Source of the DNA: an uncultured Dokdonia sp.
GTDB taxonomy: Bacteria > Bacteroidota > Bacteroidia > Flavobacteriales > Flavobacteriaceae
DNA length: 64,000 nt
NCBI RefSeq assembly: GCF_947492535.1
Contig: NZ_CANLNH010000003.1
Location: 1-64,000, forward strand
Reading direction: 5' to 3'
This document shows positions 1 to 64,000 of this stretch, in pieces. The translations under genes were made by a program, and so were the position numbers. Numbering within the stretch: position 1 is the stretch's first letter; each line of letters opens with the position of its first letter. Below the pieces are notes generated by a model. That model was not told where the DNA came from, did no database searches, and saw nothing but the letters and a program-made list of their open reading frames with translations.

Positions 1-3000
1 AATTGAATTTCTCCATCATACGCTCGATCTATCCCAAATGTTGTGGTTGGATCTACCGTAAGAAGAAGTTGTCTGTGATATAAACTTGGAGAGTCAAAAC
101 CAATTCTAAACTTCTCACGCATGTCTGGAGCATCCAAATCAGAATCATCTAGTTGTTGATCCATAGATGAATCATTTTCTTCTTCTTCTCCAAATAAGAA
201 GATAGAAGCTCCTGTTTTTCTAACAAAATTACGCTGTGTGTTATTAAATACAATATCACCATCACTATCGGCAGCAACAAAAAATCCTTGTCCTACTGGA
301 ATGTAACGCTCTGGTGTCTTCGTACCACTACCTATATCTGATACATCAGGATGACTCACCGCTGGTGTTCCTCCAGCAAGTGTATATAATGCATATCCAG
401 CTTGGTAATCTGCTTGGATATGATTTCCACCTCCATAGTGCTCCCATAAGTATATTGTACCATCCAAATGTGGGTTATCATTAATAAAATCATTGGCATC
501 TAAAGCCGATGGGAATGGGTTTCCTACAATATAATCTCTATCTGCAATGGCTGGCACTACAATAGATTGTGCATCGGTACTATTATTAGGTTTTCCAGCA
601 AATACATAGTTCTGAGGATCTGTAATCGCTCCTGATCCAGGACCTTTCATCGTATATCCTTCACCTACACTTACACTTCCAAAGGGACCAATAAATTGGA
701 ATTGTTCAATACCATTTCCATACTTAAACATCCAATATGCACTAATCGTGATAGGAGAGGAAGGTGCGCCATTTAATCCTCCACTAAAATTCATTACTGA
801 TGGATTGTTAGGATCTGTACCATCATTCATAATATTTCCTACAGAATAAGGTAGGTTAATCTGAGAACTATTGATAACACTCACAGGTGATGACCAGATA
901 TTGTACGAATATGTATCTGCTGTACCTTGTTGATCTTTTTCTAAAGATCCCGTACTTGTGATATCTAAATCACTGTTTTCTGTTTGCATTAATTGAGATT
1001 CATCTACAAGATCTAATAAACCATCTAGTTTAAGGTAGTGAGACACTTCAATCTTACTATCATTTTCTATAGATAATTCATTCGCCTGTACATCTAGTGC
1101 AAGCACTGTATTATTTTCTTGTGTAGTAACATTATGTGCTGTTTGCACAATATTCCAATCTACACGTACTGTATTATCTACGATAGAGACATCATCAGGA
1201 ATTTGGAATCCAGTTCCGTTTTCCCATGTGGCTTGATCTGCCCAGTTTCCATCTGCTTGAGATACATATGGAAGTGGTGCTGTTTGAAAATCTACCGTAT
1301 CTAGATTACGTATCGCAGCAATAAGATTGTTGTTTGACTCATCCTTTACATTAGTAAAGGTATAAATGTTCATTGGGAAATACGCAGCTACTTCAGACCA
1401 ATCTGTAGTTGCAAACTCATTTTTAGAAATCGTAGGAGGTACGATTCTACCAGTTACAGTAAGATCTGTATTCTCTTCTATTTCCTGATTCATTACATAA
1501 CGAATCTGATCTTGAGATAATGCAACATTCCATACACGCACTTCATCGATCGTTCCTTCAAAGAAATCTGCAGGATTTGTTTCATCTGCAGCTGCAATTA
1601 AGAAAGATCGCGCAGTTCCTACAGGAGCACTAAGTCCTGATTCTGTGTTGTCTAATACGCCATCTATATATACGCTAGCCGTATCAGTCCCATCATAGGT
1701 GAAAGCAAATTGATGCCATTCATTTTCGGTAATCGTAGTATTTGAACGTATGTTATCTTCCGTTCCAGAGCTATTAAACCAAGACATTTCTACTTGTCCT
1801 GAAGGAATTAGACTAACATCATATCCTTCAGAGAATGCAGCATCACGCTTAGAGATAATGGTGTAATCACTATTAATTCTCTTAATCCATGCTGATATCG
1901 TAAAAGCGCCTTCAAGTTCAAGTTCATCCTCATCACCTGCATCCAAGTAATCTTGCACTCCATCAAAACTAATAGAACGTTGGAATACATATTCTGGCGC
2001 ATATCCAAATGTGATATACTTTACTCCATTAAAATCATATTCTGCTTCTAACTCTGTACCATTCAAACTCATGATACGATACTCAGAAGTAGGACTAAAT
2101 GTTGGTGTATCTGATACGAACATTAAGTAATCTCCAGGAGGGTTTAATGTAGATGATAAAGATACCTCAGGAATTGATACTTTTACACTACCTACAGATC
2201 CTGTTTCTACTATTTTCCAAATACGTTCTATAGATACAAAATCTACGACAGAATTTAATCCCGTCACGCCAGCACTCATGTCAACTACAATAGGAGAGGC
2301 TGCTGCTAATGGGGCATCATCATTTCCCCACATTAAGAAATTCTGATTCGCAATTGTATTCGTGTTTGTAGTAATGTTTTCATTATTGGTAGCATAGATG
2401 TCAGTAAGCCCAATGGTAACGAGAGTTCCTGGATTTACCGATGTAGATTGCTTTTGATTCAATCCTGAATCATCATCTCTTCCTATACCAGCAATATCAT
2501 AATTAAAACCGGCATGTGCTACAACATCCCAAATAACATTATTATCAGAATCTATATAGTTTTCATCACCAAGATCAGTAGCTGTGGTACTATTGATATC
2601 ATGATTTGTAATCCCATTTTTAATCGCTAAATAGGATTGTATTTTTAATTGATCTGTAATAGAATTTGGAGCAGCATAGCTAATTACTTCTGTAATTTTC
2701 CCATTAAAGTGAGAATCAAAAGGTGTTCCTGCTACTGTAATACGACCCACGCCTATAGTGTAAGGATTATTTCTTACAGTACCATATGGTAACTCCCCAT
2801 CCGAAACACCAGTACCTTGATCAAAAGTACGACCTGTATAATCATCTATCCTGATACCATTTTTATAGATTTCTGATTGATCTAAAATGGGATCGTACTT
2901 TACATTAAAAATGATAACTTCATTATTGTAGCTATCTGTACTACTTGTATGCGCTCTTCCATAATTAAATCCATCAACACCAGCAAGGTTGGCAGGGGTA

Positions 3001-6000
3001 GATCCTATCATGTGGCTTACAATATTATCAACACCATTAAAACGTATAGAACCTGGATTAATCCAGAAACCTGTTCCGTCTTCTGCAAAATCCTGAGGAG
3101 TTACTCTACCAGATATAACACCTTCTAGTGTTGAACCACTATTGATGTTTCCATCGGCTTGCATTACAATCCAGTATTCGTCTGTATAAAAACCTCCTTT
3201 TCCTTTTAACTCTGTATCATTTGTAGTGTCAAAATTTAATACAGGGTTATGATTAATGTTTTCTGTACTATTATCATAATAGGTTGGTGCTGTTTGATTC
3301 GCAACTCTAGCATCATTATCAAAAGCTTCGTCTGTCCAAGCACTTACCGTATTCCCATCTGTTTCTCCTATTCCTACATTAGACTTTAACCAAAGTTTCA
3401 GATTTGAAGTCACATCTCCAGGTCCTAAAGTTGGATCACCAGGAGCAATTAAAGGGTCTCCAAATATGAATATATTGTCAAAACAAGCTCCGTCATCTGT
3501 AAATCCATCACTATCAGATGCAAAGGTTAATCTAAAACGCACATTATTTCTATTATTTAATAATGTTGGTAATCCAATAGCAGCTTCTACAAAAGATGAT
3601 TGTGTAGCAGAAGATCCTGTGTCATTATTACGACCTGCCCATCCATCAGCTCCAGAACCGAGTGCAGTTACATCATCTACATTATACCAATTATCAATAG
3701 GAGAAGCAGAGTAGGCCCCTAAGAGTGTCCACGTAGCGCCTCCATTAATAGAGTACTCCATATGGAAACCATCTTGTGTGTCAAATTCTGTTAGATGGCG
3801 TATATCTAATTGGATTTTAAGATTGTTATAGCCAAAAGTACTTATCGCAGGGCTAGTTACAATCGTATTTGAATTTGGTGCGTAATTGTTATAATTACTT
3901 GTATACCAATAATTTCCTTCTATACCTGTTTCAGTTGTATTGGTACCATAGGTCCAAACACTATTTCCTCCAGGGTTGGTAGCAGTCCACCCTCCATCAT
4001 TCACATCAAAATTCTCATAATAAATAGTGGTTAATGGATCTGTGTTTACCACAGCTGTTCCTTGAATATCAAACGTATAGGTTCCTTCGTTACTATCGTC
4101 ATTAAGAATCGTTACTGTTGCATTGTGTGTACCTGCTAGTGCAGGGGCATAACTGATTTGCAGTGTAGTATTGTCGGATGCATTAATGGTGTTACTTGGT
4201 ATAGACGCTATTGAGAATTGTGCTGCATCTACACCCGTAATAGTTACATAGGGTGATACCCCAGTTAAAGTTAATAGGCCAGAACCATTATTTTCAATCA
4301 CAAAATCATTAGTGTTAATAGTTCCTACATCAATAGTACCATAATCTGTACCATCTGTAAGTGCTGGTGTTGTATCTCCATCTGCAATTGGATTTGTCAA
4401 TCCGGTAATATCTATTTCAGGGGTTAAAGAAGCTTGTGCTTCACCTAAAATATCAAAAGTATATGGGTTTTCATCGCTATCATTGTTTGCAATAGAAACT
4501 GTTGCAGTATGTGTTCCTACTGCAGCAGGATTATAGGTGATTCTAAACGTAGTCGACCCTCCACTCGTACTTATCGTTGGATTTGGAATCGTAGTTAATG
4601 TGAATTCTGCAGCTCCTGCACCAGTAATGGCTACATATGGAGAAGGATCTGTTAATAATAAATCTGCAGTACCTGTATTACTTATGATAAAGTCACTAAA
4701 TGTAGAACTTCCTGGAAGCAGGAAACCAAAATCAGTTCCATCAACTGTACTTGGTGTCACATCTCCATCTAGAATATTATTACCCATACCAGTAATTGCT
4801 ATTTCTGGTTCAGGACCTACACCTGAACCCGTAATATTAAAGGTATATGGGTTTTCGTTTGCATCATCATTAGCAATAGATATGGTTGCGTTGTGAGTTC
4901 CGCCTACTGTAGGAGTATACGTAATAGCAAATGTAGTAGTGCCTCCTATAGCGATCGTATTACTAGGGATTGTAGTAACTGAAAAATGCGTTGCTCCAGC
5001 ACCCGTAATGGTCACATATGGAGATGCACCCGTAAGATTAAGTGCTAGATCTCCTAAATTTTCAATAATAAAAGTATTTGGATTATTATTTCCTACGACT
5101 ACACTTCCAAAATCTGTATCATCAACAATAGATGGAGTTGTATCTCCATCAAGTATATTATTTCCTATTCCAGTGATATTCATTTCTGGTTGAGGAACAC
5201 CAGATAAGACATTAATCGTGTAATCTTCTACTTCTCCAAAATAATTACTATCGCAAGGGTTTGGGGTAGCATTGAAACGAGCAGCAACCCTCATTCTGGT
5301 TGTACCTACAGTAGCACCAGAAGGGATTGTAATAGTAGGAGAAATGGATGTTGGTTGGTCAGCTAGGTTTGTATCAGTACCTAAGTCATATTGCTCCCCT
5401 GGATCTGTAAAATCATTATTCTGATTCCAATCAATCCAAGCACGTGTTACGTGAGTATTATTACCTAGTGTATTTAAATTTACGGTTAGTGTATGTGTAT
5501 CGCCTATTGTAACATCTGTAGACATTGCTAAAAAATTAGTATAACTTGGATCAGGCGCAGATGGACTATTTATGGTATTAAAATTTACATTAGTAATTCC
5601 GTTAGCAAAATCGATACTACCTTCTGAACTACAATAACTATCTATTCTAACATTATCTATAGCCATATCACTTCTAGGATTCCCTGCCGTACCTACAAAA
5701 CGGATATTTATTGTATTTCCTAAATAAGCAGAGAGGTTTATATTTGCTTTAAGCCAAAGATCTGTCTCATCAGTTTGTTGTTCCCCAGATCTAGAGAACA
5801 CATTCGTCCAAGAACCCCCTGCATCACTACTTACTTCAACATCAAGATCTCCCATGTTTGCACCATACATATGGTAATCAAATGAAAAGAAAGCTGATGT
5901 TTCTGCCGATAGATCAATACATGGACTTGTTATAATAGCAAGGTCTCCTGTATTTACAGGATTACTAGTTTCATAAAAGAGATAATGGCTTCCATTAGTA

Positions 6001-6284
6001 GGAAAATCAGGACCAGTATTTGTACTACCAGTATTATTTACTTCAAATGACCAGTTTCTGTCATCATCACCTGAATTTTGAGTCCATAAGCCAATTGTAT
6101 TATTAAAACTTTGGACATAAGGAAAAGCATTGATAGGACCACCACCAGTACAAGCAAAAGTTTCATCTTCAGAAGTATCTGTAGATGAATCACTGTTTGG
6201 GTTGTTTGAAAATAAAGGTTGAATTGAAAATAAAACAACTAAAATAAAAGTACACAACGTACTATAAGAAGTAATTTTTTTCAT
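1..6284 (-). CDS. Very large secreted multidomain surface protein (N-terminus present, C-terminus beyond window edge): signal peptide, tandem HYDIN/choice-of-anchor-D-like repeats, LamG/concanavalin-like regions
   Basis: Open minus-strand frame from ATG at 6284 (MKKITSYSTLCTFILVVLFSIQPLFS...); frame still open at the window edge (...GIDRAYDGEIQ); absent from ORF track because no stop lies in the window. Spot-checked, not every codon. Confidence 0.8.
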   Translation of the reverse strand, partial: MKKITSYSTLCTFILVVLFSIQPLFSNNPNSDSSTDTSEDETFACTGGGPINAFPYVQSFNNTIGLWTQNSGDDDRNWSFEVNNTGSTNTGPDFPTNGSHYLFYETSNPVNTGDLAIITSPCIDLSAETSAFFSFDYHMYGANMGDLDVEVSSDAGGSWTNVFSRSGEQQTDETDLWLKANINLSAYLGNTINIRFVGTAGNPRSDMAIDNVRIDSYCSSEGSIDFANGITNVNFNTINSPSAPDPSYTNFLAMSTDVTIGDTHTLTVNLNTLGNNTHVTRAWIDWNQNNDFTDPGEQYDLGTDTNLADQPTSISPTITIPSGATVGTTRMRVAARFNATPNPCDSNYFGEVEDYTINVLSGVPQPEMNITGIGNNILDGDTTPSIVDDTDFGSVVVGNNNPNTFIIENLGDLALNLTGASPYVTITGAGATHFSVTTIPSNTIAIGGTTTFAITYTPTVGGTHNATISIANDDANENPYTFNITGSGVGPEPEIAITGMGNNILDGDVTPSTVDGTDFGFLLPGSSTFSDFIISNTGTADLLLTDPSPYVAITGAGAAEFTLTTIPNPTISTSGGSTTFRITYNPAAVGTHTATVSIANNDSDENPYTFDILGEAQASLTPEIDITGLTNPIADGDTTPALTDGTDYGTIDVGTINTNDFVIENNGSGLLTLTGVSPYVTITGVDAAQFSIASIPSNTINASDNTTLQISYAPALAGTHNATVTILNDDSNEGTYTFDIQGTAVVNTDPLTTIYYENFDVNDGGWTATNPGGNSVWTYGTNTTETGIEGNYWYTSNYNNYAPNSNTIVTSPAISTFGYNNLKIQLDIRHLTEFDTQDGFHMEYSINGGATWTLLGAYSASPIDNWYNVDDVTALGSGADGWAGRNNDTGSSATQSSFVEAAIGLPTLLNNRNNVRFRLTFASDSDGFTDDGACFDNIFIFGDPLIAPGDPTLGPGDVTSNLKLWLKSNVGIGETDGNTVSAWTDEAFDNDARVANQTAPTYYDNSTENINHNPVLNFDTTNDTELKGKGGFYTDEYWIVMQADGNINSGSTLEGVISGRVTPQDFAEDGTGFWINPGSIRFNGVDNIVSHMIGSTPANLAGVDGFNYGRAHTSSTDSYNNEVIIFNVKYDPILDQSEIYKNGIRIDDYTGRTFDQGTGVSDGELPYGTVRNNPYTIGVGRITVAGTPFDSHFNGKITEVISYAAPNSITDQLKIQSYLAIKNGITNHDINSTTATDLGDENYIDSDNNVIWDVVAHAGFNYDIAGIGRDDDSGLNQKQSTSVNPGTLVTIGLTDIYATNNENITTNTNTIANQNFLMWGNDDAPLAAASPIVVDMSAGVTGLNSVVDFVSIERIWKIVETGSVGSVKVSIPEVSLSSTLNPPGDYLMFVSDTPTFSPTSEYRIMSLNGTELEAEYDFNGVKYITFGYAPEYVFQRSISFDGVQDYLDAGDEDELELEGAFTISAWIKRINSDYTIISKRDAAFSEGYDVSLIPSGQVEMSWFNSSGTEDNIRSNTTITENEWHQFAFTYDGTDTASVYIDGVLDNTESGLSAPVGTARSFLIAAADETNPADFFEGTIDEVRVWNVALSQDQIRYVMNQEIEENTDLTVTGRIVPPTISKNEFATTDWSEVAAYFPMNIYTFTNVKDESNNNLIAAIRNLDTVDFQTAPLPYVSQADGNWADQATWENGTGFQIPDDVSIVDNTVRVDWNIVQTAHNVTTQENNTVLALDVQANELSIENDSKIEVSHYLKLDGLLDLVDESQLMQTENSDLDITSTGSLEKDQQGTADTYSYNIWSSPVSVINSSQINLPYSVGNIMNDGTDPNNPSVMNFSGGLNGAPSSPITISAYWMFKYGNGIEQFQFIGPFGSVSVGEGYTMKGPGSGAITDPQNYVFAGKPNNSTDAQSIVVPAIADRDYIVGNPFPSALDANDFINDNPHLDGTIYLWEHYGGGNHIQADYQAGYALYTLAGGTPAVSHPDVSDIGSGTKTPERYIPVGQGFFVAADSDGDIVFNNTQRNFVRKTGASIFLFGEEEENDSSMDQQLDDSDLDAPDMREKFRIGFDSPSLYHRQLLLTVDPTTTFGIDRAYDGEIQ
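4030..5215 (-). repeat. Three tandem ~390-bp (about 130 aa) HYDIN/choice-of-anchor-D-like repeats inside the large CDS
   Basis: Recurring segments near 4066, 4450 and 4843 (atatcaaacgtata / atatcaaaagtata / atattaaaggtata) with repeated ITG...DGDxTPS..DGTDFG and ATVSIxNDDSxExxYTFDI motifs on the minus strand. Confidence 0.7.
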
Positions 6285-6476
6285 TTTGTAGGTTTTGTTG
6301 CTATAAAGCTTTGGGGACTTTATAGTGATTTGGGACTACTAAATTACTAAAATTCTTAACTCTACAATAGAAAAAGTGTTAAAATTGTGTTTTTTGACTA
6401 TGATTTGTGTATTTCGTCGATGTTTTTGAAGTTATTAACAATAGAAAGTTAACATCTCACAGCGATTTTGACTTTA

Positions 6477-6496
6477 TACGCTTTCGCGAAAGCATA
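6477..6496. repeat. Dispersed palindrome, copy 1 (intergenic): TACGCTTTCGCGAAAGCATA
   Basis: Direct sequence match to CTTTCGCGAAAG core. Confidence 0.95.
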
Positions 6497-6530
6497 AAAA
6501 GAGGGAATTCATAGTGAACCCCCTCTTTTT
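6496..6530 (-). terminator. Rho-independent terminator of the PID-CTERM gene
   Basis: Inverted repeat AAAAAGAGGG...CCCTCTTTTT, 25 bp downstream of the minus-strand stop. Confidence 0.7.
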
Positions 6531-6555
6531 AAATGTATTGAAAAAATGTATTACG

Positions 6556-6762
6556 CTATTCTTTTCGTGTCATTCTTTTTCTAGCGCCAAAATAGATTCC
6601 GGCTGCAATTCCTAGTCCAACAAATCCGTCGATAGGGGCCGTTGGTGTTTCATCATCTACGTCGTCAGGAAATGTGATTTGTGCATTAGCTGTTGTTATA
6701 CTAAGTGTACTTATCAGAAATACAAGAAAGCAAAGATATTTGATACTATATTTATTTTTCAT
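6556..6762 (-). CDS. Small exported protein with PID-CTERM-like sorting signal
   Basis: 68 aa; signal peptide (FLVFLISTLSITTANAQ), then APIDGFVGLGIAAGIYFGARKR: PID motif, hydrophobic stretch, basic tail. Confidence 0.7.
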   Translation of the reverse strand: MKNKYSIKYLCFLVFLISTLSITTANAQITFPDDVDDETPTAPIDGFVGLGIAAGIYFGARKRMTRKE

Positions 6763-6776
6763 GATTATAATTGCTT

Positions 6777-9700
6777 TTATTTTTTGATTAGACGTTTAGT
6801 GATACTTCCAGTAGTGGTTGTGATGGTAACAAAGTACATTCCATCAGTAAGTGTAGCTAGCGAGTTTATTTCTAAACTGTTTCCATTAAAACTACGACTC
6901 TTGTTGTATACAACTTGTCCTAATAGGTTATTAATCTTTACAGTAACTTCTTGTCCTCTTAATAGTGTTGAAGTAATCAATAATTGATCACCTTCTAATG
7001 GGTTAGGGAACATTGTGATGTCATCTACAAAAGTATCTTCTGTGCTTAAAGCTTCTTCTTCAAAAATGATTCTAAATCGATCGCTAGCAATACTTGCTTC
7101 TATAGATGTATCTACAGTAAATTCTATAAAGTTTTCTCCTTCTTCTAGCTCATATAATTCTCCTGTAAATGTATCTTCTGCATATGCAATTACATCTTCA
7201 AGTCCAGATTGTTCTATACGTAATGTATAGGCATCTGTTCTATATGCATTATTAAATAATTGGATTTCATCATCTAATGTTGGCATCGCTCTACGTTCTA
7301 CACTTAGTGTAGTATCTCCATTTGAGATGGCCATATTTTCATCAATATTAAAGAACTTCTCCGCATCTTCTAAGGTGATTTGATTACTAAAATCAGGAGC
7401 GAATAAGATCACAAAATTATCTTGTAATTTTTCACCTTCATTAAAAGCTTCAGTTCTATATAATTGTCCAATAATATGTGCATTATTTGCAATAGGATCA
7501 TCTTCTAATAAAAAGATTGTAGTGTCTTCTCCTACCATTTTGTCACTTTCGTTAAAGCTTAATGAAGTAGAATTGTCACCTACAGTTGTAGCGGTTGTTA
7601 CAAAAGCAGATTGCCATGGTTGTAAGAAATGATTTGCATCAGATCCTGCACCATTTGTAGAACCTGTACCTGTAAGGAGTACTGTCACATATGCTCCACG
7701 TGCTCCTAATGTAGCGTCCCATACATAATACTGGTTAGTATTAATGTTAGTGGCAGCTGTAACGATACCATTCATTTCTACTGTTGCTTGGTATGGGTTT
7801 CCAATGAGATTGAAATTTCCAGCAGTGTGGTTTATATCAGCACCTGTTATAGTTGTTGTACCTGTAACAATAGTACCTTCTGCTCTTAATCTTGTATCAG
7901 TAGGGGTAGCATTATTAGAGGTGACATCTATGGTACGATCTCCACGAACAAATAGGAGGTAGGCCTCACCAGCTGTGAGGGTGTTCATATCTGTATCTGA
8001 GATAGGAGTCAATGCCGGTGTTGTAGCACTGTTGTCATACGTAAATAACGATGGATTTCCAGAGGGTGTTGCATCAAATCCATTAGCACCGGTAGTAGAA
8101 CCTGTAATGTGTGTTCCAAAGCCAGCAACCGATGATCCGTTTTCTTGCCAGTTTTCTAATATACTTGTTGTTGTGGTCACTGGACTAGATACAAATCGGA
8201 AAGCTCTTCTCGCAGGAACAAAACGTTCTATAGTAACATTACCAGCTATGGTTCCTGAAGTTACTTGATCTATCATTGCAGATTGTGTCGCATTGCTAGA
8301 TAAGGTAAGGTTGTTGTTTGTAACTAATTCTCCGTCAGATAATGTCAAGAGTTGATTCACTGTAACTCCAGTATCTAAACTAAGTGATGTACTAGCAGCA
8401 TTCATTGTTAATTGTGCCACTTCAAATGCATTCCCAGAAAAAGAATGGGAGAATGATCCTTGAGCAATAATTGTCGCATTATTTGCTGTTAAAGTTCCAT
8501 TATTGGTTATATTACCAGTAGTACTTAATGTGTTTGCTCCTAAGTCTAATGTCGCACCATCATTTATTAGAATATCATTAGCTGTAGTATTAGCTGCAAG
8601 TGTTGGGCTACCTGATAATACCAAAATATCATCATTAGGACCAGCCACTCCACTCGGGTCAGCAGGATCCCAAGTAGGAACCCCTCCTACTAATCTATGT
8701 ATGTAATCTTGTTTAGTAGCTGTAATACGTATATTATCTAACGCTAAGTCACTACTGAAACCATCGCCAGTTACGGCAACAAATCGGATAAGAACTACTT
8801 TACCTGAGTATATCGTTAAATCTTCAGTGACTTCTTGCCATGCATTTACAGATGGTCCAGATATCTGAGGTACTATATTCGTCCAAGTTAATCCTTCATC
8901 ATCACTTATTTGCACATCTAGTGTTCCATTATTATTTCCAAAATTAGTTCCAAATCTATGATAATGGAAGGCTAAGTCTATATCATTATATTCACTAGTA
9001 AAATCTATACAATTACTTTGTAAAATAGTAGTAGCATTAGATCCTAAGCCATTTGTAGATGCTTCTGTATATACATAATTTTGTTCGTGTATAGATTTAA
9101 CACCATTGCCTCCAGCAGGTCCAGTTGTACCAGAAGGCGTTCCTTGGCTAGCTAGATTTAATGTCCAGTCACCATCATCACCACCAGCCTGAAAGAAGGT
9201 ACCTGTTCCGTTTTCAAAACTTTCTCTGTACGGAAATTCAGCAATACTTCCATTTAAACAATCTCTATCGTCTATGCTCGTATTGATAATTTTAAAATTA
9301 TCAAATTTAAACCCTCTAAACTCTACATTATATCCATCGGCTCTATTAGAAGTATCGGAGGCAAACTTGAATCTAAATTGTACGCTACTATTACCAATGA
9401 TACCAGGATTATTAGTAGGGTCTATATATACCTCTTCTAATACCCATTTTGCGGTAGGATTATTTGTGGCATCATCTGTAGTGTCTACATACATATCTCC
9501 ATCATAAATGTACGTACCATTTAGGGATTGAAAATTTTCTTCAGCTTCACCTTTTGCTAAGTGAAAACTTGTTGCTCTCGTTGCAGCTGGTCGTGTATGT
9601 CTACCACACAGCGCTACCCATGTAGCACCTCCATCGGTACTAGCTTCTAATTGTGCAAGGTCAAAGTTACGCTCTATATCCCAAGTAGCATTGTAATGAA

Positions 9701-11756
9701 TGACTGCAGAGCCAACACCACTTAGATCGACAGGGTTTGTAAGGGTTACAAACGTTTCATTACTATTTCCATATGACGTTGTTGTAGATGCAATTGCATT
9801 GGTACTTCCATTAAAACCAGTCGTTACTTCAGACCAGCTAGTTGTACTCCAGTTTGAAATACCATCTGCAGTTACAATTACTGATGGGGTATAATATTTT
9901 ATGAAAGTGGCTTCATAAATAGTATGAATATCATTGCTTAGTGTTACTTTATATTCTATAGGATCATTAGCTTGAATACTAGGATCTAATGTATATGCAG
10001 CAGTTACTAAACGTTGTTCTAATACATTCATGGCATCTAATGCAGTAGCACTAGGAGTTGTGATTGTAATATTATCAGAAACAGCTTCAACAAGTAATGT
10101 GAAATTAGTAGTTGTGTTAGGAATATCATCATAGGTTTGTCCTATGTTTTCAACCGCAAAGTCTAATTGACCATTCATTTGATCAATATTCGTTTCAGTA
10201 TGATCATATAATTTTGCAAATCTACCGGCAGCTAGAGATGTAATTAAATTTATACGCATAGCTCTTTGGGCTATCGTTATAAACTCGGTAGGGTCTGGCC
10301 AAAACTCATCTCCATTTTCAGGTGAAAATGTAATAATTCCTTGCCCTGAACCTGTAGATGGATTACTTGTAAGTGGACCTATAGGATCATATACTACTGC
10401 AGGTCCTCCAAACATCCAATCATTAATATCACCATTGGCATTGGTTAGTGTATTAGGAGCAGAACCATGAACATATCTATTATAACGAGTTACATTTTGC
10501 ATAAGGTTTTGAAACTCATCTTCTCTTCCTGATGAAGCACTTGGATCTCCATTATACGAAGTTGTTACAATCGAGTTCAACCCTGCATGATGATTAATAG
10601 CTGTTTCAAATGAATGATCACCTACAAATTCTTGCATAATCATAATCTCATTTTCAGAACCAGGGGAGTCTCCTCTATAGGTGTCTCTATTTGTTAAGCT
10701 ACTAGACCCTATTTCATCAAATCCCCAATAGTAATCAGAATTTCTATTTAAATCGATCCCTCTTAATACATTTCCATTATTTACATTACCATTGTCATTT
10801 ACTCCGTCACGTAAATTTTTACGTTGTCCACCTCCAGAATTTCCATCCTGAACAATTTCGTTCCACCTTAAACCGTCAGGATTAATAATAGGAACAAAGT
10901 AAAGTTCTTGATTATCAATCATGTTTTTAATCACAGGATCTTGATCGTAATTTTCTAAGATATACCACATATAATAGATGATATTCATAAGGCTACTTGC
11001 CTCACGTGCATGGATCATTCCAGTAATTAAAGATTCTGGCTCGTTTGCTTCATCTGTTTCTGGGTTATCAGAAATACGCACATAAAAGATATCTTGAGGA
11101 TCAAAATCAATAGGGATACCAGAAGCGGTCGTGCCACTTCCTGTTGTATTTCCATTGGTTTGTAGTCCGTTAGCAGATGCAGACGCTCTTGTAGAAATAA
11201 GATCTGGAAATAATAATTTCATTCTGTCTAATTCTGCTAAAGCCTCATCTACCGTAAGACATCCTCCCATGGATCCTAATTGGAAATTTTGAGGGACCCA
11301 ATTAAATTCAGCACACTCATCATATTGAATTGGGTTGTCTATAATAGCCTCCATTTCACTAAAAGATCTGTTTTGTCCTTGTGAGTTTACTTTTAAAGCT
11401 TCTAGTTGTTGTATGGCTAATGGTAATTTTTCTTTACCTCTTGTAGCATAAAAGGTAGAAAGATCTTCTTCTACTATTTCATAATCAAGTCCTATTGCAC
11501 TGATTTCTTGTAATGCACTTCCATAAATATCTAGTCTTAAGTCATCACCAATTGGTTTTGCTCCGCAGTGTAAGTCTAAACCAAGTTCTGCAACTTGTAC
11601 TAATTGATTTTTGGTTGGATTCTTTAATAGAATACGTTTGCCAGATAAATTATCATGATTATCATGATCATGTCCATTTTGTGCAAAAAGCCCAGTAATA
11701 GAACATAACGATAGCGCACATGCCAGAGCAGTGCGCTTAAGGGTAGTTTTCTTCAT
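6777..11756 (-). CDS. Secreted M14-family zinc carboxypeptidase with T9SS type A C-terminal sorting domain
   Basis: GMIHAREASSLMNIIYYMWYILENY (HxxE motif region), IINPDGLRWNE, GIDLNRNSDYYWG, HHAG; C-term MFPNPLEGDQLLI...GMYFVTITTTTGSITKRLIKK. Likely start MKKTTLKR at 11756 (ORF extends to 11789). Confidence 0.88.
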   Translation of the reverse strand: MKKTTLKRTALACALSLCSITGLFAQNGHDHDNHDNLSGKRILLKNPTKNQLVQVAELGLDLHCGAKPIGDDLRLDIYGSALQEISAIGLDYEIVEEDLSTFYATRGKEKLPLAIQQLEALKVNSQGQNRSFSEMEAIIDNPIQYDECAEFNWVPQNFQLGSMGGCLTVDEALAELDRMKLLFPDLISTRASASANGLQTNGNTTGSGTTASGIPIDFDPQDIFYVRISDNPETDEANEPESLITGMIHAREASSLMNIIYYMWYILENYDQDPVIKNMIDNQELYFVPIINPDGLRWNEIVQDGNSGGGQRKNLRDGVNDNGNVNNGNVLRGIDLNRNSDYYWGFDEIGSSSLTNRDTYRGDSPGSENEIMIMQEFVGDHSFETAINHHAGLNSIVTTSYNGDPSASSGREDEFQNLMQNVTRYNRYVHGSAPNTLTNANGDINDWMFGGPAVVYDPIGPLTSNPSTGSGQGIITFSPENGDEFWPDPTEFITIAQRAMRINLITSLAAGRFAKLYDHTETNIDQMNGQLDFAVENIGQTYDDIPNTTTNFTLLVEAVSDNITITTPSATALDAMNVLEQRLVTAAYTLDPSIQANDPIEYKVTLSNDIHTIYEATFIKYYTPSVIVTADGISNWSTTSWSEVTTGFNGSTNAIASTTTSYGNSNETFVTLTNPVDLSGVGSAVIHYNATWDIERNFDLAQLEASTDGGATWVALCGRHTRPAATRATSFHLAKGEAEENFQSLNGTYIYDGDMYVDTTDDATNNPTAKWVLEEVYIDPTNNPGIIGNSSVQFRFKFASDTSNRADGYNVEFRGFKFDNFKIINTSIDDRDCLNGSIAEFPYRESFENGTGTFFQAGGDDGDWTLNLASQGTPSGTTGPAGGNGVKSIHEQNYVYTEASTNGLGSNATTILQSNCIDFTSEYNDIDLAFHYHRFGTNFGNNNGTLDVQISDDEGLTWTNIVPQISGPSVNAWQEVTEDLTIYSGKVVLIRFVAVTGDGFSSDLALDNIRITATKQDYIHRLVGGVPTWDPADPSGVAGPNDDILVLSGSPTLAANTTANDILINDGATLDLGANTLSTTGNITNNGTLTANNATIIAQGSFSHSFSGNAFEVAQLTMNAASTSLSLDTGVTVNQLLTLSDGELVTNNNLTLSSNATQSAMIDQVTSGTIAGNVTIERFVPARRAFRFVSSPVTTTTSILENWQENGSSVAGFGTHITGSTTGANGFDATPSGNPSLFTYDNSATTPALTPISDTDMNTLTAGEAYLLFVRGDRTIDVTSNNATPTDTRLRAEGTIVTGTTTITGADINHTAGNFNLIGNPYQATVEMNGIVTAATNINTNQYYVWDATLGARGAYVTVLLTGTGSTNGAGSDANHFLQPWQSAFVTTATTVGDNSTSLSFNESDKMVGEDTTIFLLEDDPIANNAHIIGQLYRTEAFNEGEKLQDNFVILFAPDFSNQITLEDAEKFFNIDENMAISNGDTTLSVERRAMPTLDDEIQLFNNAYRTDAYTLRIEQSGLEDVIAYAEDTFTGELYELEEGENFIEFTVDTSIEASIASDRFRIIFEEEALSTEDTFVDDITMFPNPLEGDQLLITSTLLRGQEVTVKINNLLGQVVYNKSRSFNGNSLEINSLATLTDGMYFVTITTTTGSITKRLIKK

Positions 11757-12017
11757 AGTTGTTTTAAGTAGGTAGTTGTTGTTAGTCAAAGTAATTTGGG
11801 GTTACTATATAATATATATATGATATGGGTGGTGCTAATCTAGATAAAATTTAGAAACTATACATATGAAAAATGTTAAAATTTGTATTTCAACCTATTT
11901 TTTGTGTATTTCAACGATAAAAATGAATGTTTTGTGAGGCTTGTACAAAATGTATTAACATTCAGAAATAATAGATGTTAACTGTTTAATATTCAGTCAG
12001 TACAATAATTATAAAAC

Positions 12018-12049
12018 AAAAGACGGTTACCATATGGCAACCGTCTTTT
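12018..12049 (-). terminator. Rho-independent terminator downstream of OmpA-family gene
   Basis: AAAAGACGGTT-ACCATATGGC-AACCGTCTTTT perfect 11-bp arms. Confidence 0.8.
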
Positions 12050-12076
12050 AATTAACACTATATTTTTAAGAAATAC

Positions 12077-12946
12077 TTATTCTCCTCCGTCTTCGCCAGT
12101 CTCTAGGTTTTTCATTTCTTCTTCTATCATCGTATAGAATTGATCAATCTTAGGAAGTACGTATATTTTAGTACGTCTATTTGTAGATTTGTTTTCAGGC
12201 GTGTCATTTGGTACTAATGGAACATACTCACTTCTTCCTGCTGCGATTAGCTGTGCAGGATTAGCTCCTAATTCTACCAAAGCACGTACGATGGCAGTTG
12301 CACGCTTAGCACTTAAATCCCAGTTATCGAGTAACACACCACTCTTATAGGGTACATTATCAGTATGGCCTTCTACTAAGGCTTCAAAATCTGGTTTCCC
12401 ATTAATTACGGTGGCTACTTTACCAAGAATCTCTTTGGCTCTGTTTGTAATTTTATAACTTCCTGTTTTAAAGAGTACTTTATCAGAAAGTGATATAAAT
12501 ACAACTCCTTTTTCAACATTTATTTCAATGTCTTGATCATCTAGACCTACTTCTTTCTTAAGACTTGTTACTAAGGCTAGTGTAACACTATCTTTCTTTG
12601 TAAGTGCATCTTGTAAACGATTTATTTTTAAATCTTTCTCTTTAAGGCTTTCAAGAGACTTTTCCAGATTAGTAGCGCCTTGTTGCGTAAGAACTGTTAA
12701 ATCTTTAGAACTTTGAATAAGCTCATTTTTATCTTTTCTTAATTCAGCGATACGTTCTTCTAGAGAAGCGACACGTGTCGTTGCGCTAGCTTTTTCTTCT
12801 AAACAAGAATTTAATTTTACAGTGGCAGAGTTAAGTAAGTCTTGAGTTTCCTGTTGTCTTGCTTCAAGAGCAGCATATTCTTTTTTTGATACACAAGAGG
12901 CAAGTAATAGTAAACTTGCACAACTTGCTAATAGTATACGTTTCAT
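12077..12946 (-). CDS. OmpA-family lipoprotein with coiled coil and C-terminal OmpA/MotB peptidoglycan-binding domain
   Basis: Lipobox LLLASCVSKKEY; coiled coil; VEGHTDNVPY...NWDLSAKRATAIVRALVELG...RRTKIYVLP. Confidence 0.9.
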   Translation of the reverse strand: MKRILLASCASLLLLASCVSKKEYAALEARQQETQDLLNSATVKLNSCLEEKASATTRVASLEERIAELRKDKNELIQSSKDLTVLTQQGATNLEKSLESLKEKDLKINRLQDALTKKDSVTLALVTSLKKEVGLDDQDIEINVEKGVVFISLSDKVLFKTGSYKITNRAKEILGKVATVINGKPDFEALVEGHTDNVPYKSGVLLDNWDLSAKRATAIVRALVELGANPAQLIAAGRSEYVPLVPNDTPENKSTNRRTKIYVLPKIDQFYTMIEEEMKNLETGEDGGE

Positions 12947-13025
12947 ATTCTGGGTATTTCAAGTTATACTCAAAAGTACCAAAAAGGAAAATGTTAAAAT
13001 AGCGATTAACAGTTTTTTATCGTTT

Positions 13026-14027
13026 TTATAAAATATCGCTATAGGTCTTCTTCTTTTTTATGAAATATTGAAAAACAATAGACCCTATTTGATAATAATC
13101 ATGATGTTGTTCAAGTACTTTTCGTTTTTTAAGTAAACTAGGGAAGTATCTATAAAAACTAATATGTGCTTTTATAATCGCCCAGACATGTTTTGGTTTT
13201 CCTTCTAGTAGGAATTTAATGCCCGCAATTCCATCTAGAAGAAGACGAATTAAAATCAATACTATATATGTCATGCCAGCACTATTTTTTACTAAAGCAA
13301 AAAGAGTGTTTCTAAAATTATAAAATGTTTTTTTAGGATTTGCTGAAGAAAGCGTTGCGCCTCCTAAGTGAAATACTTCACTTGTTCCTACTGCCACAAT
13401 ACGATGTCCTTTATTCTTAATACGCCAGCAAAGATCTATTTCTTCTTGATGCGCAAAGAAGTCTTCATCGAGACCGTTTACGTCCCAATATTGAGTTGCT
13501 CTTATAAAGAGACAAGCACCACTTGCCCATTGTACATCTACTGTGTCATTATATTGTCCAGTATCTTCTTCACAGTTATTAAAAACACGTCCTCGACAAT
13601 ATGGATACCCTAAAGCATCAATATAGCCACCACCAGCGCCTGCATATTCAAAATGAGTAGGGCGTTTTAAATCTTTAATCTTTGGTTGTGCTACAGCAAT
13701 AGAAGGTGTTGTTTCAAAAACAGAAAGCATGGGTTCTAACCACCCTTTTTCTACGTGTACATCACTATTGAGTAATACATAAAGATCTGCTTCTACATGG
13801 CGTAAAGCATCATTATACCCTTTGGCGTAGCCTCCGTTTTCTTTATTTTGAATAATCTTTACATCCTTAGGAAAATGTTCTTGACAGTAGGCAACCGAGG
13901 TATCTGTAGAAGCATTATCTGCTACATAAATAGTTGCTAGATGAGCACTATGCATCACCACGCCTTCTAAAAAACGCTCTAGTAATTCACGACCATTCCA
14001 GTTAAGTATGACAATTGCTGTTTTCAC
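13026..14027 (-). CDS. Glycosyltransferase family 2 (rhamnosyltransferase-like)
   Basis: VKTAIVILNWNGRELLERFLEG...YVADNASTDTS...NGGYAKGYNDALRH...LNSDVHVEKGWLEPM. GTG start at 14027 preferred; the ORF extension to 14069 is derived from a palindromic repeat. Confidence 0.85.
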   Translation of the reverse strand: MKTAIVILNWNGRELLERFLEGVVMHSAHLATIYVADNASTDTSVAYCQEHFPKDVKIIQNKENGGYAKGYNDALRHVEADLYVLLNSDVHVEKGWLEPMLSVFETTPSIAVAQPKIKDLKRPTHFEYAGAGGGYIDALGYPYCRGRVFNNCEEDTGQYNDTVDVQWASGACLFIRATQYWDVNGLDEDFFAHQEEIDLCWRIKNKGHRIVAVGTSEVFHLGGATLSSANPKKTFYNFRNTLFALVKNSAGMTYIVLILIRLLLDGIAGIKFLLEGKPKHVWAIIKAHISFYRYFPSLLKKRKVLEQHHDYYQIGSIVFQYFIKKKKTYSDIL

Positions 14028-14047
14028 GTTGCAAATAAAAGGGTTTT

Positions 14048-14065
14048 TGCTTTCGCGAAAGCATA
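14048..14065. repeat. Dispersed palindrome, copy 2 (TGCTTTCGCGAAAGCATA)
   Basis: Direct sequence match; in the 5' region of the GT2 gene. Confidence 0.95.
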
Positions 14066-14072
14066 CCAAGCA

Positions 14073-14522
14073 TCATTTTATAGTATAATTAGGAATTTCT
14101 TTTAAAAACTGATAACGTTCTTGTTCAAAATCCATCGCACAATAGTAATGATGTAAGCCGTTAGTAACCATTAAAAGCTTGGCTTGTAATGTTAAGTTAT
14201 ACCTCGCAATTTGATCAAATGTGGTTTGTGTGATCGTCACATTGGGGCGTTTACATTCTACAATTAAAAAAATGCTTCCATCAGAATTAAAAACAACAAT
14301 ATCGTATCGTTTTTTGGTATCATAGATTTTGATTTCTTTCTCAACGTTAATAAGACTAGCTGGATAGCCTTTTGTTTGAATCAGAAATTGCAATACGTGT
14401 TGTCGCACCCATTCTTCTGGAGTAAGATGTATAAATTTTTTACGTATAGGGTCAAAAATATACGGTTTGTTTTCGCTATTTTTGAGTCGAAAGTCATACG
14501 CTGGAAAATCGAGTGCTTGCAT
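14073..14522 (-). CDS. HsdR N-terminal-like (HSDR_N_2) nuclease-fold protein
   Basis: RKKFIHLTPEEWVRQHVLQFLIQTKGYPASLINVEKEI...RYDIVVFNSDGSIFLIVECKRPN (ExK-type core). Confidence 0.75.
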   Translation of the reverse strand: MQALDFPAYDFRLKNSENKPYIFDPIRKKFIHLTPEEWVRQHVLQFLIQTKGYPASLINVEKEIKIYDTKKRYDIVVFNSDGSIFLIVECKRPNVTITQTTFDQIARYNLTLQAKLLMVTNGLHHYYCAMDFEQERYQFLKEIPNYTIK

Positions 14523-14558
14523 GACTGCAAATTACTTTTTTTATAGGAAACCTCAATA

Positions 14559-15563
14559 GTGCAAAACGCAAAAAAAATACTGTCAGATCTTCAAAATGGA
14601 ATCATACATCCTATTTACTTTTTAAGTGGAGAAGAGGCTTATTTTATTGATGAGATTGCTAATTATATAGAAGCAAATATCCTTGATGAATCTGAAAAAG
14701 GATTTAACCAGGTTGTCTTATATGGTCGTGATGTGACTATAGATGATATTGTAGGTAATGCAAAGCGATACCCTATGATGGCAGATCGTCAAGTTGTGAT
14801 TGTAAAAGAAGCTCAAGATCTTTCTAGAAACATAGATAAACTTGCTTCTTATGTAGAAAACCCGCAACCTTCTACGGTACTTGTTATATGTTATAAATAT
14901 AAAAAATTAGATAAAAGAAAAGCGTTAGCAAAAGCACTTAAGAAAAGTGGGGTTCACTACGAGAATAAAAAATTATACGAAAATCAAGTAGGGGATTGGT
15001 TACAAGGAGTAGTCACAAAAAAGGGCTATCAAATTAATCCTAAAGCAGCACATATTCTTGTAGAGTATTTAGGTACAGATCTTAGTAAAGTAAATAATGA
15101 GATTAAAAAACTAATGCTTATCCTTCCTCAGGGTAGTGAGATTACTCCTGAAGCGATTGAAGAAAATATAGGAATTAGTAAAGACTTTAATAATTTTGAA
15201 CTTCGTAAAGCTGTTGGAGAACGGGATATTGTAAAAGCACAACGTATTAGTTTATACTTTTCACAAAACCCAAAAGACAATCCATTGGTGCTTACCATAT
15301 CTTCTTTGTATGGTTTTTTCTCTAACTTATTAAAGTATCATGGACTTCCTCAAAAAGACAAAGGAACTGTTGCTAAAACCTTAGGGGTGAATCCTTACTT
15401 TATAGGAGAATATACCACAGCTGCACGACATTATCCTATGAAGCGTGTAAGTGCCGCTATAGCACTTTTAAGAGAAGCAGATGTAAAAAGTAAAGGCGTA
15501 GGAGCAAGTGCCTTTGCAACTCCCGATTTGCTTAAAGAATTGCTTGTTAAGATTATGGGGTAA
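14559..15563 (+). CDS. holA: DNA polymerase III subunit delta
   Basis: PIYFLSGEEAYFIDEIANYIE...VVIVKEAQDL...LVICYKYKKLDKRKALAKALKK; typical length and synteny. Confidence 0.9.
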   Translation: MQNAKKILSDLQNGIIHPIYFLSGEEAYFIDEIANYIEANILDESEKGFNQVVLYGRDVTIDDIVGNAKRYPMMADRQVVIVKEAQDLSRNIDKLASYVENPQPSTVLVICYKYKKLDKRKALAKALKKSGVHYENKKLYENQVGDWLQGVVTKKGYQINPKAAHILVEYLGTDLSKVNNEIKKLMLILPQGSEITPEAIEENIGISKDFNNFELRKAVGERDIVKAQRISLYFSQNPKDNPLVLTISSLYGFFSNLLKYHGLPQKDKGTVAKTLGVNPYFIGEYTTAARHYPMKRVSAAIALLREADVKSKGVGASAFATPDLLKELLVKIMG

Positions 15564-15578
15564 TATAGTATTTAGGTG

Positions 15579-16661
15579 CTAGATAATACCGCTTACAATT
15601 ACTTCATGTAGTTTATCTAAGGAGGCATTAATATTCTTTTTGAATCCTTTTTTAGCAAGTAATATGATCATTATTTTTTTGAAGATAGATCGCGCTTCCC
15701 AGAATAATTCTACGGTCAGTGTTGCACTGTTTTCAGAAATAGGTTTAATACTAAAAAACTGATATAAAGCATCAACAGGAGGAGGACTTGTTGTAAATTC
15801 TCCATACACGATTTCATTTGTTTTAGGCGGTTTACTCACTACTTTAAAATTAAAATGTTTTCCTCCTATCACACACATATGCTCAGAATCCAATCGTGTG
15901 ACTTCATTTTCATTATAATGAATTTCGTCTGCGCCTTCAGCCCACAAATGCCTATGTCTATAATTAGTGATCATTTCTAATAATTTCTCTGCATTTATAG
16001 GAAATGTACGTTCAAACTGAAGATTAGGAGCGTGTAAAAAATTAACTGTTTGTCCTTGTTGAAAGGGTTGTAGCTTTAGTGTATTAACGGCAATTTCAGA
16101 ATAGATATAATGTACAGGAAAATCATCATAGGTGTTTACGCTTTCGCGAAAGCTAAATAAAGAACTTTTATAATCTAATGGCATTTTAATTTCTGTAGCG
16201 AGTTCTTTACTCAATAATACATAGTTATCACTCTCCACTGAATTTTTGAGTAATCGATGTGCTTTGATGACTGCTTCTCCAAAAGGCTTTCGGTTATTTT
16301 GCACTTCTATAAACTGTAAATCAGCTACATGTGCTACAATTTTAAGTTCTAGATGTATAGCACTTGCACATGCCATACAAGGACAAATTCTATTTTTTTC
16401 TAGTAGTTTAAGATGACTATAAAATGCTGTATACATCGTTTCAATTTGCGCTAAGAGCTTTTCTTGAGAAAGCACTTGTCCTTCTTTATAAAAAAATAAG
16501 GCATCGCCTTCTACTTCGGCAAGTCGTAATTGTTGCGTATTTGCTTCTATAAGTACTTCTAAAAGCTCTGCTATTACATGCTGACTATGCTCTGCCTCTG
16601 TAGTTTGGACAAATTTTGTAAATCCCGAAATGTCTGGAATGAAGAGTAAAGATTTTGGCAT
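15579..16661 (-). CDS. DUF2652 family protein (cyclase-like N-terminus)
   Basis: MPKSLLFIPDISGFTKFVQTTEAEHSQHVIAELLEVLI...EVEGDALFFYKEG. Confidence 0.8.
   Translation of the reverse strand: MPKSLLFIPDISGFTKFVQTTEAEHSQHVIAELLEVLIEANTQQLRLAEVEGDALFFYKEGQVLSQEKLLAQIETMYTAFYSHLKLLEKNRICPCMACASAIHLELKIVAHVADLQFIEVQNNRKPFGEAVIKAHRLLKNSVESDNYVLLSKELATEIKMPLDYKSSLFSFRESVNTYDDFPVHYIYSEIAVNTLKLQPFQQGQTVNFLHAPNLQFERTFPINAEKLLEMITNYRHRHLWAEGADEIHYNENEVTRLDSEHMCVIGGKHFNFKVVSKPPKTNEIVYGEFTTSPPPVDALYQFFSIKPISENSATLTVELFWEARSIFKKIMIILLAKKGFKKNINASLDKLHEVIVSGII
16137..16154. repeat. Dispersed palindrome, copy 3, in-frame in DUF2652 gene (peptide SFRESV)
   Basis: TACGCTTTCGCGAAAGCT; translation ...SLFSFRESVNTYDDF. 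Confidence 0.95.
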
Positions 16662-16798
16662 ACGCTAAAGATATTAATAATCAAACATGATTTTTCGGTT
16701 AGTCGTAAAAGATTGGTTAATTTATCATCATCGTTGATAAACTATATTATTTATCACGAAAAGCCTTAATTCTCATGATATAATCTTTTAAAAAATAC

Positions 16799-16822
16799 CC
16801 AGAAACTATACAGCTGTTTCTG
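16799..16822 (-). terminator. Rho-independent terminator of NmrA-like gene
   Basis: CCAGAAAC-tatacagct-GTTTCTGG with T-rich tract on minus strand. Confidence 0.65.
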
Positions 16823-16849
16823 GATGTCATTCATTTGATTGGTATCGGG

Positions 16850-17680
16850 TTATTCCTTATTCCAAATACCTGTAGCTGCTGTTTGTTGTACATATTCATT
16901 AAAATCAATAGCTTTTCTACCCAGTATCTTTTCAATATCATATGTAATTTCTGAGTTGCTCGGATTCCCTAATACTTCGGTAAATAAATATTCAATGAGC
17001 CATATGAAGTTTTCAGGAAGATTTGCTTTGCGCATTCCTTCTCTATATTCAGTGATTGATACAGGAATAAATGTAATCTCACGATGACTAGCGTGTGCAA
17101 TTTCAGTGATAGCATCTTTAAATGTTAAGATACGTGATCCTGTGAGCTGGTAAATGTGTCCATTATGCTTTTCGTCTAGTAATACCTGTACAGCAACGGC
17201 AGCAATATCATGTACGTCTACAAATGGAATTTGAGCTTCTGCCTGAGGCAATGCGACAACACCTTCTAAGATAGGCTCTAATAAGAAACTTTCACTAAAA
17301 TTTTGATTAAACCAGCTAGCACGTACAATGGTATATGCTATTCCAGAATGAATCACTACTTGTTCACACAATTGAGCTTCACGTTCTCCTTTTCCAGATA
17401 ATAATACCAGTTTTTTAATACGAGCTTTTTTTGCTTCTTTTACTAATTGTTCTATGGCTGCTAAAGCGCCAGGAACAGCCAAGTCAGGTTGATAGGTAAT
17501 ATACACTTTGTCCATTCCTTCTAATGCTTCTGCCCAACCTTCTGGTTGATGCCAGTCAAATGATGGTTCACTAGACCTTGATCCCACACGTACGTGATGT
17601 CCAAGTTCTTGAAGTTGTTGTACAATTCTTTTTCCTGTTTTTCCAGTTCCTCCGATGACTAAGATGTTTTCTGATTTCAT
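16850..17680 (-). CDS. NmrA/NAD(P)H-binding SDR-family protein
   Basis: NILVIGGTGKTGKRIVQQLQELGHHVRVGSRS; TIVRASWFNQNFSE. Confidence 0.88.
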   Translation of the reverse strand: MKSENILVIGGTGKTGKRIVQQLQELGHHVRVGSRSSEPSFDWHQPEGWAEALEGMDKVYITYQPDLAVPGALAAIEQLVKEAKKARIKKLVLLSGKGEREAQLCEQVVIHSGIAYTIVRASWFNQNFSESFLLEPILEGVVALPQAEAQIPFVDVHDIAAVAVQVLLDEKHNGHIYQLTGSRILTFKDAITEIAHASHREITFIPVSITEYREGMRKANLPENFIWLIEYLFTEVLGNPSNSEITYDIEKILGRKAIDFNEYVQQTAATGIWNKE

Positions 17681-17748
17681 GTTTGTTCGTTTTTATAAAT
17701 ATGAATTGATGTAATTTGTTTTTTGATGTGAATGATGAATCCTCTTGA

Positions 17749-17837
17749 GTACGCTTTATCGCTTTGCTCTCCCTCTGGTCGTGAACCTGCCTGCCGGCAG
17801 GCAGGTCTCGCAAGCTCGATTTCGCGAAAGCGTATAC
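17749..17837. repeat. Long composite palindromic element (copy 4) containing nested 20-bp palindrome CCTGCCTGCCGGCAGGCAGG
   Basis: GAGTACGCTTTATCGCTTTGCTCTCCCTCTGGTCGTGAA-CCTGCCTGCCGGCAGGCAGG-TCTCGCAAGCTCGATTTCGCGAAAGCGTATAC; reverse complement aligns with 61488-61552 apart from the 20-bp insert. Confidence 0.93.
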
Positions 17838-17844
17838 AGCGTTA

Positions 17845-18339
17845 TTATTTTGTGTATATAATTCCTACAACTAATAAAGCAAATGCCGTAAAAGAAGCGA
17901 TGGTACGTTGTATATGCCAACGGTTCCATGGTTTTTCAAAGGTTTCTCGTAAGTCTTTCAACTCGATAGTAGATAGCATTTCTAAAGAAACTTTGTCCAG
18001 CATTTCATTAAGCGGAACATTCTTGAAAATAGTGATCAATCCTATGCCTATAAAAAAGACAATAGCAGCTACTAAGAAGGACCAAAATGCTGCTTTGCTA
18101 GTGCCTTTATGTAGAAAAACATTTATAAAAAGTAATACTACAGGACTAAAGAATACAATCAGAAAGCTTGGATTGATAATCGCTCGATTCATGGCTTGGA
18201 ATGACTGTAAAAACCTAAGATCATCTAGCCTTCCTATCCCAGGTGTTATGGCATTAGACCAGGTAAAGCATAAACCCGCGGTTAGTCCTGTGCATAAGGT
18301 ACTTATTAATAGTATCCAGGTTTTGAATGAAACTTCCAT
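17845..18339 (-). CDS. DUF1772 / anthrone-oxygenase-like membrane protein
   Basis: MEVSFKTWILLISTLCTGLTAGLCFTWSNAITPGIGRLDDLRFLQSFQAMNRAIINP...; 4 TM pattern. Confidence 0.75.
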   Translation of the reverse strand: MEVSFKTWILLISTLCTGLTAGLCFTWSNAITPGIGRLDDLRFLQSFQAMNRAIINPSFLIVFFSPVVLLFINVFLHKGTSKAAFWSFLVAAIVFFIGIGLITIFKNVPLNEMLDKVSLEMLSTIELKDLRETFEKPWNRWHIQRTIASFTAFALLVVGIIYTK

Positions 18340-18341
18340 AG

Positions 18342-18692
18342 TTATTGATTTTGTGCGGTCGTAATCCACGTTAGTAATTGTTGATATTCTGTATGAGTGA
18401 GCTTTATTTTCTTGCCTTTAGGCATTCTCTTTTTGACAAATACCTGCGTATAGATATCATCTGCCCAAGACGTCATGTTTTCTAGAGTAAATACACGTCT
18501 CTTATTACGTTTTATATGACAGGTGTTGCATTTGTTATCGAGTATGCGATATGCTGCTACTTTTGTAGTGTCTGCTTTCGTACTTTTAGATGCTATAGCG
18601 GCTATATTTTCTGATCTTATATAAGAAGTTTCAGAAGAGGTAGTGAGTGATAGTGTAATCCCAATTATGAGTTTTATCAGTGTTGTCATCAT
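18342..18692 (-). CDS. Small exported cytochrome c-like protein (single CxxCH)
   Basis: RILDNKCNTCHIKRNKRRVFTLENM...KRMPKGKKIKLTHTEYQQLLTWI. Confidence 0.7.
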   Translation of the reverse strand: MMTTLIKLIIGITLSLTTSSETSYIRSENIAAIASKSTKADTTKVAAYRILDNKCNTCHIKRNKRRVFTLENMTSWADDIYTQVFVKKRMPKGKKIKLTHTEYQQLLTWITTAQNQ

Positions 18693-18784
18693 TGTATTTG
18701 TTTGTTATTTTGATGATACAAAGATGCGGGGAGATGACTCGAATCATTTATTCGGGCGGAAGTTTGATTTGTTCGAAAAGTGCA

Positions 18785-19639
18785 TTATTTGATTTGACTG
18801 GGTCTGTAACCAAATTTTTTAGCAAACGCATTAGAGAAAGAACTCAAACTATCATAGCCTACTTGCCAAGCAGCTTCTTGCACTGTTGCTTTTTGTTCAC
18901 TAATAAGGGAGTGTGCTGTAGAAAGACGTTCATTTTGTAAGTATTTGAACACAGGAACTCCAAATACTGCTTTAAACTCTTTTTTCAGTTTGGTCGTATT
19001 GAGACCAATTTGTTTAGAAAGTTCTGTAAGTGATGGCGGGTTTTCTAAATCGCCTATAAGAATATCTTTCACTTGATTGAGTTTGTCACAGTGATTTGAT
19101 CTTGAGGATGTTTCTTGCAAAAGGGCTAGCTGACCAAAGAAGTGAGAGAGAAGTGCCGTAATCTGACTTCTAAAAAACATCATTTTTGTTTTCCCTTCAT
19201 ATTGATTTGCAAAGATATTATCTACAATGCGTTGCATGTCTGGGGTCATAAAGAAGCTTGGTCCTTCTACATAATGATCTTTGGGATGCACTAACTCTTG
19301 CAATACATCTTTAAAAATTTCACCTTCTTGATGAGGTAATTGATCCAGATTACGCAATGCCGTAGCCACAACAATACATTCTAAGTTTTTATGAGGTGAG
19401 ATAGTATGTTCAAAGGTTACTTGGTCATCTGCATAAAAGGAGAGAGCCAAGCCTTTTGTATGTTTAAATTCTTTGTTTTTTTGACCATATTTAACGGCAA
19501 GATCTACATTTCCAGAACCATAAAATGCAACAGCAATAAGAGGCTCTTCAAAATGACATGCATCTACTTCTTGAGTAGTAGCTTGGGCTTCTTCTACCAA
19601 AATGATAAAGTCATTGATATGTATAAAATCACGTGTCAT
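18785..19639 (-). CDS. AraC-family transcriptional regulator
   Basis: PPSLTELSKQIGLNTTKLKKEFKAVFGVPVFKYLQNERLSTAHSLI...VQEAAWQVGYDSLSSFSNAFAKKFGYRPSQ. Confidence 0.92.
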   Translation of the reverse strand: MTRDFIHINDFIILVEEAQATTQEVDACHFEEPLIAVAFYGSGNVDLAVKYGQKNKEFKHTKGLALSFYADDQVTFEHTISPHKNLECIVVATALRNLDQLPHQEGEIFKDVLQELVHPKDHYVEGPSFFMTPDMQRIVDNIFANQYEGKTKMMFFRSQITALLSHFFGQLALLQETSSRSNHCDKLNQVKDILIGDLENPPSLTELSKQIGLNTTKLKKEFKAVFGVPVFKYLQNERLSTAHSLISEQKATVQEAAWQVGYDSLSSFSNAFAKKFGYRPSQIK

Positions 19640-19777
19640 GAGTCTTTGTAAAAGTATCGTATAAATGCATGCTAAGGTGGCGCATTGTTAATTATTCACA
19701 ATCTATACATCTTTAAAAATACTAAAAAAACCTATTTTAAAAGTTTGTATTACTATATTTAGAAAAATTTTCTACAT

Positions 19778-21148
19778 ATGCATAAACGGCTCCTTTCAAT
19801 ACTTTTCACTATAGGAATTAGCACTTTTATATGGTCACAAGAACAGGATAATATTGTCTTTAGCGGAGGCGTTGAGGCCTTCGGATATCTATCTAACGAA
19901 GAATTGCCATTTTGGACATTTACAAATACATATGGACGATTGGGACCCGAGACAAATGGATTGGTATACGCTTTCGCGAAAGCGGACTACGCCTTATCTC
20001 CTAATAGTTCTATAGTTATTAAAGCATCGGGAGTTGGACGTGATGGAATAGATCCTAGTGTGCAAAGAGCTGAGTTGTATGCACGTTTTAAAAATTCATG
20101 GATTGATATTACAGTGGGATCCAAAGATTTTACTGATAACACCTATGAATTATCTAGTGTAAGAAGAAATATTTTATTTTCATCAAATACACGTGCATTA
20201 CCAGGTATTATCATTCAAAATGCATCTCCAATTACATTGTTTAAAAATGTATCGGTAGATGGTGCTATTGCACATTTTATGCTTAATGATGATCGTTTTG
20301 TAGATAATGTAAATGTACATTATAAAAACATATATTTTAATTGGGATATCAGTACGAGTAGTAGTTTACGTTTTGGATTGCAACATGTTGCACAATGGGG
20401 AGGGAATTCTCCTTTGCGGGGAGAACAACCTGATGGGTTATCTGATTTAGTAAAGATCTTTTTTGGAAGTGGCGGAGGAGAAAATGCTAGCTTTGGAGAT
20501 CAAGTAAATGCATTAGGAAACCATATAGGTTCTTATAGTATTGAGTATAAGAAAAGAAATACTGATGGAATAGATTTTGATGTCTACTATCAATCACTAT
20601 TTGAAGACCGTTCTGGTATAGAACTCAATAACTTCCCTGATGGGGTTTGGGGTATTTCTGTATCTCCTAAATCTTCTAAATTGTTTAAAACATTTTTATA
20701 TGAATATGTTCAAACAGTATCTCAAAGTGGTAGTCCTAGAGCTGTTCAAAATGGAGGGCAACAAAGCGGAGGCGATAACTACTTTATCAATGGCACATAT
20801 AGATCTGGATGGACGTATGAAGGGAGAACTATAGGCTTGCCTTTTATAACAATAGCTCCAAGTGTAGAAGGGTTAAGTAATGCCACGAATAATAGAAGTA
20901 TAGCGCACCATTTAGGAGTCGCAGGAGGTTTTTGGAAGCTAAACTATCAATTAAAGCTTACATATCTTGAGAATTTAGGAACATTTGCAGTGCCTAGATC
21001 TCCTAGAGATACTTTTGTGTATAGTTATTTTAAAACACTACTTCCAGTAGAAAATATAGGCGTCTTTAGTGCAGAGATAGGCGCCGATTTTAACGAAAAT
21101 CGAGATACATTTTTCGGTGTAGGAATAGGGTATAGGTATACTTTTTAA
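19778..21148 (+). CDS. Wzi-like capsule-assembly outer membrane beta-barrel protein
   Basis: Signal peptide; FSGGVEAFGYLSNEELPFWTFTNTYGRLGPETNGL; AELYARFKNSWIDITVGSKDF; ends in aromatic (YRYTF). Confidence 0.65.
   Translation: MHKRLLSILFTIGISTFIWSQEQDNIVFSGGVEAFGYLSNEELPFWTFTNTYGRLGPETNGLVYAFAKADYALSPNSSIVIKASGVGRDGIDPSVQRAELYARFKNSWIDITVGSKDFTDNTYELSSVRRNILFSSNTRALPGIIIQNASPITLFKNVSVDGAIAHFMLNDDRFVDNVNVHYKNIYFNWDISTSSSLRFGLQHVAQWGGNSPLRGEQPDGLSDLVKIFFGSGGGENASFGDQVNALGNHIGSYSIEYKKRNTDGIDFDVYYQSLFEDRSGIELNNFPDGVWGISVSPKSSKLFKTFLYEYVQTVSQSGSPRAVQNGGQQSGGDNYFINGTYRSGWTYEGRTIGLPFITIAPSVEGLSNATNNRSIAHHLGVAGGFWKLNYQLKLTYLENLGTFAVPRSPRDTFVYSYFKTLLPVENIGVFSAEIGADFNENRDTFFGVGIGYRYTF
19967..19984. 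repeat. Dispersed palindrome, copy 5, in-frame in Wzi-like gene (peptide YAFAKA)
   Basis: TACGCTTTCGCGAAAGCG; translation LVYAFAKADYAL. Confidence 0.95.
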
Positions 21149-21213
21149 CTAGAAATAGTTCTATGGGGAAGTTATAAATATTTAGAATACATCATAAAAA
21201 GGAATCCCTATAA

Positions 21214-22323
21214 CTATTCATCTAATCCGGTAATATCTTTTTTGATATGACTATGATCTTCGATGTCAGTAAATATATGGGTTCCATTTTGAATAACTAC
21301 ATTCTTACCAATAGTAAGCCCTAAAAAGATAGTAGCCCCCATTCCTATAATACTATCTTCTTTGATTGTAACTCCTCCCGCAATAATAGCACCTGGAGCA
21401 ATATGTACATTGTCACCTATAACAGTGTCATGAGAGATGATACTTCCAGAATTGATAATACAATTATTACCAACTGTTACATTACTTCCTATAATGGCTC
21501 CTTGCATGATTTGATTTCCTTCACCTAATTGTACAGAAGGTTCAACCGAAGCAGATGGGTGTATAATATTAGGTACGTAGAGCCCTTTTTCTTTTAGCGA
21601 TAGGAATATCTTTTTTCGCATTCCTTTACGTAAAACACCTCCTATTCCTAAAATAATATTTTGAAGTCCTTTTTGTGCAAGTTGATCTACGGTTAGTAAA
21701 TTTCCAATAACAGGAATATCTAAAACAGGAGTGTTTAGTGGAATATTATCATCTACCACTCCAATCATAGTATGTGTTTTAGTTTGTTTAATAATTTCAA
21801 TACACACTTTTGCATGACCTCCACCACCAAATATGAGCACACTCCCTTTATCTAATTGGATGTCATCTACAGTACTGGGGGAATGTAAACTATGTATATA
21901 ATCTTCTACATCTGCACGAGTAATCATAGATAGACCTTTAAAAACGGCAATATCAATAGTATGTTGATCTATTAATTTTTGTGCAGGTTTTGAGATTTTT
22001 ATGGTTTTGTCTTGGGTGTCTTTTTTAATTTCTTTTGGTTTATTTACAAACCGAAACCAGTCGTTATAAGAAAATGTTTCTTCTTCTGCGATGACAGCAA
22101 TCGTTTGACCAATAGATATTTCTTCATTTTCATTGGCATCAAAAAATACATATCCCTTAGTAGGAGCTTCTATATCAATAGCTGTTTTAGATGTTTCAAA
22201 ACAGAGTATTAGATCACCTTCTTCTACCCATGATCCATGATCTGTGTATAATTCTATCACTTTATAAAAATCGTCGTTAACGCCTTCTTTACGTACAATA
22301 ATGGGAGCTACATTATTTTGCAT
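21214..22323 (-). CDS. Lipoyl domain + PSBD-like segment + NeuD-family left-handed beta-helix acyltransferase fusion
   Basis: Lipoyl-like CFETSKTAIDIEAPTKGYVFF; PSBD-like ISKPAQKLIDQHTIDIAVFKGLSMITRADVEDYI; NeuD-like VLIFGGGGHAKVCIEII...VVDDN plus hexapeptide repeats (IGSNVTVGNNCIINSGSIISHDTVIGDNVHIAPGAIIAGGV). Confidence 0.8.
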   Translation of the reverse strand: MQNNVAPIIVRKEGVNDDFYKVIELYTDHGSWVEEGDLILCFETSKTAIDIEAPTKGYVFFDANENEEISIGQTIAVIAEEETFSYNDWFRFVNKPKEIKKDTQDKTIKISKPAQKLIDQHTIDIAVFKGLSMITRADVEDYIHSLHSPSTVDDIQLDKGSVLIFGGGGHAKVCIEIIKQTKTHTMIGVVDDNIPLNTPVLDIPVIGNLLTVDQLAQKGLQNIILGIGGVLRKGMRKKIFLSLKEKGLYVPNIIHPSASVEPSVQLGEGNQIMQGAIIGSNVTVGNNCIINSGSIISHDTVIGDNVHIAPGAIIAGGVTIKEDSIIGMGATIFLGLTIGKNVVIQNGTHIFTDIEDHSHIKKDITGLDE

Positions 22324-24271
22324 AATAGGTTTCTTTTATTTTTGTTAAAATTGAATTTTCATTAGGAATGACATTCAATTCAGATTGATATGAACTAGGT
22401 ATAATATTGTTGTTTGCTATTCTATTAAATGCTTTGAGAGGTATATTACGTTCCATAATTAATGCTGCAATTTCTGAGCTATAGGATGCGATATTTGTTC
22501 CTTCTTCTACAGTTAATAGACTTTGTGTATGTTCTATAGATTGTATAATAGGTGTTATATTTATAGGATTGATTTGCGTAGTGCAAATAATCTCACAAAG
22601 AATTTCTTCTTCTTCAAAAGCAAGCTCTACTGCCTTTTCAACATCTTCTAATAGTTCTCCATAACAGAGTACAGTAATATCTGGCACTCTATTTTGAGGA
22701 GTTATTTTCACCGTAGGATACTTTTCATTACTCACTACAACGTCATAGCCTATAAGTGCTTGTTTTTGGATACGTTTGGTATATAATACCTTGTTTTCAA
22801 TAACAATGGTAGGATTGGTCTCTGTAAAAACAGCTTGATATATATCTTTTGGCGGAATTCTATAATTAAGCGCAACTATAGATAAGTCCGTAATTCCTAA
22901 AAAATGTTTTTCTAGTGATTGACTATGCGTAGGGCCATACCCTCGTTTTCCTCCCATAGGAGTTCTAATTATTAAAGGAATAGATACTTGACCGTTACAC
23001 ATTCTATGAAATTTACATGCATGATTATACAATTGGTCAAATGTTAGCGTCATAAAGTCGCCAAACATGATTTCGATAATAGGGAGCATGCCTCCTATTG
23101 ATAAACCAGTACCTACTCCCGTAATAGCTGCCTCTGAAATAGGAGTGTTTTTTACATTACTAAAGTGCTCACTTAAGTCTTTAGAAACTTTAAATGCACC
23201 TCCATATGGAGATGATGTCCATGGAGTTACATATTCAATATCTTCTCCTAACATAATGGTGTTTTCTTCCTTTTCAAATTGTGTTCGCAATGCTTCATGA
23301 ATTAATTCATTTATTCTTTTATCACTTTGAACTTCTTCTTGTTTTGAATAGGTTACCTTGCTATGCGCAGAAGGTATAGGAAGAATATTATTTGTAAACG
23401 GAGAACGTTGTGCCTTATCTAATGCTTCATTAATTTGAGTATTTATTTCTAGAAGTACAGGCACTAACGCGTCACTGTTTTTTTCTAATTCTTTATTTAG
23501 AATATCTTTTATTTCATACTGTTTAATCTCTTCAGGATTTCTGTTATCATCTCCTTTAGAATGTGAGTATAGACGATAGGTATCTACTTCAACAAAAACG
23601 GCCTTTTTATCTTTTCGCGAAAGCGTAGTAGCTTTTTCAAAAGTGGTAAGCAAATGTGCAATATCCCACGTATTGGATGTTAGGTATTCTAACCCAAAAC
23701 CAATGGCTCTATCTTTTATAGATCCAGAGAATGTCTGTTCTATAGAAGTAGATTGTGCTACTTTATTATTTTCGAGAACAAATACAATAGGGAGTTCCCA
23801 TAGGGAGGCTAAATTAAAGGCTTCATAAATGATACCTTCTCCTAACGTTCCGTCACCAATATAACATACAACAAGGTTATCATTTACCTTAATCTTATTA
23901 GCTAATGCGATACCTACACCAATAGGTGTCATTCCTCCTTGAATACCATTGGAAATATGATTGTGTGTGTAGAAATGCTGGCTCCCCCCAATACCAGCAC
24001 ACACACCACCTTCTCTTCCCATTAATTCTGAGAAGAAACTCACTAAATCTTCATTACGAGATAAAAAATGCCCATGCCCGCGATGATTTGATAACACATG
24101 ATCATCATCTTTTAGAAATTCTGCAGCACATACTCCTATCAATTCTTGCCCTATGCAAGTATGTACAGTTCCATTAATTTTACCATCTTGAAAAAGTTCT
24201 AAAAGCTTTTGCTCTACCGAACGAATAAGGAGGCTTTTTTTAATGATTCTATGTCTAGTTTTTTCTGTCAT
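22313..24271 (-). CDS. TPP-dependent 2-oxoacid dehydrogenase E1, alpha and beta subunits fused
   Basis: E1alpha: GHGHFLSRN, GGSQHFY, CYIGDGTLGEGIIYEAFNLASLWELPIVFVLENN; E1beta: MLGEDIEYV, AAITGVGTGLSIGGMLPIIEIMFGDF, TPMGGKRGYGPTHSQSLEKHF. Start MTEKTRHRI at 24271 preferred over ORF start 24370; overlaps next gene by 11 nt. Confidence 0.85.
   Translation of the reverse strand: MTEKTRHRIIKKSLLIRSVEQKLLELFQDGKINGTVHTCIGQELIGVCAAEFLKDDDHVLSNHRGHGHFLSRNEDLVSFFSELMGREGGVCAGIGGSQHFYTHNHISNGIQGGMTPIGVGIALANKIKVNDNLVVCYIGDGTLGEGIIYEAFNLASLWELPIVFVLENNKVAQSTSIEQTFSGSIKDRAIGFGLEYLTSNTWDIAHLLTTFEKATTLSRKDKKAVFVEVDTYRLYSHSKGDDNRNPEEIKQYEIKDILNKELEKNSDALVPVLLEINTQINEALDKAQRSPFTNNILPIPSAHSKVTYSKQEEVQSDKRINELIHEALRTQFEKEENTIMLGEDIEYVTPWTSSPYGGAFKVSKDLSEHFSNVKNTPISEAAITGVGTGLSIGGMLPIIEIMFGDFMTLTFDQLYNHACKFHRMCNGQVSIPLIIRTPMGGKRGYGPTHSQSLEKHFLGITDLSIVALNYRIPPKDIYQAVFTETNPTIVIENKVLYTKRIQKQALIGYDVVVSNEKYPTVKITPQNRVPDITVLCYGELLEDVEKAVELAFEEEEILCEIICTTQINPINITPIIQSIEHTQSLLTVEEGTNIASYSSEIAALIMERNIPLKAFNRIANNNIIPSSYQSELNVIPNENSILTKIKETYYAK
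23611..23626. repeat. Dispersed palindrome, copy 6 (partial), in-frame in E1 fusion gene (peptide TLSRK)
   Basis: CTTTTCGCGAAAGCGT; translation KATTLSRKDKKAVF. Confidence 0.85.
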
Positions 24272-24409
24272 TAGATGTTCCTGAAAATGCGTATATGAGG
24301 ATTGTTTATCTTTTTTAAAGATGGCAGTTGTATTTGTATATGTTTTGTTATTTATAGTTACTACTGCCATATTTATACTTTTATATATGATGCAATATCT
24401 AGACTTCTA

Positions 24410-26716
24410 TTAAAATGTCACAGATAATTTGACTCTAGCGGAAAATGGAGTCCCAGGAGTGAACGTGATCTCTTCAACTGGATTTGCTTCATTAAATAAT
24501 CGAGTCTCTGTTGCAAATTGTGTCTCGTTCCATTCGGTATCAAATAGGTTTTCTACAATTAAACCTATATTCCAACCTTTCGCAAACGCGTAATTAGCAT
24601 TTAAATCGGTGACAAAGTAGCCCTCTGCTACAATAGAATTATCTTCATTTGCAGGTCTGTCTTTGATATATCTATACGATAAATTTCCAGAAAACTTTCC
24701 TAAGTTTTGTACTGTTATACTTCCAGATGAGGTAAGATCTGGAGCTAGTGGAATAAAGTCTTGTCCATCTACTTCATCGATACTTCTGGCATAGGTATAG
24801 TTAACATCTGCATTGGCATATAACCACTTGTTAATTTGATATCTCGCTCCAAATTCTACACCTAATCGTCTTGATCTACCGCTTGGTTCTACTACAGCAG
24901 CATCACCTACATATACAAACTCTTGCTCAAGTGAAAGTCCCCATAATGTTGCATTTAATACTAATCCATTTACTGGTTTTACAATAGTACCTAAATCTAC
25001 TCCAAAAGCAGAAGGAAGCGTTTCTTCTCCAGTTCCTGCAGTCACAACTCTAGAATCATTTGAATGAAATCCAAAACCTGCTTTTGCAAAGAGTTGTAAT
25101 TGCGAATTTGGTGTAAATACGGTATTAAATTTTGGACTGAAAATAACGTCATCTTCACTTATATTATCTATATCTAAATCAGGATTTAAGAAACCAAAAG
25201 GATTTAAAAAGTCTACATAATCAAACTCGAAATAATCAATACGTAGTCCAGGGTTGAATGTCCAATTTCCTACTTTATACGTAGCACTTGCAAATCCATA
25301 TGCATTTACTTCGTCTATATCACCAAATGCAAGTCTTTCTAAGAGTACTCTTCTATCACGTGTACGTGATAATTCTACATCATTATTGTCGTCATATCTA
25401 AACCCTAATCCAGCATTAAAGCGCAATCTATTACGTTCATTCTTTTGGTCAAAGGTATGTTCATAGACCGTTTCTGCTCCAAAGAGAGTACGCCCTTCTT
25501 GCTGACGAATCTGGTCTCCATTTTCTGGATCTTCTAAGAAAAAAGTAAAGTTAGAGTAGAGTTCAAAATTATATCGAGATAAGAATGCTTTTGTCTTTAA
25601 TTCTTGATGCTCACTCAACTGTTTTCTATGATTAAGCCATATGTTTGATCTGCTTGTAAGCCCTCCTTCAGTATCATCAATAGCTCCAAATCTAGAAATT
25701 AATCCTTGATCTACAGCTCGCTGTGGAATTTGCCCTGAAGCATTCCATTTACTTTGAAAGTGAGAAACAGAAAGAGTTAATTCTTCATCGTCAAAATTAT
25801 TGAAGTTATAACGTCCCATCACATTGATACGGTTAAAATCCTGAGGAGAGTCAAAGACACCATCAGTAAGTACCAGTTCTGATCCAAAATAAGCATTGCT
25901 ATATTCTCCATCTAATAGCTTAATCAGACTAACAGCTCTCACAGTATTAAACTGTCCTACTTCTAAAGAAATCAAATTCTCATCTATTGCTTTTTTAGTT
26001 TTTAAACTTACATAACCAGCAGTATTAAAGTTCCCTTTATCTGCATAATAAGGGCCTTTTCCAAAATCTATATTATCTATTGTTTCTGGAATGACAAAGT
26101 GAAGATCGGCATATCCTTGACCATGTGCATGCGAAACCATGTTGACAGGCAACCCATCTACATCTATGGCTACATCTGTTCCGTGATCTATATCAAATCC
26201 GCGTAAGAAAAGTTGTTCTGCTTTTCCTCCTCCAGCATGCTGCCCTATGATCAATCCAGGGACTCTACGTAAAATCTCTTGAGCAGATTTTACAGGATTA
26301 TTCTGAACATCTATATCGACAAGACTTGTCAATGAATTTACTTCAGACACTAATACTATCTGATCTAAAGATACCGCAGCTTCCTCCATACGAATGTCTA
26401 ATATCGTATCTAGTTGTGTTTCGGTAATTGTGATTTCCTGGCTTGCATAACCCAATCCTGAAAAAGTAATAACATCACCTACAGAAATATCATTTAATTT
26501 ATAATATCCAGAAATATTGGATGATGCATATGTTCCTGATGTTTTATTATAGACAACGATGCCTTCAAGAGGGAGATCAGTCTGGCTGTCCTTAACAACT
26601 CCATTTATTTCATGCAAAGCTGTCGTTATTGGATCTATTAGTTTAGTCTCGGTTTCGGTTGCATATGTAGTACTCATCACTAAGAATAGTACGACATAAA
26701 GTATGTTTTTAAACAT
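24410..26716 (-). CDS. TonB-dependent receptor with carboxypeptidase-like regulatory N-terminal domain
   Basis: INGVVKDSQTDLPLEGIVVYNKTSGTYASSNISGYYKL; plug SAQEILRRVPGLIIGQHAGGGKAEQLFLRGFDIDHGTDVAIDVDGLPVNMVSHAHGQGYADLHF; terminal ARVKLSVTF. Confidence 0.92.
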   Translation of the reverse strand: MFKNILYVVLFLVMSTTYATETETKLIDPITTALHEINGVVKDSQTDLPLEGIVVYNKTSGTYASSNISGYYKLNDISVGDVITFSGLGYASQEITITETQLDTILDIRMEEAAVSLDQIVLVSEVNSLTSLVDIDVQNNPVKSAQEILRRVPGLIIGQHAGGGKAEQLFLRGFDIDHGTDVAIDVDGLPVNMVSHAHGQGYADLHFVIPETIDNIDFGKGPYYADKGNFNTAGYVSLKTKKAIDENLISLEVGQFNTVRAVSLIKLLDGEYSNAYFGSELVLTDGVFDSPQDFNRINVMGRYNFNNFDDEELTLSVSHFQSKWNASGQIPQRAVDQGLISRFGAIDDTEGGLTSRSNIWLNHRKQLSEHQELKTKAFLSRYNFELYSNFTFFLEDPENGDQIRQQEGRTLFGAETVYEHTFDQKNERNRLRFNAGLGFRYDDNNDVELSRTRDRRVLLERLAFGDIDEVNAYGFASATYKVGNWTFNPGLRIDYFEFDYVDFLNPFGFLNPDLDIDNISEDDVIFSPKFNTVFTPNSQLQLFAKAGFGFHSNDSRVVTAGTGEETLPSAFGVDLGTIVKPVNGLVLNATLWGLSLEQEFVYVGDAAVVEPSGRSRRLGVEFGARYQINKWLYANADVNYTYARSIDEVDGQDFIPLAPDLTSSGSITVQNLGKFSGNLSYRYIKDRPANEDNSIVAEGYFVTDLNANYAFAKGWNIGLIVENLFDTEWNETQFATETRLFNEANPVEEITFTPGTPFSARVKLSVTF

Positions 26717-26868
26717 GGTTTTTTTAATTTTTACTCAATACAATCCCTATATCACTGATTTTTCTCTTGTGATATAACTAGCTTGAGTAGTGTTTTTAAA
26801 TATGTAAATGAGTGTATCCTCAATTATGTATTCAGATACTTTTAAGCTTTATAAATGTGTATACGTAA

Positions 26869-27342
26869 TTATGCTTTGGGAGGTTTTCTAAAACCTTGTA
26901 AATATCCTTTGCAAACCCTTTTTATCTCTTCTGGAAAGCGTTGTATTGTTTCTAGAAACGTTATTTCAAAGGGCTCTTTGGCATTATGTGTATAATTATT
27001 TATGTGTTTATCTATTTTTAATGTACTAGTTTGCGCATCTGATGAATCGCTATTTTGGTTAGCACCCTCTAGTATGTTGTCTAGAAGCGCGATGACTTTA
27101 TGATCGTGATGTGCTATGATGTTTTTATGGGTTTCACTTTCATGTGTACTTATTGGTGTATGAATACCAGACGTATCTTGGTGTGTGAGAATATAGTCGG
27201 GCATTTCCAAACTATGACTTACAGCATGTAACAGTTTATTTACTTCTACGTGTACAGGAGCAAACACATACAAAAGACTCATAGTGACTATGATGAGGTT
27301 AAGGATGAATGGCTTAATGCCTTTTGATGCTGTTGTTTTCAT
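26869..27342 (-). CDS. Small His-rich membrane-anchored protein of unknown function
   Basis: 157 aa, N-terminal TM, many His residues (HAVSHSLEMPDYILTHQD...HESETHKNIIAHHDHKV); same strand, upstream of TonB receptor. Confidence 0.6.
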   Translation of the reverse strand: MKTTASKGIKPFILNLIIVTMSLLYVFAPVHVEVNKLLHAVSHSLEMPDYILTHQDTSGIHTPISTHESETHKNIIAHHDHKVIALLDNILEGANQNSDSSDAQTSTLKIDKHINNYTHNAKEPFEITFLETIQRFPEEIKRVCKGYLQGFRKPPKA

Positions 27343-27349
27343 TTTTTTA

Positions 27350-27369
27350 TACGCTTTCGCGAAAGCGTA
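27350..27369. repeat. Dispersed palindrome, copy 7 (perfect, intergenic): TACGCTTTCGCGAAAGCGTA
   Basis: Perfect 20-bp palindrome. Confidence 0.97.
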
Positions 27370-27397
27370 CCCTGTACTTTTACTATTTTATACTTTA

Positions 27398-30300
27398 TTA
27401 TTCTTGTAATAAACTAATCAATGTTTCTTCTATATATGATGCTATATGGGCAATGGTTTTTAACTCAAATATTTTATTAAGCGGCATTTTAAATTCAAAA
27501 GTTTCATTAATTCTTGTAGTGATTTGGATAGCCATAAGTGATTCTCCGCCTAATTCAATAAAAGAATCATACACTCCAATTTTTGTTAGATTAAAAACAG
27601 AACACCAAATACTAGCCACTTCTTCTTCTATTTCATTTCTTGGGGCTATATATTCATGTGTACTTTGTACCGCTTCTGCATCTATAAGTGCCAATGCTTT
27701 TCTGTCTACCTTTCCATTAGGTGAAAGTGGAAGGTTTTCTAACTGTTTATAATACATCGGAACCATATATTTTGGTAACTTCTGACTAAGGAATTGTTGT
27801 AATTCTTTTAAGTCAACGACTGTTGTTACAGAGAAATATGCTGCTAAGCTTTTAAATCCTTCTTCATTTTTTGAAACGATAACAGTACATGCATTTATAG
27901 CGGTATAGGATAAAAGGCACGCCTCTATTTCTCCTAATTCAATTCTATATCCATTAATTTTCACCTGAAAATCGGTACGCCCTAAAAATTCAATAATCCC
28001 TTGATCATTAAGTCTTACAAGATCTTCTGTACGATATAGCGTAGTGTTGGGTTGGAAAGGGTTTTGAACAAACTTAGTACGGGTAAGTTCTGGTCTATTC
28101 CAATACCCGCTTGACAGCCCTGTTCCTCCTAGATATAGCTCTCCTATGACACCTTGTGGTACTGGATTTAGAAAACGATCTAGTATGTAGACCTGCATAT
28201 TACGAATAGGGAGTCCTATGGGAACACTAGCAGCTATGTCTATTTCAGAATTGAATTTATGATAGATACAACCTATCGTTGCTTCTGATGGTCCATATTC
28301 ATTGTAGATATGTACTTGATTATTGAAAGTACTGAGCATATCAATACCTAAAGCTGTTTTAAACTCATCACCAGTAACAACAATAACTTCAATTGCGCTG
28401 TGAGAAAGTTCTTTGTCCTTTATAAAATTTACATGGGCCGGTGTTAATTTGATAAAAGAAACTTTATTGTCTTCTACGACATCAATGATTGAAAGATCTA
28501 CTTCGGTATCACGTTCTTGATAGGCATGAATGCTTCCGCCACAAATAAGCGGGAGGAATACCGCATTTGCCGTAATATCAAAACCAACTGTTGTAAATAG
28601 GGGGATAGATGGTTTTTGAATATCATGTGCTGTGATGTATGCTTCTTTTGTCCACTGTATATAATTACTTAATGCACCATGTGTGATTTTAACTCCTTTT
28701 GGATGTCCAGTTGATCCTGAGGTATAAATCAAGAATGCTACTGTTTCTTTAGGAATCTTAATTAAAGGGTTTGTATTGCTATATGTAGAAAGTACCGTCG
28801 TGTCTAATGAATCAATAGAGAGCGTATTTACCTGAGAATCTTTAAGAACATTCAGTTGTTTGTCTTCATGTCCAATAAGTAACAAAGCCTCACTATCTGC
28901 TATCATATATGCAACTCTATCTATTGGATAGTTGTAGGGAATTGGGATATAGGTAGCACCAGTTTTAAGAACGGCAAGTACACTTATGATATATGCAGGA
29001 GAACGCTTAAGCCATATAGCAACTTGAGAGTTCACACCTATATTTTGTTCTAGTAGGTAATGCGCAAACTGATTTACTTTTTCATTGAGTTCTTGATACG
29101 TAATTATTTCTTCTCCAAAAACAATACTTGGTTCAAGAGGTGTTTTTACGACTTGTTGTTCTATCTGGCTTAGGATACTATCATAAGCAGTAGTGGCATC
29201 TATGTTTTGATGTAAAGCGCTAAATGTATTTTCTTGTTCTTGTTTACTTACGATAGAAGGTAGTGCTATAGCTTGTTCTTTATGAGTAATAAATGCATCT
29301 AAAAGCCTATTGAAATGTTGTGGTATTAATGCTTGTTTTTGGGTATCAAAAACATGATCATTCAGATCAAAATACAATTGAATCTCTCCAGTATTATGTA
29401 AATCGTGTACATGCAAGCGTATGTGATGCCTTGGGTCATGATGACCAGAATGTACCCATTCTGAACGTACAGGAACCCCATCAAAATCTGTGTAATCTGC
29501 ATGTATATAATTGAATAATACATTAAAACTTCTATGCGCATCTGATGTCGAAATACCGGGCTTAGCATGTTTTAGAAAGTGATTACTCTCTACTTGTATT
29601 TTTTGTAATAAGGAGAGGAATGTTTCTTCTTTATCAATAGTAGCAAACAGCGGGAATACCTCTACAAAGAAACCTACTGTTTCTTTGATTTTTTTTGATA
29701 TTCTATTATGTGTTGGAGAACCAATAGTTAATTGTTCTTGTCCACTTACTCTATATAAATAAACAAAGAGAGTCGTTAAGAATATATTGTATAAGGATAA
29801 GTGTTCCGTCCAGACACGAACTCCTTTTTCGTTAGCTAAAGCTCTTAATTTTTTAGATCGTTCAAGACCTAAATTTATATATAGTCGAGTGGATTCTGTA
29901 CCTATAGTGCTTTGAGGATTATTATATAAGTTTGGAGTAGGAGGGCAATTACTTATTTTTTGAGCCCAATACTCCTTAGCGGTATCATTTTTTGAGAGTG
30001 TTCTTTCTAATCTCTCTTGTTGTATATAAGCTTTAAACGAAGTCTCATTTTGTATTTCCGAGAGGTCTGCACCATTTTTATATTCTTGATAATAGTGTGT
30101 AATCGCAGAAAAAAGAAGGCTATTACTCCATGCATCTGTTATTAAGTGATGCTGATTGATATACCAGATATAATGTGATTTGTTCAATTTGATAAGTGCA
30201 CTATCTAGTACACTAACAGATATATTAAATGGTTTGATGATGCTAGCTTGTTGCCAATGCTTGTATGCCTGTATTGGGTTTTCTTCCTTAGAAAAATCAA

Positions 30301-30553
30301 TAATCTCAAGTTCATGCGTGTGCTCTTGTAAAAACACCTGTGTTGGTGTTCCTTCTTTTATTTGAAAAACAGATCGTAGTGCATCATATCTATTGATAAG
30401 CGCTTGGAAAGCCATCTTAAAATGTACTACCGATATTGGAACCTTTAACTCATAAGTCATCACCATATTATACATAGGAGATTCAGGATTCATTTCCTGT
30501 CCTATCCAAAGTAGTGATTGACTTTGTGTTAGAGATTCGTAGTTGTTTTTCAT
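27398..30553 (-). CDS. NRPS module C-A-PCP
   Basis: C: NQHHLITDAWS; A: FLIYTSGSTGHPKG, YNEYGPSEATIG, YRTEDLVR, GRTDFQVKINGYRIELGEIE, LPKYMVP, NGKVDRKAL; PCP: FIELGGESLMAIQI. Confidence 0.95.
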   Translation of the reverse strand: MKNNYESLTQSQSLLWIGQEMNPESPMYNMVMTYELKVPISVVHFKMAFQALINRYDALRSVFQIKEGTPTQVFLQEHTHELEIIDFSKEENPIQAYKHWQQASIIKPFNISVSVLDSALIKLNKSHYIWYINQHHLITDAWSNSLLFSAITHYYQEYKNGADLSEIQNETSFKAYIQQERLERTLSKNDTAKEYWAQKISNCPPTPNLYNNPQSTIGTESTRLYINLGLERSKKLRALANEKGVRVWTEHLSLYNIFLTTLFVYLYRVSGQEQLTIGSPTHNRISKKIKETVGFFVEVFPLFATIDKEETFLSLLQKIQVESNHFLKHAKPGISTSDAHRSFNVLFNYIHADYTDFDGVPVRSEWVHSGHHDPRHHIRLHVHDLHNTGEIQLYFDLNDHVFDTQKQALIPQHFNRLLDAFITHKEQAIALPSIVSKQEQENTFSALHQNIDATTAYDSILSQIEQQVVKTPLEPSIVFGEEIITYQELNEKVNQFAHYLLEQNIGVNSQVAIWLKRSPAYIISVLAVLKTGATYIPIPYNYPIDRVAYMIADSEALLLIGHEDKQLNVLKDSQVNTLSIDSLDTTVLSTYSNTNPLIKIPKETVAFLIYTSGSTGHPKGVKITHGALSNYIQWTKEAYITAHDIQKPSIPLFTTVGFDITANAVFLPLICGGSIHAYQERDTEVDLSIIDVVEDNKVSFIKLTPAHVNFIKDKELSHSAIEVIVVTGDEFKTALGIDMLSTFNNQVHIYNEYGPSEATIGCIYHKFNSEIDIAASVPIGLPIRNMQVYILDRFLNPVPQGVIGELYLGGTGLSSGYWNRPELTRTKFVQNPFQPNTTLYRTEDLVRLNDQGIIEFLGRTDFQVKINGYRIELGEIEACLLSYTAINACTVIVSKNEEGFKSLAAYFSVTTVVDLKELQQFLSQKLPKYMVPMYYKQLENLPLSPNGKVDRKALALIDAEAVQSTHEYIAPRNEIEEEVASIWCSVFNLTKIGVYDSFIELGGESLMAIQITTRINETFEFKMPLNKIFELKTIAHIASYIEETLISLLQE

Positions 30554-30585
30554 TATAACTATTGTTTTATCGTTTAGAAAATAGA

Positions 30586-30822
30586 TTACTGTTTACTTAT
30601 TAAATATTCTTTCATATGTGCTACGGTCATAAAGTTTTCGATCACCATTTCTTCTGGTAATACTTTACACCCAAATTCTTCTTCTAGAAATGCAATTAGT
30701 TTCATCATTCCTAATGAGTCTAAAATGCCACTTCCTAATAAATCTTCTGTGATTTCTAAACCACCATCGATCTCTTCATTAGCAAGTTCTTCTTCTATAT
30801 ATTTTATAATCTTTTCCTGCAT
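30586..30822 (-). CDS. Stand-alone peptidyl/acyl carrier protein
   Basis: 78 aa; LLGSGILDSLGMMKLIAFLEEEFGCKVLPEEM (DSL phosphopantetheine site). Confidence 0.92.
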   Translation of the reverse strand: MQEKIIKYIEEELANEEIDGGLEITEDLLGSGILDSLGMMKLIAFLEEEFGCKVLPEEMVIENFMTVAHMKEYLISKQ

Positions 30823-30824
30823 CT

Positions 30825-32390
30825 TTATGACGTTATTCGTTTTTCTATTTCTTTACGATTTATTTTTCCTGAAGCAGTTCTTGGGAACTGATGATATATG
30901 TCTATCTTATCGGGAATCGCATATACGGGTAATTTCTTTTGGCAATATGCCTTTAGTGCTTCTATATCAATTGTAGTATGTTGAGAAGGCAAAAGGATAG
31001 CAATAAGTTTTTTCTGCGTTGTTTTCACATCTGTAGTTACAATAGTAACAGCTTCTTCAATATCCGGATAGGAGGTAAGCACGCTTTCTATCTCTCCTAA
31101 TTCAATTCTATATCCTCTTATTTTTACTTGATGATCTTTTCTTCCTAAGAACCGTAACCTTCCTTCTTCGTCTTGACATACTTGATCTCCTGTTCTGTAA
31201 TAGATGTGTGGTGCACCAATGATGGTCTCATCTTTATAAAAAGAAGCTTGTGTTAAGGTTGGATTATTCCAATAGCCCTTCATCATAGTAGCAGAACGTA
31301 TCACAAGCTCTCCTGTATCACCATCTTGAACTTCTTGATCTTGTGTATCTATAATTTTAAATGCAGTATCTCCCCAAGTATATCCTATAGGAATAGGTGT
31401 ATCCTCTACAGGCGGTGTGTTAAGGTGGTAATAAGTACATTGATTGGTTTCTGTAGGCCCATATATATTGCTAAACGTAGCAAAAGACCAGCGCTTCATT
31501 AACGCTTGTAAATGCTTTGTAGCAAACACTTCTCCTGAGAATAACACCCATTTTAATGATGACATATCTCTTTGATCAAGATTTCCATGTGAAAGCATCT
31601 GTATTAATGCTAATGGCACAGAAAACCAAATCGTTATTTTTTCTTTTTCTATAAGTTCTGAAAGACTAGCAGGCATTTTTGTATGTGCATCAGAGACTAT
31701 AATTGTTGTCGCTAGTGCATAGGGTGCCGCATAATATCCTTGTACTGACGGATCAAAATGTAAAGGTGCATGCATTCCATAAATTGCATCTTGCATCTCA
31801 TACATGGATGCTGCAAGCTTTACAAAAGCCAATGCACTTGCATGTGTATGCATAATCCCTTTAGGCGTCCCTGTAGATCCTGACGTATATAAAATATACG
31901 CGAGATCATCTCCTAGTATATTTACAGGAGTTGATGGAACTAGCGAAACCTGAAAAATAGTTTCCCAAGAAATAGAAGTAGCATATGATACTTCTTGATG
32001 AATTCCTATAACAGACACCAAACCTACATCGCTAGAAAATTTCTTTAGCTTTCTTAATTGTTGCGGAATGCTAACAAGGTGTTTAATATTGCAATCTTGA
32101 CAAACAAACTCTATTCGTGATATTGGCGCAAAAGGATCTAACGGCACATATACTGCACCAGCTTTTAATACCCCATATATAGCAATAGTAGTCTCTAAAC
32201 ATCTAGGCATGTAAATCCCAATTCTGTCTCCTTTTTGAACTCCTTGGCTTATAAAATACTGCGCTAGTTGATCTGATTTTGTGTTTAATTCTGAAAACGT
32301 AATCGTATCATTTAGATATTTAAAAGCAATCTTCTCAGGTTGCTGCTTTGCGGCATTTTCTATAATATGTGGAAGTGTGTATACTAACAT
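30825..32390 (-). CDS. Stand-alone amino-acid adenylation domain (PltF/RedM-like)
   Basis: YILYTSGSTGTPKG; IWFSVPLALIQML; WVLFSGEVFATKHL; NIYGPTETNQCTYY; YRTGDQV; GRKDHQVKIRGYRIELGEIE. Confidence 0.85.
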   Translation of the reverse strand: MLVYTLPHIIENAAKQQPEKIAFKYLNDTITFSELNTKSDQLAQYFISQGVQKGDRIGIYMPRCLETTIAIYGVLKAGAVYVPLDPFAPISRIEFVCQDCNIKHLVSIPQQLRKLKKFSSDVGLVSVIGIHQEVSYATSISWETIFQVSLVPSTPVNILGDDLAYILYTSGSTGTPKGIMHTHASALAFVKLAASMYEMQDAIYGMHAPLHFDPSVQGYYAAPYALATTIIVSDAHTKMPASLSELIEKEKITIWFSVPLALIQMLSHGNLDQRDMSSLKWVLFSGEVFATKHLQALMKRWSFATFSNIYGPTETNQCTYYHLNTPPVEDTPIPIGYTWGDTAFKIIDTQDQEVQDGDTGELVIRSATMMKGYWNNPTLTQASFYKDETIIGAPHIYYRTGDQVCQDEEGRLRFLGRKDHQVKIRGYRIELGEIESVLTSYPDIEEAVTIVTTDVKTTQKKLIAILLPSQHTTIDIEALKAYCQKKLPVYAIPDKIDIYHQFPRTASGKINRKEIEKRITS

Positions 32391-32401
32391 ATATCTTTTT
32401 T

Positions 32402-32420
32402 TTACGCTTTCGCGAAAGCT
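32402..32420. repeat. Dispersed palindrome, copy 8 (TTACGCTTTCGCGAAAGCT), at end of ACAD gene
   Basis: Direct match; abuts the ACAD stop codon. Confidence 0.95.
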
Positions 32421-33571
32421 TATAGCCCAATAGTTTTAGCAATTATATTTCGTTGAATATCGGAGGTTCCTGCATAAATAACACCCCCGACGGCATCTCG
32501 TAAATCTCGTTCTACTTCATTTTCGGTTAAGTACCCATATCCACCATGATTCCTTATTGTATCGAGACTAGATGCAACAAAGCTTTCACTTATTTGTAAT
32601 TTGAGCATGGCTGATTCTAGCATCGCCGATTTCCCTTGGCTTTTTAACCAAGCTACTTTATATAATAAAAGACGTGAGGTTTCTAGACGTAATCTCATAT
32701 CTGCAATTCTGTTAGAAACCGATTGAAATTGCCCTACAGACTGCCCAAATTGCTTGCGTTGCTTTACATACGCTATAGATGCTTCTAGTTGACGCTCCAT
32801 TGCACCTATTTGACTTGCGTGTACACTACAACGATCTAATTCTAATGAGTGATTTGTAATACTCCAACCCGCACCTTCAGCTCCTAATCTATTTTCTTCT
32901 TTTACAAAGCAATCTGTGAATGTAAGATCACCAATAGGGACTGTACGTAAGCCCATTTTTGATTTATTAGGACTGGTTTCAAATCCTTCGGTTCCTTTTT
33001 CTACGATAAAAACAGAAAGCCCCCATTTACCTACTTTAGGATTTGTAACAGCAAATACTAATGCGATATCACAAACAGGACCTAATGTAATAAGGTGTTT
33101 CTTTCCATTAAGTAGATACCCACCTTCTACTTTGGTAGCGGTGGTTTGCATACTAAAAACATCAGAACCCGCTTCAGGTTCGGTAAGTGCATGACATGCA
33201 ATCCATTTTCCTGAAGTTAGTTTTGGTAAAAAGGTTTCCTTTTGAGCTTCTGTTCCAAAATGCGCGATAGGAAGCTGCACGGTCCATATTTGTGCATTCA
33301 TTGCAAAGGGTAACCCATTATCTCTACATCCATATCCCAACCCTTCCATGGCTAATATCGCAGACAGAATATCGATGTCTTTTGTATGGATACCATATTG
33401 TTTAGGAACCGATAAACTGAGCAAACCAAAATCTGCACACAGTTGCCAATTCTTCCTTGTAAATTCAAGTTGATGATCATTGGCAAGATGTGAATCATTC
33501 AATTTTGTTTCTGCAAAACTGATGACTTCATTCTTAAATTGTAGCTGTTCTTCTGTCCAAGAAAAATCCAA
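32420..33571 (-). CDS. Acyl-CoA dehydrogenase family flavoprotein, probable aminoacyl-PCP dehydrogenase (PltE/RedW-like)
   Basis: GLGYGCRDNGLPFAMNAQIW; ALTEPEAGSDVFSMQT; FGQSVGQFQSVSNRIADM; GGYGYLTENEVERDLRDAVGGVIYAGTSDIQRNIIA; directly upstream of stand-alone A and PCP on the same strand. Confidence 0.88.
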   Translation of the reverse strand: MDFSWTEEQLQFKNEVISFAETKLNDSHLANDHQLEFTRKNWQLCADFGLLSLSVPKQYGIHTKDIDILSAILAMEGLGYGCRDNGLPFAMNAQIWTVQLPIAHFGTEAQKETFLPKLTSGKWIACHALTEPEAGSDVFSMQTTATKVEGGYLLNGKKHLITLGPVCDIALVFAVTNPKVGKWGLSVFIVEKGTEGFETSPNKSKMGLRTVPIGDLTFTDCFVKEENRLGAEGAGWSITNHSLELDRCSVHASQIGAMERQLEASIAYVKQRKQFGQSVGQFQSVSNRIADMRLRLETSRLLLYKVAWLKSQGKSAMLESAMLKLQISESFVASSLDTIRNHGGYGYLTENEVERDLRDAVGGVIYAGTSDIQRNIIAKTIGL

Positions 33572-34164
33572 AATAGTATCCTTTTTAAAGTTTGTTTTTC
33601 ACTCATTGAGTAATTACTTAAGCAAATTAACAACAGCCTCTCCTTATTATAAATTAAAACTATGTCAATGGGAATTTTTCCCTTTAAAAAGGAAAAAACG
33701 ACATTCTTTAAACATCACTAAATCATAATATCAATATTCCTTTTAGAATCATTTTTTTATTTAAATAATTGATATTCAGTTGTTTGTTTATTTGTTTTCT
33801 ATTTGAGTAGAATTTTAAGATAATTTAAATTCATTTCTCAATTAAGAATAACGGACTCTAAAAAGGAATAAAATTTAGAATAGAAATATTGGTTTTTTAT
33901 AATTCTTTCATGGGATATAATTCCCTTTCAGGCTCTTTTTTTCCTCTTCATCTATATTTAATAGAATAAGAAGTCTTTATGTTGTTCTTTTGATATGATA
34001 ATTAAAAACACTTGAGTGAAAGAGCAATTTTTGGTAAAACAATTTCGGATAGAATATAGCTTTCTGTAATTGTCAAAATGAAATAAAATAAGCAGTATTG
34101 ATGCTTTGATTTATGATGCTAAAAACACACTCTTCTATTTTTTAAAAACAAAACATTCCTATTA
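33572..34164. promoter_or_regulatory. ~590-bp AT-rich divergent intergenic region between the two NRPS transcription units
   Basis: Flanked by divergent starts at 33571 (-) and 34165 (+); contains near-palindrome TTTTTCCCTTTAAAAAGGAAAAA and oppositely oriented ATTCCTTTT(T)AGARTC copies. Confidence 0.55.
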
Positions 34165-35394
34165 ATGAAAAAAATAATCACCCGTTTTCTTTTTGTTTTT
34201 ATACTGTTGAATTCTCTGTTTGCAAATGCGCATGCTCCAGAGCAAGGTTTTATATTTCTTAGAATTTATGAGTCTGATGGTATAGAAGGTCGATTTGAAA
34301 TACAAGCAGAAGACCTGAATAAAATTTTTAATTGGGAACTTCTTAAAGAAGGAAATAGCAGAGAGGTTATAGAACCTCTTTATAAGGAATTGAGAGCATA
34401 TTTACTCGAGCATTCGAGTTTCTCTTCATCTGCAGGGGCTCATAATGTCACATTTAAAGGGATAGATGTTTTATCCACAGGATTAGGAGATTATATACAG
34501 GTATTTTTTGATCTCGATAATGTAGATCCTCTTCCAGATACCATGGATGTTACTTATAATATTGCATTTAAAGAATCTCCTACACACAGAGGATTTCTTA
34601 CGATGGAGTATAATTGGAAAGCTGGTGTTATTAATAACGAGTCTAATATCTCATTATACTTTACACCAGATAGTCCTACAGATACATTAGATCTAACAAA
34701 GGTTTCTGTTTGGAAAGGATTTGTTGCGATGATCAAACAAGGAGTTTGGCATATATGGATTGGTACAGATCACATTTTCTTTTTAATTGCTCTTATACTA
34801 CCCGCAGTTGTATGGCGTAGACGTGATGAGAAATTATCACCTCTTAAGAGTTGGAAACCCGTGACTCGTTTTAAACCTGCTTTTTCATATATCATAAAAA
34901 TTGTAACATTTTTTACAATTGCACATACCATCACATTAAGTCTTGCTGCGTTACAAATTATTAGCTTACCAGGATGGATTGTAGAATCTATTATCGCTTT
35001 TTCTATTGGACTGGCAGCATTTCATAACATCAAACCTATTTTTAAAGGAAGAGATTGGGTAATTGCTTTTGTTTTTGGATTATTTCACGGATTTGGTTTT
35101 GCGAGTGTATTAGGAGATATAGGTCTTAAGGATGAATTTTTAGTGTATTCCCTTTTAGGATTTAATATTGGTGTAGAAATAGGTCAACTCGTTATCATCG
35201 CACTTATTTTTCCAATTCTATTTCTTATTAGAAATAGAAAATCATACCCAAAAATACTTGTTGGAGGATCTATCTTTTTAATTCTAGCTTCTATTTATTG
35301 GATCATAGAAAGAGTATTTGATGTAAACCTCGGAGTAGAAGATACGATTACCTATTGGTTATATGAGCTTGCTGTCAAACTTGGATTGAAATAA
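34165..35394 (+). CDS. HupE/UreJ family membrane protein
   Basis: HIWIGTDHIFFLIALILPAVVW; IAHTITLSLAALQII; VFGLFHGFGFASVLGDIGL. Confidence 0.85.
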   Translation: MKKIITRFLFVFILLNSLFANAHAPEQGFIFLRIYESDGIEGRFEIQAEDLNKIFNWELLKEGNSREVIEPLYKELRAYLLEHSSFSSSAGAHNVTFKGIDVLSTGLGDYIQVFFDLDNVDPLPDTMDVTYNIAFKESPTHRGFLTMEYNWKAGVINNESNISLYFTPDSPTDTLDLTKVSVWKGFVAMIKQGVWHIWIGTDHIFFLIALILPAVVWRRRDEKLSPLKSWKPVTRFKPAFSYIIKIVTFFTIAHTITLSLAALQIISLPGWIVESIIAFSIGLAAFHNIKPIFKGRDWVIAFVFGLFHGFGFASVLGDIGLKDEFLVYSLLGFNIGVEIGQLVIIALIFPILFLIRNRKSYPKILVGGSIFLILASIYWIIERVFDVNLGVEDTITYWLYELAVKLGLK

Positions 35395-35402
35395 AATCAT
35401 AA

Positions 35403-38354
35403 ATGAATACTACTGTGAAAAAAGAAAGCACATTCTCTTCTAAAGCGTCTTTATTATCTAGATGGAAAAATCGTGATAAGAAGGCTGTAGAAACGACTGA
35501 GATTACAAAAATACCAGAAGAGATTGCTGTGCCTTTATCTCGAGAACAAAAACGACTTTGGTTTTTACAGCAATTATTTCCGGATAATCCTTTTTATAAT
35601 TATTCTGAATTATACAGATTACAAGGCGATCTTCAAGTGTCCTTATTTGAAAAGAGTATACGTCTCATTGAAGACAAGCATGATATTCTACGTTCAAATT
35701 TCCAGGTAGAAGAAGGGGTTCCTAAAGTACATACAACACCTACCTCAAACTCGGTGTTTTCATATTATGATTTTAGTGACGCATCTTACGAAGTAGCATC
35801 TCAAAAAGCAGATGCGTTAATACGTACCCATGCAAGTCATACATTTCACCTTTCTGATGAAACCTTATTACAATCTACTGTTATAAAAGTTGCAGAGAAT
35901 GACTTTTTATTTTTAATAGTCATGCACCATATTATAACTGATAAGTGGTCTATGAAGGTTTTCCGAAAAGAACTAGCTGCACATTATGCCAGTCTAGTAA
36001 AAGGAATGACTCCAGATATAGAAAAACCTGAAATACAATACGCGAGCTATGCACATTGGCAAGGAAGTCAAGAAGTCAATAACAAACACCTGGACTATTG
36101 GAAGCAAAAGCTTTCAGGAGATTTGCCAACATTAAATCTACCTACCGATTATCCAAAAAAAGCACAACCCTCTTATAAAGGAACATTTCATAAGCAAGTA
36201 TATAGTGATCAAACATCCAAAGCCTTTTTTGATGCCTGTAAAAAACTAGAAGCAACTCCATATGTGACGATGCTTAGTATTTACTACGTTTTATTACAAA
36301 AATATGCTGGTCAAGAAGATATCTTGGTAGGTACGCCTATCACCAAAAGAGATCAGACGCGTTTAGAAAACCTTATCGGATTTTTTAATGACACCTTAGT
36401 CTTACGAACTAAAGTTGAGAAAGAAACTTCGTTTAGAGCATTGGTAAAAGAAGTTAAGAAAACTACCTTAGATGCTTTTTCTAATAAAGATATTTCTTTT
36501 GATACCCTAGTAAATACGCTAAAACCTACAAGGTCGCTAAGTGTGCATCCTTTCTTTCAAGTGATGTTTCTGTATCACAAAGTTCCAGAAACACCAACAT
36601 TAGGAGATGATATAAAAATCACTTATGAACCTTATGATGCAGGTGTTGCTAAATTTGATCTAACACTCTATATATCTGAAGACGAAGGTGCATTAATGTC
36701 GTTGATGGAATATGCAACAGATCTGTTTGATGCAACAACCATTGAGCGTATGCATACTCATTTTGAAAGAATTCTTACAACAGTAATTCAAAATCCTGAG
36801 GTGATTCTTTCAGAAATCGAAGTACAAACACCACAAGAAACACAGTTTTATACGACGTTAGAAGCTCCTGTACAAGAATATCAAATTCCACATCAGGGAA
36901 TTCATGAAATTATAACAGCTCAAGCATTACAGCAACCAGATGCTATCGCGGTTGCATTTAAAGATAAAAAAATCACCTATAAAGAGTTAAATGAGCGTGC
37001 AACACAAATTGCACATCAACTTTTAGAACAAGGCATTCAGAGAAATGATATTGTAGGGGTGTGTATTGAGCGTTCCGAACATATGATTATAGGACTGTTA
37101 GGAATTCTTAAAGCAGGCGCTGCATATCTTCCGCTCGATCCAGAGTACCCTTCAGATCGCATTTCGTATATTCTTAATAACGCTTTCGCGAAAGCGGTTA
37201 TCACCCAACAACATTTAGTAGTTAGCTTTGAAAATGTACCAGTACAAACGCTCACACTCGAAGCCATTTTAGAAACAAATCATGCTGAGGTGAATTTACC
37301 AAAAGTAGAGAGTAGTGATCTTGCGTATGTAATATATACCTCTGGAAGCACAGGAATGCCTAAAGGAGTTCCTATCACACATAAGAATATTATCAACTCT
37401 ACACTGTCCAGAACCGATTTTTATGGCTATGATCCTAAAGCATTTTTAGTGATGTCTTCGGTTTCTTTTGATAGTTCTAAAACAGGAATATTCTGGAGTT
37501 TATGTACAGGAGGGACCTTAGTGATATCAGAAAAACATCTAGAACAAGACATAGATCGTTTGGTACATACAATACATCAAAATAAGGTAACACATACGTT
37601 AATGCTCCCTTCATTATATACGCATATTGTAAACTATGGAGATGTAGAAAAACTTACTTCATTAGATACAGTGATTGTGGCTGGGGAAGCTTGTGCTACA
37701 CAACTTGCAAGGTTACACTTTGATACTTTACCTGAGGTGAAGTTATACAATGAATATGGCCCTACAGAAAGTACTGTATGGTGTATTGCACATCAATTAC
37801 AACCTTCAGATGCTAATGCAAATAGCATTCCTATTGGACGTCCTATTAAAAATATACAAGTATACATTCTAGATGATGATGCAAAGCGAGTTCCTTATGG
37901 TACTCCAGGTGAATTATATATAGGCGGTTTAGGACTTGCATCTGGATATTTGAATGATCCAGAGAAAACAGCACAAGCATTTACACAACACCCTTTTAAT
38001 ACAGATGTTACAAAACGTCTTTATAAAACAGGTGATATAGCCAAGTATAGAGCCGATGGTACGATAGAATTTTTAGGAAGGAAGGATCAACAAGTAAAAA
38101 TACGAGGGTATCGCATAGAACTTGATGAGATTGCAGAACAGATTAATATCGCCACAGGAGTACAACAAGCTATAGTCATGGTACAGAATGAAACAGACGC
38201 AATTGATTGGGAGACCTTAACGTCTGGGAATGCATCACAACTAGCAAACACCCTCACAAAATATATATCAAATACAGAAGTGCATCAGTTACTAGCTTCT
38301 ATAGAAACACTTCCAGAAGAAGCTATAGCAGTAATACTGGATACATTAGATTAA
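35403..38354 (+). CDS. NRPS C-A (A domain ends after motif A8; no A9/A10, no PCP)
   Basis: C: VMHHIITDKWS; A: YVIYTSGSTGMPKG, YNEYGPTESTVWC, GELYIGG, YKTGDIA, GRKDQQVKIRGYRIELDEIAEQ; then a tail without LPxYMVP/NGKxDR. Confidence 0.93.
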   Translation: MNTTVKKESTFSSKASLLSRWKNRDKKAVETTEITKIPEEIAVPLSREQKRLWFLQQLFPDNPFYNYSELYRLQGDLQVSLFEKSIRLIEDKHDILRSNFQVEEGVPKVHTTPTSNSVFSYYDFSDASYEVASQKADALIRTHASHTFHLSDETLLQSTVIKVAENDFLFLIVMHHIITDKWSMKVFRKELAAHYASLVKGMTPDIEKPEIQYASYAHWQGSQEVNNKHLDYWKQKLSGDLPTLNLPTDYPKKAQPSYKGTFHKQVYSDQTSKAFFDACKKLEATPYVTMLSIYYVLLQKYAGQEDILVGTPITKRDQTRLENLIGFFNDTLVLRTKVEKETSFRALVKEVKKTTLDAFSNKDISFDTLVNTLKPTRSLSVHPFFQVMFLYHKVPETPTLGDDIKITYEPYDAGVAKFDLTLYISEDEGALMSLMEYATDLFDATTIERMHTHFERILTTVIQNPEVILSEIEVQTPQETQFYTTLEAPVQEYQIPHQGIHEIITAQALQQPDAIAVAFKDKKITYKELNERATQIAHQLLEQGIQRNDIVGVCIERSEHMIIGLLGILKAGAAYLPLDPEYPSDRISYILNNAFAKAVITQQHLVVSFENVPVQTLTLEAILETNHAEVNLPKVESSDLAYVIYTSGSTGMPKGVPITHKNIINSTLSRTDFYGYDPKAFLVMSSVSFDSSKTGIFWSLCTGGTLVISEKHLEQDIDRLVHTIHQNKVTHTLMLPSLYTHIVNYGDVEKLTSLDTVIVAGEACATQLARLHFDTLPEVKLYNEYGPTESTVWCIAHQLQPSDANANSIPIGRPIKNIQVYILDDDAKRVPYGTPGELYIGGLGLASGYLNDPEKTAQAFTQHPFNTDVTKRLYKTGDIAKYRADGTIEFLGRKDQQVKIRGYRIELDEIAEQINIATGVQQAIVMVQNETDAIDWETLTSGNASQLANTLTKYISNTEVHQLLASIETLPEEAIAVILDTLD
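37179..37197. repeat. Dispersed palindrome, copy 9, in-frame in NRPS A domain (peptide NAFAKA)
   Basis: ACGCTTTCGCGAAAGCG; translation ISYILNNAFAKAVITQQHL. Confidence 0.95.
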
Positions 38355-38365
38355 AAATACAGATC

Positions 38366-39163
38366 ATGCGAAGAGTTAGAAGATCAGAAGGATACGAAGT
38401 ACAGCTTACTATAAAGGAGGAAAATTTTATAACCCCCCCTAGAGCTATTCAGCGATCTGCAGTAATTAATAGAGCACTCAAAGAATTTTCGGCAGATATA
38501 GAAGCGATAGATGAACAAGCAAAGCATTTTGTACCTGGAAATGTCGCTACTGAGATTAGAGAAATAAAAGATAGAACCCATACACAGCTTTCTGATCAAG
38601 AGATTATGGAAGATTGGCAAATACCACTTATGCAAGGTATGGCTGATGTGATTTGTGAGACTCAGGGTGATATTCTAGAAATAGGTTTTGGGCGCGGTAT
38701 TTCTTCAGATATGATTCAAGAACATCGTGTGAAATCTCATACAATTATTGAGTGTAATGACGCTGTAATCAATGATTACTTTCAAGAATGGAAAGAGAAG
38801 TTTACAGGAGCTGATATACGTATGGTAAAAGGCTTATGGCAAGATACAATAGATGACTTAGGATTATTTGATGGGATATTTTTTCATACCTATCCATTAA
38901 ACGAAGAGGAGTATATGAAGTATGTCCAGGAGAGTATCACATTTGCAGAGCACTTCTTCCCGTATGCATCTAGTCATCTTAATCCAGGAGGATCATTTAC
39001 ATATTTTTCTAATGAGATAGATTCATTAAGTAGAGAGCATCAACGATTATTACTAAAACACTTTTCATCGTTTAGTATTCAAATCGTTGATCTTACCATG
39101 CCAGAAGATGTAAAAGACATCTGGTGGGCAAATTCAATTGTAGTTGTAAAAGCAATAAAGTAA
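38366..39163 (+). CDS. Stand-alone SAM methyltransferase, guanidinoacetate N-methyltransferase (GAMT/RMT2)-like
   Basis: GDILEIGFGRGISSDMIQ (SAM motif I), HTIIECNDAVINDYFQEW, VKGLWQDTIDDLGLFDGIFFHTYPLNEEEYMKY. ATG at 38366 preferred over ORF start 38207. Confidence 0.82.
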   Translation: MRRVRRSEGYEVQLTIKEENFITPPRAIQRSAVINRALKEFSADIEAIDEQAKHFVPGNVATEIREIKDRTHTQLSDQEIMEDWQIPLMQGMADVICETQGDILEIGFGRGISSDMIQEHRVKSHTIIECNDAVINDYFQEWKEKFTGADIRMVKGLWQDTIDDLGLFDGIFFHTYPLNEEEYMKYVQESITFAEHFFPYASSHLNPGGSFTYFSNEIDSLSREHQRLLLKHFSSFSIQIVDLTMPEDVKDIWWANSIVVVKAIK

Positions 39164-41355
39164 TGGTAGGAAATATAGAAGACAGAATAGAAGCATTAAG
39201 CCCAAAAGGGAAAAAGCTGTTATTGCTTAAAGCGAAAGAAGCCATTGCAATGCAAACTAAAAATGAAACGACCTCAGGTCGTAAGCGTATTGTTGCTTAT
39301 GTGCAAGGAAGTGATCCGTTTTCGGCAGATCAATTAAGAAAAGAGCTTCAAAGCAAACTCCCTGATTATATGGTGCCGTCACAGTTTGTTCCTGTAGCCC
39401 ATATGCCAGTATTACCTAATGGGAAAATAGATAGAAAACAATTACGTACTGCATCTATAACAACATCGCCAGCATCTATTTCAAATGATGCAACTAAGAG
39501 TGTTTCTAATAAAACAGAACAACAATTACTTACAATTTGGGAAGAAGTACTTGGTTTTTCTCCCATTCACAAAGAAGATAACTTTTTTGAAATAGGAGGG
39601 GATTCTATTTTGAGTATTCAAATTATCGCCAAAGCAAGAAAAGAAGGTGTTGTATTACAATCTAATGCATTGTTTGAGCATCAAACCATTGCAGAGTTAT
39701 GTCTTTTTGCAGAAACTCTTCAAAATAACGATACTTCTGTTGAAGAAAAACTCATTACAATATGGGAAGAGACACTTGGTTTTTCTCCTATTCATAAAGA
39801 TGATAATTTCTTTGAGATAGGCGGAGATTCAATATTAAGCATTCAGATTATAGCAAAGGCTAGAAAGGAAGGAATTATTCTCGAATCTAATCACATATTT
39901 GAACACCAGACGATTGCTGAGTTATCGCTTTTCGCGAAAGCGGAAACAAAAGAATTTAAAAACGAATTGTTACAAGGAGTGGTCTCTTTATCTCCTATAC
40001 AACAGTGGTTTTTTGACGATCATAAAAATGCACCTCATTATTGGAATCAAGGCATTCGGTTAGATGCACTAGCTGCTTTTTCAGAGAAGCAATTACAAAT
40101 AGTGTGCGATTATATGATTATCCAACATGATACATTGCGATCTCGATTTAGACTCGAAGATGATACATGGATTCAGGATATAGGAAAGCCAGAACAAATT
40201 TTTGCATTAGAATATGTGGATTGTACAGGAGTTGCTCCAGAAAACTATGAGCAAGTAGCATCCCAACATATGCAGCGTGTTCAAGATGCCTTTATCTTAT
40301 CTGAAGGGTCTTTATTTAAGTGTCTCTATTTTAATACAGGGAATGCGACTGCAAATTTCTGCCTACTTATTGCACATCACTTAATTGTAGATGCGGTGTC
40401 TTGGCAAATTATTACAGACGATTTTATAAGTGCTTTACAACAGGTAGCGATAACGGAAAGTATTAAAAAAGAACCAAAAACTAATTCCATAACCGAATGG
40501 AATACATATCTCCAGACGTATGTAGATACGATAACTACTAATGAACTTGATTTTTGGAAGTCTCAAATAACACCTGTAGCAGCCTTACCTTTTGATAAAG
40601 AAGATCATACAGTGATTGAAGAAAAAGACATTGTACAACTTCATTTCACATTAGATAAAGAGGTTACTAAGGGGGTACAGGAAGCAAATCAAGCCTATAA
40701 TACAAAGATAGAAGAACTGCTTATTACTGCATTTGTAGCAGCTATAAGTACGTGGAGTCAGCAAAATGAAGTCGCTATTGGTTTTGAAAGACATGGTAGA
40801 GAAACTGCAGAATCACAACTCGATGTGTCTAAAACAGTAGGATGGTTTACTTCTTATTTTCCAGTAAAATTTGCTCACACATCCTATCATGATTTAGAAA
40901 GCCAAATAGTATCAGTAAAAGAAAAAATGCGAAGCATTCCCAATGGAGGTATAGGATACGGTGCATTACGCTATCTCAAAAATACATTTGGAGCTATTGG
41001 AAATCCTGAGATTGTATTTAATTTTTTAGGAACTAAAACCACTTCTACAGCCGATCATGGAATTATAGTGACACCGCTCTCTGAAAACCTTAGAGACTTA
41101 CGAAGTGAGCGTCATTATAAATTAGAAATAAATGTACAGATTATTGATGAACAATTATATGGTAGCTGTAGTTATGGAAGTACTGTACACTCATCTGAAA
41201 CAATTAAACTATTAATGAATGACTTTAAAGAACGTATTCAAGAGATTGGTACGTATTGTAACCAAATAGAAAATGGTGGGTATACTCCTTCTGATTTTTC
41301 TGATGCAGAGATAAGTCAAGATGATTTGGATAGTCTGCTCGACTTTTTAGAATAA
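39163..41355 (+). CDS. NRPS: A-domain C-terminal subdomain (A9/A10) - PCP - PCP - epimerization domain
   Basis: Start ATG overlaps MT stop (TAATG). RIVAYVQGSDPFSADQLRKELQSKLPDYMVPSQFVPVAHMPVLPNGKIDRKQL; two FFEIGGDSILSIQIIAKARKEG; E: AHHLIVDAVSWQII, FERHGRE, TVGWFTSYFPV, GGIGYGALRYL, PEIVFNFLG. Confidence 0.93.
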   Translation: MVGNIEDRIEALSPKGKKLLLLKAKEAIAMQTKNETTSGRKRIVAYVQGSDPFSADQLRKELQSKLPDYMVPSQFVPVAHMPVLPNGKIDRKQLRTASITTSPASISNDATKSVSNKTEQQLLTIWEEVLGFSPIHKEDNFFEIGGDSILSIQIIAKARKEGVVLQSNALFEHQTIAELCLFAETLQNNDTSVEEKLITIWEETLGFSPIHKDDNFFEIGGDSILSIQIIAKARKEGIILESNHIFEHQTIAELSLFAKAETKEFKNELLQGVVSLSPIQQWFFDDHKNAPHYWNQGIRLDALAAFSEKQLQIVCDYMIIQHDTLRSRFRLEDDTWIQDIGKPEQIFALEYVDCTGVAPENYEQVASQHMQRVQDAFILSEGSLFKCLYFNTGNATANFCLLIAHHLIVDAVSWQIITDDFISALQQVAITESIKKEPKTNSITEWNTYLQTYVDTITTNELDFWKSQITPVAALPFDKEDHTVIEEKDIVQLHFTLDKEVTKGVQEANQAYNTKIEELLITAFVAAISTWSQQNEVAIGFERHGRETAESQLDVSKTVGWFTSYFPVKFAHTSYHDLESQIVSVKEKMRSIPNGGIGYGALRYLKNTFGAIGNPEIVFNFLGTKTTSTADHGIIVTPLSENLRDLRSERHYKLEINVQIIDEQLYGSCSYGSTVHSSETIKLLMNDFKERIQEIGTYCNQIENGGYTPSDFSDAEISQDDLDSLLDFLE
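39926..39942. repeat. Dispersed palindrome, copy 10, in-frame in PCP-E linker (peptide LFAKAE)
   Basis: CGCTTTTCGCGAAAGCG; translation ELSLFAKAETKEF. Confidence 0.93.
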
Positions 41356-41397
41356 ATCTAGCGTATACGTACGATCATCATATAAAAGAAAATACAC

Positions 41398-43824
41398 ATG
41401 GAAACAACAATCAAAAAACCTAAAATAGATGCGATCTACCCGCTTACAGCTATGCAACAAGGGTTACTTTTCCATCACTTAACAGAGGGAGAAGACCAAG
41501 GCTTTTTGACTGTTCAGTGTGTGATTGATGGAAATCTAGATATAGACGTATTTAAACAAGCGTGGAAAACAGTTACAAAGCGTCATGAAGTCATGCGTAC
41601 TTCTGTACACTGGAAAAAGGTAGAACGCCCAGTACTTTTGGTACGACCAGAAAAAGAAATTCAGTGGTCATTTTTGGATTGGAGAGATCAACCTATAGAA
41701 GAACAAGGGGTATCGCTAGAGGCGTATAAAAAAGAACGAAAAGATCTTGGGGTTGCATTTGAAGAAAATCCTCTTTCTAGAATAACTGTTATTCAAAAAG
41801 CAACAGATAGCTATTATCTGGTATGGGAATGTCATCATCTATTATTAGATGGGTGGTCATCTACTATTATTTTAAAAGATGCGTTTGCCTATTATGGAAG
41901 TTTATCTTCGGGAACATCACCACAATTACCAACGATACCAAATTATAAATCATATAGAAATTGGTTAAAGGCAAATACATCAGATAGCGCAGCAAATTTT
42001 TGGGAAACTACTTTTGACAACTTTACAAAAGCGTCTTTATTTCAACAAAGTACAGCACAGTCATTGGGAAAAAGCCCTACGACATATACAAATAAGTTTA
42101 CAGAACAAACCTCTAATGATTTAAAAAAACTAGCTAAATATTATAAAGTAACGCTTAATACATTATTTCAAGGAATTTGGTCATTAGCACTTGCTAAGTG
42201 TTTTAATACCAAAGATGTGACGTTTGGAACGACAGTTTCTGGACGTTCTATCCCGTTCCCAAATATAGAACGTATGGCAGGAATGTTTGCCAATGTACTT
42301 CCCGTACGTACGCTTTTTGATGTTTCCCATTCATTCCAATCCTGTTTACAGGAATTGCAGTCTCAGCAGCAAGAAGCACGTAACTATGAATATTGTAAAA
42401 TAGATGAGATTGTTTCGTGGGCAAATGTGCCTGAAGATCAACCTTTATTTGATAATTTATTTGTTTTTGAAAATTTTCCTTGGGAAGATATTTCCAGTGG
42501 TGATCTTACGGTGAGTGGTTTTGAAAGTGGTATCACTACGACCTATCCTTTGACCGTAATTTTTAAAATAGAAGATTGTATTCAGTATGATATATTAGTA
42601 AATACCGATGTGATTCCAACCTCTATCATAGAGTGGTTTCTCAATGTGATCCCTACGATAGCAGTCACCTTACTTTTAAATAAAGATACTTCAGTAAATG
42701 ATGCCTTGCAACAAATTCAAATAATTCCTAGTGCGCTTTCGCGAAAGCGTATACTGGATGACTTACAAGTTCAAGAAGATTTTGAAAAGAAAGAAACAAC
42801 CTATGTCGCTCCTAGAAATAAAGTGGAATTAACACTGGTTGAAATCTGGGAACAGCTTTTTGGTATGAATTATATAAGTATTACCGATAGTTTTTTCCAT
42901 TTGGGCGGGAAGTCATTATTGTCTGTCAAAATGTTTGTGCTTATAGAGGAAAAATTAGGAGTTAAATTATCTCCAACTACATTGTTGGAATCACCTACTA
43001 TTCAAGCATTAGCAGAAGTTATTAATACCAAAGGGGATACAGATACCGTAGCGTGGAAATACTTAGTTCCTATCAAAACAAAAGGAGAAAAAGCACCTTT
43101 GTTTTGTATTCATGCAGGAGGAGGTCACGTGTTTTTTTATAAAAGTTTGGCAGATGCTGTAGATGCGCAAAGACCTGTATATGCATTACAACCTGTAGGG
43201 ATTTTCGGGGAAGATAATAAGCACCAAAGTATTGAGGAGATGGCAAGAGATTATGCAGATGAGATCAGTCTTGTACAACCGGAAGGAACTTTGAATATAG
43301 TAGTTTATTGTTTTAGTACAGCAGTAGGATTAGAAATGGTAGCTCATTTAAAATCTAAAGGAAGAAATGCACATCTTATTGTAGCAGATACCATCGCTGA
43401 ACATCGATTATTGTTCAATAAAGAACGATTGGTTATTAGAACTACAGCATTTTTAAAACGTTTTTTCTCAAACCCTTTCAAAGCATTATATGCAATGATT
43501 GGATTTAGAGTGATGTTCTATTTAAAACCTTTGCGTGTAAAGCTTTTTGGAAATGAAGCCGAAAAGAACACCGAAAAGATGCGATTACATCTCGTTGATT
43601 TATTTACTGCCTACCAATGGAATACCAATATTGATAATGTATCTCTTGTTCTTACAGAAAAAGGAGATGATCATTATAATAATGAGATTGTACGCTCATG
43701 GAAACCTTTAGTACTAGGCGAAATTGATGTAAAAACCACCAAAGGACAACATGCTACATTTTTTGAAGATCCTGATGTACTATATACAGCACAGGCTATG
43801 GATGAAGTAATTGTAGAAAACTAA
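41398..43824 (+). CDS. NRPS C-PCP-TE terminal module lacking an A domain
   Basis: C: YPLTAMQQGLLFHHL, ECHHLLLDGWSS; PCP: SFFHLGGKSLLSVKM; TE: LFCIHAGGGHVFFYKSLAD, VVYCFSTAVGLEMVAHL, GQHATFF. Confidence 0.92.
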   Translation: METTIKKPKIDAIYPLTAMQQGLLFHHLTEGEDQGFLTVQCVIDGNLDIDVFKQAWKTVTKRHEVMRTSVHWKKVERPVLLVRPEKEIQWSFLDWRDQPIEEQGVSLEAYKKERKDLGVAFEENPLSRITVIQKATDSYYLVWECHHLLLDGWSSTIILKDAFAYYGSLSSGTSPQLPTIPNYKSYRNWLKANTSDSAANFWETTFDNFTKASLFQQSTAQSLGKSPTTYTNKFTEQTSNDLKKLAKYYKVTLNTLFQGIWSLALAKCFNTKDVTFGTTVSGRSIPFPNIERMAGMFANVLPVRTLFDVSHSFQSCLQELQSQQQEARNYEYCKIDEIVSWANVPEDQPLFDNLFVFENFPWEDISSGDLTVSGFESGITTTYPLTVIFKIEDCIQYDILVNTDVIPTSIIEWFLNVIPTIAVTLLLNKDTSVNDALQQIQIIPSALSRKRILDDLQVQEDFEKKETTYVAPRNKVELTLVEIWEQLFGMNYISITDSFFHLGGKSLLSVKMFVLIEEKLGVKLSPTTLLESPTIQALAEVINTKGDTDTVAWKYLVPIKTKGEKAPLFCIHAGGGHVFFYKSLADAVDAQRPVYALQPVGIFGEDNKHQSIEEMARDYADEISLVQPEGTLNIVVYCFSTAVGLEMVAHLKSKGRNAHLIVADTIAEHRLLFNKERLVIRTTAFLKRFFSNPFKALYAMIGFRVMFYLKPLRVKLFGNEAEKNTEKMRLHLVDLFTAYQWNTNIDNVSLVLTEKGDDHYNNEIVRSWKPLVLGEIDVKTTKGQHATFFEDPDVLYTAQAMDEVIVEN
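42733..42752. repeat. Dispersed palindrome, copy 11, in-frame at C-PCP junction (peptide ALSRKRI)
   Basis: GCGCTTTCGCGAAAGCGTAT; translation IIPSALSRKRILDDLQ. Confidence 0.95.
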
Positions 43825-43829
43825 ACAGT

Positions 43830-44552
43830 ATGTGGACTGCTTTTTCAAATAAAGACCTCTCTTTGCCATCAGATCAATTACATCTTTGGTCTGTGTGCAA
43901 AAACATGCATGAAGATAGAATATCTACCTATTGGGATATTCTTAACGCTACAGAAAGAGAGAGAGCATTGAAGTTTAGATTTCAAAAAGATCGCTCTTGT
44001 TTTATCATTGCAAGAGGGGTGTTGAGAATGCTATTAGGAAATTATTTAGGAATAGCTCCAGCGCACATTGAGTTTCAGTTTGGTCCTAACGGAAAGCCTT
44101 ATGTGATACATTCTAACGATATAAAGTTTAATATCTCACATTCTGGAGATACTATAATATTAGGATTTATTAAAAAGCATCGTATAGGAGTAGATGTAGA
44201 ATATACCAAGAGAGAAGTAGATGTTAAAAAAATTGCAGAACACTTTTTCTCTGAAGAAGAGGTACGTTCCCTATTTGCACTAGATCAAGACTATCATACC
44301 CAAGCTTTTTATAATTGCTGGACGCGAAAGGAAGCCTTTATAAAAGCAGTAGGAAGCGGACTCGCATTTCCGCTAGATCAATTTGTAGTGAGTTTGGAAT
44401 CTACCAAAGAAGCAACGCTTATAGATACAAAATGGGATAAAGAAGAAAAAGAAAAATGGATGTTACATGCTATTGAACCTAGAAAAGATTATATCGGAGC
44501 TGTTTCTGTAAAAGGAAATGTAGCGGGTATTACCTCATGGAGTTATCAATAG
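43830..44552 (+). CDS. 4'-phosphopantetheinyl transferase, Sfp type
   Basis: GPNGKPYV...FNISHSGD; GVDVEYTKREVDVKKIAEHFFSEEEV; FYNCWTRKEAFIKAVGSGLAFPLDQF. Confidence 0.93.
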   Translation: MWTAFSNKDLSLPSDQLHLWSVCKNMHEDRISTYWDILNATERERALKFRFQKDRSCFIIARGVLRMLLGNYLGIAPAHIEFQFGPNGKPYVIHSNDIKFNISHSGDTIILGFIKKHRIGVDVEYTKREVDVKKIAEHFFSEEEVRSLFALDQDYHTQAFYNCWTRKEAFIKAVGSGLAFPLDQFVVSLESTKEATLIDTKWDKEEKEKWMLHAIEPRKDYIGAVSVKGNVAGITSWSYQ

Positions 44553-44579
44553 CTAGAAATCCTCTATAAAAAATAGAAA

Positions 44580-45422
44580 ATGAAATTGACAGAAACACAA
44601 ATAAATGACTATCGTGAAAATGGATTTCTCATCGTTGATGGGATATTTACAGAAGCAGAAGTACAAGGCATACGAGATGGAATTCATAAAATAGATGATA
44701 AGCCTATGCCCAACATCATTAGAGAAGAAAATGGTGCGATACGCTCTGTTTTTGCACCGCAAACGATTAGAGAAGAGTTTAACTGGTTATATAAACAAGA
44801 ACGATTAGTAACTCCCACGCAACAGTTACTAAATGATCCTTCTATATATCTCTATCAGTATAAGCTTAATAATAAAAAAGCCTTTGATGGCGGAATCTGG
44901 GAATGGCATCAGGATTATCCGTTCTGGCATATAGATGACGGTGTAAAAGATGCAAACATGCTTTCTGTAATGGTATTGCTACAAGATACTGATCATGCGC
45001 AAGGACCTTTGATGTTTATTCCTAAATCTCATAAAACAGGTATTGCAGATTTTCAGTATAAAGCGCATTTAACAGGAGAGAATGTAGACTTGGAAAACTC
45101 TTTGAATGGGGATTTAAAATTTACCATTAAAAATGAATTAATAAAAAAAATGGTAGATCAAGATGGAATTCAACCAGGTATTGGAAAGATAGGAACTGCT
45201 ATCTTTTTTCACCCTAATGTATATCATGGTTCTAATGCAAATATTTCTCCTTATGATAGAAATACAGCTATTATGACCTACAATGTAACTTCTAATTTAC
45301 CAGAAGATAGAAAAGAAAAAAATAGACCTGATTATATCTGTTTAAGAGATACAACTCCTATTCAACCTGATAATCGATCTATACACGAAATCATTGAAAG
45401 AACACCTGTAAACGTATCTTGA
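44580..45422 (+). CDS. Phytanoyl-CoA dioxygenase (PhyH)-family Fe(II)/2OG hydroxylase
   Basis: YRENGFLIVDGIFTEAEV; WEWHQDYPFW (HxD); GPLMFIPKSHK; FHPNVYHGSNANISPYDRNTAIMTYN. Confidence 0.88.
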   Translation: MKLTETQINDYRENGFLIVDGIFTEAEVQGIRDGIHKIDDKPMPNIIREENGAIRSVFAPQTIREEFNWLYKQERLVTPTQQLLNDPSIYLYQYKLNNKKAFDGGIWEWHQDYPFWHIDDGVKDANMLSVMVLLQDTDHAQGPLMFIPKSHKTGIADFQYKAHLTGENVDLENSLNGDLKFTIKNELIKKMVDQDGIQPGIGKIGTAIFFHPNVYHGSNANISPYDRNTAIMTYNVTSNLPEDRKEKNRPDYICLRDTTPIQPDNRSIHEIIERTPVNVS

Positions 45423-45448
45423 AAATAATATAAAACCAACCAATTATT

Positions 45449-47002
45449 TTGAGTCAATTAAAAAAAGCAGCCTTACTTTCTTATATCAATCTTGGGATTT
45501 CCAATATTGTTGGGATTGTGATGACTCCTTTTATCGTAAGAATGCTTGGAGATTCAGAATATGGATTGTTTGCACTTATTGGAGCATTTGTTGGGTACTT
45601 ATCTATATTAGATTTAGGTTTAACCAATGCTGTTGTGCGATTTGTTGCTCAATATAGAGCGCAACAAGATGATAAAGGACAAGAAAACTTCTTAGCCGTA
45701 AGTCTTATTATCTATTCTGCTATAAGTAGTGTTGTTGTCATTTTAGGAATAGTAATGTACCTTAATGTTGATGCTTTATTTGGCGATACCTTAACGCTAG
45801 ATCAAATGAGCAAAGCAAAGATTATGTTATTGATTTTTATCTTTAATATAGCGATTGCATTGCCAGGAGGTGCTTTTACAGGAATCTGTAATGGATATGA
45901 ACACTTTGTTTTCCCACGAGTATTAACTATTTGTAAATATGTAATCAGGGCATTGCTGATAGTTGTCATTCTGTACAGAGGTGCAGATGCATTGGGATTA
46001 GTGATTTTAGATAGCATATTAAATGTAGCATTTATAGTGGCGACCGTCTATTATGTATTTACAAAACTTAAGGTAAGGATCAAGTTACACAGTTTTAATA
46101 CTAAATTTTTAAAAGAAATCTTCAGTTACTCCATTTGGATTTTTGTATTTGGGATGGTATACCAGTTTCAATGGCGGACAGGTCAAGTGATCCTTGGAGC
46201 AACGACAAGTACTGTTGTTGTCGCGATTTATGCAGTTGGAGTTACACTTGGGTTATATTTTCTAACATTTGGTAATGTCATTAATGGACTTGTGTTGCCT
46301 AAAGCAGTGCAATCTATTTATAAAAATAACAGTACAGCACTTCTTACGGCAGAGATGATACGCATTTCAAGAATTACTATGATCATACTCTTTTATATAC
46401 TGGGAGGTTTCTTAATCTTGGGACAAGAGTTTGTTATTTTATGGGTAGGAGAGACGTATAAAGATGCGTGGCTTGTTGCATTACTTATTATGATAGCTTA
46501 TGTAATGCCTATATCACAAGGATATGCTCACGCTATTTTAGAGGCTAAAAAACTTATGCGATTTAAGTCGTTATCGTCTTTAATATTGACCATTATTGGG
46601 ATCATAGTAGGAGGTTATTTATCTACATTATATGGACTCAAAGGAATTATTTATGGAATTTTTGGAGCACTTATCATACTTCAAGTCATGGTGTTGTGCT
46701 ATTACCAATTTAAGTTAGGGTTGGATATGAAACAATACTTTACAAAGGCCTTGTTTCCATACCTACTTTTATTCATTCCTGTGTGTTTGATCTCATATTA
46801 TATATTTCAACCTTTGGAAATAGGATGGGGGTTCTTTATCCTAAAAGGAATCTTATATACCCTATTCTTTGTGATTGGAGTGTATATGCTCCTAAGTAAA
46901 ACAGAGCGCACATTTCTAATGGGAATTTTTCTGGGTACGCTTTCGCGAAAGCGTATAAAGTCTATTCCTACTATAAAAAAAACGTCTAGCCATGAGAATT
47001 AA
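45449..47002 (+). CDS. Polysaccharide flippase, Wzx/MATE-like
   Basis: ~12-14 TM; GISNIVGIVMTPFIVRMLGDSEYGLFALIGAFVGYLSILDLGLTNAVVRFVAQYRA. TTG start. Confidence 0.88.
   Translation: MSQLKKAALLSYINLGISNIVGIVMTPFIVRMLGDSEYGLFALIGAFVGYLSILDLGLTNAVVRFVAQYRAQQDDKGQENFLAVSLIIYSAISSVVVILGIVMYLNVDALFGDTLTLDQMSKAKIMLLIFIFNIAIALPGGAFTGICNGYEHFVFPRVLTICKYVIRALLIVVILYRGADALGLVILDSILNVAFIVATVYYVFTKLKVRIKLHSFNTKFLKEIFSYSIWIFVFGMVYQFQWRTGQVILGATTSTVVVAIYAVGVTLGLYFLTFGNVINGLVLPKAVQSIYKNNSTALLTAEMIRISRITMIILFYILGGFLILGQEFVILWVGETYKDAWLVALLIMIAYVMPISQGYAHAILEAKKLMRFKSLSSLILTIIGIIVGGYLSTLYGLKGIIYGIFGALIILQVMVLCYYQFKLGLDMKQYFTKALFPYLLLFIPVCLISYYIFQPLEIGWGFFILKGILYTLFFVIGVYMLLSKTERTFLMGIFLGTLSRKRIKSIPTIKKTSSHEN
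46936..46956. repeat. Dispersed palindrome, copy 12 (perfect), in-frame near C-terminus of flippase (peptide TLSRKRI)
   Basis: TACGCTTTCGCGAAAGCGTAT; translation FLGTLSRKRIKSIP. Confidence 0.97.
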
Positions 47003-47993
47003 AGAACTGGATGCTTTTAGAGGATTAGCGGCATTAGGTGTTGTATTGTATCATTATACAACGATCTACAGTAAAGATTTTGGTATAGAGTCATCTATAT
47101 ATTTTCCTCATGGATGGTTAGGGGTTCCTTTCTTTTTTATTTTAAGTGGTTTTGTTATTACCCTTACTATAGAGCGATGCACAAGTGGATGGCAGTTTTT
47201 GAAGAAACGTTTTGTACGTCTGTATCCTACGTTTTGGATCTGTATTGTAATAACTCTAGGAATTACTTGGATTACAAAATCTCAGTCTATAGATCCAATG
47301 TTTGATAGGCATATAATTGATATCATACTCAACTTTACAATGTTTCATGAATTACTCAAATTTCATCATGTAGATGGTGCTTATTGGTCTTTATTACCCG
47401 AATTGCTTTTTTATTTATTAATGGCATTCTTGTTTATAATTAAGAAAGTGGATAAGGTATTATGGTATAATGGAGCATTACTAGTTATTTGTTTACTTCA
47501 CTACTTTTTTCCAATTCCTATCATAAGTAGATTACTGGATCTTAATTATGTATTATTGTTTATGATTGGTATTTGCTTTTACAAAATGTATACCTCTAAA
47601 AAGAAACCACCCTTGTATTTACATGGACTTGTTATAGCAAATCTTTCTTTGGCAATTGCGTTGTATAGTGTAGTGCGACCTCATTTAGAGCTTACAATTT
47701 TACTGATAGCATTTCCTATTATCGTCTTGTTTTTCTACGTTTTTGTGTATTTAAAATTTGAATTATTTGGAAGAAGTAAATTCCTGTTATTTCTTGGATT
47801 TATATCGTACCCATTATACTTAGTACATCAACTTGTTGGCTATATTTTGATGCTATATTTTGATGCATATATGCCTAGGTCTATAAGTATTTTGCTTACT
47901 ACATCTATTGCTATTTTGATAGCGACAGTTATTACCTATTATTTAGAACCGCCTTTAAAAAGTCTTATTAAAAAAATCCTCTTTAAGAGATAA
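46992..47993 (+). CDS. Acyltransferase 3 family membrane protein
   Basis: MRIKELDAFRGLAALGVVLYHYTT; PFFFILSGFVITLTIERC. Confidence 0.88.
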   Translation: MRIKELDAFRGLAALGVVLYHYTTIYSKDFGIESSIYFPHGWLGVPFFFILSGFVITLTIERCTSGWQFLKKRFVRLYPTFWICIVITLGITWITKSQSIDPMFDRHIIDIILNFTMFHELLKFHHVDGAYWSLLPELLFYLLMAFLFIIKKVDKVLWYNGALLVICLLHYFFPIPIISRLLDLNYVLLFMIGICFYKMYTSKKKPPLYLHGLVIANLSLAIALYSVVRPHLELTILLIAFPIIVLFFYVFVYLKFELFGRSKFLLFLGFISYPLYLVHQLVGYILMLYFDAYMPRSISILLTTSIAILIATVITYYLEPPLKSLIKKILFKR

Positions 47994-47994
47994 C

Positions 47995-49059
47995 ATGCTA
48001 AAACCTTTAACATCGCTTCGTTTTGTATTTGCTTACATGGTTTTTTCTGGCCATTTAGGAGGACTATTTCTTTCTTATAACGAAGGGTTTTTAACAGACA
48101 CCTTTGCGAGTTACTTATCTATGAGCGAAGGATATTTAGGGGTGAGCTTTTTCTTTATCCTAAGCGGGTTTATTCTATCTTATAAATACAAAGAAGCATT
48201 TCTAGAAAAAAGTATAAAATTTAAGGATTTCATATTGGCAAGGGTTTTTAGAATATATCCATTACATCTATTCACCTTTGGGATTGCATTTTTTCTTTCG
48301 TATTATGGTAGGTTAGGAGATTTGACATTTTGGTTAAAGTCATTATCTAATACTCTTTTAGTACAAAGCTTTATTCCTGTAAAGGAGTATTTCTTTTCTT
48401 TTAATGGGGTTTCTTGGAGTATTTCTAATGAAATGTTTTTCTATACCCTTTTCCCTGTATTACTTCTTACCGTTGCTGTATTGAGGAAATACATCGTTTT
48501 TATTCTATTATTACCCGTCGTTATTATAGCGATACAACCTACTACAGATACACATCATTGGGTGTATTATATCAATCCATTTTTTAGAGTATTTGATTTT
48601 ATTTTGGGAATTTTACTATACGATTTTTATCTGCGATATAAGGAGAATGCATGGGTGAAGCATAATGCAACATTACTTGAGAGTTTTGCGATTGTTTTTT
48701 TCTTAGCTTGTTACTTTTTCCGTTCAGGAATTTCTCAAGATTTTAGGTGGTCTATTTATTATTGGATTCCTATGACGTTCTTAATTTTTATATTTTCAAT
48801 CCAACGCGGGTATATCTCTCATATTTTATCGAAAAGAGTACTTATTTGGTTAGGAGAAATAAGTTTTGCTTTTTATATGATACATCAGTTAGTGATCCAA
48901 GTATTATGGATTATTAACTATAAGTTTCGTCTTTTTGAAAATGGATATGTACTCATTGCTATAGCATTGATAATTTCAATTTTAGGCAGCGGACTCCTAT
49001 ATCGTTATTTTGAAAAACCGCTCAATATTTATTTACGTAAAAAATACATTCATAAGTGA
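47995..49059 (+). CDS. Acyltransferase 3 family membrane protein
   Basis: MLKPLTSLRFVFAYMVFSGHLGGL; VSFFFILSGFILSYKYKEAF. Confidence 0.88.
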   Translation: MLKPLTSLRFVFAYMVFSGHLGGLFLSYNEGFLTDTFASYLSMSEGYLGVSFFFILSGFILSYKYKEAFLEKSIKFKDFILARVFRIYPLHLFTFGIAFFLSYYGRLGDLTFWLKSLSNTLLVQSFIPVKEYFFSFNGVSWSISNEMFFYTLFPVLLLTVAVLRKYIVFILLLPVVIIAIQPTTDTHHWVYYINPFFRVFDFILGILLYDFYLRYKENAWVKHNATLLESFAIVFFLACYFFRSGISQDFRWSIYYWIPMTFLIFIFSIQRGYISHILSKRVLIWLGEISFAFYMIHQLVIQVLWIINYKFRLFENGYVLIAIALIISILGSGLLYRYFEKPLNIYLRKKYIHK

Positions 49060-50207
49060 ATCATATCGCCTACATAACGTCAGAATACCCACATCCTGAT
49101 ACACCACCAGCAGGAGGGATAGGATCATTTATAAAAATGATGGCTACCTCATTGGTGAAAAATGAATATCAGGTTACTATTTTTTTATGTTTGTCTTCAC
49201 GAGATAAGATATGGTTTGATGAAGCCATACGTATTGTAGAAATTAAAGGAGTATCTCCTTCACGATTTTCAGCAATAAAGGATCGTTTTAGAATACGTAG
49301 TCGCGTCAAAAAACATATCAAAGCAGACCAGATAGACCTTATTGAAGCTCCTGATTGGGAAGGTTTACATGCCTTTTTTAATTTCAAAATTCCGGTAGTA
49401 ACAAGAATCCATGGTTCTATTACATACTTTAACCATCTTCAAGGAATATCAAAACCTAGATTACTATATTACTTAGAGAAAATGGCTATAAATAAGTCTA
49501 AAAAAGTAATTGCGGTGAGTGAGTTTTCTGGAAAAATTACTGAAAGTGTATTTGAGTTTCCGTGTCTTAATTTTGAAGTTGTATATAATGGAATCGATAC
49601 AGATGCTTTTGGTACGTTATTGGCAAATACTTCAGAGAATCAAAACATTCTCTATTTTGGCACTTTAGTTCGTAAAAAAGGAATGATGGCATTAGCACAT
49701 ATCTTTAATATACTTCATACCATAAACCCCAAAGCAACCTTAACGCTAGTAGGGAAAGATGCGGTAGACTTTATAGAAAAGAAATCTACTTGGGAAGTGA
49801 TGCAAACTATTTTAACTCCATCTGCGTTATGTAATGTTCATTATAAAGGAGTTGTTCCTTATGAAGAGATGTCTCAAATGATTTCTCAATCGGCTATTTG
49901 TGTATTTCCAAGTTTTGCAGAAGCATTTCCTATTTCCTGGTTAGAAGCTATGGCGATGGAAAAACCCATTGTAGCATCCTCTATAGGATGGGCAAACGAG
50001 TCTATAGAAGATACAAAATCTGGGTTATTAGAATATCCAGATAAATACCAAGCCTTTGCTCAAAAAATAAATAGATTACTCACAGATACCTCTTATGCAT
50101 TGCGATTGGGCAAAAATGCAAAACAACGTGTGATAGATTTCTTTGATCAGAAAAAGCTGGTTGTACAGAATATAGATGTATACAAAAATGTAATAGGGCA
50201 TGAATAA
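49056..50207 (+). CDS. Glycosyltransferase family 4
   Basis: AYITSEYPHPDTPPAGGIGSFIKMMA; FPSFAEAFPISWLEAMAMEKPIVASSIGW. Confidence 0.9.
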   Translation: MNHIAYITSEYPHPDTPPAGGIGSFIKMMATSLVKNEYQVTIFLCLSSRDKIWFDEAIRIVEIKGVSPSRFSAIKDRFRIRSRVKKHIKADQIDLIEAPDWEGLHAFFNFKIPVVTRIHGSITYFNHLQGISKPRLLYYLEKMAINKSKKVIAVSEFSGKITESVFEFPCLNFEVVYNGIDTDAFGTLLANTSENQNILYFGTLVRKKGMMALAHIFNILHTINPKATLTLVGKDAVDFIEKKSTWEVMQTILTPSALCNVHYKGVVPYEEMSQMISQSAICVFPSFAEAFPISWLEAMAMEKPIVASSIGWANESIEDTKSGLLEYPDKYQAFAQKINRLLTDTSYALRLGKNAKQRVIDFFDQKKLVVQNIDVYKNVIGHE

Positions 50208-51540
50208 GAAAGTACTAGTCATCACACCATTCTTTGCTCCAGAAACACATGCTGCTGTTTTTAGAGCACATAAACTCGTGAAGTACCTAAAACGCATGGG
50301 ATGGCAACCATATGTTATTACAGTAGCGACTAATTATGAGTATAATGAAGACCCGTCTTTATTAGAAGAATTGAAAGACATTCCTATTTACAGAACAAAA
50401 TATATAGAACCTAGTATACGTGGTGTGAAAATGGCTTTAGGAGGCGCAGATAGAACTTATAAAACATTAAAAGAACAAGGCATATTTGATCAACCTAACG
50501 ATATAACGAATAGCAATACTACTGCTGTATCAAAACCAACGCTTACCTCTAAACTTTATCACTATATTCTTAATAGATATCTAAAAAATCCTGATCGATT
50601 TTGGACATGGAAAAGAGGTGCTATTACCCTCGCTAAAAAATTAATAAGAGAAGAAGATATAGGTACGGTATTTACAACCACACTCCCGTTTACAGCAAAT
50701 GAGATAGGAATTGAATTAAAAAAGACAATGCCTATCCAGTGGGTAGCAGATTTTAGAGATCCTATTACGTATGGAAAGAGATTTCATTCATCTATTCCTA
50801 AGGTCTATGCAAAACAAAAACGTATTCAAGATCTAACATTTCAATATGCAGATAAGATAGTAGGTACTTCATCATCTTATGGAATGATATTTCATGACCA
50901 ATACGCAGGCGAATATGATGAAAAATTTGAGTTCATTCCTACGGGAATTGATGATGATTATATTCCAACACCACAAATAGAAAAAGCAAATACCTTAGTA
51001 TTTGTAGGAGAGTACTTAAAAGAATACAAAGATTCCTTTTTTAAGATTTATAAACAAGCAATAAAAGATCTCCCAATTACGCAAATTCCTCAAATACAAA
51101 TTATAGGTAATAAAGAGATCAATGAACGTGTTGGATTGCCTTATGTAGAAGCATTAGAACTTTCAGATTATGTTACTTTTTATGATCATATGCCGCAATC
51201 ACAATTGTATACTATGATAGAAAAAGCGGCATATGTTTTATTGATTAATGGCGATAAGGCCTATTGGTGGTGTGTATTTGCAAAGCTTATAGACTATATA
51301 GCTCTTCAAAAACAAGTGTTGGCATTTGTACCAGAAATTAGTGAGGCGAAGAAAGAGCTTATGAAAGCAAATACAGCTACGTTTTTGAAATTTAATGAAG
51401 AAGATAGTGTTGAGAAGTTAAGAGCTATTTTTAAAAATCCACAAACCATTCAAAAACCAAATACCGCCTACTGCAAACGTTATTTAGCTTCCTCTCAGGT
51501 ACAAGCTTTTATCAACATATTTGAAGCATTACACTCATGA
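50200..51540 (+). CDS. Glycosyltransferase, GT4-like
   Basis: VLVITPFFAPETHAAVFRAHKLVKYLKRMGWQPYVIT; WVADFRDPITYGKRF. Confidence 0.8.
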   Translation: MNKKVLVITPFFAPETHAAVFRAHKLVKYLKRMGWQPYVITVATNYEYNEDPSLLEELKDIPIYRTKYIEPSIRGVKMALGGADRTYKTLKEQGIFDQPNDITNSNTTAVSKPTLTSKLYHYILNRYLKNPDRFWTWKRGAITLAKKLIREEDIGTVFTTTLPFTANEIGIELKKTMPIQWVADFRDPITYGKRFHSSIPKVYAKQKRIQDLTFQYADKIVGTSSSYGMIFHDQYAGEYDEKFEFIPTGIDDDYIPTPQIEKANTLVFVGEYLKEYKDSFFKIYKQAIKDLPITQIPQIQIIGNKEINERVGLPYVEALELSDYVTFYDHMPQSQLYTMIEKAAYVLLINGDKAYWWCVFAKLIDYIALQKQVLAFVPEISEAKKELMKANTATFLKFNEEDSVEKLRAIFKNPQTIQKPNTAYCKRYLASSQVQAFINIFEALHS

Positions 51541-52418
51541 AAGGATTTTCTATAATCATACCAACCCTGAATAGAACAGCTTTTCTGTTAGATACTTTAA
51601 AAGATCTTGTGGTGCAGCATTTTGAGCACCCTTTTGAGATTGTTATTGTAGATCAGTCAGAAGAAAAAGATCAAGAGGTGCTCACCTATATCAATGATTT
51701 TGATTTTATTAAATACCATCATATCACAAGCTTTAAAGGACTTCCAGAAGCTAGGAACTATGGTGCTACTATGGCTATGTATGAGTATCTTTTATATCTT
51801 GATGATGATATCAGGTGCGGCTCTGATTTATTGACGCAGCACTTTATTTTTTTAGATGCTAAAGAAATTAGTATGGTTGCAGGCGGAATCACAGAAAAAT
51901 TTAAAACAAATACAGAAAGTGAGATAGGGAAATTTGTGTCTCTGACTGCAAATCCCCTACGAGGCTTTCATCTGGAAGGACAAAAAGAAGTAGACCACGC
52001 AGGGGGAGGAAATTTCTCTGTAAAGAAAAGTATCTATACGCAAGTCGGTGGTATTGATGAGCAACTCACCAAAGGAGCAGCCCTTTATGAAGAGACAGAT
52101 TTCTGTTTGCGTTTAAAAAAAGCAGGTCATACCATTTTTTATAATCATAAAGCGCATATGACACATCTAGCTGCTGAAACTGGGGGTTGCAGAGTATTAG
52201 ATATTCGTAAATATATATATTCGCTTTCGCGAAATCGTACTATTGTTATTCATAGGCATTTACCGTGGCATCATAAAATAACAGCAGGTTTATATCTCAT
52301 AAAACTGATCGTTTCCTACACAATCGCATATAAAGACCTTAGTATTTTTAAAAGTTATTATAATGGCAAGAAAGAAGGAAAGGAAGTTGCTAAACAACCT
52401 TCATTAAGAACCGTATAA
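51537..52418 (+). CDS. Glycosyltransferase family 2
   Basis: FSIIIPTLNRTAFLLDTLKDL; ARNYGATMAMYEYLLYLDDDI. Confidence 0.9.
   Translation: MKGFSIIIPTLNRTAFLLDTLKDLVVQHFEHPFEIVIVDQSEEKDQEVLTYINDFDFIKYHHITSFKGLPEARNYGATMAMYEYLLYLDDDIRCGSDLLTQHFIFLDAKEISMVAGGITEKFKTNTESEIGKFVSLTANPLRGFHLEGQKEVDHAGGGNFSVKKSIYTQVGGIDEQLTKGAALYEETDFCLRLKKAGHTIFYNHKAHMTHLAAETGGCRVLDIRKYIYSLSRNRTIVIHRHLPWHHKITAGLYLIKLIVSYTIAYKDLSIFKSYYNGKKEGKEVAKQPSLRTV
52220..52240. repeat. Dispersed palindrome variant, copy 13, in-frame in GT2 (peptide SLSRNRT)
   Basis: TTCGCTTTCGCGAAATCGTAC, sharing the CGCGAAATCG half of the long element at 61488. Confidence 0.9.
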
Positions 52419-52425
52419 AGGTATC

Positions 52426-53547
52426 ATGGACAAAAGAAACCTATTAATTCTATCATACGATTATCCTCCATCTACTGGGGGTATTGCTCGTTTATGTCAT
52501 GAGATTACTATAGGGATGTCTTCTTTTTATGATACGATAACAATATTAACAGTAGATATACCGGTTACTGCAACACCTTATAGTACAACTCAAGTAGAAA
52601 TCATACGCTTGCCTCCTAAACGTATACAATGCGAATTAGCAACCATACGCACTATACGTAAGATTAAAAACAAGCAATCCTATGATGTTATATGTGGTAT
52701 TTGGCATCCAGAAGCATTGCTTGCTTTTTTGGGAGGAATGCGGAATATATACATATTAGGACATGGCGCTGAATTTTTAGCAGGAAATGCTACGATTAGA
52801 AAACGATTCTGGTTGCCGATATATGCAAAATGGGTCTTAGGAAAAGCCAAAAAAATCATTACGAATAGTCATTATACAAAAGGATTGGTAACATATATTC
52901 GACCTAATGCTCGTGTCGAAGCATTACCTCTTGCAGTAAACCATACATTTTTTACACCTCAGGAATCTAAGCAAAAAACTGATGATGATGTTATACGTTT
53001 TGTAACAGTATCTCGGGTTTTAAAATTTAAAGGCCATGGTTTTATTTTAAAAACATTTGAAGCCCTTCCTGAAAAAGTACAATCTAAAATAGAATGGCAT
53101 ATAGCAGGCACAGGTCCTTATCTAAATGAGCTTAAAAGAATGATAGATGCTTCTCCTATAAAACCTCAAATTCATCTTCATGGATTTATTCCAGATGCAG
53201 AACTTCCTAACTTTTATAATACAAAAGATGTATTTATACTAGCGACAAGAGAAGAAGAAACATCCAATCAAGTAGAAGGGTTTGGATTAGTATTTCTAGA
53301 GGCACAATCTTGCGGGATTCCAGCTATAGGAACAAACACAGGTGGAATTTCTGATGCGATAGATGCTGGAAATGGAGGGTGGTTATTTGAACAAGACAAT
53401 CGGGAGGCATTACAGGATATACTCACATCCATTATAGATACTCCAGAGCTTATAGATAAACAAGCTATAAAAGCAAGAGAGCGCGTACTTCAAAAAAGTA
53501 CGTGGGAACTTTATGCTAAACAATTACATAAAATTCTTTCGGAGTGA
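52426..53547 (+). CDS. Glycosyltransferase family 4
   Basis: LILSYDYPPSTGGIARLCHEI; VSRVLKFKGHGF; EVEGFGLVFLEAQSCGIPAIGTNTGGISDAI-like region. Confidence 0.9.
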   Translation: MDKRNLLILSYDYPPSTGGIARLCHEITIGMSSFYDTITILTVDIPVTATPYSTTQVEIIRLPPKRIQCELATIRTIRKIKNKQSYDVICGIWHPEALLAFLGGMRNIYILGHGAEFLAGNATIRKRFWLPIYAKWVLGKAKKIITNSHYTKGLVTYIRPNARVEALPLAVNHTFFTPQESKQKTDDDVIRFVTVSRVLKFKGHGFILKTFEALPEKVQSKIEWHIAGTGPYLNELKRMIDASPIKPQIHLHGFIPDAELPNFYNTKDVFILATREEETSNQVEGFGLVFLEAQSCGIPAIGTNTGGISDAIDAGNGGWLFEQDNREALQDILTSIIDTPELIDKQAIKARERVLQKSTWELYAKQLHKILSE

Positions 53548-54635
53548 TAGCAGATCAATATTATATGACCACGTTCTTTACTGTAATTACAGTGCTGTCT
53601 CTTATTGGGGTTTTACCTCTATTACGTTATAGAACGCTTGAAAAATTCCCAGAAGGTAACTTGCTTGTAGGAACCATACTACTACTCATTATCGTAACGC
53701 TGTTCATAGGATTAAGAAACCCTTTTGGGAGTTGGCGTTATTATGGTGACACCTATAAATACACAACAATTTACCTGAATATTCAACGTGACCCTCTATG
53801 GGAATCAGGGAAAGATTTTGGTTTCTATTACTATATGAAATTACTGGCGAAGTTTTTTAGTATACAAACATTTTATCTAATTACTGCCATATTGTATGTG
53901 TTTCCAGTTTACTTTTCATTTCAAAAATGGTTTAAAAAATATGCTTTTTTTGCGGTGGTGATGTATGTTACTTCTATGTCTTTCTGGCCATTTGGAATTA
54001 ATGGAATGCGTAATGGATTAGCAACTTCTTTTTTTATTTTCGCTTTAGCTTTTTATAATAGAAAATGGATAATGTATGCGATAATTGCATTGTCTATTAG
54101 CTTTCATACCAGTATGTTGCTGCCAACATTGGCACTTATTATTGCTCAATTTTATAAGAATACAAAAGTATTATTAGGTCTTTGGTTAGTAAGTATCCCG
54201 ATAAGCTTCTTATTTGGTAAAAGATTGCTTACCGTGATTAACTTCTTAGTCACTTCCTCTATAGGATTGGTAGATGATAGAGGAGATTTTAGTGCTATTG
54301 ATAGCGGGGTATTTGCGAGATCGTCTTTTAGGATAGATTTTATTATCTATAGCGGGATTGTTATTTATTTAGGGTATTATTTTATCTATAAATATCACTT
54401 TAAAAACGCTTTTTATTCAAAGCTTCTTAACCTCTATATCATTTCAAATACCATCTGGCTGTATTTTATATATTTCCCATACACAAACCGAGTAGCCTAT
54501 TTATCTTGGTTTTTAATACCAATACTCATAGTATACCCAATTATATATGCTAATAATTTAAAAAACCAATCCTATTTTATGGCAGGCGCTATCTTTGTAA
54601 GTCTGTTTTTTGTTTGGTTACTCACCTATTTATAA
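53544..54635 (+). CDS. EpsG-family (Wzy-like) polysaccharide polymerase
   Basis: Multi-TM; FIGLRNPFGSWRYYGDTYKY; FGINGMRNGLATSFFIFALAFY; ISFHTSMLLP. Confidence 0.8.
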   Translation: MIADQYYMTTFFTVITVLSLIGVLPLLRYRTLEKFPEGNLLVGTILLLIIVTLFIGLRNPFGSWRYYGDTYKYTTIYLNIQRDPLWESGKDFGFYYYMKLLAKFFSIQTFYLITAILYVFPVYFSFQKWFKKYAFFAVVMYVTSMSFWPFGINGMRNGLATSFFIFALAFYNRKWIMYAIIALSISFHTSMLLPTLALIIAQFYKNTKVLLGLWLVSIPISFLFGKRLLTVINFLVTSSIGLVDDRGDFSAIDSGVFARSSFRIDFIIYSGIVIYLGYYFIYKYHFKNAFYSKLLNLYIISNTIWLYFIYFPYTNRVAYLSWFLIPILIVYPIIYANNLKNQSYFMAGAIFVSLFFVWLLTYL

Positions 54636-54638
54636 GCG

Positions 54639-55544
54639 ATGGATAGTACTATACTCATATCAATTTGTACCGCTACTTATAATAGAAGTGAGCTCCTCCC
54701 AATACTCTATAGAAGTCTTGAAGCGCAAATAATTACCAATTTTGAATGGATTGTAATAGATGATGGAAGTACAGATACTACAGATCAGGTACTGAATGAA
54801 CTTATACAAAATGCATCTTTCCCAATACAATATTACAAACAAGAAAATCAAGGAAAACATATTGCGATCAATACTGGGGTTTCTAAAGCAAAAGGAGAAT
54901 TCTTCTTTATCGTAGATAGTGATGATAGATTACCCTCAGATGCAATAGCAATTCTTAGTAAGAAAGTGCAACACATAAAAGACCATACTGAAATAGCAGG
55001 AGTAGTAGGACTAAAATGCTATTTTAACAAACAAGTTGTAGGATCCTCTTCTTTAGAAAGGGATACCATCTGCGATATATTTGATTATCGCTATACACAT
55101 AAAGTCAAAGGCGATAGAGCAGAGGTTTTTAAAACATCTATTTTAAAGCAATACCCATTTCCAAAGTTTGCAGAAGAAAAATTCCTTCCAGAAAGTATTG
55201 TTTGGAATCGAATAGGACAACACTATCAAATGTTGTTTTTTAATGAAAATGTATATGAATGTGAATATTTAGCAGATGGACTATCTGCACGATCTATACT
55301 TTTAAGAAGAAAATACCCAAAAGGAGTTATTCATTTATACGCAGAGCTTGGTGCTATCATTAAAATTGGTCTAGTAAATAGATGCAAAGCGTATATCAAT
55401 TTTTGGAGATTCTTTTTTTGTGATAAGAGTAGTATGTTTCACCATATACAATTATTAAAAAAGCAATACGTCTCTTTTTTGTGGATTCCTGTAGGAATGC
55501 TTTTTTATCTAAAAGATTGTCTCACCCAAAAGAAGGATATATGA
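54639..55544 (+). CDS. Glycosyltransferase family 2
   Basis: ISICTATYNRSELLPILYRSLEAQ; WIVIDDGSTDTT; FFIVDSDDRLP. Confidence 0.92.
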   Translation: MDSTILISICTATYNRSELLPILYRSLEAQIITNFEWIVIDDGSTDTTDQVLNELIQNASFPIQYYKQENQGKHIAINTGVSKAKGEFFFIVDSDDRLPSDAIAILSKKVQHIKDHTEIAGVVGLKCYFNKQVVGSSSLERDTICDIFDYRYTHKVKGDRAEVFKTSILKQYPFPKFAEEKFLPESIVWNRIGQHYQMLFFNENVYECEYLADGLSARSILLRRKYPKGVIHLYAELGAIIKIGLVNRCKAYINFWRFFFCDKSSMFHHIQLLKKQYVSFLWIPVGMLFYLKDCLTQKKDI

Positions 55545-56620
55545 AACTTTTACATGTCATTAATTCACTTCATTTTGGAGGAGCAGAAAAACTACTTGTA
55601 GATACGATTCCTAAATTTATAGAGCGTGGTATAGCTACAGATGTCCTAGTATTACATGCTGAAAAGACATTTTTTTATAAAGAGTTAGCGCAAAAATACC
55701 AAGTAAAAATAGTCACTATAAAGAAACGTAATCTTTACAGCCCGCTTCACAGTATTCAATTACGAAAGTATAGTAAAGAATATGACATTATACATGTACA
55801 CTTATTTCCAAGTTTGTACTGGGTAGCATTATCAACATTATTTTTAAAGAATCACGCAAAACTTGTTGTAACAGAGCATAATACAAATAATAGAAGAAGG
55901 AATTTTATTCTTCTAAAGTATCTAGATAGATATATCTATAAAAAGTATGACAAGGTGATCGCTATTTCTAAAGGAGTAAAAGAAAACCTATACAATCACC
56001 TTAAGGAAAGAAGTGAAGGTATTATTACCATCCCTAATGGTATACCTACTGAAATATTTAGGGAATCTATAGGTCTTTCAAAGCGTGATTTAGGTATTCC
56101 TGAAAATGCAAAAGTGATCATTCAGGTGGCTAGTTTTACAGCACAAAAAGACCAAGATACTCTTCTTAAAGCAATGTCTATATTACCAGAAGAAGTACAT
56201 GTGTTATTGGTAGGAGATGGAGTGTTAAGAGAAGAAAAAGAAGTACTTGCCCGTACTTTAGAAATAGATGATAGAGTTCATTTTTTAGGATATCGTACAG
56301 ATATTCCCCAGCTCTTGAAATTAGCAGATGTGAGTGTACTTTCTTCACATTATGAAGGTTTTGGACTTGCTATTGTAGAAGGGATGGCTTCTGGAAATCC
56401 ATGTATAGGATCTGATGTTAGTGGCTTATCTGAAGTTATTGGTGAAGCAGGAATTTTATTTGAACCAGGAAATCATGTGCAATTAAAAAATAACATAGAA
56501 CAATTACTTTATGATAAAGAATACTATCTGAAAATTCAGAAACAATGTATTGAGAGGGCACAACAGTACGACTTGTCAATAATGATAGATGCCTATGTGA
56601 ATTTATATAAAAGGCTGTAA
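55541..56620 (+). CDS. Glycosyltransferase family 4
   Basis: MKLLHVINSLHFGGAEKLLVDTI; IPNGIPTEIF; SSHYEGFGLAIVEGMASGNPCIGSDVSGLSEVI. ATGA overlap with previous gene gives start 55541. Confidence 0.92.
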   Translation: MKLLHVINSLHFGGAEKLLVDTIPKFIERGIATDVLVLHAEKTFFYKELAQKYQVKIVTIKKRNLYSPLHSIQLRKYSKEYDIIHVHLFPSLYWVALSTLFLKNHAKLVVTEHNTNNRRRNFILLKYLDRYIYKKYDKVIAISKGVKENLYNHLKERSEGIITIPNGIPTEIFRESIGLSKRDLGIPENAKVIIQVASFTAQKDQDTLLKAMSILPEEVHVLLVGDGVLREEKEVLARTLEIDDRVHFLGYRTDIPQLLKLADVSVLSSHYEGFGLAIVEGMASGNPCIGSDVSGLSEVIGEAGILFEPGNHVQLKNNIEQLLYDKEYYLKIQKQCIERAQQYDLSIMIDAYVNLYKRL

Positions 56621-56739
56621 AGCAATGGTCAATTATTCCTTTTAAAACCTATTTTTTCCGTTTCACATTCTTTTATAATGTATAGTGCATTGATGTGAAG
56701 TTTATTTGTAATATAAATTAGAGTGAATATCATCCAGTG

Positions 56740-57900
56740 ATGAAAAAAATAATTAGAGTAGCAACACATTCAGGTTCATTAGGAACCCTGTTACAAGGAC
56801 AGCTTCATTTTATGTCTGCCTATTATGAAATGATAGGCATAGGCAGTAGTGGTGATGTAACCGATGGAGAAGCAGTTATTGATACGCTGGGAAAGAAAGA
56901 AAATGTCCGAGTGATTCCTGTAGAGATGACTCGGGAAATAACACCTCTTAAAGATTTAAAAGCATTATTTCAACTTTATAAGATTTTCAAAAAAGAAAAA
57001 CCCGCTATTGTACATAGCCATACTCCAAAAGCTGGAACACTTGCAATGCTAGCAGCAAAAATTGCTAGAGTTCCAAATAGATTACATACGGTTGCAGGTT
57101 TACCACTAGTAGAAGCAACAGGAGCACGAAGACGTTTACTTAATTTTGTTGAAAAAATAACCTATGCATGTGCTACAAAAGTATATCCAAACTCCTTCGG
57201 ACTTAGAGAGATTATTCTCAACAATAAGTTTACAGACCCCCAAAAAATAAAAGTAATAGGAACTGGAAGTTCAAATGGTATCGATACGTCCCATTTCACG
57301 CCTTCTTTCTATTCAGAAGCCGATAAACATAAACTCCGCAAACAATTAACGATTAGCCCATCAGATTTTGTATATACCTTTTTAGGAAGAATAGTAAAGG
57401 ATAAAGGAATTAATGAACTAGTAAAAGCATTTAAGAATATTCAAAAAGAACATACAAATGCAAAACTACTTTTAGTAGGATACTATGATCAAGAAACAGC
57501 ACAATTACTTTTAGAAACAGAAAATGAAATAGAAACCAATAAGAGTATTATTCTCATAGGATGGCAAGAAGATGTTCGTCCATTTTTAGCAATATCTAAC
57601 GTACTCGCTTTTCCGAGTTATAGAGAAGGATTTCCAAATACAGTATTACAAGCAAGTGCTATGCAAATCCCTAGTATTGTTTCAGATATAAATGGGTGTA
57701 ATGAGATTGTAGAAGAAGGTATTAATGGAACAATTATTCCCGTAAAAAATGTACAAGCCCTGCAAAAAAGTATGGAAGAACTTTTAATTAATAAAAAATA
57801 TTATACCTATTTAGCTCAAAATGCAAGAGCGCCTATATGTGAAAAATATGAACGGAAACGCATATGGAAATCCCTTTTAGAAGAGTATGAATCATTATAA
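56740..57900 (+). CDS. Glycosyltransferase family 4
   Basis: IVHSHTPKAGTLAMLAAKIARVPNRLHTVAGLP; FPSYREGFPNTVLQASAMQIPSIVSDINGCNEIV. Confidence 0.92.
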   Translation: MKKIIRVATHSGSLGTLLQGQLHFMSAYYEMIGIGSSGDVTDGEAVIDTLGKKENVRVIPVEMTREITPLKDLKALFQLYKIFKKEKPAIVHSHTPKAGTLAMLAAKIARVPNRLHTVAGLPLVEATGARRRLLNFVEKITYACATKVYPNSFGLREIILNNKFTDPQKIKVIGTGSSNGIDTSHFTPSFYSEADKHKLRKQLTISPSDFVYTFLGRIVKDKGINELVKAFKNIQKEHTNAKLLLVGYYDQETAQLLLETENEIETNKSIILIGWQEDVRPFLAISNVLAFPSYREGFPNTVLQASAMQIPSIVSDINGCNEIVEEGINGTIIPVKNVQALQKSMEELLINKKYYTYLAQNARAPICEKYERKRIWKSLLEEYESL

Positions 57901-57912
57901 ATAAAATATCCT

Positions 57913-57957
57913 GAGTACGCTTTCGCGAACCTGTCTGCCGGCAGGCAGGAGCGTATA
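57913..57957. repeat. Dispersed palindrome, copy 14, interrupted by a 20-bp palindrome
   Basis: GAGTACGCTTTCGCGAA-CCTGTCTGCCGGCAGGCAGG-AGCGTATA. Confidence 0.95.
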
Positions 57958-58012
57958 AAGAAACAATCATAAAGCAATCATAAATATCATATCAATCAAC
58001 CCACACCCGATC

Positions 58013-58852
58013 ATGAAAACAGATATTAAAATACCTAAGGCACACCACAAAGATGTGTCAGTACATTACCGAAGATTCCTGAAAATAACATTTGCTATTT
58101 CTTTAGTACTCTTTATAGTTTCTTGTAAAGCACCCAAAGATATTGTGTATTTTCAAGAGTCAGAAAACCTAGAACAAATCACTTCAGGCAGTCATTTTAT
58201 AGCAACCTATAAACCCCATGATATTATTAGTATTAAAGTATCTGCTCCAGATGCAGAGACTGCAATTCCATTTAACGCAGGTACAGTTTCATCATCTTCA
58301 GAAAGTGGAGCTTTAACGGCAAGTACAACAACATCTAGACCGTCTTACTTAATTGATACCAATGGAATGATAGAATTTCCCGTATTAGGAGAACTTAAAG
58401 TTGGAGGACGTTCTAGCGCTGAGGTTAAAGCTATGATCAAAGACAAGTTAACCGAGTATATAAACAACCCTATTGTATCTGTACGACTTGAAAACTTTAA
58501 AATTACTATTCTAGGGGAAGTACAAAGCCCTGGCGCTATTACAATCAATAATGAGCGCATTACGCTTATAGAAGCATTAGGACTTGCAGGAGATTTAGGA
58601 ATTCAAGGAAAACGTACAAATATCACTGTAATACGAGAAGAAAACAGCAAACAAGTTATTCATAAAGTAGACCTTACTTCTAAAGATATATTTAGCTCTC
58701 CTGTATATTATCTAGCACAAAACGATGTTGTATATGTAGAGCCCAATGCATCAAAAGCAAAGTCATCAAAAAATAGTAACTGGCCACGTGTATTAACATC
58801 GGTTACATCTGTTTTAGGGATTATAATTTCTGTCATTGCCATTACTCAATAA
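58013..58852 (+). CDS. Wza-type polysaccharide export (OPX) lipoprotein
   Basis: LFIVSCKAPKDIVYFQ; YKPHDIISIKVSAPD; YLIDTNGMIEFPVLGELKVGGRSSAEV; VSVRLENFKITILGEVQSPGAI. Confidence 0.92.
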   Translation: MKTDIKIPKAHHKDVSVHYRRFLKITFAISLVLFIVSCKAPKDIVYFQESENLEQITSGSHFIATYKPHDIISIKVSAPDAETAIPFNAGTVSSSSESGALTASTTTSRPSYLIDTNGMIEFPVLGELKVGGRSSAEVKAMIKDKLTEYINNPIVSVRLENFKITILGEVQSPGAITINNERITLIEALGLAGDLGIQGKRTNITVIREENSKQVIHKVDLTSKDIFSSPVYYLAQNDVVYVEPNASKAKSSKNSNWPRVLTSVTSVLGIIISVIAITQ

Positions 58853-58874
58853 CCCACGTAGATTAAAAAAAGAT

Positions 58875-61232
58875 ATGAAATCAAATCCCGCTTCTGATGA
58901 AACTCTTAAAACTCCTTCTATACCCGGGTTTAAAGACTTTAATCTAAAAGATTTACTCCTTAAATATTTACGATATTGGTATTGGTTTGTCCTCTGTTTT
59001 GTAATATTTACAGCGTTCGCATATGTCTCGTTACGCTATTCAGTACCTCAGTATGATGTATCTTCTACTATTGTGATTTCTCAAGAAGATAACTTGAGCG
59101 ATGCTGGTCTTTCGGTATTTAAAGATTTAGGATTAGAACAATCGAATGATCAAATTGAAAACGAAATTCAAATACTAAAATCTAAAACATTAATCAAAAA
59201 TGTCATTACAAAACTAAAGCTTAATGTACAGTACTTCTATGAAGGAAGGGTATTAGATATTGAAGAGTATGAAAACCCTGCAGTGCATATTAATTTTTTA
59301 GTTCCTGATTCTATTCTCTACAAAAGAAGCGGATTATTTAATATACGAGTCAATTCAGATACTTCTTTTTCTTTTATTGATACTGATGGAAATGAGTTAA
59401 GTGTTCATGATTTTGGAGTTCCTGTAGCAACTAGTGTGGGAGAGGCTATTCTAATTCCTAATCAAAGTAATATTAAGAGCTCTATTGGGAAAGTGATCAA
59501 AATCAAACTACTTCCTGTACGAAGCTTAGTAGAAAGCTATAGAGCACGTCTCCTGATTAGTCGAGTAGGGCAGAACTCTTCAGTGTTACAAGTCTCATTA
59601 AGAGATGCTGTAATCTTAAAAGCAGAAGACTTTGTAGATAACCTTGTAGATGCTTATGGTATAAGGACTATTAATAATAAAAAAGAAACATCAAATAAAA
59701 CAGCTCAATTTATACATGACCGCCTTACAGACATCACAGAAGATTTATCAAATGTAGATGATCAGGCAGCAGCGTATATGTCACAATATGGTATTACCGA
59801 AGATGTTGCTGGATCTACAGGAAGACTGGCAGATATCTCTACAGAAAACAAACGAGAGATTGCTATTTATGAGACACAGAACCTCTTGATCCAATCTACT
59901 ATTGACTTCATTAAAAATAAAGAAGCAAAAAATGAAGTCATTCCAAGTAATTTAGGAATAGACGACTCTTCTATTTCTACAGATATTGGAAAGTATAATA
60001 CCTTAGTACTACAACGAAAAAAACTATTAAAAACTTCTACCGTAAAAAACCCAGTAGTTGTTAAGATAGATGACCAATTAGCAGGATTGCGTGAGGTATT
60101 ATTTCAAAGCTTAGTAAGCTTGCAAGACAAAGTAGCCATTAAACTGCGCAGCGTACAAAGTCGAGAAAGCGGATTCCAAAGTAAACTATATCAAGCCCCC
60201 GAAAGACAAAAGGATTTAAGAGAAATAGCTAGAGAACAAGGAGTCACAGAACAGTTGTATCTATACTTACTTCAAAAAAAGGAAGAAGCAGATATTACTA
60301 GCCATATTACAGTACCTAATTCTAGAATTATTGATAGAGCTTCACCAACAAGCTTTTTGCCAGTATCTCCAAATAAAAAAAGCACCTATTTTTTATCTAC
60401 AGTGTTAAGTCTTTTCTTACCATTTGTAGTACTATATGTGAGAGATTTACTAAACACTAATGTTACCTCCAAAAGAGACCTAGAAGAACTAGTATCAGCT
60501 CCTATTATTGGAACTATCCCTAAAAGCAAGTCTAAAAATCAATTTGCTATAGATAAAACTAGTAGAAGCCCTATTTCTGAGGCGTTTAGAATATTACGAA
60601 CCAATATAAACTTCTTACTAGCGGGCATAGATAAAACAACAGGAAAAGTCATTTTCACAACGTCTAGTGTTTCTGGAGAAGGAAAAACATTTATTTCCTC
60701 TAATATTGCTAAAACACTCGCTATATCTGGCCATAAGGTAGCTTATATAGGAACAGATTTTAGATTTCCAAAATTTCATGAGGTTATAGATTTACCCAAT
60801 GGGAAAGCAACCACAGGGTTTACAAATTATATCATGAATCCTGAAATAGCAATTAAAGATGTTATTTATACAGAAAAGACAGAAGATCCATTAGATATTA
60901 TCCCACCAGGTGTTATTCCTCCAAACCCATCAGGATTATTAATGAATGATCGGGTACAAACTATGTTTAAATATCTAGAAGAAAACTATGATTATATTGT
61001 AGTAGATACAGCTCCTGTAAGTCTGGTGACCGATACGTTACTTATCAGTAAGTTGGCAGATCTAACGATATATGTCGTGAAAGAAAACTTCTCAGATAAA
61101 CGATTATTGAGTATTCCTGAAAAATATTATCAAGATGACAGACTAGTAAACATAGCAGTCTTATTGAATTATGCATCTACCAATATGGGGGGTGCCTATG
61201 GCTATGGCTATGGATATAATGTAAAAAAATAA
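58875..61232 (+). CDS. Wzc-type chain-length determinant with BY-kinase domain
   Basis: Wzz N-term; ISEAFRILRTNINFLLAG; VIFTTSSVSGEGKTFISSNIAKTLA (Walker A); YDYIVVDTAPVSLVTDTLL; C-terminal Tyr cluster YGYGYGYN. Confidence 0.93.
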   Translation: MKSNPASDETLKTPSIPGFKDFNLKDLLLKYLRYWYWFVLCFVIFTAFAYVSLRYSVPQYDVSSTIVISQEDNLSDAGLSVFKDLGLEQSNDQIENEIQILKSKTLIKNVITKLKLNVQYFYEGRVLDIEEYENPAVHINFLVPDSILYKRSGLFNIRVNSDTSFSFIDTDGNELSVHDFGVPVATSVGEAILIPNQSNIKSSIGKVIKIKLLPVRSLVESYRARLLISRVGQNSSVLQVSLRDAVILKAEDFVDNLVDAYGIRTINNKKETSNKTAQFIHDRLTDITEDLSNVDDQAAAYMSQYGITEDVAGSTGRLADISTENKREIAIYETQNLLIQSTIDFIKNKEAKNEVIPSNLGIDDSSISTDIGKYNTLVLQRKKLLKTSTVKNPVVVKIDDQLAGLREVLFQSLVSLQDKVAIKLRSVQSRESGFQSKLYQAPERQKDLREIAREQGVTEQLYLYLLQKKEEADITSHITVPNSRIIDRASPTSFLPVSPNKKSTYFLSTVLSLFLPFVVLYVRDLLNTNVTSKRDLEELVSAPIIGTIPKSKSKNQFAIDKTSRSPISEAFRILRTNINFLLAGIDKTTGKVIFTTSSVSGEGKTFISSNIAKTLAISGHKVAYIGTDFRFPKFHEVIDLPNGKATTGFTNYIMNPEIAIKDVIYTEKTEDPLDIIPPGVIPPNPSGLLMNDRVQTMFKYLEENYDYIVVDTAPVSLVTDTLLISKLADLTIYVVKENFSDKRLLSIPEKYYQDDRLVNIAVLLNYASTNMGGAYGYGYGYNVKK

Positions 61233-61297
61233 GTAGTCCTCTTCACAGATTATTGATACAATACTCAGTGAAGGATTTATAAAAACAAACGGTAATT

Positions 61298-62778
61298 ATG
61301 CTTTTTAATTCGCTAGATTTTGCCATATTTCTACCTATTGTTTTTGTGCTTTATTGGTGTATTCCTAAAAAGAATATCAATGCTCAGAATATACTTATAG
61401 TTGTTGCCAGTTATCTTTTTATGGGTGGTGGGATTGGCGATTTTTATCTTTAATAGCACTAAGTACACTCGTAGATTATTATGTGGGGAGTACGCTTTCG
61501 CGAAATCGAACTCGTGAGATTCACGACCATAGGGAGAGCGAAGCGTTAAAGCAAAAAAAGTCTCACAAAAAGTTGTTACTATGGGTAAGTATAGGAGTTA
61601 ATCTTGGCGTTTTAGGATTCTTTAAATACTACAATTTCTTTCTAGATAACTTTATCTCGGCATTTTCATTTTTTGGAAAAGAATTTACGGGAAGCTCTCT
61701 TAAGGTGATATTACCCGTAGGAATTAGTTTTTATACCTTCCAAACCTTAAGTTATACCATAGATATATATCGAGGGAAGTTACAGCCCGCAAAAGATATG
61801 ATTGGTTTTGCTGCTTTTGTTTGTTTTTTCCCTCAGTTGGTTGCAGGTCCTATAGAAAGAGCTACCCATTTATTACCGCAATTTTATATAAAACGAAAGT
61901 TTGAGTATGCAAAAGCTGTAGACGGGATGAAACAAATCCTTTGGGGGCTGTTTAAGAAAATAGTCATTGCCGATAATTGTGCCGAGTATGCAAATTATAT
62001 CTTCGCCAACTCTAACGAATTATCAGGAAGTACCTTAGTTTTAGGAGCGCTATTTTTTGCTTTTCAGATTTATGGAGATTTTTCAGGTTATTCAGATATC
62101 GCTATAGGAACCGCTCGTTTATTTGGATTTGATTTAAAACAGAATTTTTCATTCCCTTATTTTTCTAGATGTATTGCAGAATTTTGGAGACGCTGGCATA
62201 TATCTCTGTCCACATGGTTTAGAGATTATGTATATATCCCTTTAGGAGGAAGTAGAGGAAATGTTAGACAACAAGTAAGGAATACCTTTATTATTTTTAT
62301 TATAAGCGGCTTCTGGCATGGTGCTAATTGGACATTTATTGTATGGGGTATATTAAATGCACTATACTTCTTGCCGTTACTTTTATCTAAAAAGAATAGA
62401 AATCATATTGATATTGTTGCTAAAGGAAAATGGGTGCCTAGTGTAAATGATGTCGTTAAAATGATAAGTACATTTTCATTGACACTATTGGCTTGGATAT
62501 TTTTTAGAGCAGAAAATATAACACATGCTTGGCAATATATTACTACTATTTTTTCTGCTTCATTATTCCATGTTCCAGAGATTTTTCCAATCCAAGAACT
62601 GTTATTGATTCTATGCTTTTTAATTGTAGAATGGATAGGTAGAGAAGGAACCTATGCAATTCAGACAATAGGAACAAAACATAAAGCAGCATTACGTTAT
62701 ACATTATACTATGGGATTGCTTTTGCAATACTATGGTTTAGAGGAAGTGAGCAACAATTTATTTATTTTCAATTTTAA
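61298..62778 (+). pseudogene. MBOAT-family polysaccharide O-acyltransferase split by a 1-bp frameshift (5' part 61298-61453, 3' part from ORF 61483-62778)
   Basis: N-part MLFNSLDFAIFLPIVFVLYWCIPKKNINAQNILIVVASYLF then stop at 61451; adding one T to the T-run at 61416-61420 restores ...[35 protein letters not shown]... in frame with the downstream ORF (FFPQLVAGPIERA, RRWHISLSTWFRDYVYIPLGGSR, SGFWHGANWTFIVWG). Confidence 0.88.
61488..61552. repeat. Long composite palindromic element (copy 15) translated in-frame in MBOAT gene
   Basis: GAGTACGCTTTCGCGAAATCGAACTCGTGAGATTCACGACCATAGGGAGAGCGAAGCGTTAAAGC; same element as 17749-17837 without the 20-bp insert. Confidence 0.93.
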
Positions 62779-62781
62779 GTG

Positions 62782-63738
62782 ATGAGAAAGTTTTTACTAA
62801 AATTAGCGTATCTCATCTTGCCTTTAGTCGCTCTGAGTTATCCATTGGACTATTTGATTTCTAATGCTCTAAAAGAAGACCATGGTGTTCATGGTGAATA
62901 TGAAGTTTGGAATGCGATTTATGAAAACAAAATCGATGGAGATATTGCTATATATGGTTCGTCTAGAGCTTGGGTACAAATTAATCCAGAAATTTTAGAA
63001 ACACATCTTGGAAAAAAAGTATACAATTTTGGTGTCGATGGTCATAATTTTAGAATACAATATTTACGACATTTAGAATACATAAAACATAATAAGAAAC
63101 CCCATCATATTATAGTAAGTGTAGATGCGTTTACGCTACAAAAAAGAGAAGACCTATATAATCAAGAGCAATTTTTACCCTATATGTTATGGAATAAAAA
63201 CATAACAGAGTACACATCGAGTTATAAAGGATTTAGTAAAGCCGATTATTATATACCTTTTGTGCGTTATGCAGGAAGAATAGCGACTATTAAAAAAGCA
63301 AATAGTTATCTATTATATCCAGAAGAGGATACTACAAATTTTAGACAAAAAGGATTTAGAAGTTTTGATCTACAATGGGATGCTAGTGTAGATAGTCTAT
63401 TAGCCAGTGAAAAAAAATATACCATTCAATTTCATTCAGAAACGAGAACACTATTAGAATATTTTGTGCAAGAATGCCAACGAGATGGTATCACTGTGAC
63501 GTTTGTTTATGCCCCAGAGTATATAGCTGGACAACACTATGTAGTAAATAGGGAAGAGGCGATGACGATGTATAGAGACATAGCTCAAAAATACTCCTTA
63601 GTATTTCTTGACTATTCAAATGATGAACTCTCTTTTAAAAAAGATTTTTTTTATAATGCGAGTCATTTAAATACAGAAGGCGCCCAATTATTCACAGAAA
63701 AACTAGCGCAGGATTTAAAACCAATATTTAAACAATAG
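62782..63738 (+). CDS. SGNH/DltD/AlgX-like polysaccharide O-acylation partner (putative)
   Basis: IDGDIAIYGSSRAWVQINPEIL (GxS block), VYNFGVDGHNFRIQYLRHLEYI, FYNASHLNTEGAQLFTEKLAQDL (catalytic His region); directly after MBOAT. Confidence 0.75.
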   Translation: MRKFLLKLAYLILPLVALSYPLDYLISNALKEDHGVHGEYEVWNAIYENKIDGDIAIYGSSRAWVQINPEILETHLGKKVYNFGVDGHNFRIQYLRHLEYIKHNKKPHHIIVSVDAFTLQKREDLYNQEQFLPYMLWNKNITEYTSSYKGFSKADYYIPFVRYAGRIATIKKANSYLLYPEEDTTNFRQKGFRSFDLQWDASVDSLLASEKKYTIQFHSETRTLLEYFVQECQRDGITVTFVYAPEYIAGQHYVVNREEAMTMYRDIAQKYSLVFLDYSNDELSFKKDFFYNASHLNTEGAQLFTEKLAQDLKPIFKQ

Positions 63739-63820
63739 GTATAGTGTGTACTACGCAATAACTAAAGTCCTTTTTAGAAATTATAGTTGCCATCTTTTAC
63801 AAATTGTATACTTTTAGTAT

Positions 63821-64000
63821 ATGATACCAGAACATATTATCAATAGAAAAGGCCCAAGAAGTCTAAAAGATTTAAACCCTGAAGTGTTAGACTATCTGAA
63901 TTCGGGAAAAGTAGAAACCAAAAACTTAATGGAATGGTTGGCTACAGATCAATTAGTGTTGTTAAAAACGGTGCTCGAACCTCTCGATAAGATGGATTGG
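63821..64000 (+). CDS. Protein of unknown function, N-terminal fragment (runs off window)
   Basis: ATG at 63821, open to window end: MIPEHIINRKGPRSLKDLNPEVLDYLNSGKVETKNLMEWLATDQLVLLKTVLEPLDKMDW. Confidence 0.6.
   Translation, partial: MIPEHIINRKGPRSLKDLNPEVLDYLNSGKVETKNLMEWLATDQLVLLKTVLEPLDKMDW

Follow-up and report, generated by a model that had tools for sequence, protein, structure and literature searches.

The window, by which we mean the whole 64,000-nt stretch analyzed here, comes from an uncultured Dokdonia sp. and carries an NRPS module whose adenylation (A) domain is encoded in pieces by three consecutive ORFs on the plus strand. As delimited by Pfam and by alignment of the pocket code, ORF1 (35403..38354, 983 aa) contains a C domain followed by A′, which spans motifs A1-A8 and the first strand of the small C-terminal subdomain (A_sub), and it ends in a helical tail ~55 residues past the A8 strand region. 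Pfam Condensation and AMP-binding were matched in this protein, while AMP-binding_C and PP-binding were unmatched. ORF2 (38366..39163, 265 aa) encodes a free-standing GAMT-like SAM methyltransferase (MT) with an N-terminal hairpin-plus-helix extension, identified using phmmer, a family profile and AF2/Foldseek, and its SAM motif, DILEIGFGRG, is intact. ORF3 (39163..41355, 730 aa) begins with a ~40-aa head that holds a conserved helix motif and continues with A″, the A9-A10 portion including the A10 lysine (KRIVAYV, LPDYMVP and NGKIDRK). Two PCPs are next (Pfam PP-binding, twice), and the last domain is a C-family domain (Pfam Condensation) of the E type, as indicated by the HHLIVDAVSW motif and a TIGR01720 match. 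The tandem PCPs are near-identical (39520-40000), and several relatives have a single PCP.

The TAA of ORF1 and the ATG of ORF2 (38366) are 11 nt apart, and the ATG of ORF3 (39163) lies within a TAATG that overlaps the ORF2 stop. All three frames differ (start positions modulo 3 of 0, 2 and 1). Thus no A-MT-A arrangement is found on one polypeptide in the window, since three ORFs encode it, and the MT is located between A8 and A9 by gene order. The anatomy given in the preliminary description is borne out by Pfam, TIGR01720 and the sequence itself, namely a C-A protein which stops after A8 without A9/A10 or PCP, a complete methyltransferase, a third protein opening with the missing A tail before PCP-PCP-E, and the junctions and three frames as listed above.

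Downstream on the same strand, ORF4 (41398..43824) encodes C-PCP-TE according to Pfam and is the next step of the line. Since ORF4 has no A domain, its PCP must be loaded in trans. The following gene (43830..44552, plus strand; Pfam ACPS) encodes a 4′-phosphopantetheinyl transferase that would prime the PCPs. Directly 5′ of ORF1 is a gene for a HupE/UreJ-type membrane protein (34165..35394, plus strand; Pfam HupE_UreJ_2), and the Flavobacteriaceae regions examined (L011-L019) also have a HupE-like ORF ahead of C-A′. A TonB-dependent receptor is also encoded near the NRPS genes (24410-26716). Given the HupE/UreJ-type protein kept upstream and this receptor, a histidine-containing product might act as a metallophore. 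Immediately after the NRPS genes, a PhyH-type dioxygenase (44580-45422) could hydroxylate the product, and a large exopolysaccharide cluster lies directly downstream (45449-63738; glycosyltransferases, EpsG, Wzz and MBOAT).

Two other A domains are encoded in the window, both on the minus strand: an unsplit one within a C-A-PCP NRPS module (27398..30553; Pfam), which served as an internal comparison, and an intact stand-alone adenylation enzyme (30825..32390; Pfam). Because AMP-binding_C is intact in both, the split is specific to the ORF1-ORF3 module. The stand-alone enzyme is encoded beside an acyl-CoA dehydrogenase-like enzyme (32420..33571, minus strand; Pfam), and the two may be the source of a proline-derived unit. 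In relatives, an ornithine cyclodeaminase-like gene is added beside these two; none is present in the window's own genome. We considered 2,3-diaminopropionate as a substrate and dropped it, as the relatives' gene scores far below the SbnB cut-off and has ornithine cyclodeaminase as its best match, and as the window's own genome lacks such a gene.

We searched 300 genomes sampled from the same family as the window and found the MT at 62-77% identity in eight further genomes, with one more retaining the MT ends only. The three-ORF layout is the same in the fetched regions of all eight, where the gene order is HupE-like gene, C-A′, MT, A″-PCP, C-PCP-TE and PPTase, with A′, MT and A″ as separate ORFs. 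One region differs further along, as its ORF3 (L016:9860-11212) is shortened to 450 aa with a TE-like end, the E and next C domains apparently missing. The MT of Dokdonia pacifica is 94% identical and has the same kind of junctions. A wider scan of one genome per species, using a profile built from nine MTs, yielded 62 loci, of which 48 have the A′-MT-A″ order on one strand; with the window this makes 49. They come from about ten phyla (Bacteroidota, Cyanobacteriota, Planctomycetota, Verrucomicrobiota, Pseudomonadota, Gemmatimonadota, Acidobacteriota, Rhodothermota, Calditrichota and Hydrogenedentota), and outside Bacteroidota many of them derive from metagenome assemblies.

None of the 49 loci, window included, has A″ inside the ORF of the MT, which stops only a few residues past the end of the MT fold. 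A′ and MT form one ORF in 10 of the 49, and the MT is free in the remainder (L073 is doubtful, as its MT region looks frameshifted). In Bacteroidota each of the three parts has its own ORF, while several other phyla have A′ and MT fused and hence two ORFs. On the tree, a well supported branch (98/94) sets most of the free-MT rows apart, and the state changes three times. The preliminary description proposed that fused and split versions be sought in relatives, and held that indels fusing the ORFs or uniformly fused homologs would speak against it; the split was kept, and neither was seen among the 49 loci.

In 35 of 50 loci (the 49 plus L019), the A″ start and the MT stop share 1 or 4 nt, which fits coupled translation. 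Gaps of about 30 to 250 nt separate the two in L048, L051, L061 and L067, and in four loci (L046, L053, L056 and L071) A″ is in frame with the MT and the stop is retained. In a Phycisphaeraceae MAG (L050:201-4191), A′-MT and A″-PCP-TE lie on opposite strands and converge, separated by a G+C-rich repeat able to form a hairpin.

The common layout of the eight family genomes and the junctions of D. pacifica exclude a sequencing indel as the cause of the split. Although such errors are common in NRPS genes, and a few short-contig loci (L045, L047 and L073) do look frameshifted or truncated, there is next to no chance that an assembly error or a freshly broken gene has cut one A-MT-A protein by frameshifts, given identical junctions in many independent genomes, named strains among them (D. 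pacifica, Leptobacterium flavescens, Kriegella aquimaris, Algibacter luteus and Arenibacter amylolyticus), the conservation of all three parts, the opposite strands of L050 and a split conserved across genera, on which we rejected it.

Programmed frameshifting or stop readthrough could likewise yield a single polypeptide, and the close spacing of the ORFs, their −1 and −4 nt overlaps (TAATG, ATGA) and the in-frame A″ behind the stop in L046, L053, L056 and L071 speak in its favor. However, the stop is retained in each in-frame case, four loci have the gaps listed above, a start codon and a head motif of its own are found in every A″, and the opposite strands rule out readthrough at L050. We consider this explanation highly improbable, and frameshift or readthrough fusion was rejected as a general rule on the gaps, the L050 arrangement and the retained stops.

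The small subdomain of an ordinary A domain includes a hairpin made of the strand that follows A8 and the KRIVAYV strand, and MTs inserted into A domains occupy the loop of that A_sub hairpin (PMC8949500, PMC11355689). ORF1 runs ~55 residues beyond the first hairpin strand, and the same tail serves as the linker in A′-MT fusions. ORF3 starts ~40 residues ahead of the second strand, and an alignment of 50 loci revealed a recurrent head pattern, RI..LS.....LL...L. The helix motifs at both new termini, the ORF1 end and the ORF3 start, are conserved, and we regard them as putative docking pieces. The AF2 model of a natural A′-MT fusion (L054) has a confident A core, while the strand that would pair with A″ is unformed, with a drop in confidence there; this is suggestive only, but is as expected if A″ is needed.

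The split A domains have a near-invariant pocket code in our alignment, DSA[M/C/G/L/S/V/T]IAEVWK, from which few depart. A survey of A-domain codes lists DSALIAEVWK among histidine-activating domains (PMC12283262). ORF1, with DSTMIAEVWK, agrees with it at 8 of 10 positions, and most relatives, with DSA[M/C/G]IAEVWK, agree at 9 of 10. The uniformity of the code over many phyla argues for one substrate, and L-histidine is a well-supported prediction that draws on the published code list. Compared by code only, the split domains have nearly the same pocket as the listed histidine domains (PMC12283262), and differ from them in being split and MT-associated.

The precedents for this anatomy are of two kinds. 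TioS, KtzH and McyA carry an MT between A8 and A9, the same insertion site and domain order as here, but are single polypeptides, which none of the 49 loci is (0/49). The preliminary description noted that interrupted A domains such as those of thiocoraline/kutzneride-type NRPSs are single polypeptides; a split A domain nevertheless has a precedent in the A2 domain of corallorazine synthesis, which is cut after A8 so that Crz1 ends with the MT and Crz2 carries A9-A10 (PMC11342130). This glycine A domain was inactive alone and became active when Crz1.2 and Crz2 were mixed in vitro in 2024, and it was presented as the first report of a split A domain and called unique (PMC11342130). Similar to the window, Crz1/Crz2 has the cut after A8, the MT at the cut, and A9-A10 opening the next ORF before a T domain (PMC11342130). 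In contrast, Crz consists of two pieces with the MT fused to A′ and has T-TD next, whereas the window has three pieces with a free-standing MT and PCP-PCP-E next; the Crz domain is specific for glycine and that of the window has a histidine code (PMC11342130). Fusion of the MT to the C-terminus of A′, as in Crz1, is absent from the window and present in about ten loci of other phyla. The two MTs, annotated nMT in Crz and GAMT-like here, are compared by description only. Thus, the split-A principle is already known (PMC11342130), and the new elements here are the three-protein form, a GAMT-like MT paired with a histidine code, and how broadly and strictly the split is kept.

If A′ were dead and A″ a relic, the ORF3 PCP could be loaded by a different enzyme, either the C-A-PCP module or the stand-alone A enzyme; other NRPSs are known to load PCPs in trans (reviewed in PMC8949500), and a stand-alone A enzyme is indeed encoded nearby. 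A dead domain, however, would keep neither a pocket code that is near-invariant across phyla nor the A10 lysine motif, which 48 of the 50 A″ pieces retain, and the Crz halves are active on mixing (PMC11342130). Loss of A′ function therefore strikes us as improbable. A trans-assembling interrupted A domain, as the preliminary description proposed, is the best explanation of a split conserved in 49 loci, with assembly itself being what we infer from that conservation.

The MT is not of the thiocoraline/kutzneride type that the preliminary description drew on for comparison. ORF2 matched GAMT 1xcj at 3e-22 (phmmer), the MT family profile matched 3orh at 4e-30, and the AF2 model of ORF2 (pLDDT 90) had GAMT as its top Foldseek match (3.7e-14). 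The only close solved relatives of the MT are guanidinoacetate N-methyltransferases. Methyltransf_12, the usual NRPS methylation family, was listed for 0 of 50 MT members at E 0.01, the matches being to generic MT domains. While the MT core thus finds its best sequence and fold match in GAMT (1xcj, 3orh), it differs in an extra N-terminal hairpin and helix, in its tie to an NRPS and in its pocket. The acidic GAMT residues E45 and D134, which bind guanidinium, align with Gln85 and His174 of ORF2. His174 with Gln85 (Leu in 5) occurs in all 52 rows beside a His-type A′, and the Glu/Asp pair occurs in only 4 rows, all without a His-type A′ alongside. GAMT-like MTs that keep Glu/Asp, with no split His-type A domain nearby, were seen at L072:7839-8762, L076, L078 and L080. 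Because the Glu/Asp to Gln/His swap follows phylogeny, it counts as one correlated event rather than many. The simplest reading of the swap is that the acceptor changed from guanidinium to a neutral group, for instance imidazole, and an imidazole nitrogen is the most likely predicted site of methylation.

It is possible, though we doubt it, that the A domain is split as proposed and the MT acts on a backbone nitrogen or a later intermediate instead of the histidine side chain. MTs in the A8-A9 slot are mostly backbone N-MTs (PMC8949500, PMC11355689). Against this, the MT here is GAMT-like and without a Methyltransf_12 listing in any member, and its pocket changes track the histidine code.

A natural deletion bears on the role of methylation. 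In L019 (G248), the catalytic core of the MT has been lost by an in-frame deletion; what is left is an ORF of 87 codons made up of the MT ends (9639-9902), and A′, A″ and an ATGA overlap remain. Retention of A′ and A″ without the MT core indicates that methylation is not indispensable, and adenylation may not need MT catalysis. Judged against A′, the N-terminal part of the remnant evolves faster than it should (−2.2 sd), which makes a role for its protein, as a scaffold, doubtful; the remnant may be decaying, or may be kept only for translational coupling. No other such remnants were seen among 400 family genomes.

Taken together, we consider it quite probable that the locus encodes a histidine-specific A domain assembled in trans and, associated with it, a histidine MT. 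The ORF1, ORF2 and ORF3 proteins would together form one adenylation domain in trans. ORF1 would contribute the A core with the A8 hinge, plus one of the strands of the small C-terminal subdomain; the matching strand, A9 and the A10 lysine would come from ORF3, where they are already linked to the PCP to be loaded. The cut lies in the hairpin loop where MTs are normally inserted, and ORF2 would be that MT in free-standing form, which we expect to find at the junction. The assembled enzyme would adenylate L-histidine and load the ORF3 PCP(s), the GAMT-like MT would methylate histidine, most likely on an imidazole nitrogen, and the E domain would then yield the D form for ORF4.

On this reading, methylated histidine would be made by way of an NRPS; the literature searched, with the Lundy et al. 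2020 catalogue of interrupted A domains outside it, yielded no description of such a route and no paper on methylhistidine MT domains of NRPSs. NRPSs are annotated and engineered on the view that A domains are indivisible. A natural cut in the small subdomain, with the MT sometimes a third subunit, would offer ready-made split points and docking pieces, and modules that look broken in annotation would possibly be whole. The loci described here show that the split-A principle is widespread, compared with a single characterized case called unique (PMC11342130). More broadly, and with about even odds in our judgment, they may represent an ancient, obligately split family in which a His-specific A domain with a GAMT-like MT has never been found joined to A9-A10 across about ten phyla. 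The MT of Bacteroidota would then be a third separable subunit, and activation, methylation and carrier loading would be the work of an exchangeable three-subunit complex, not of a fixed assembly-line domain.
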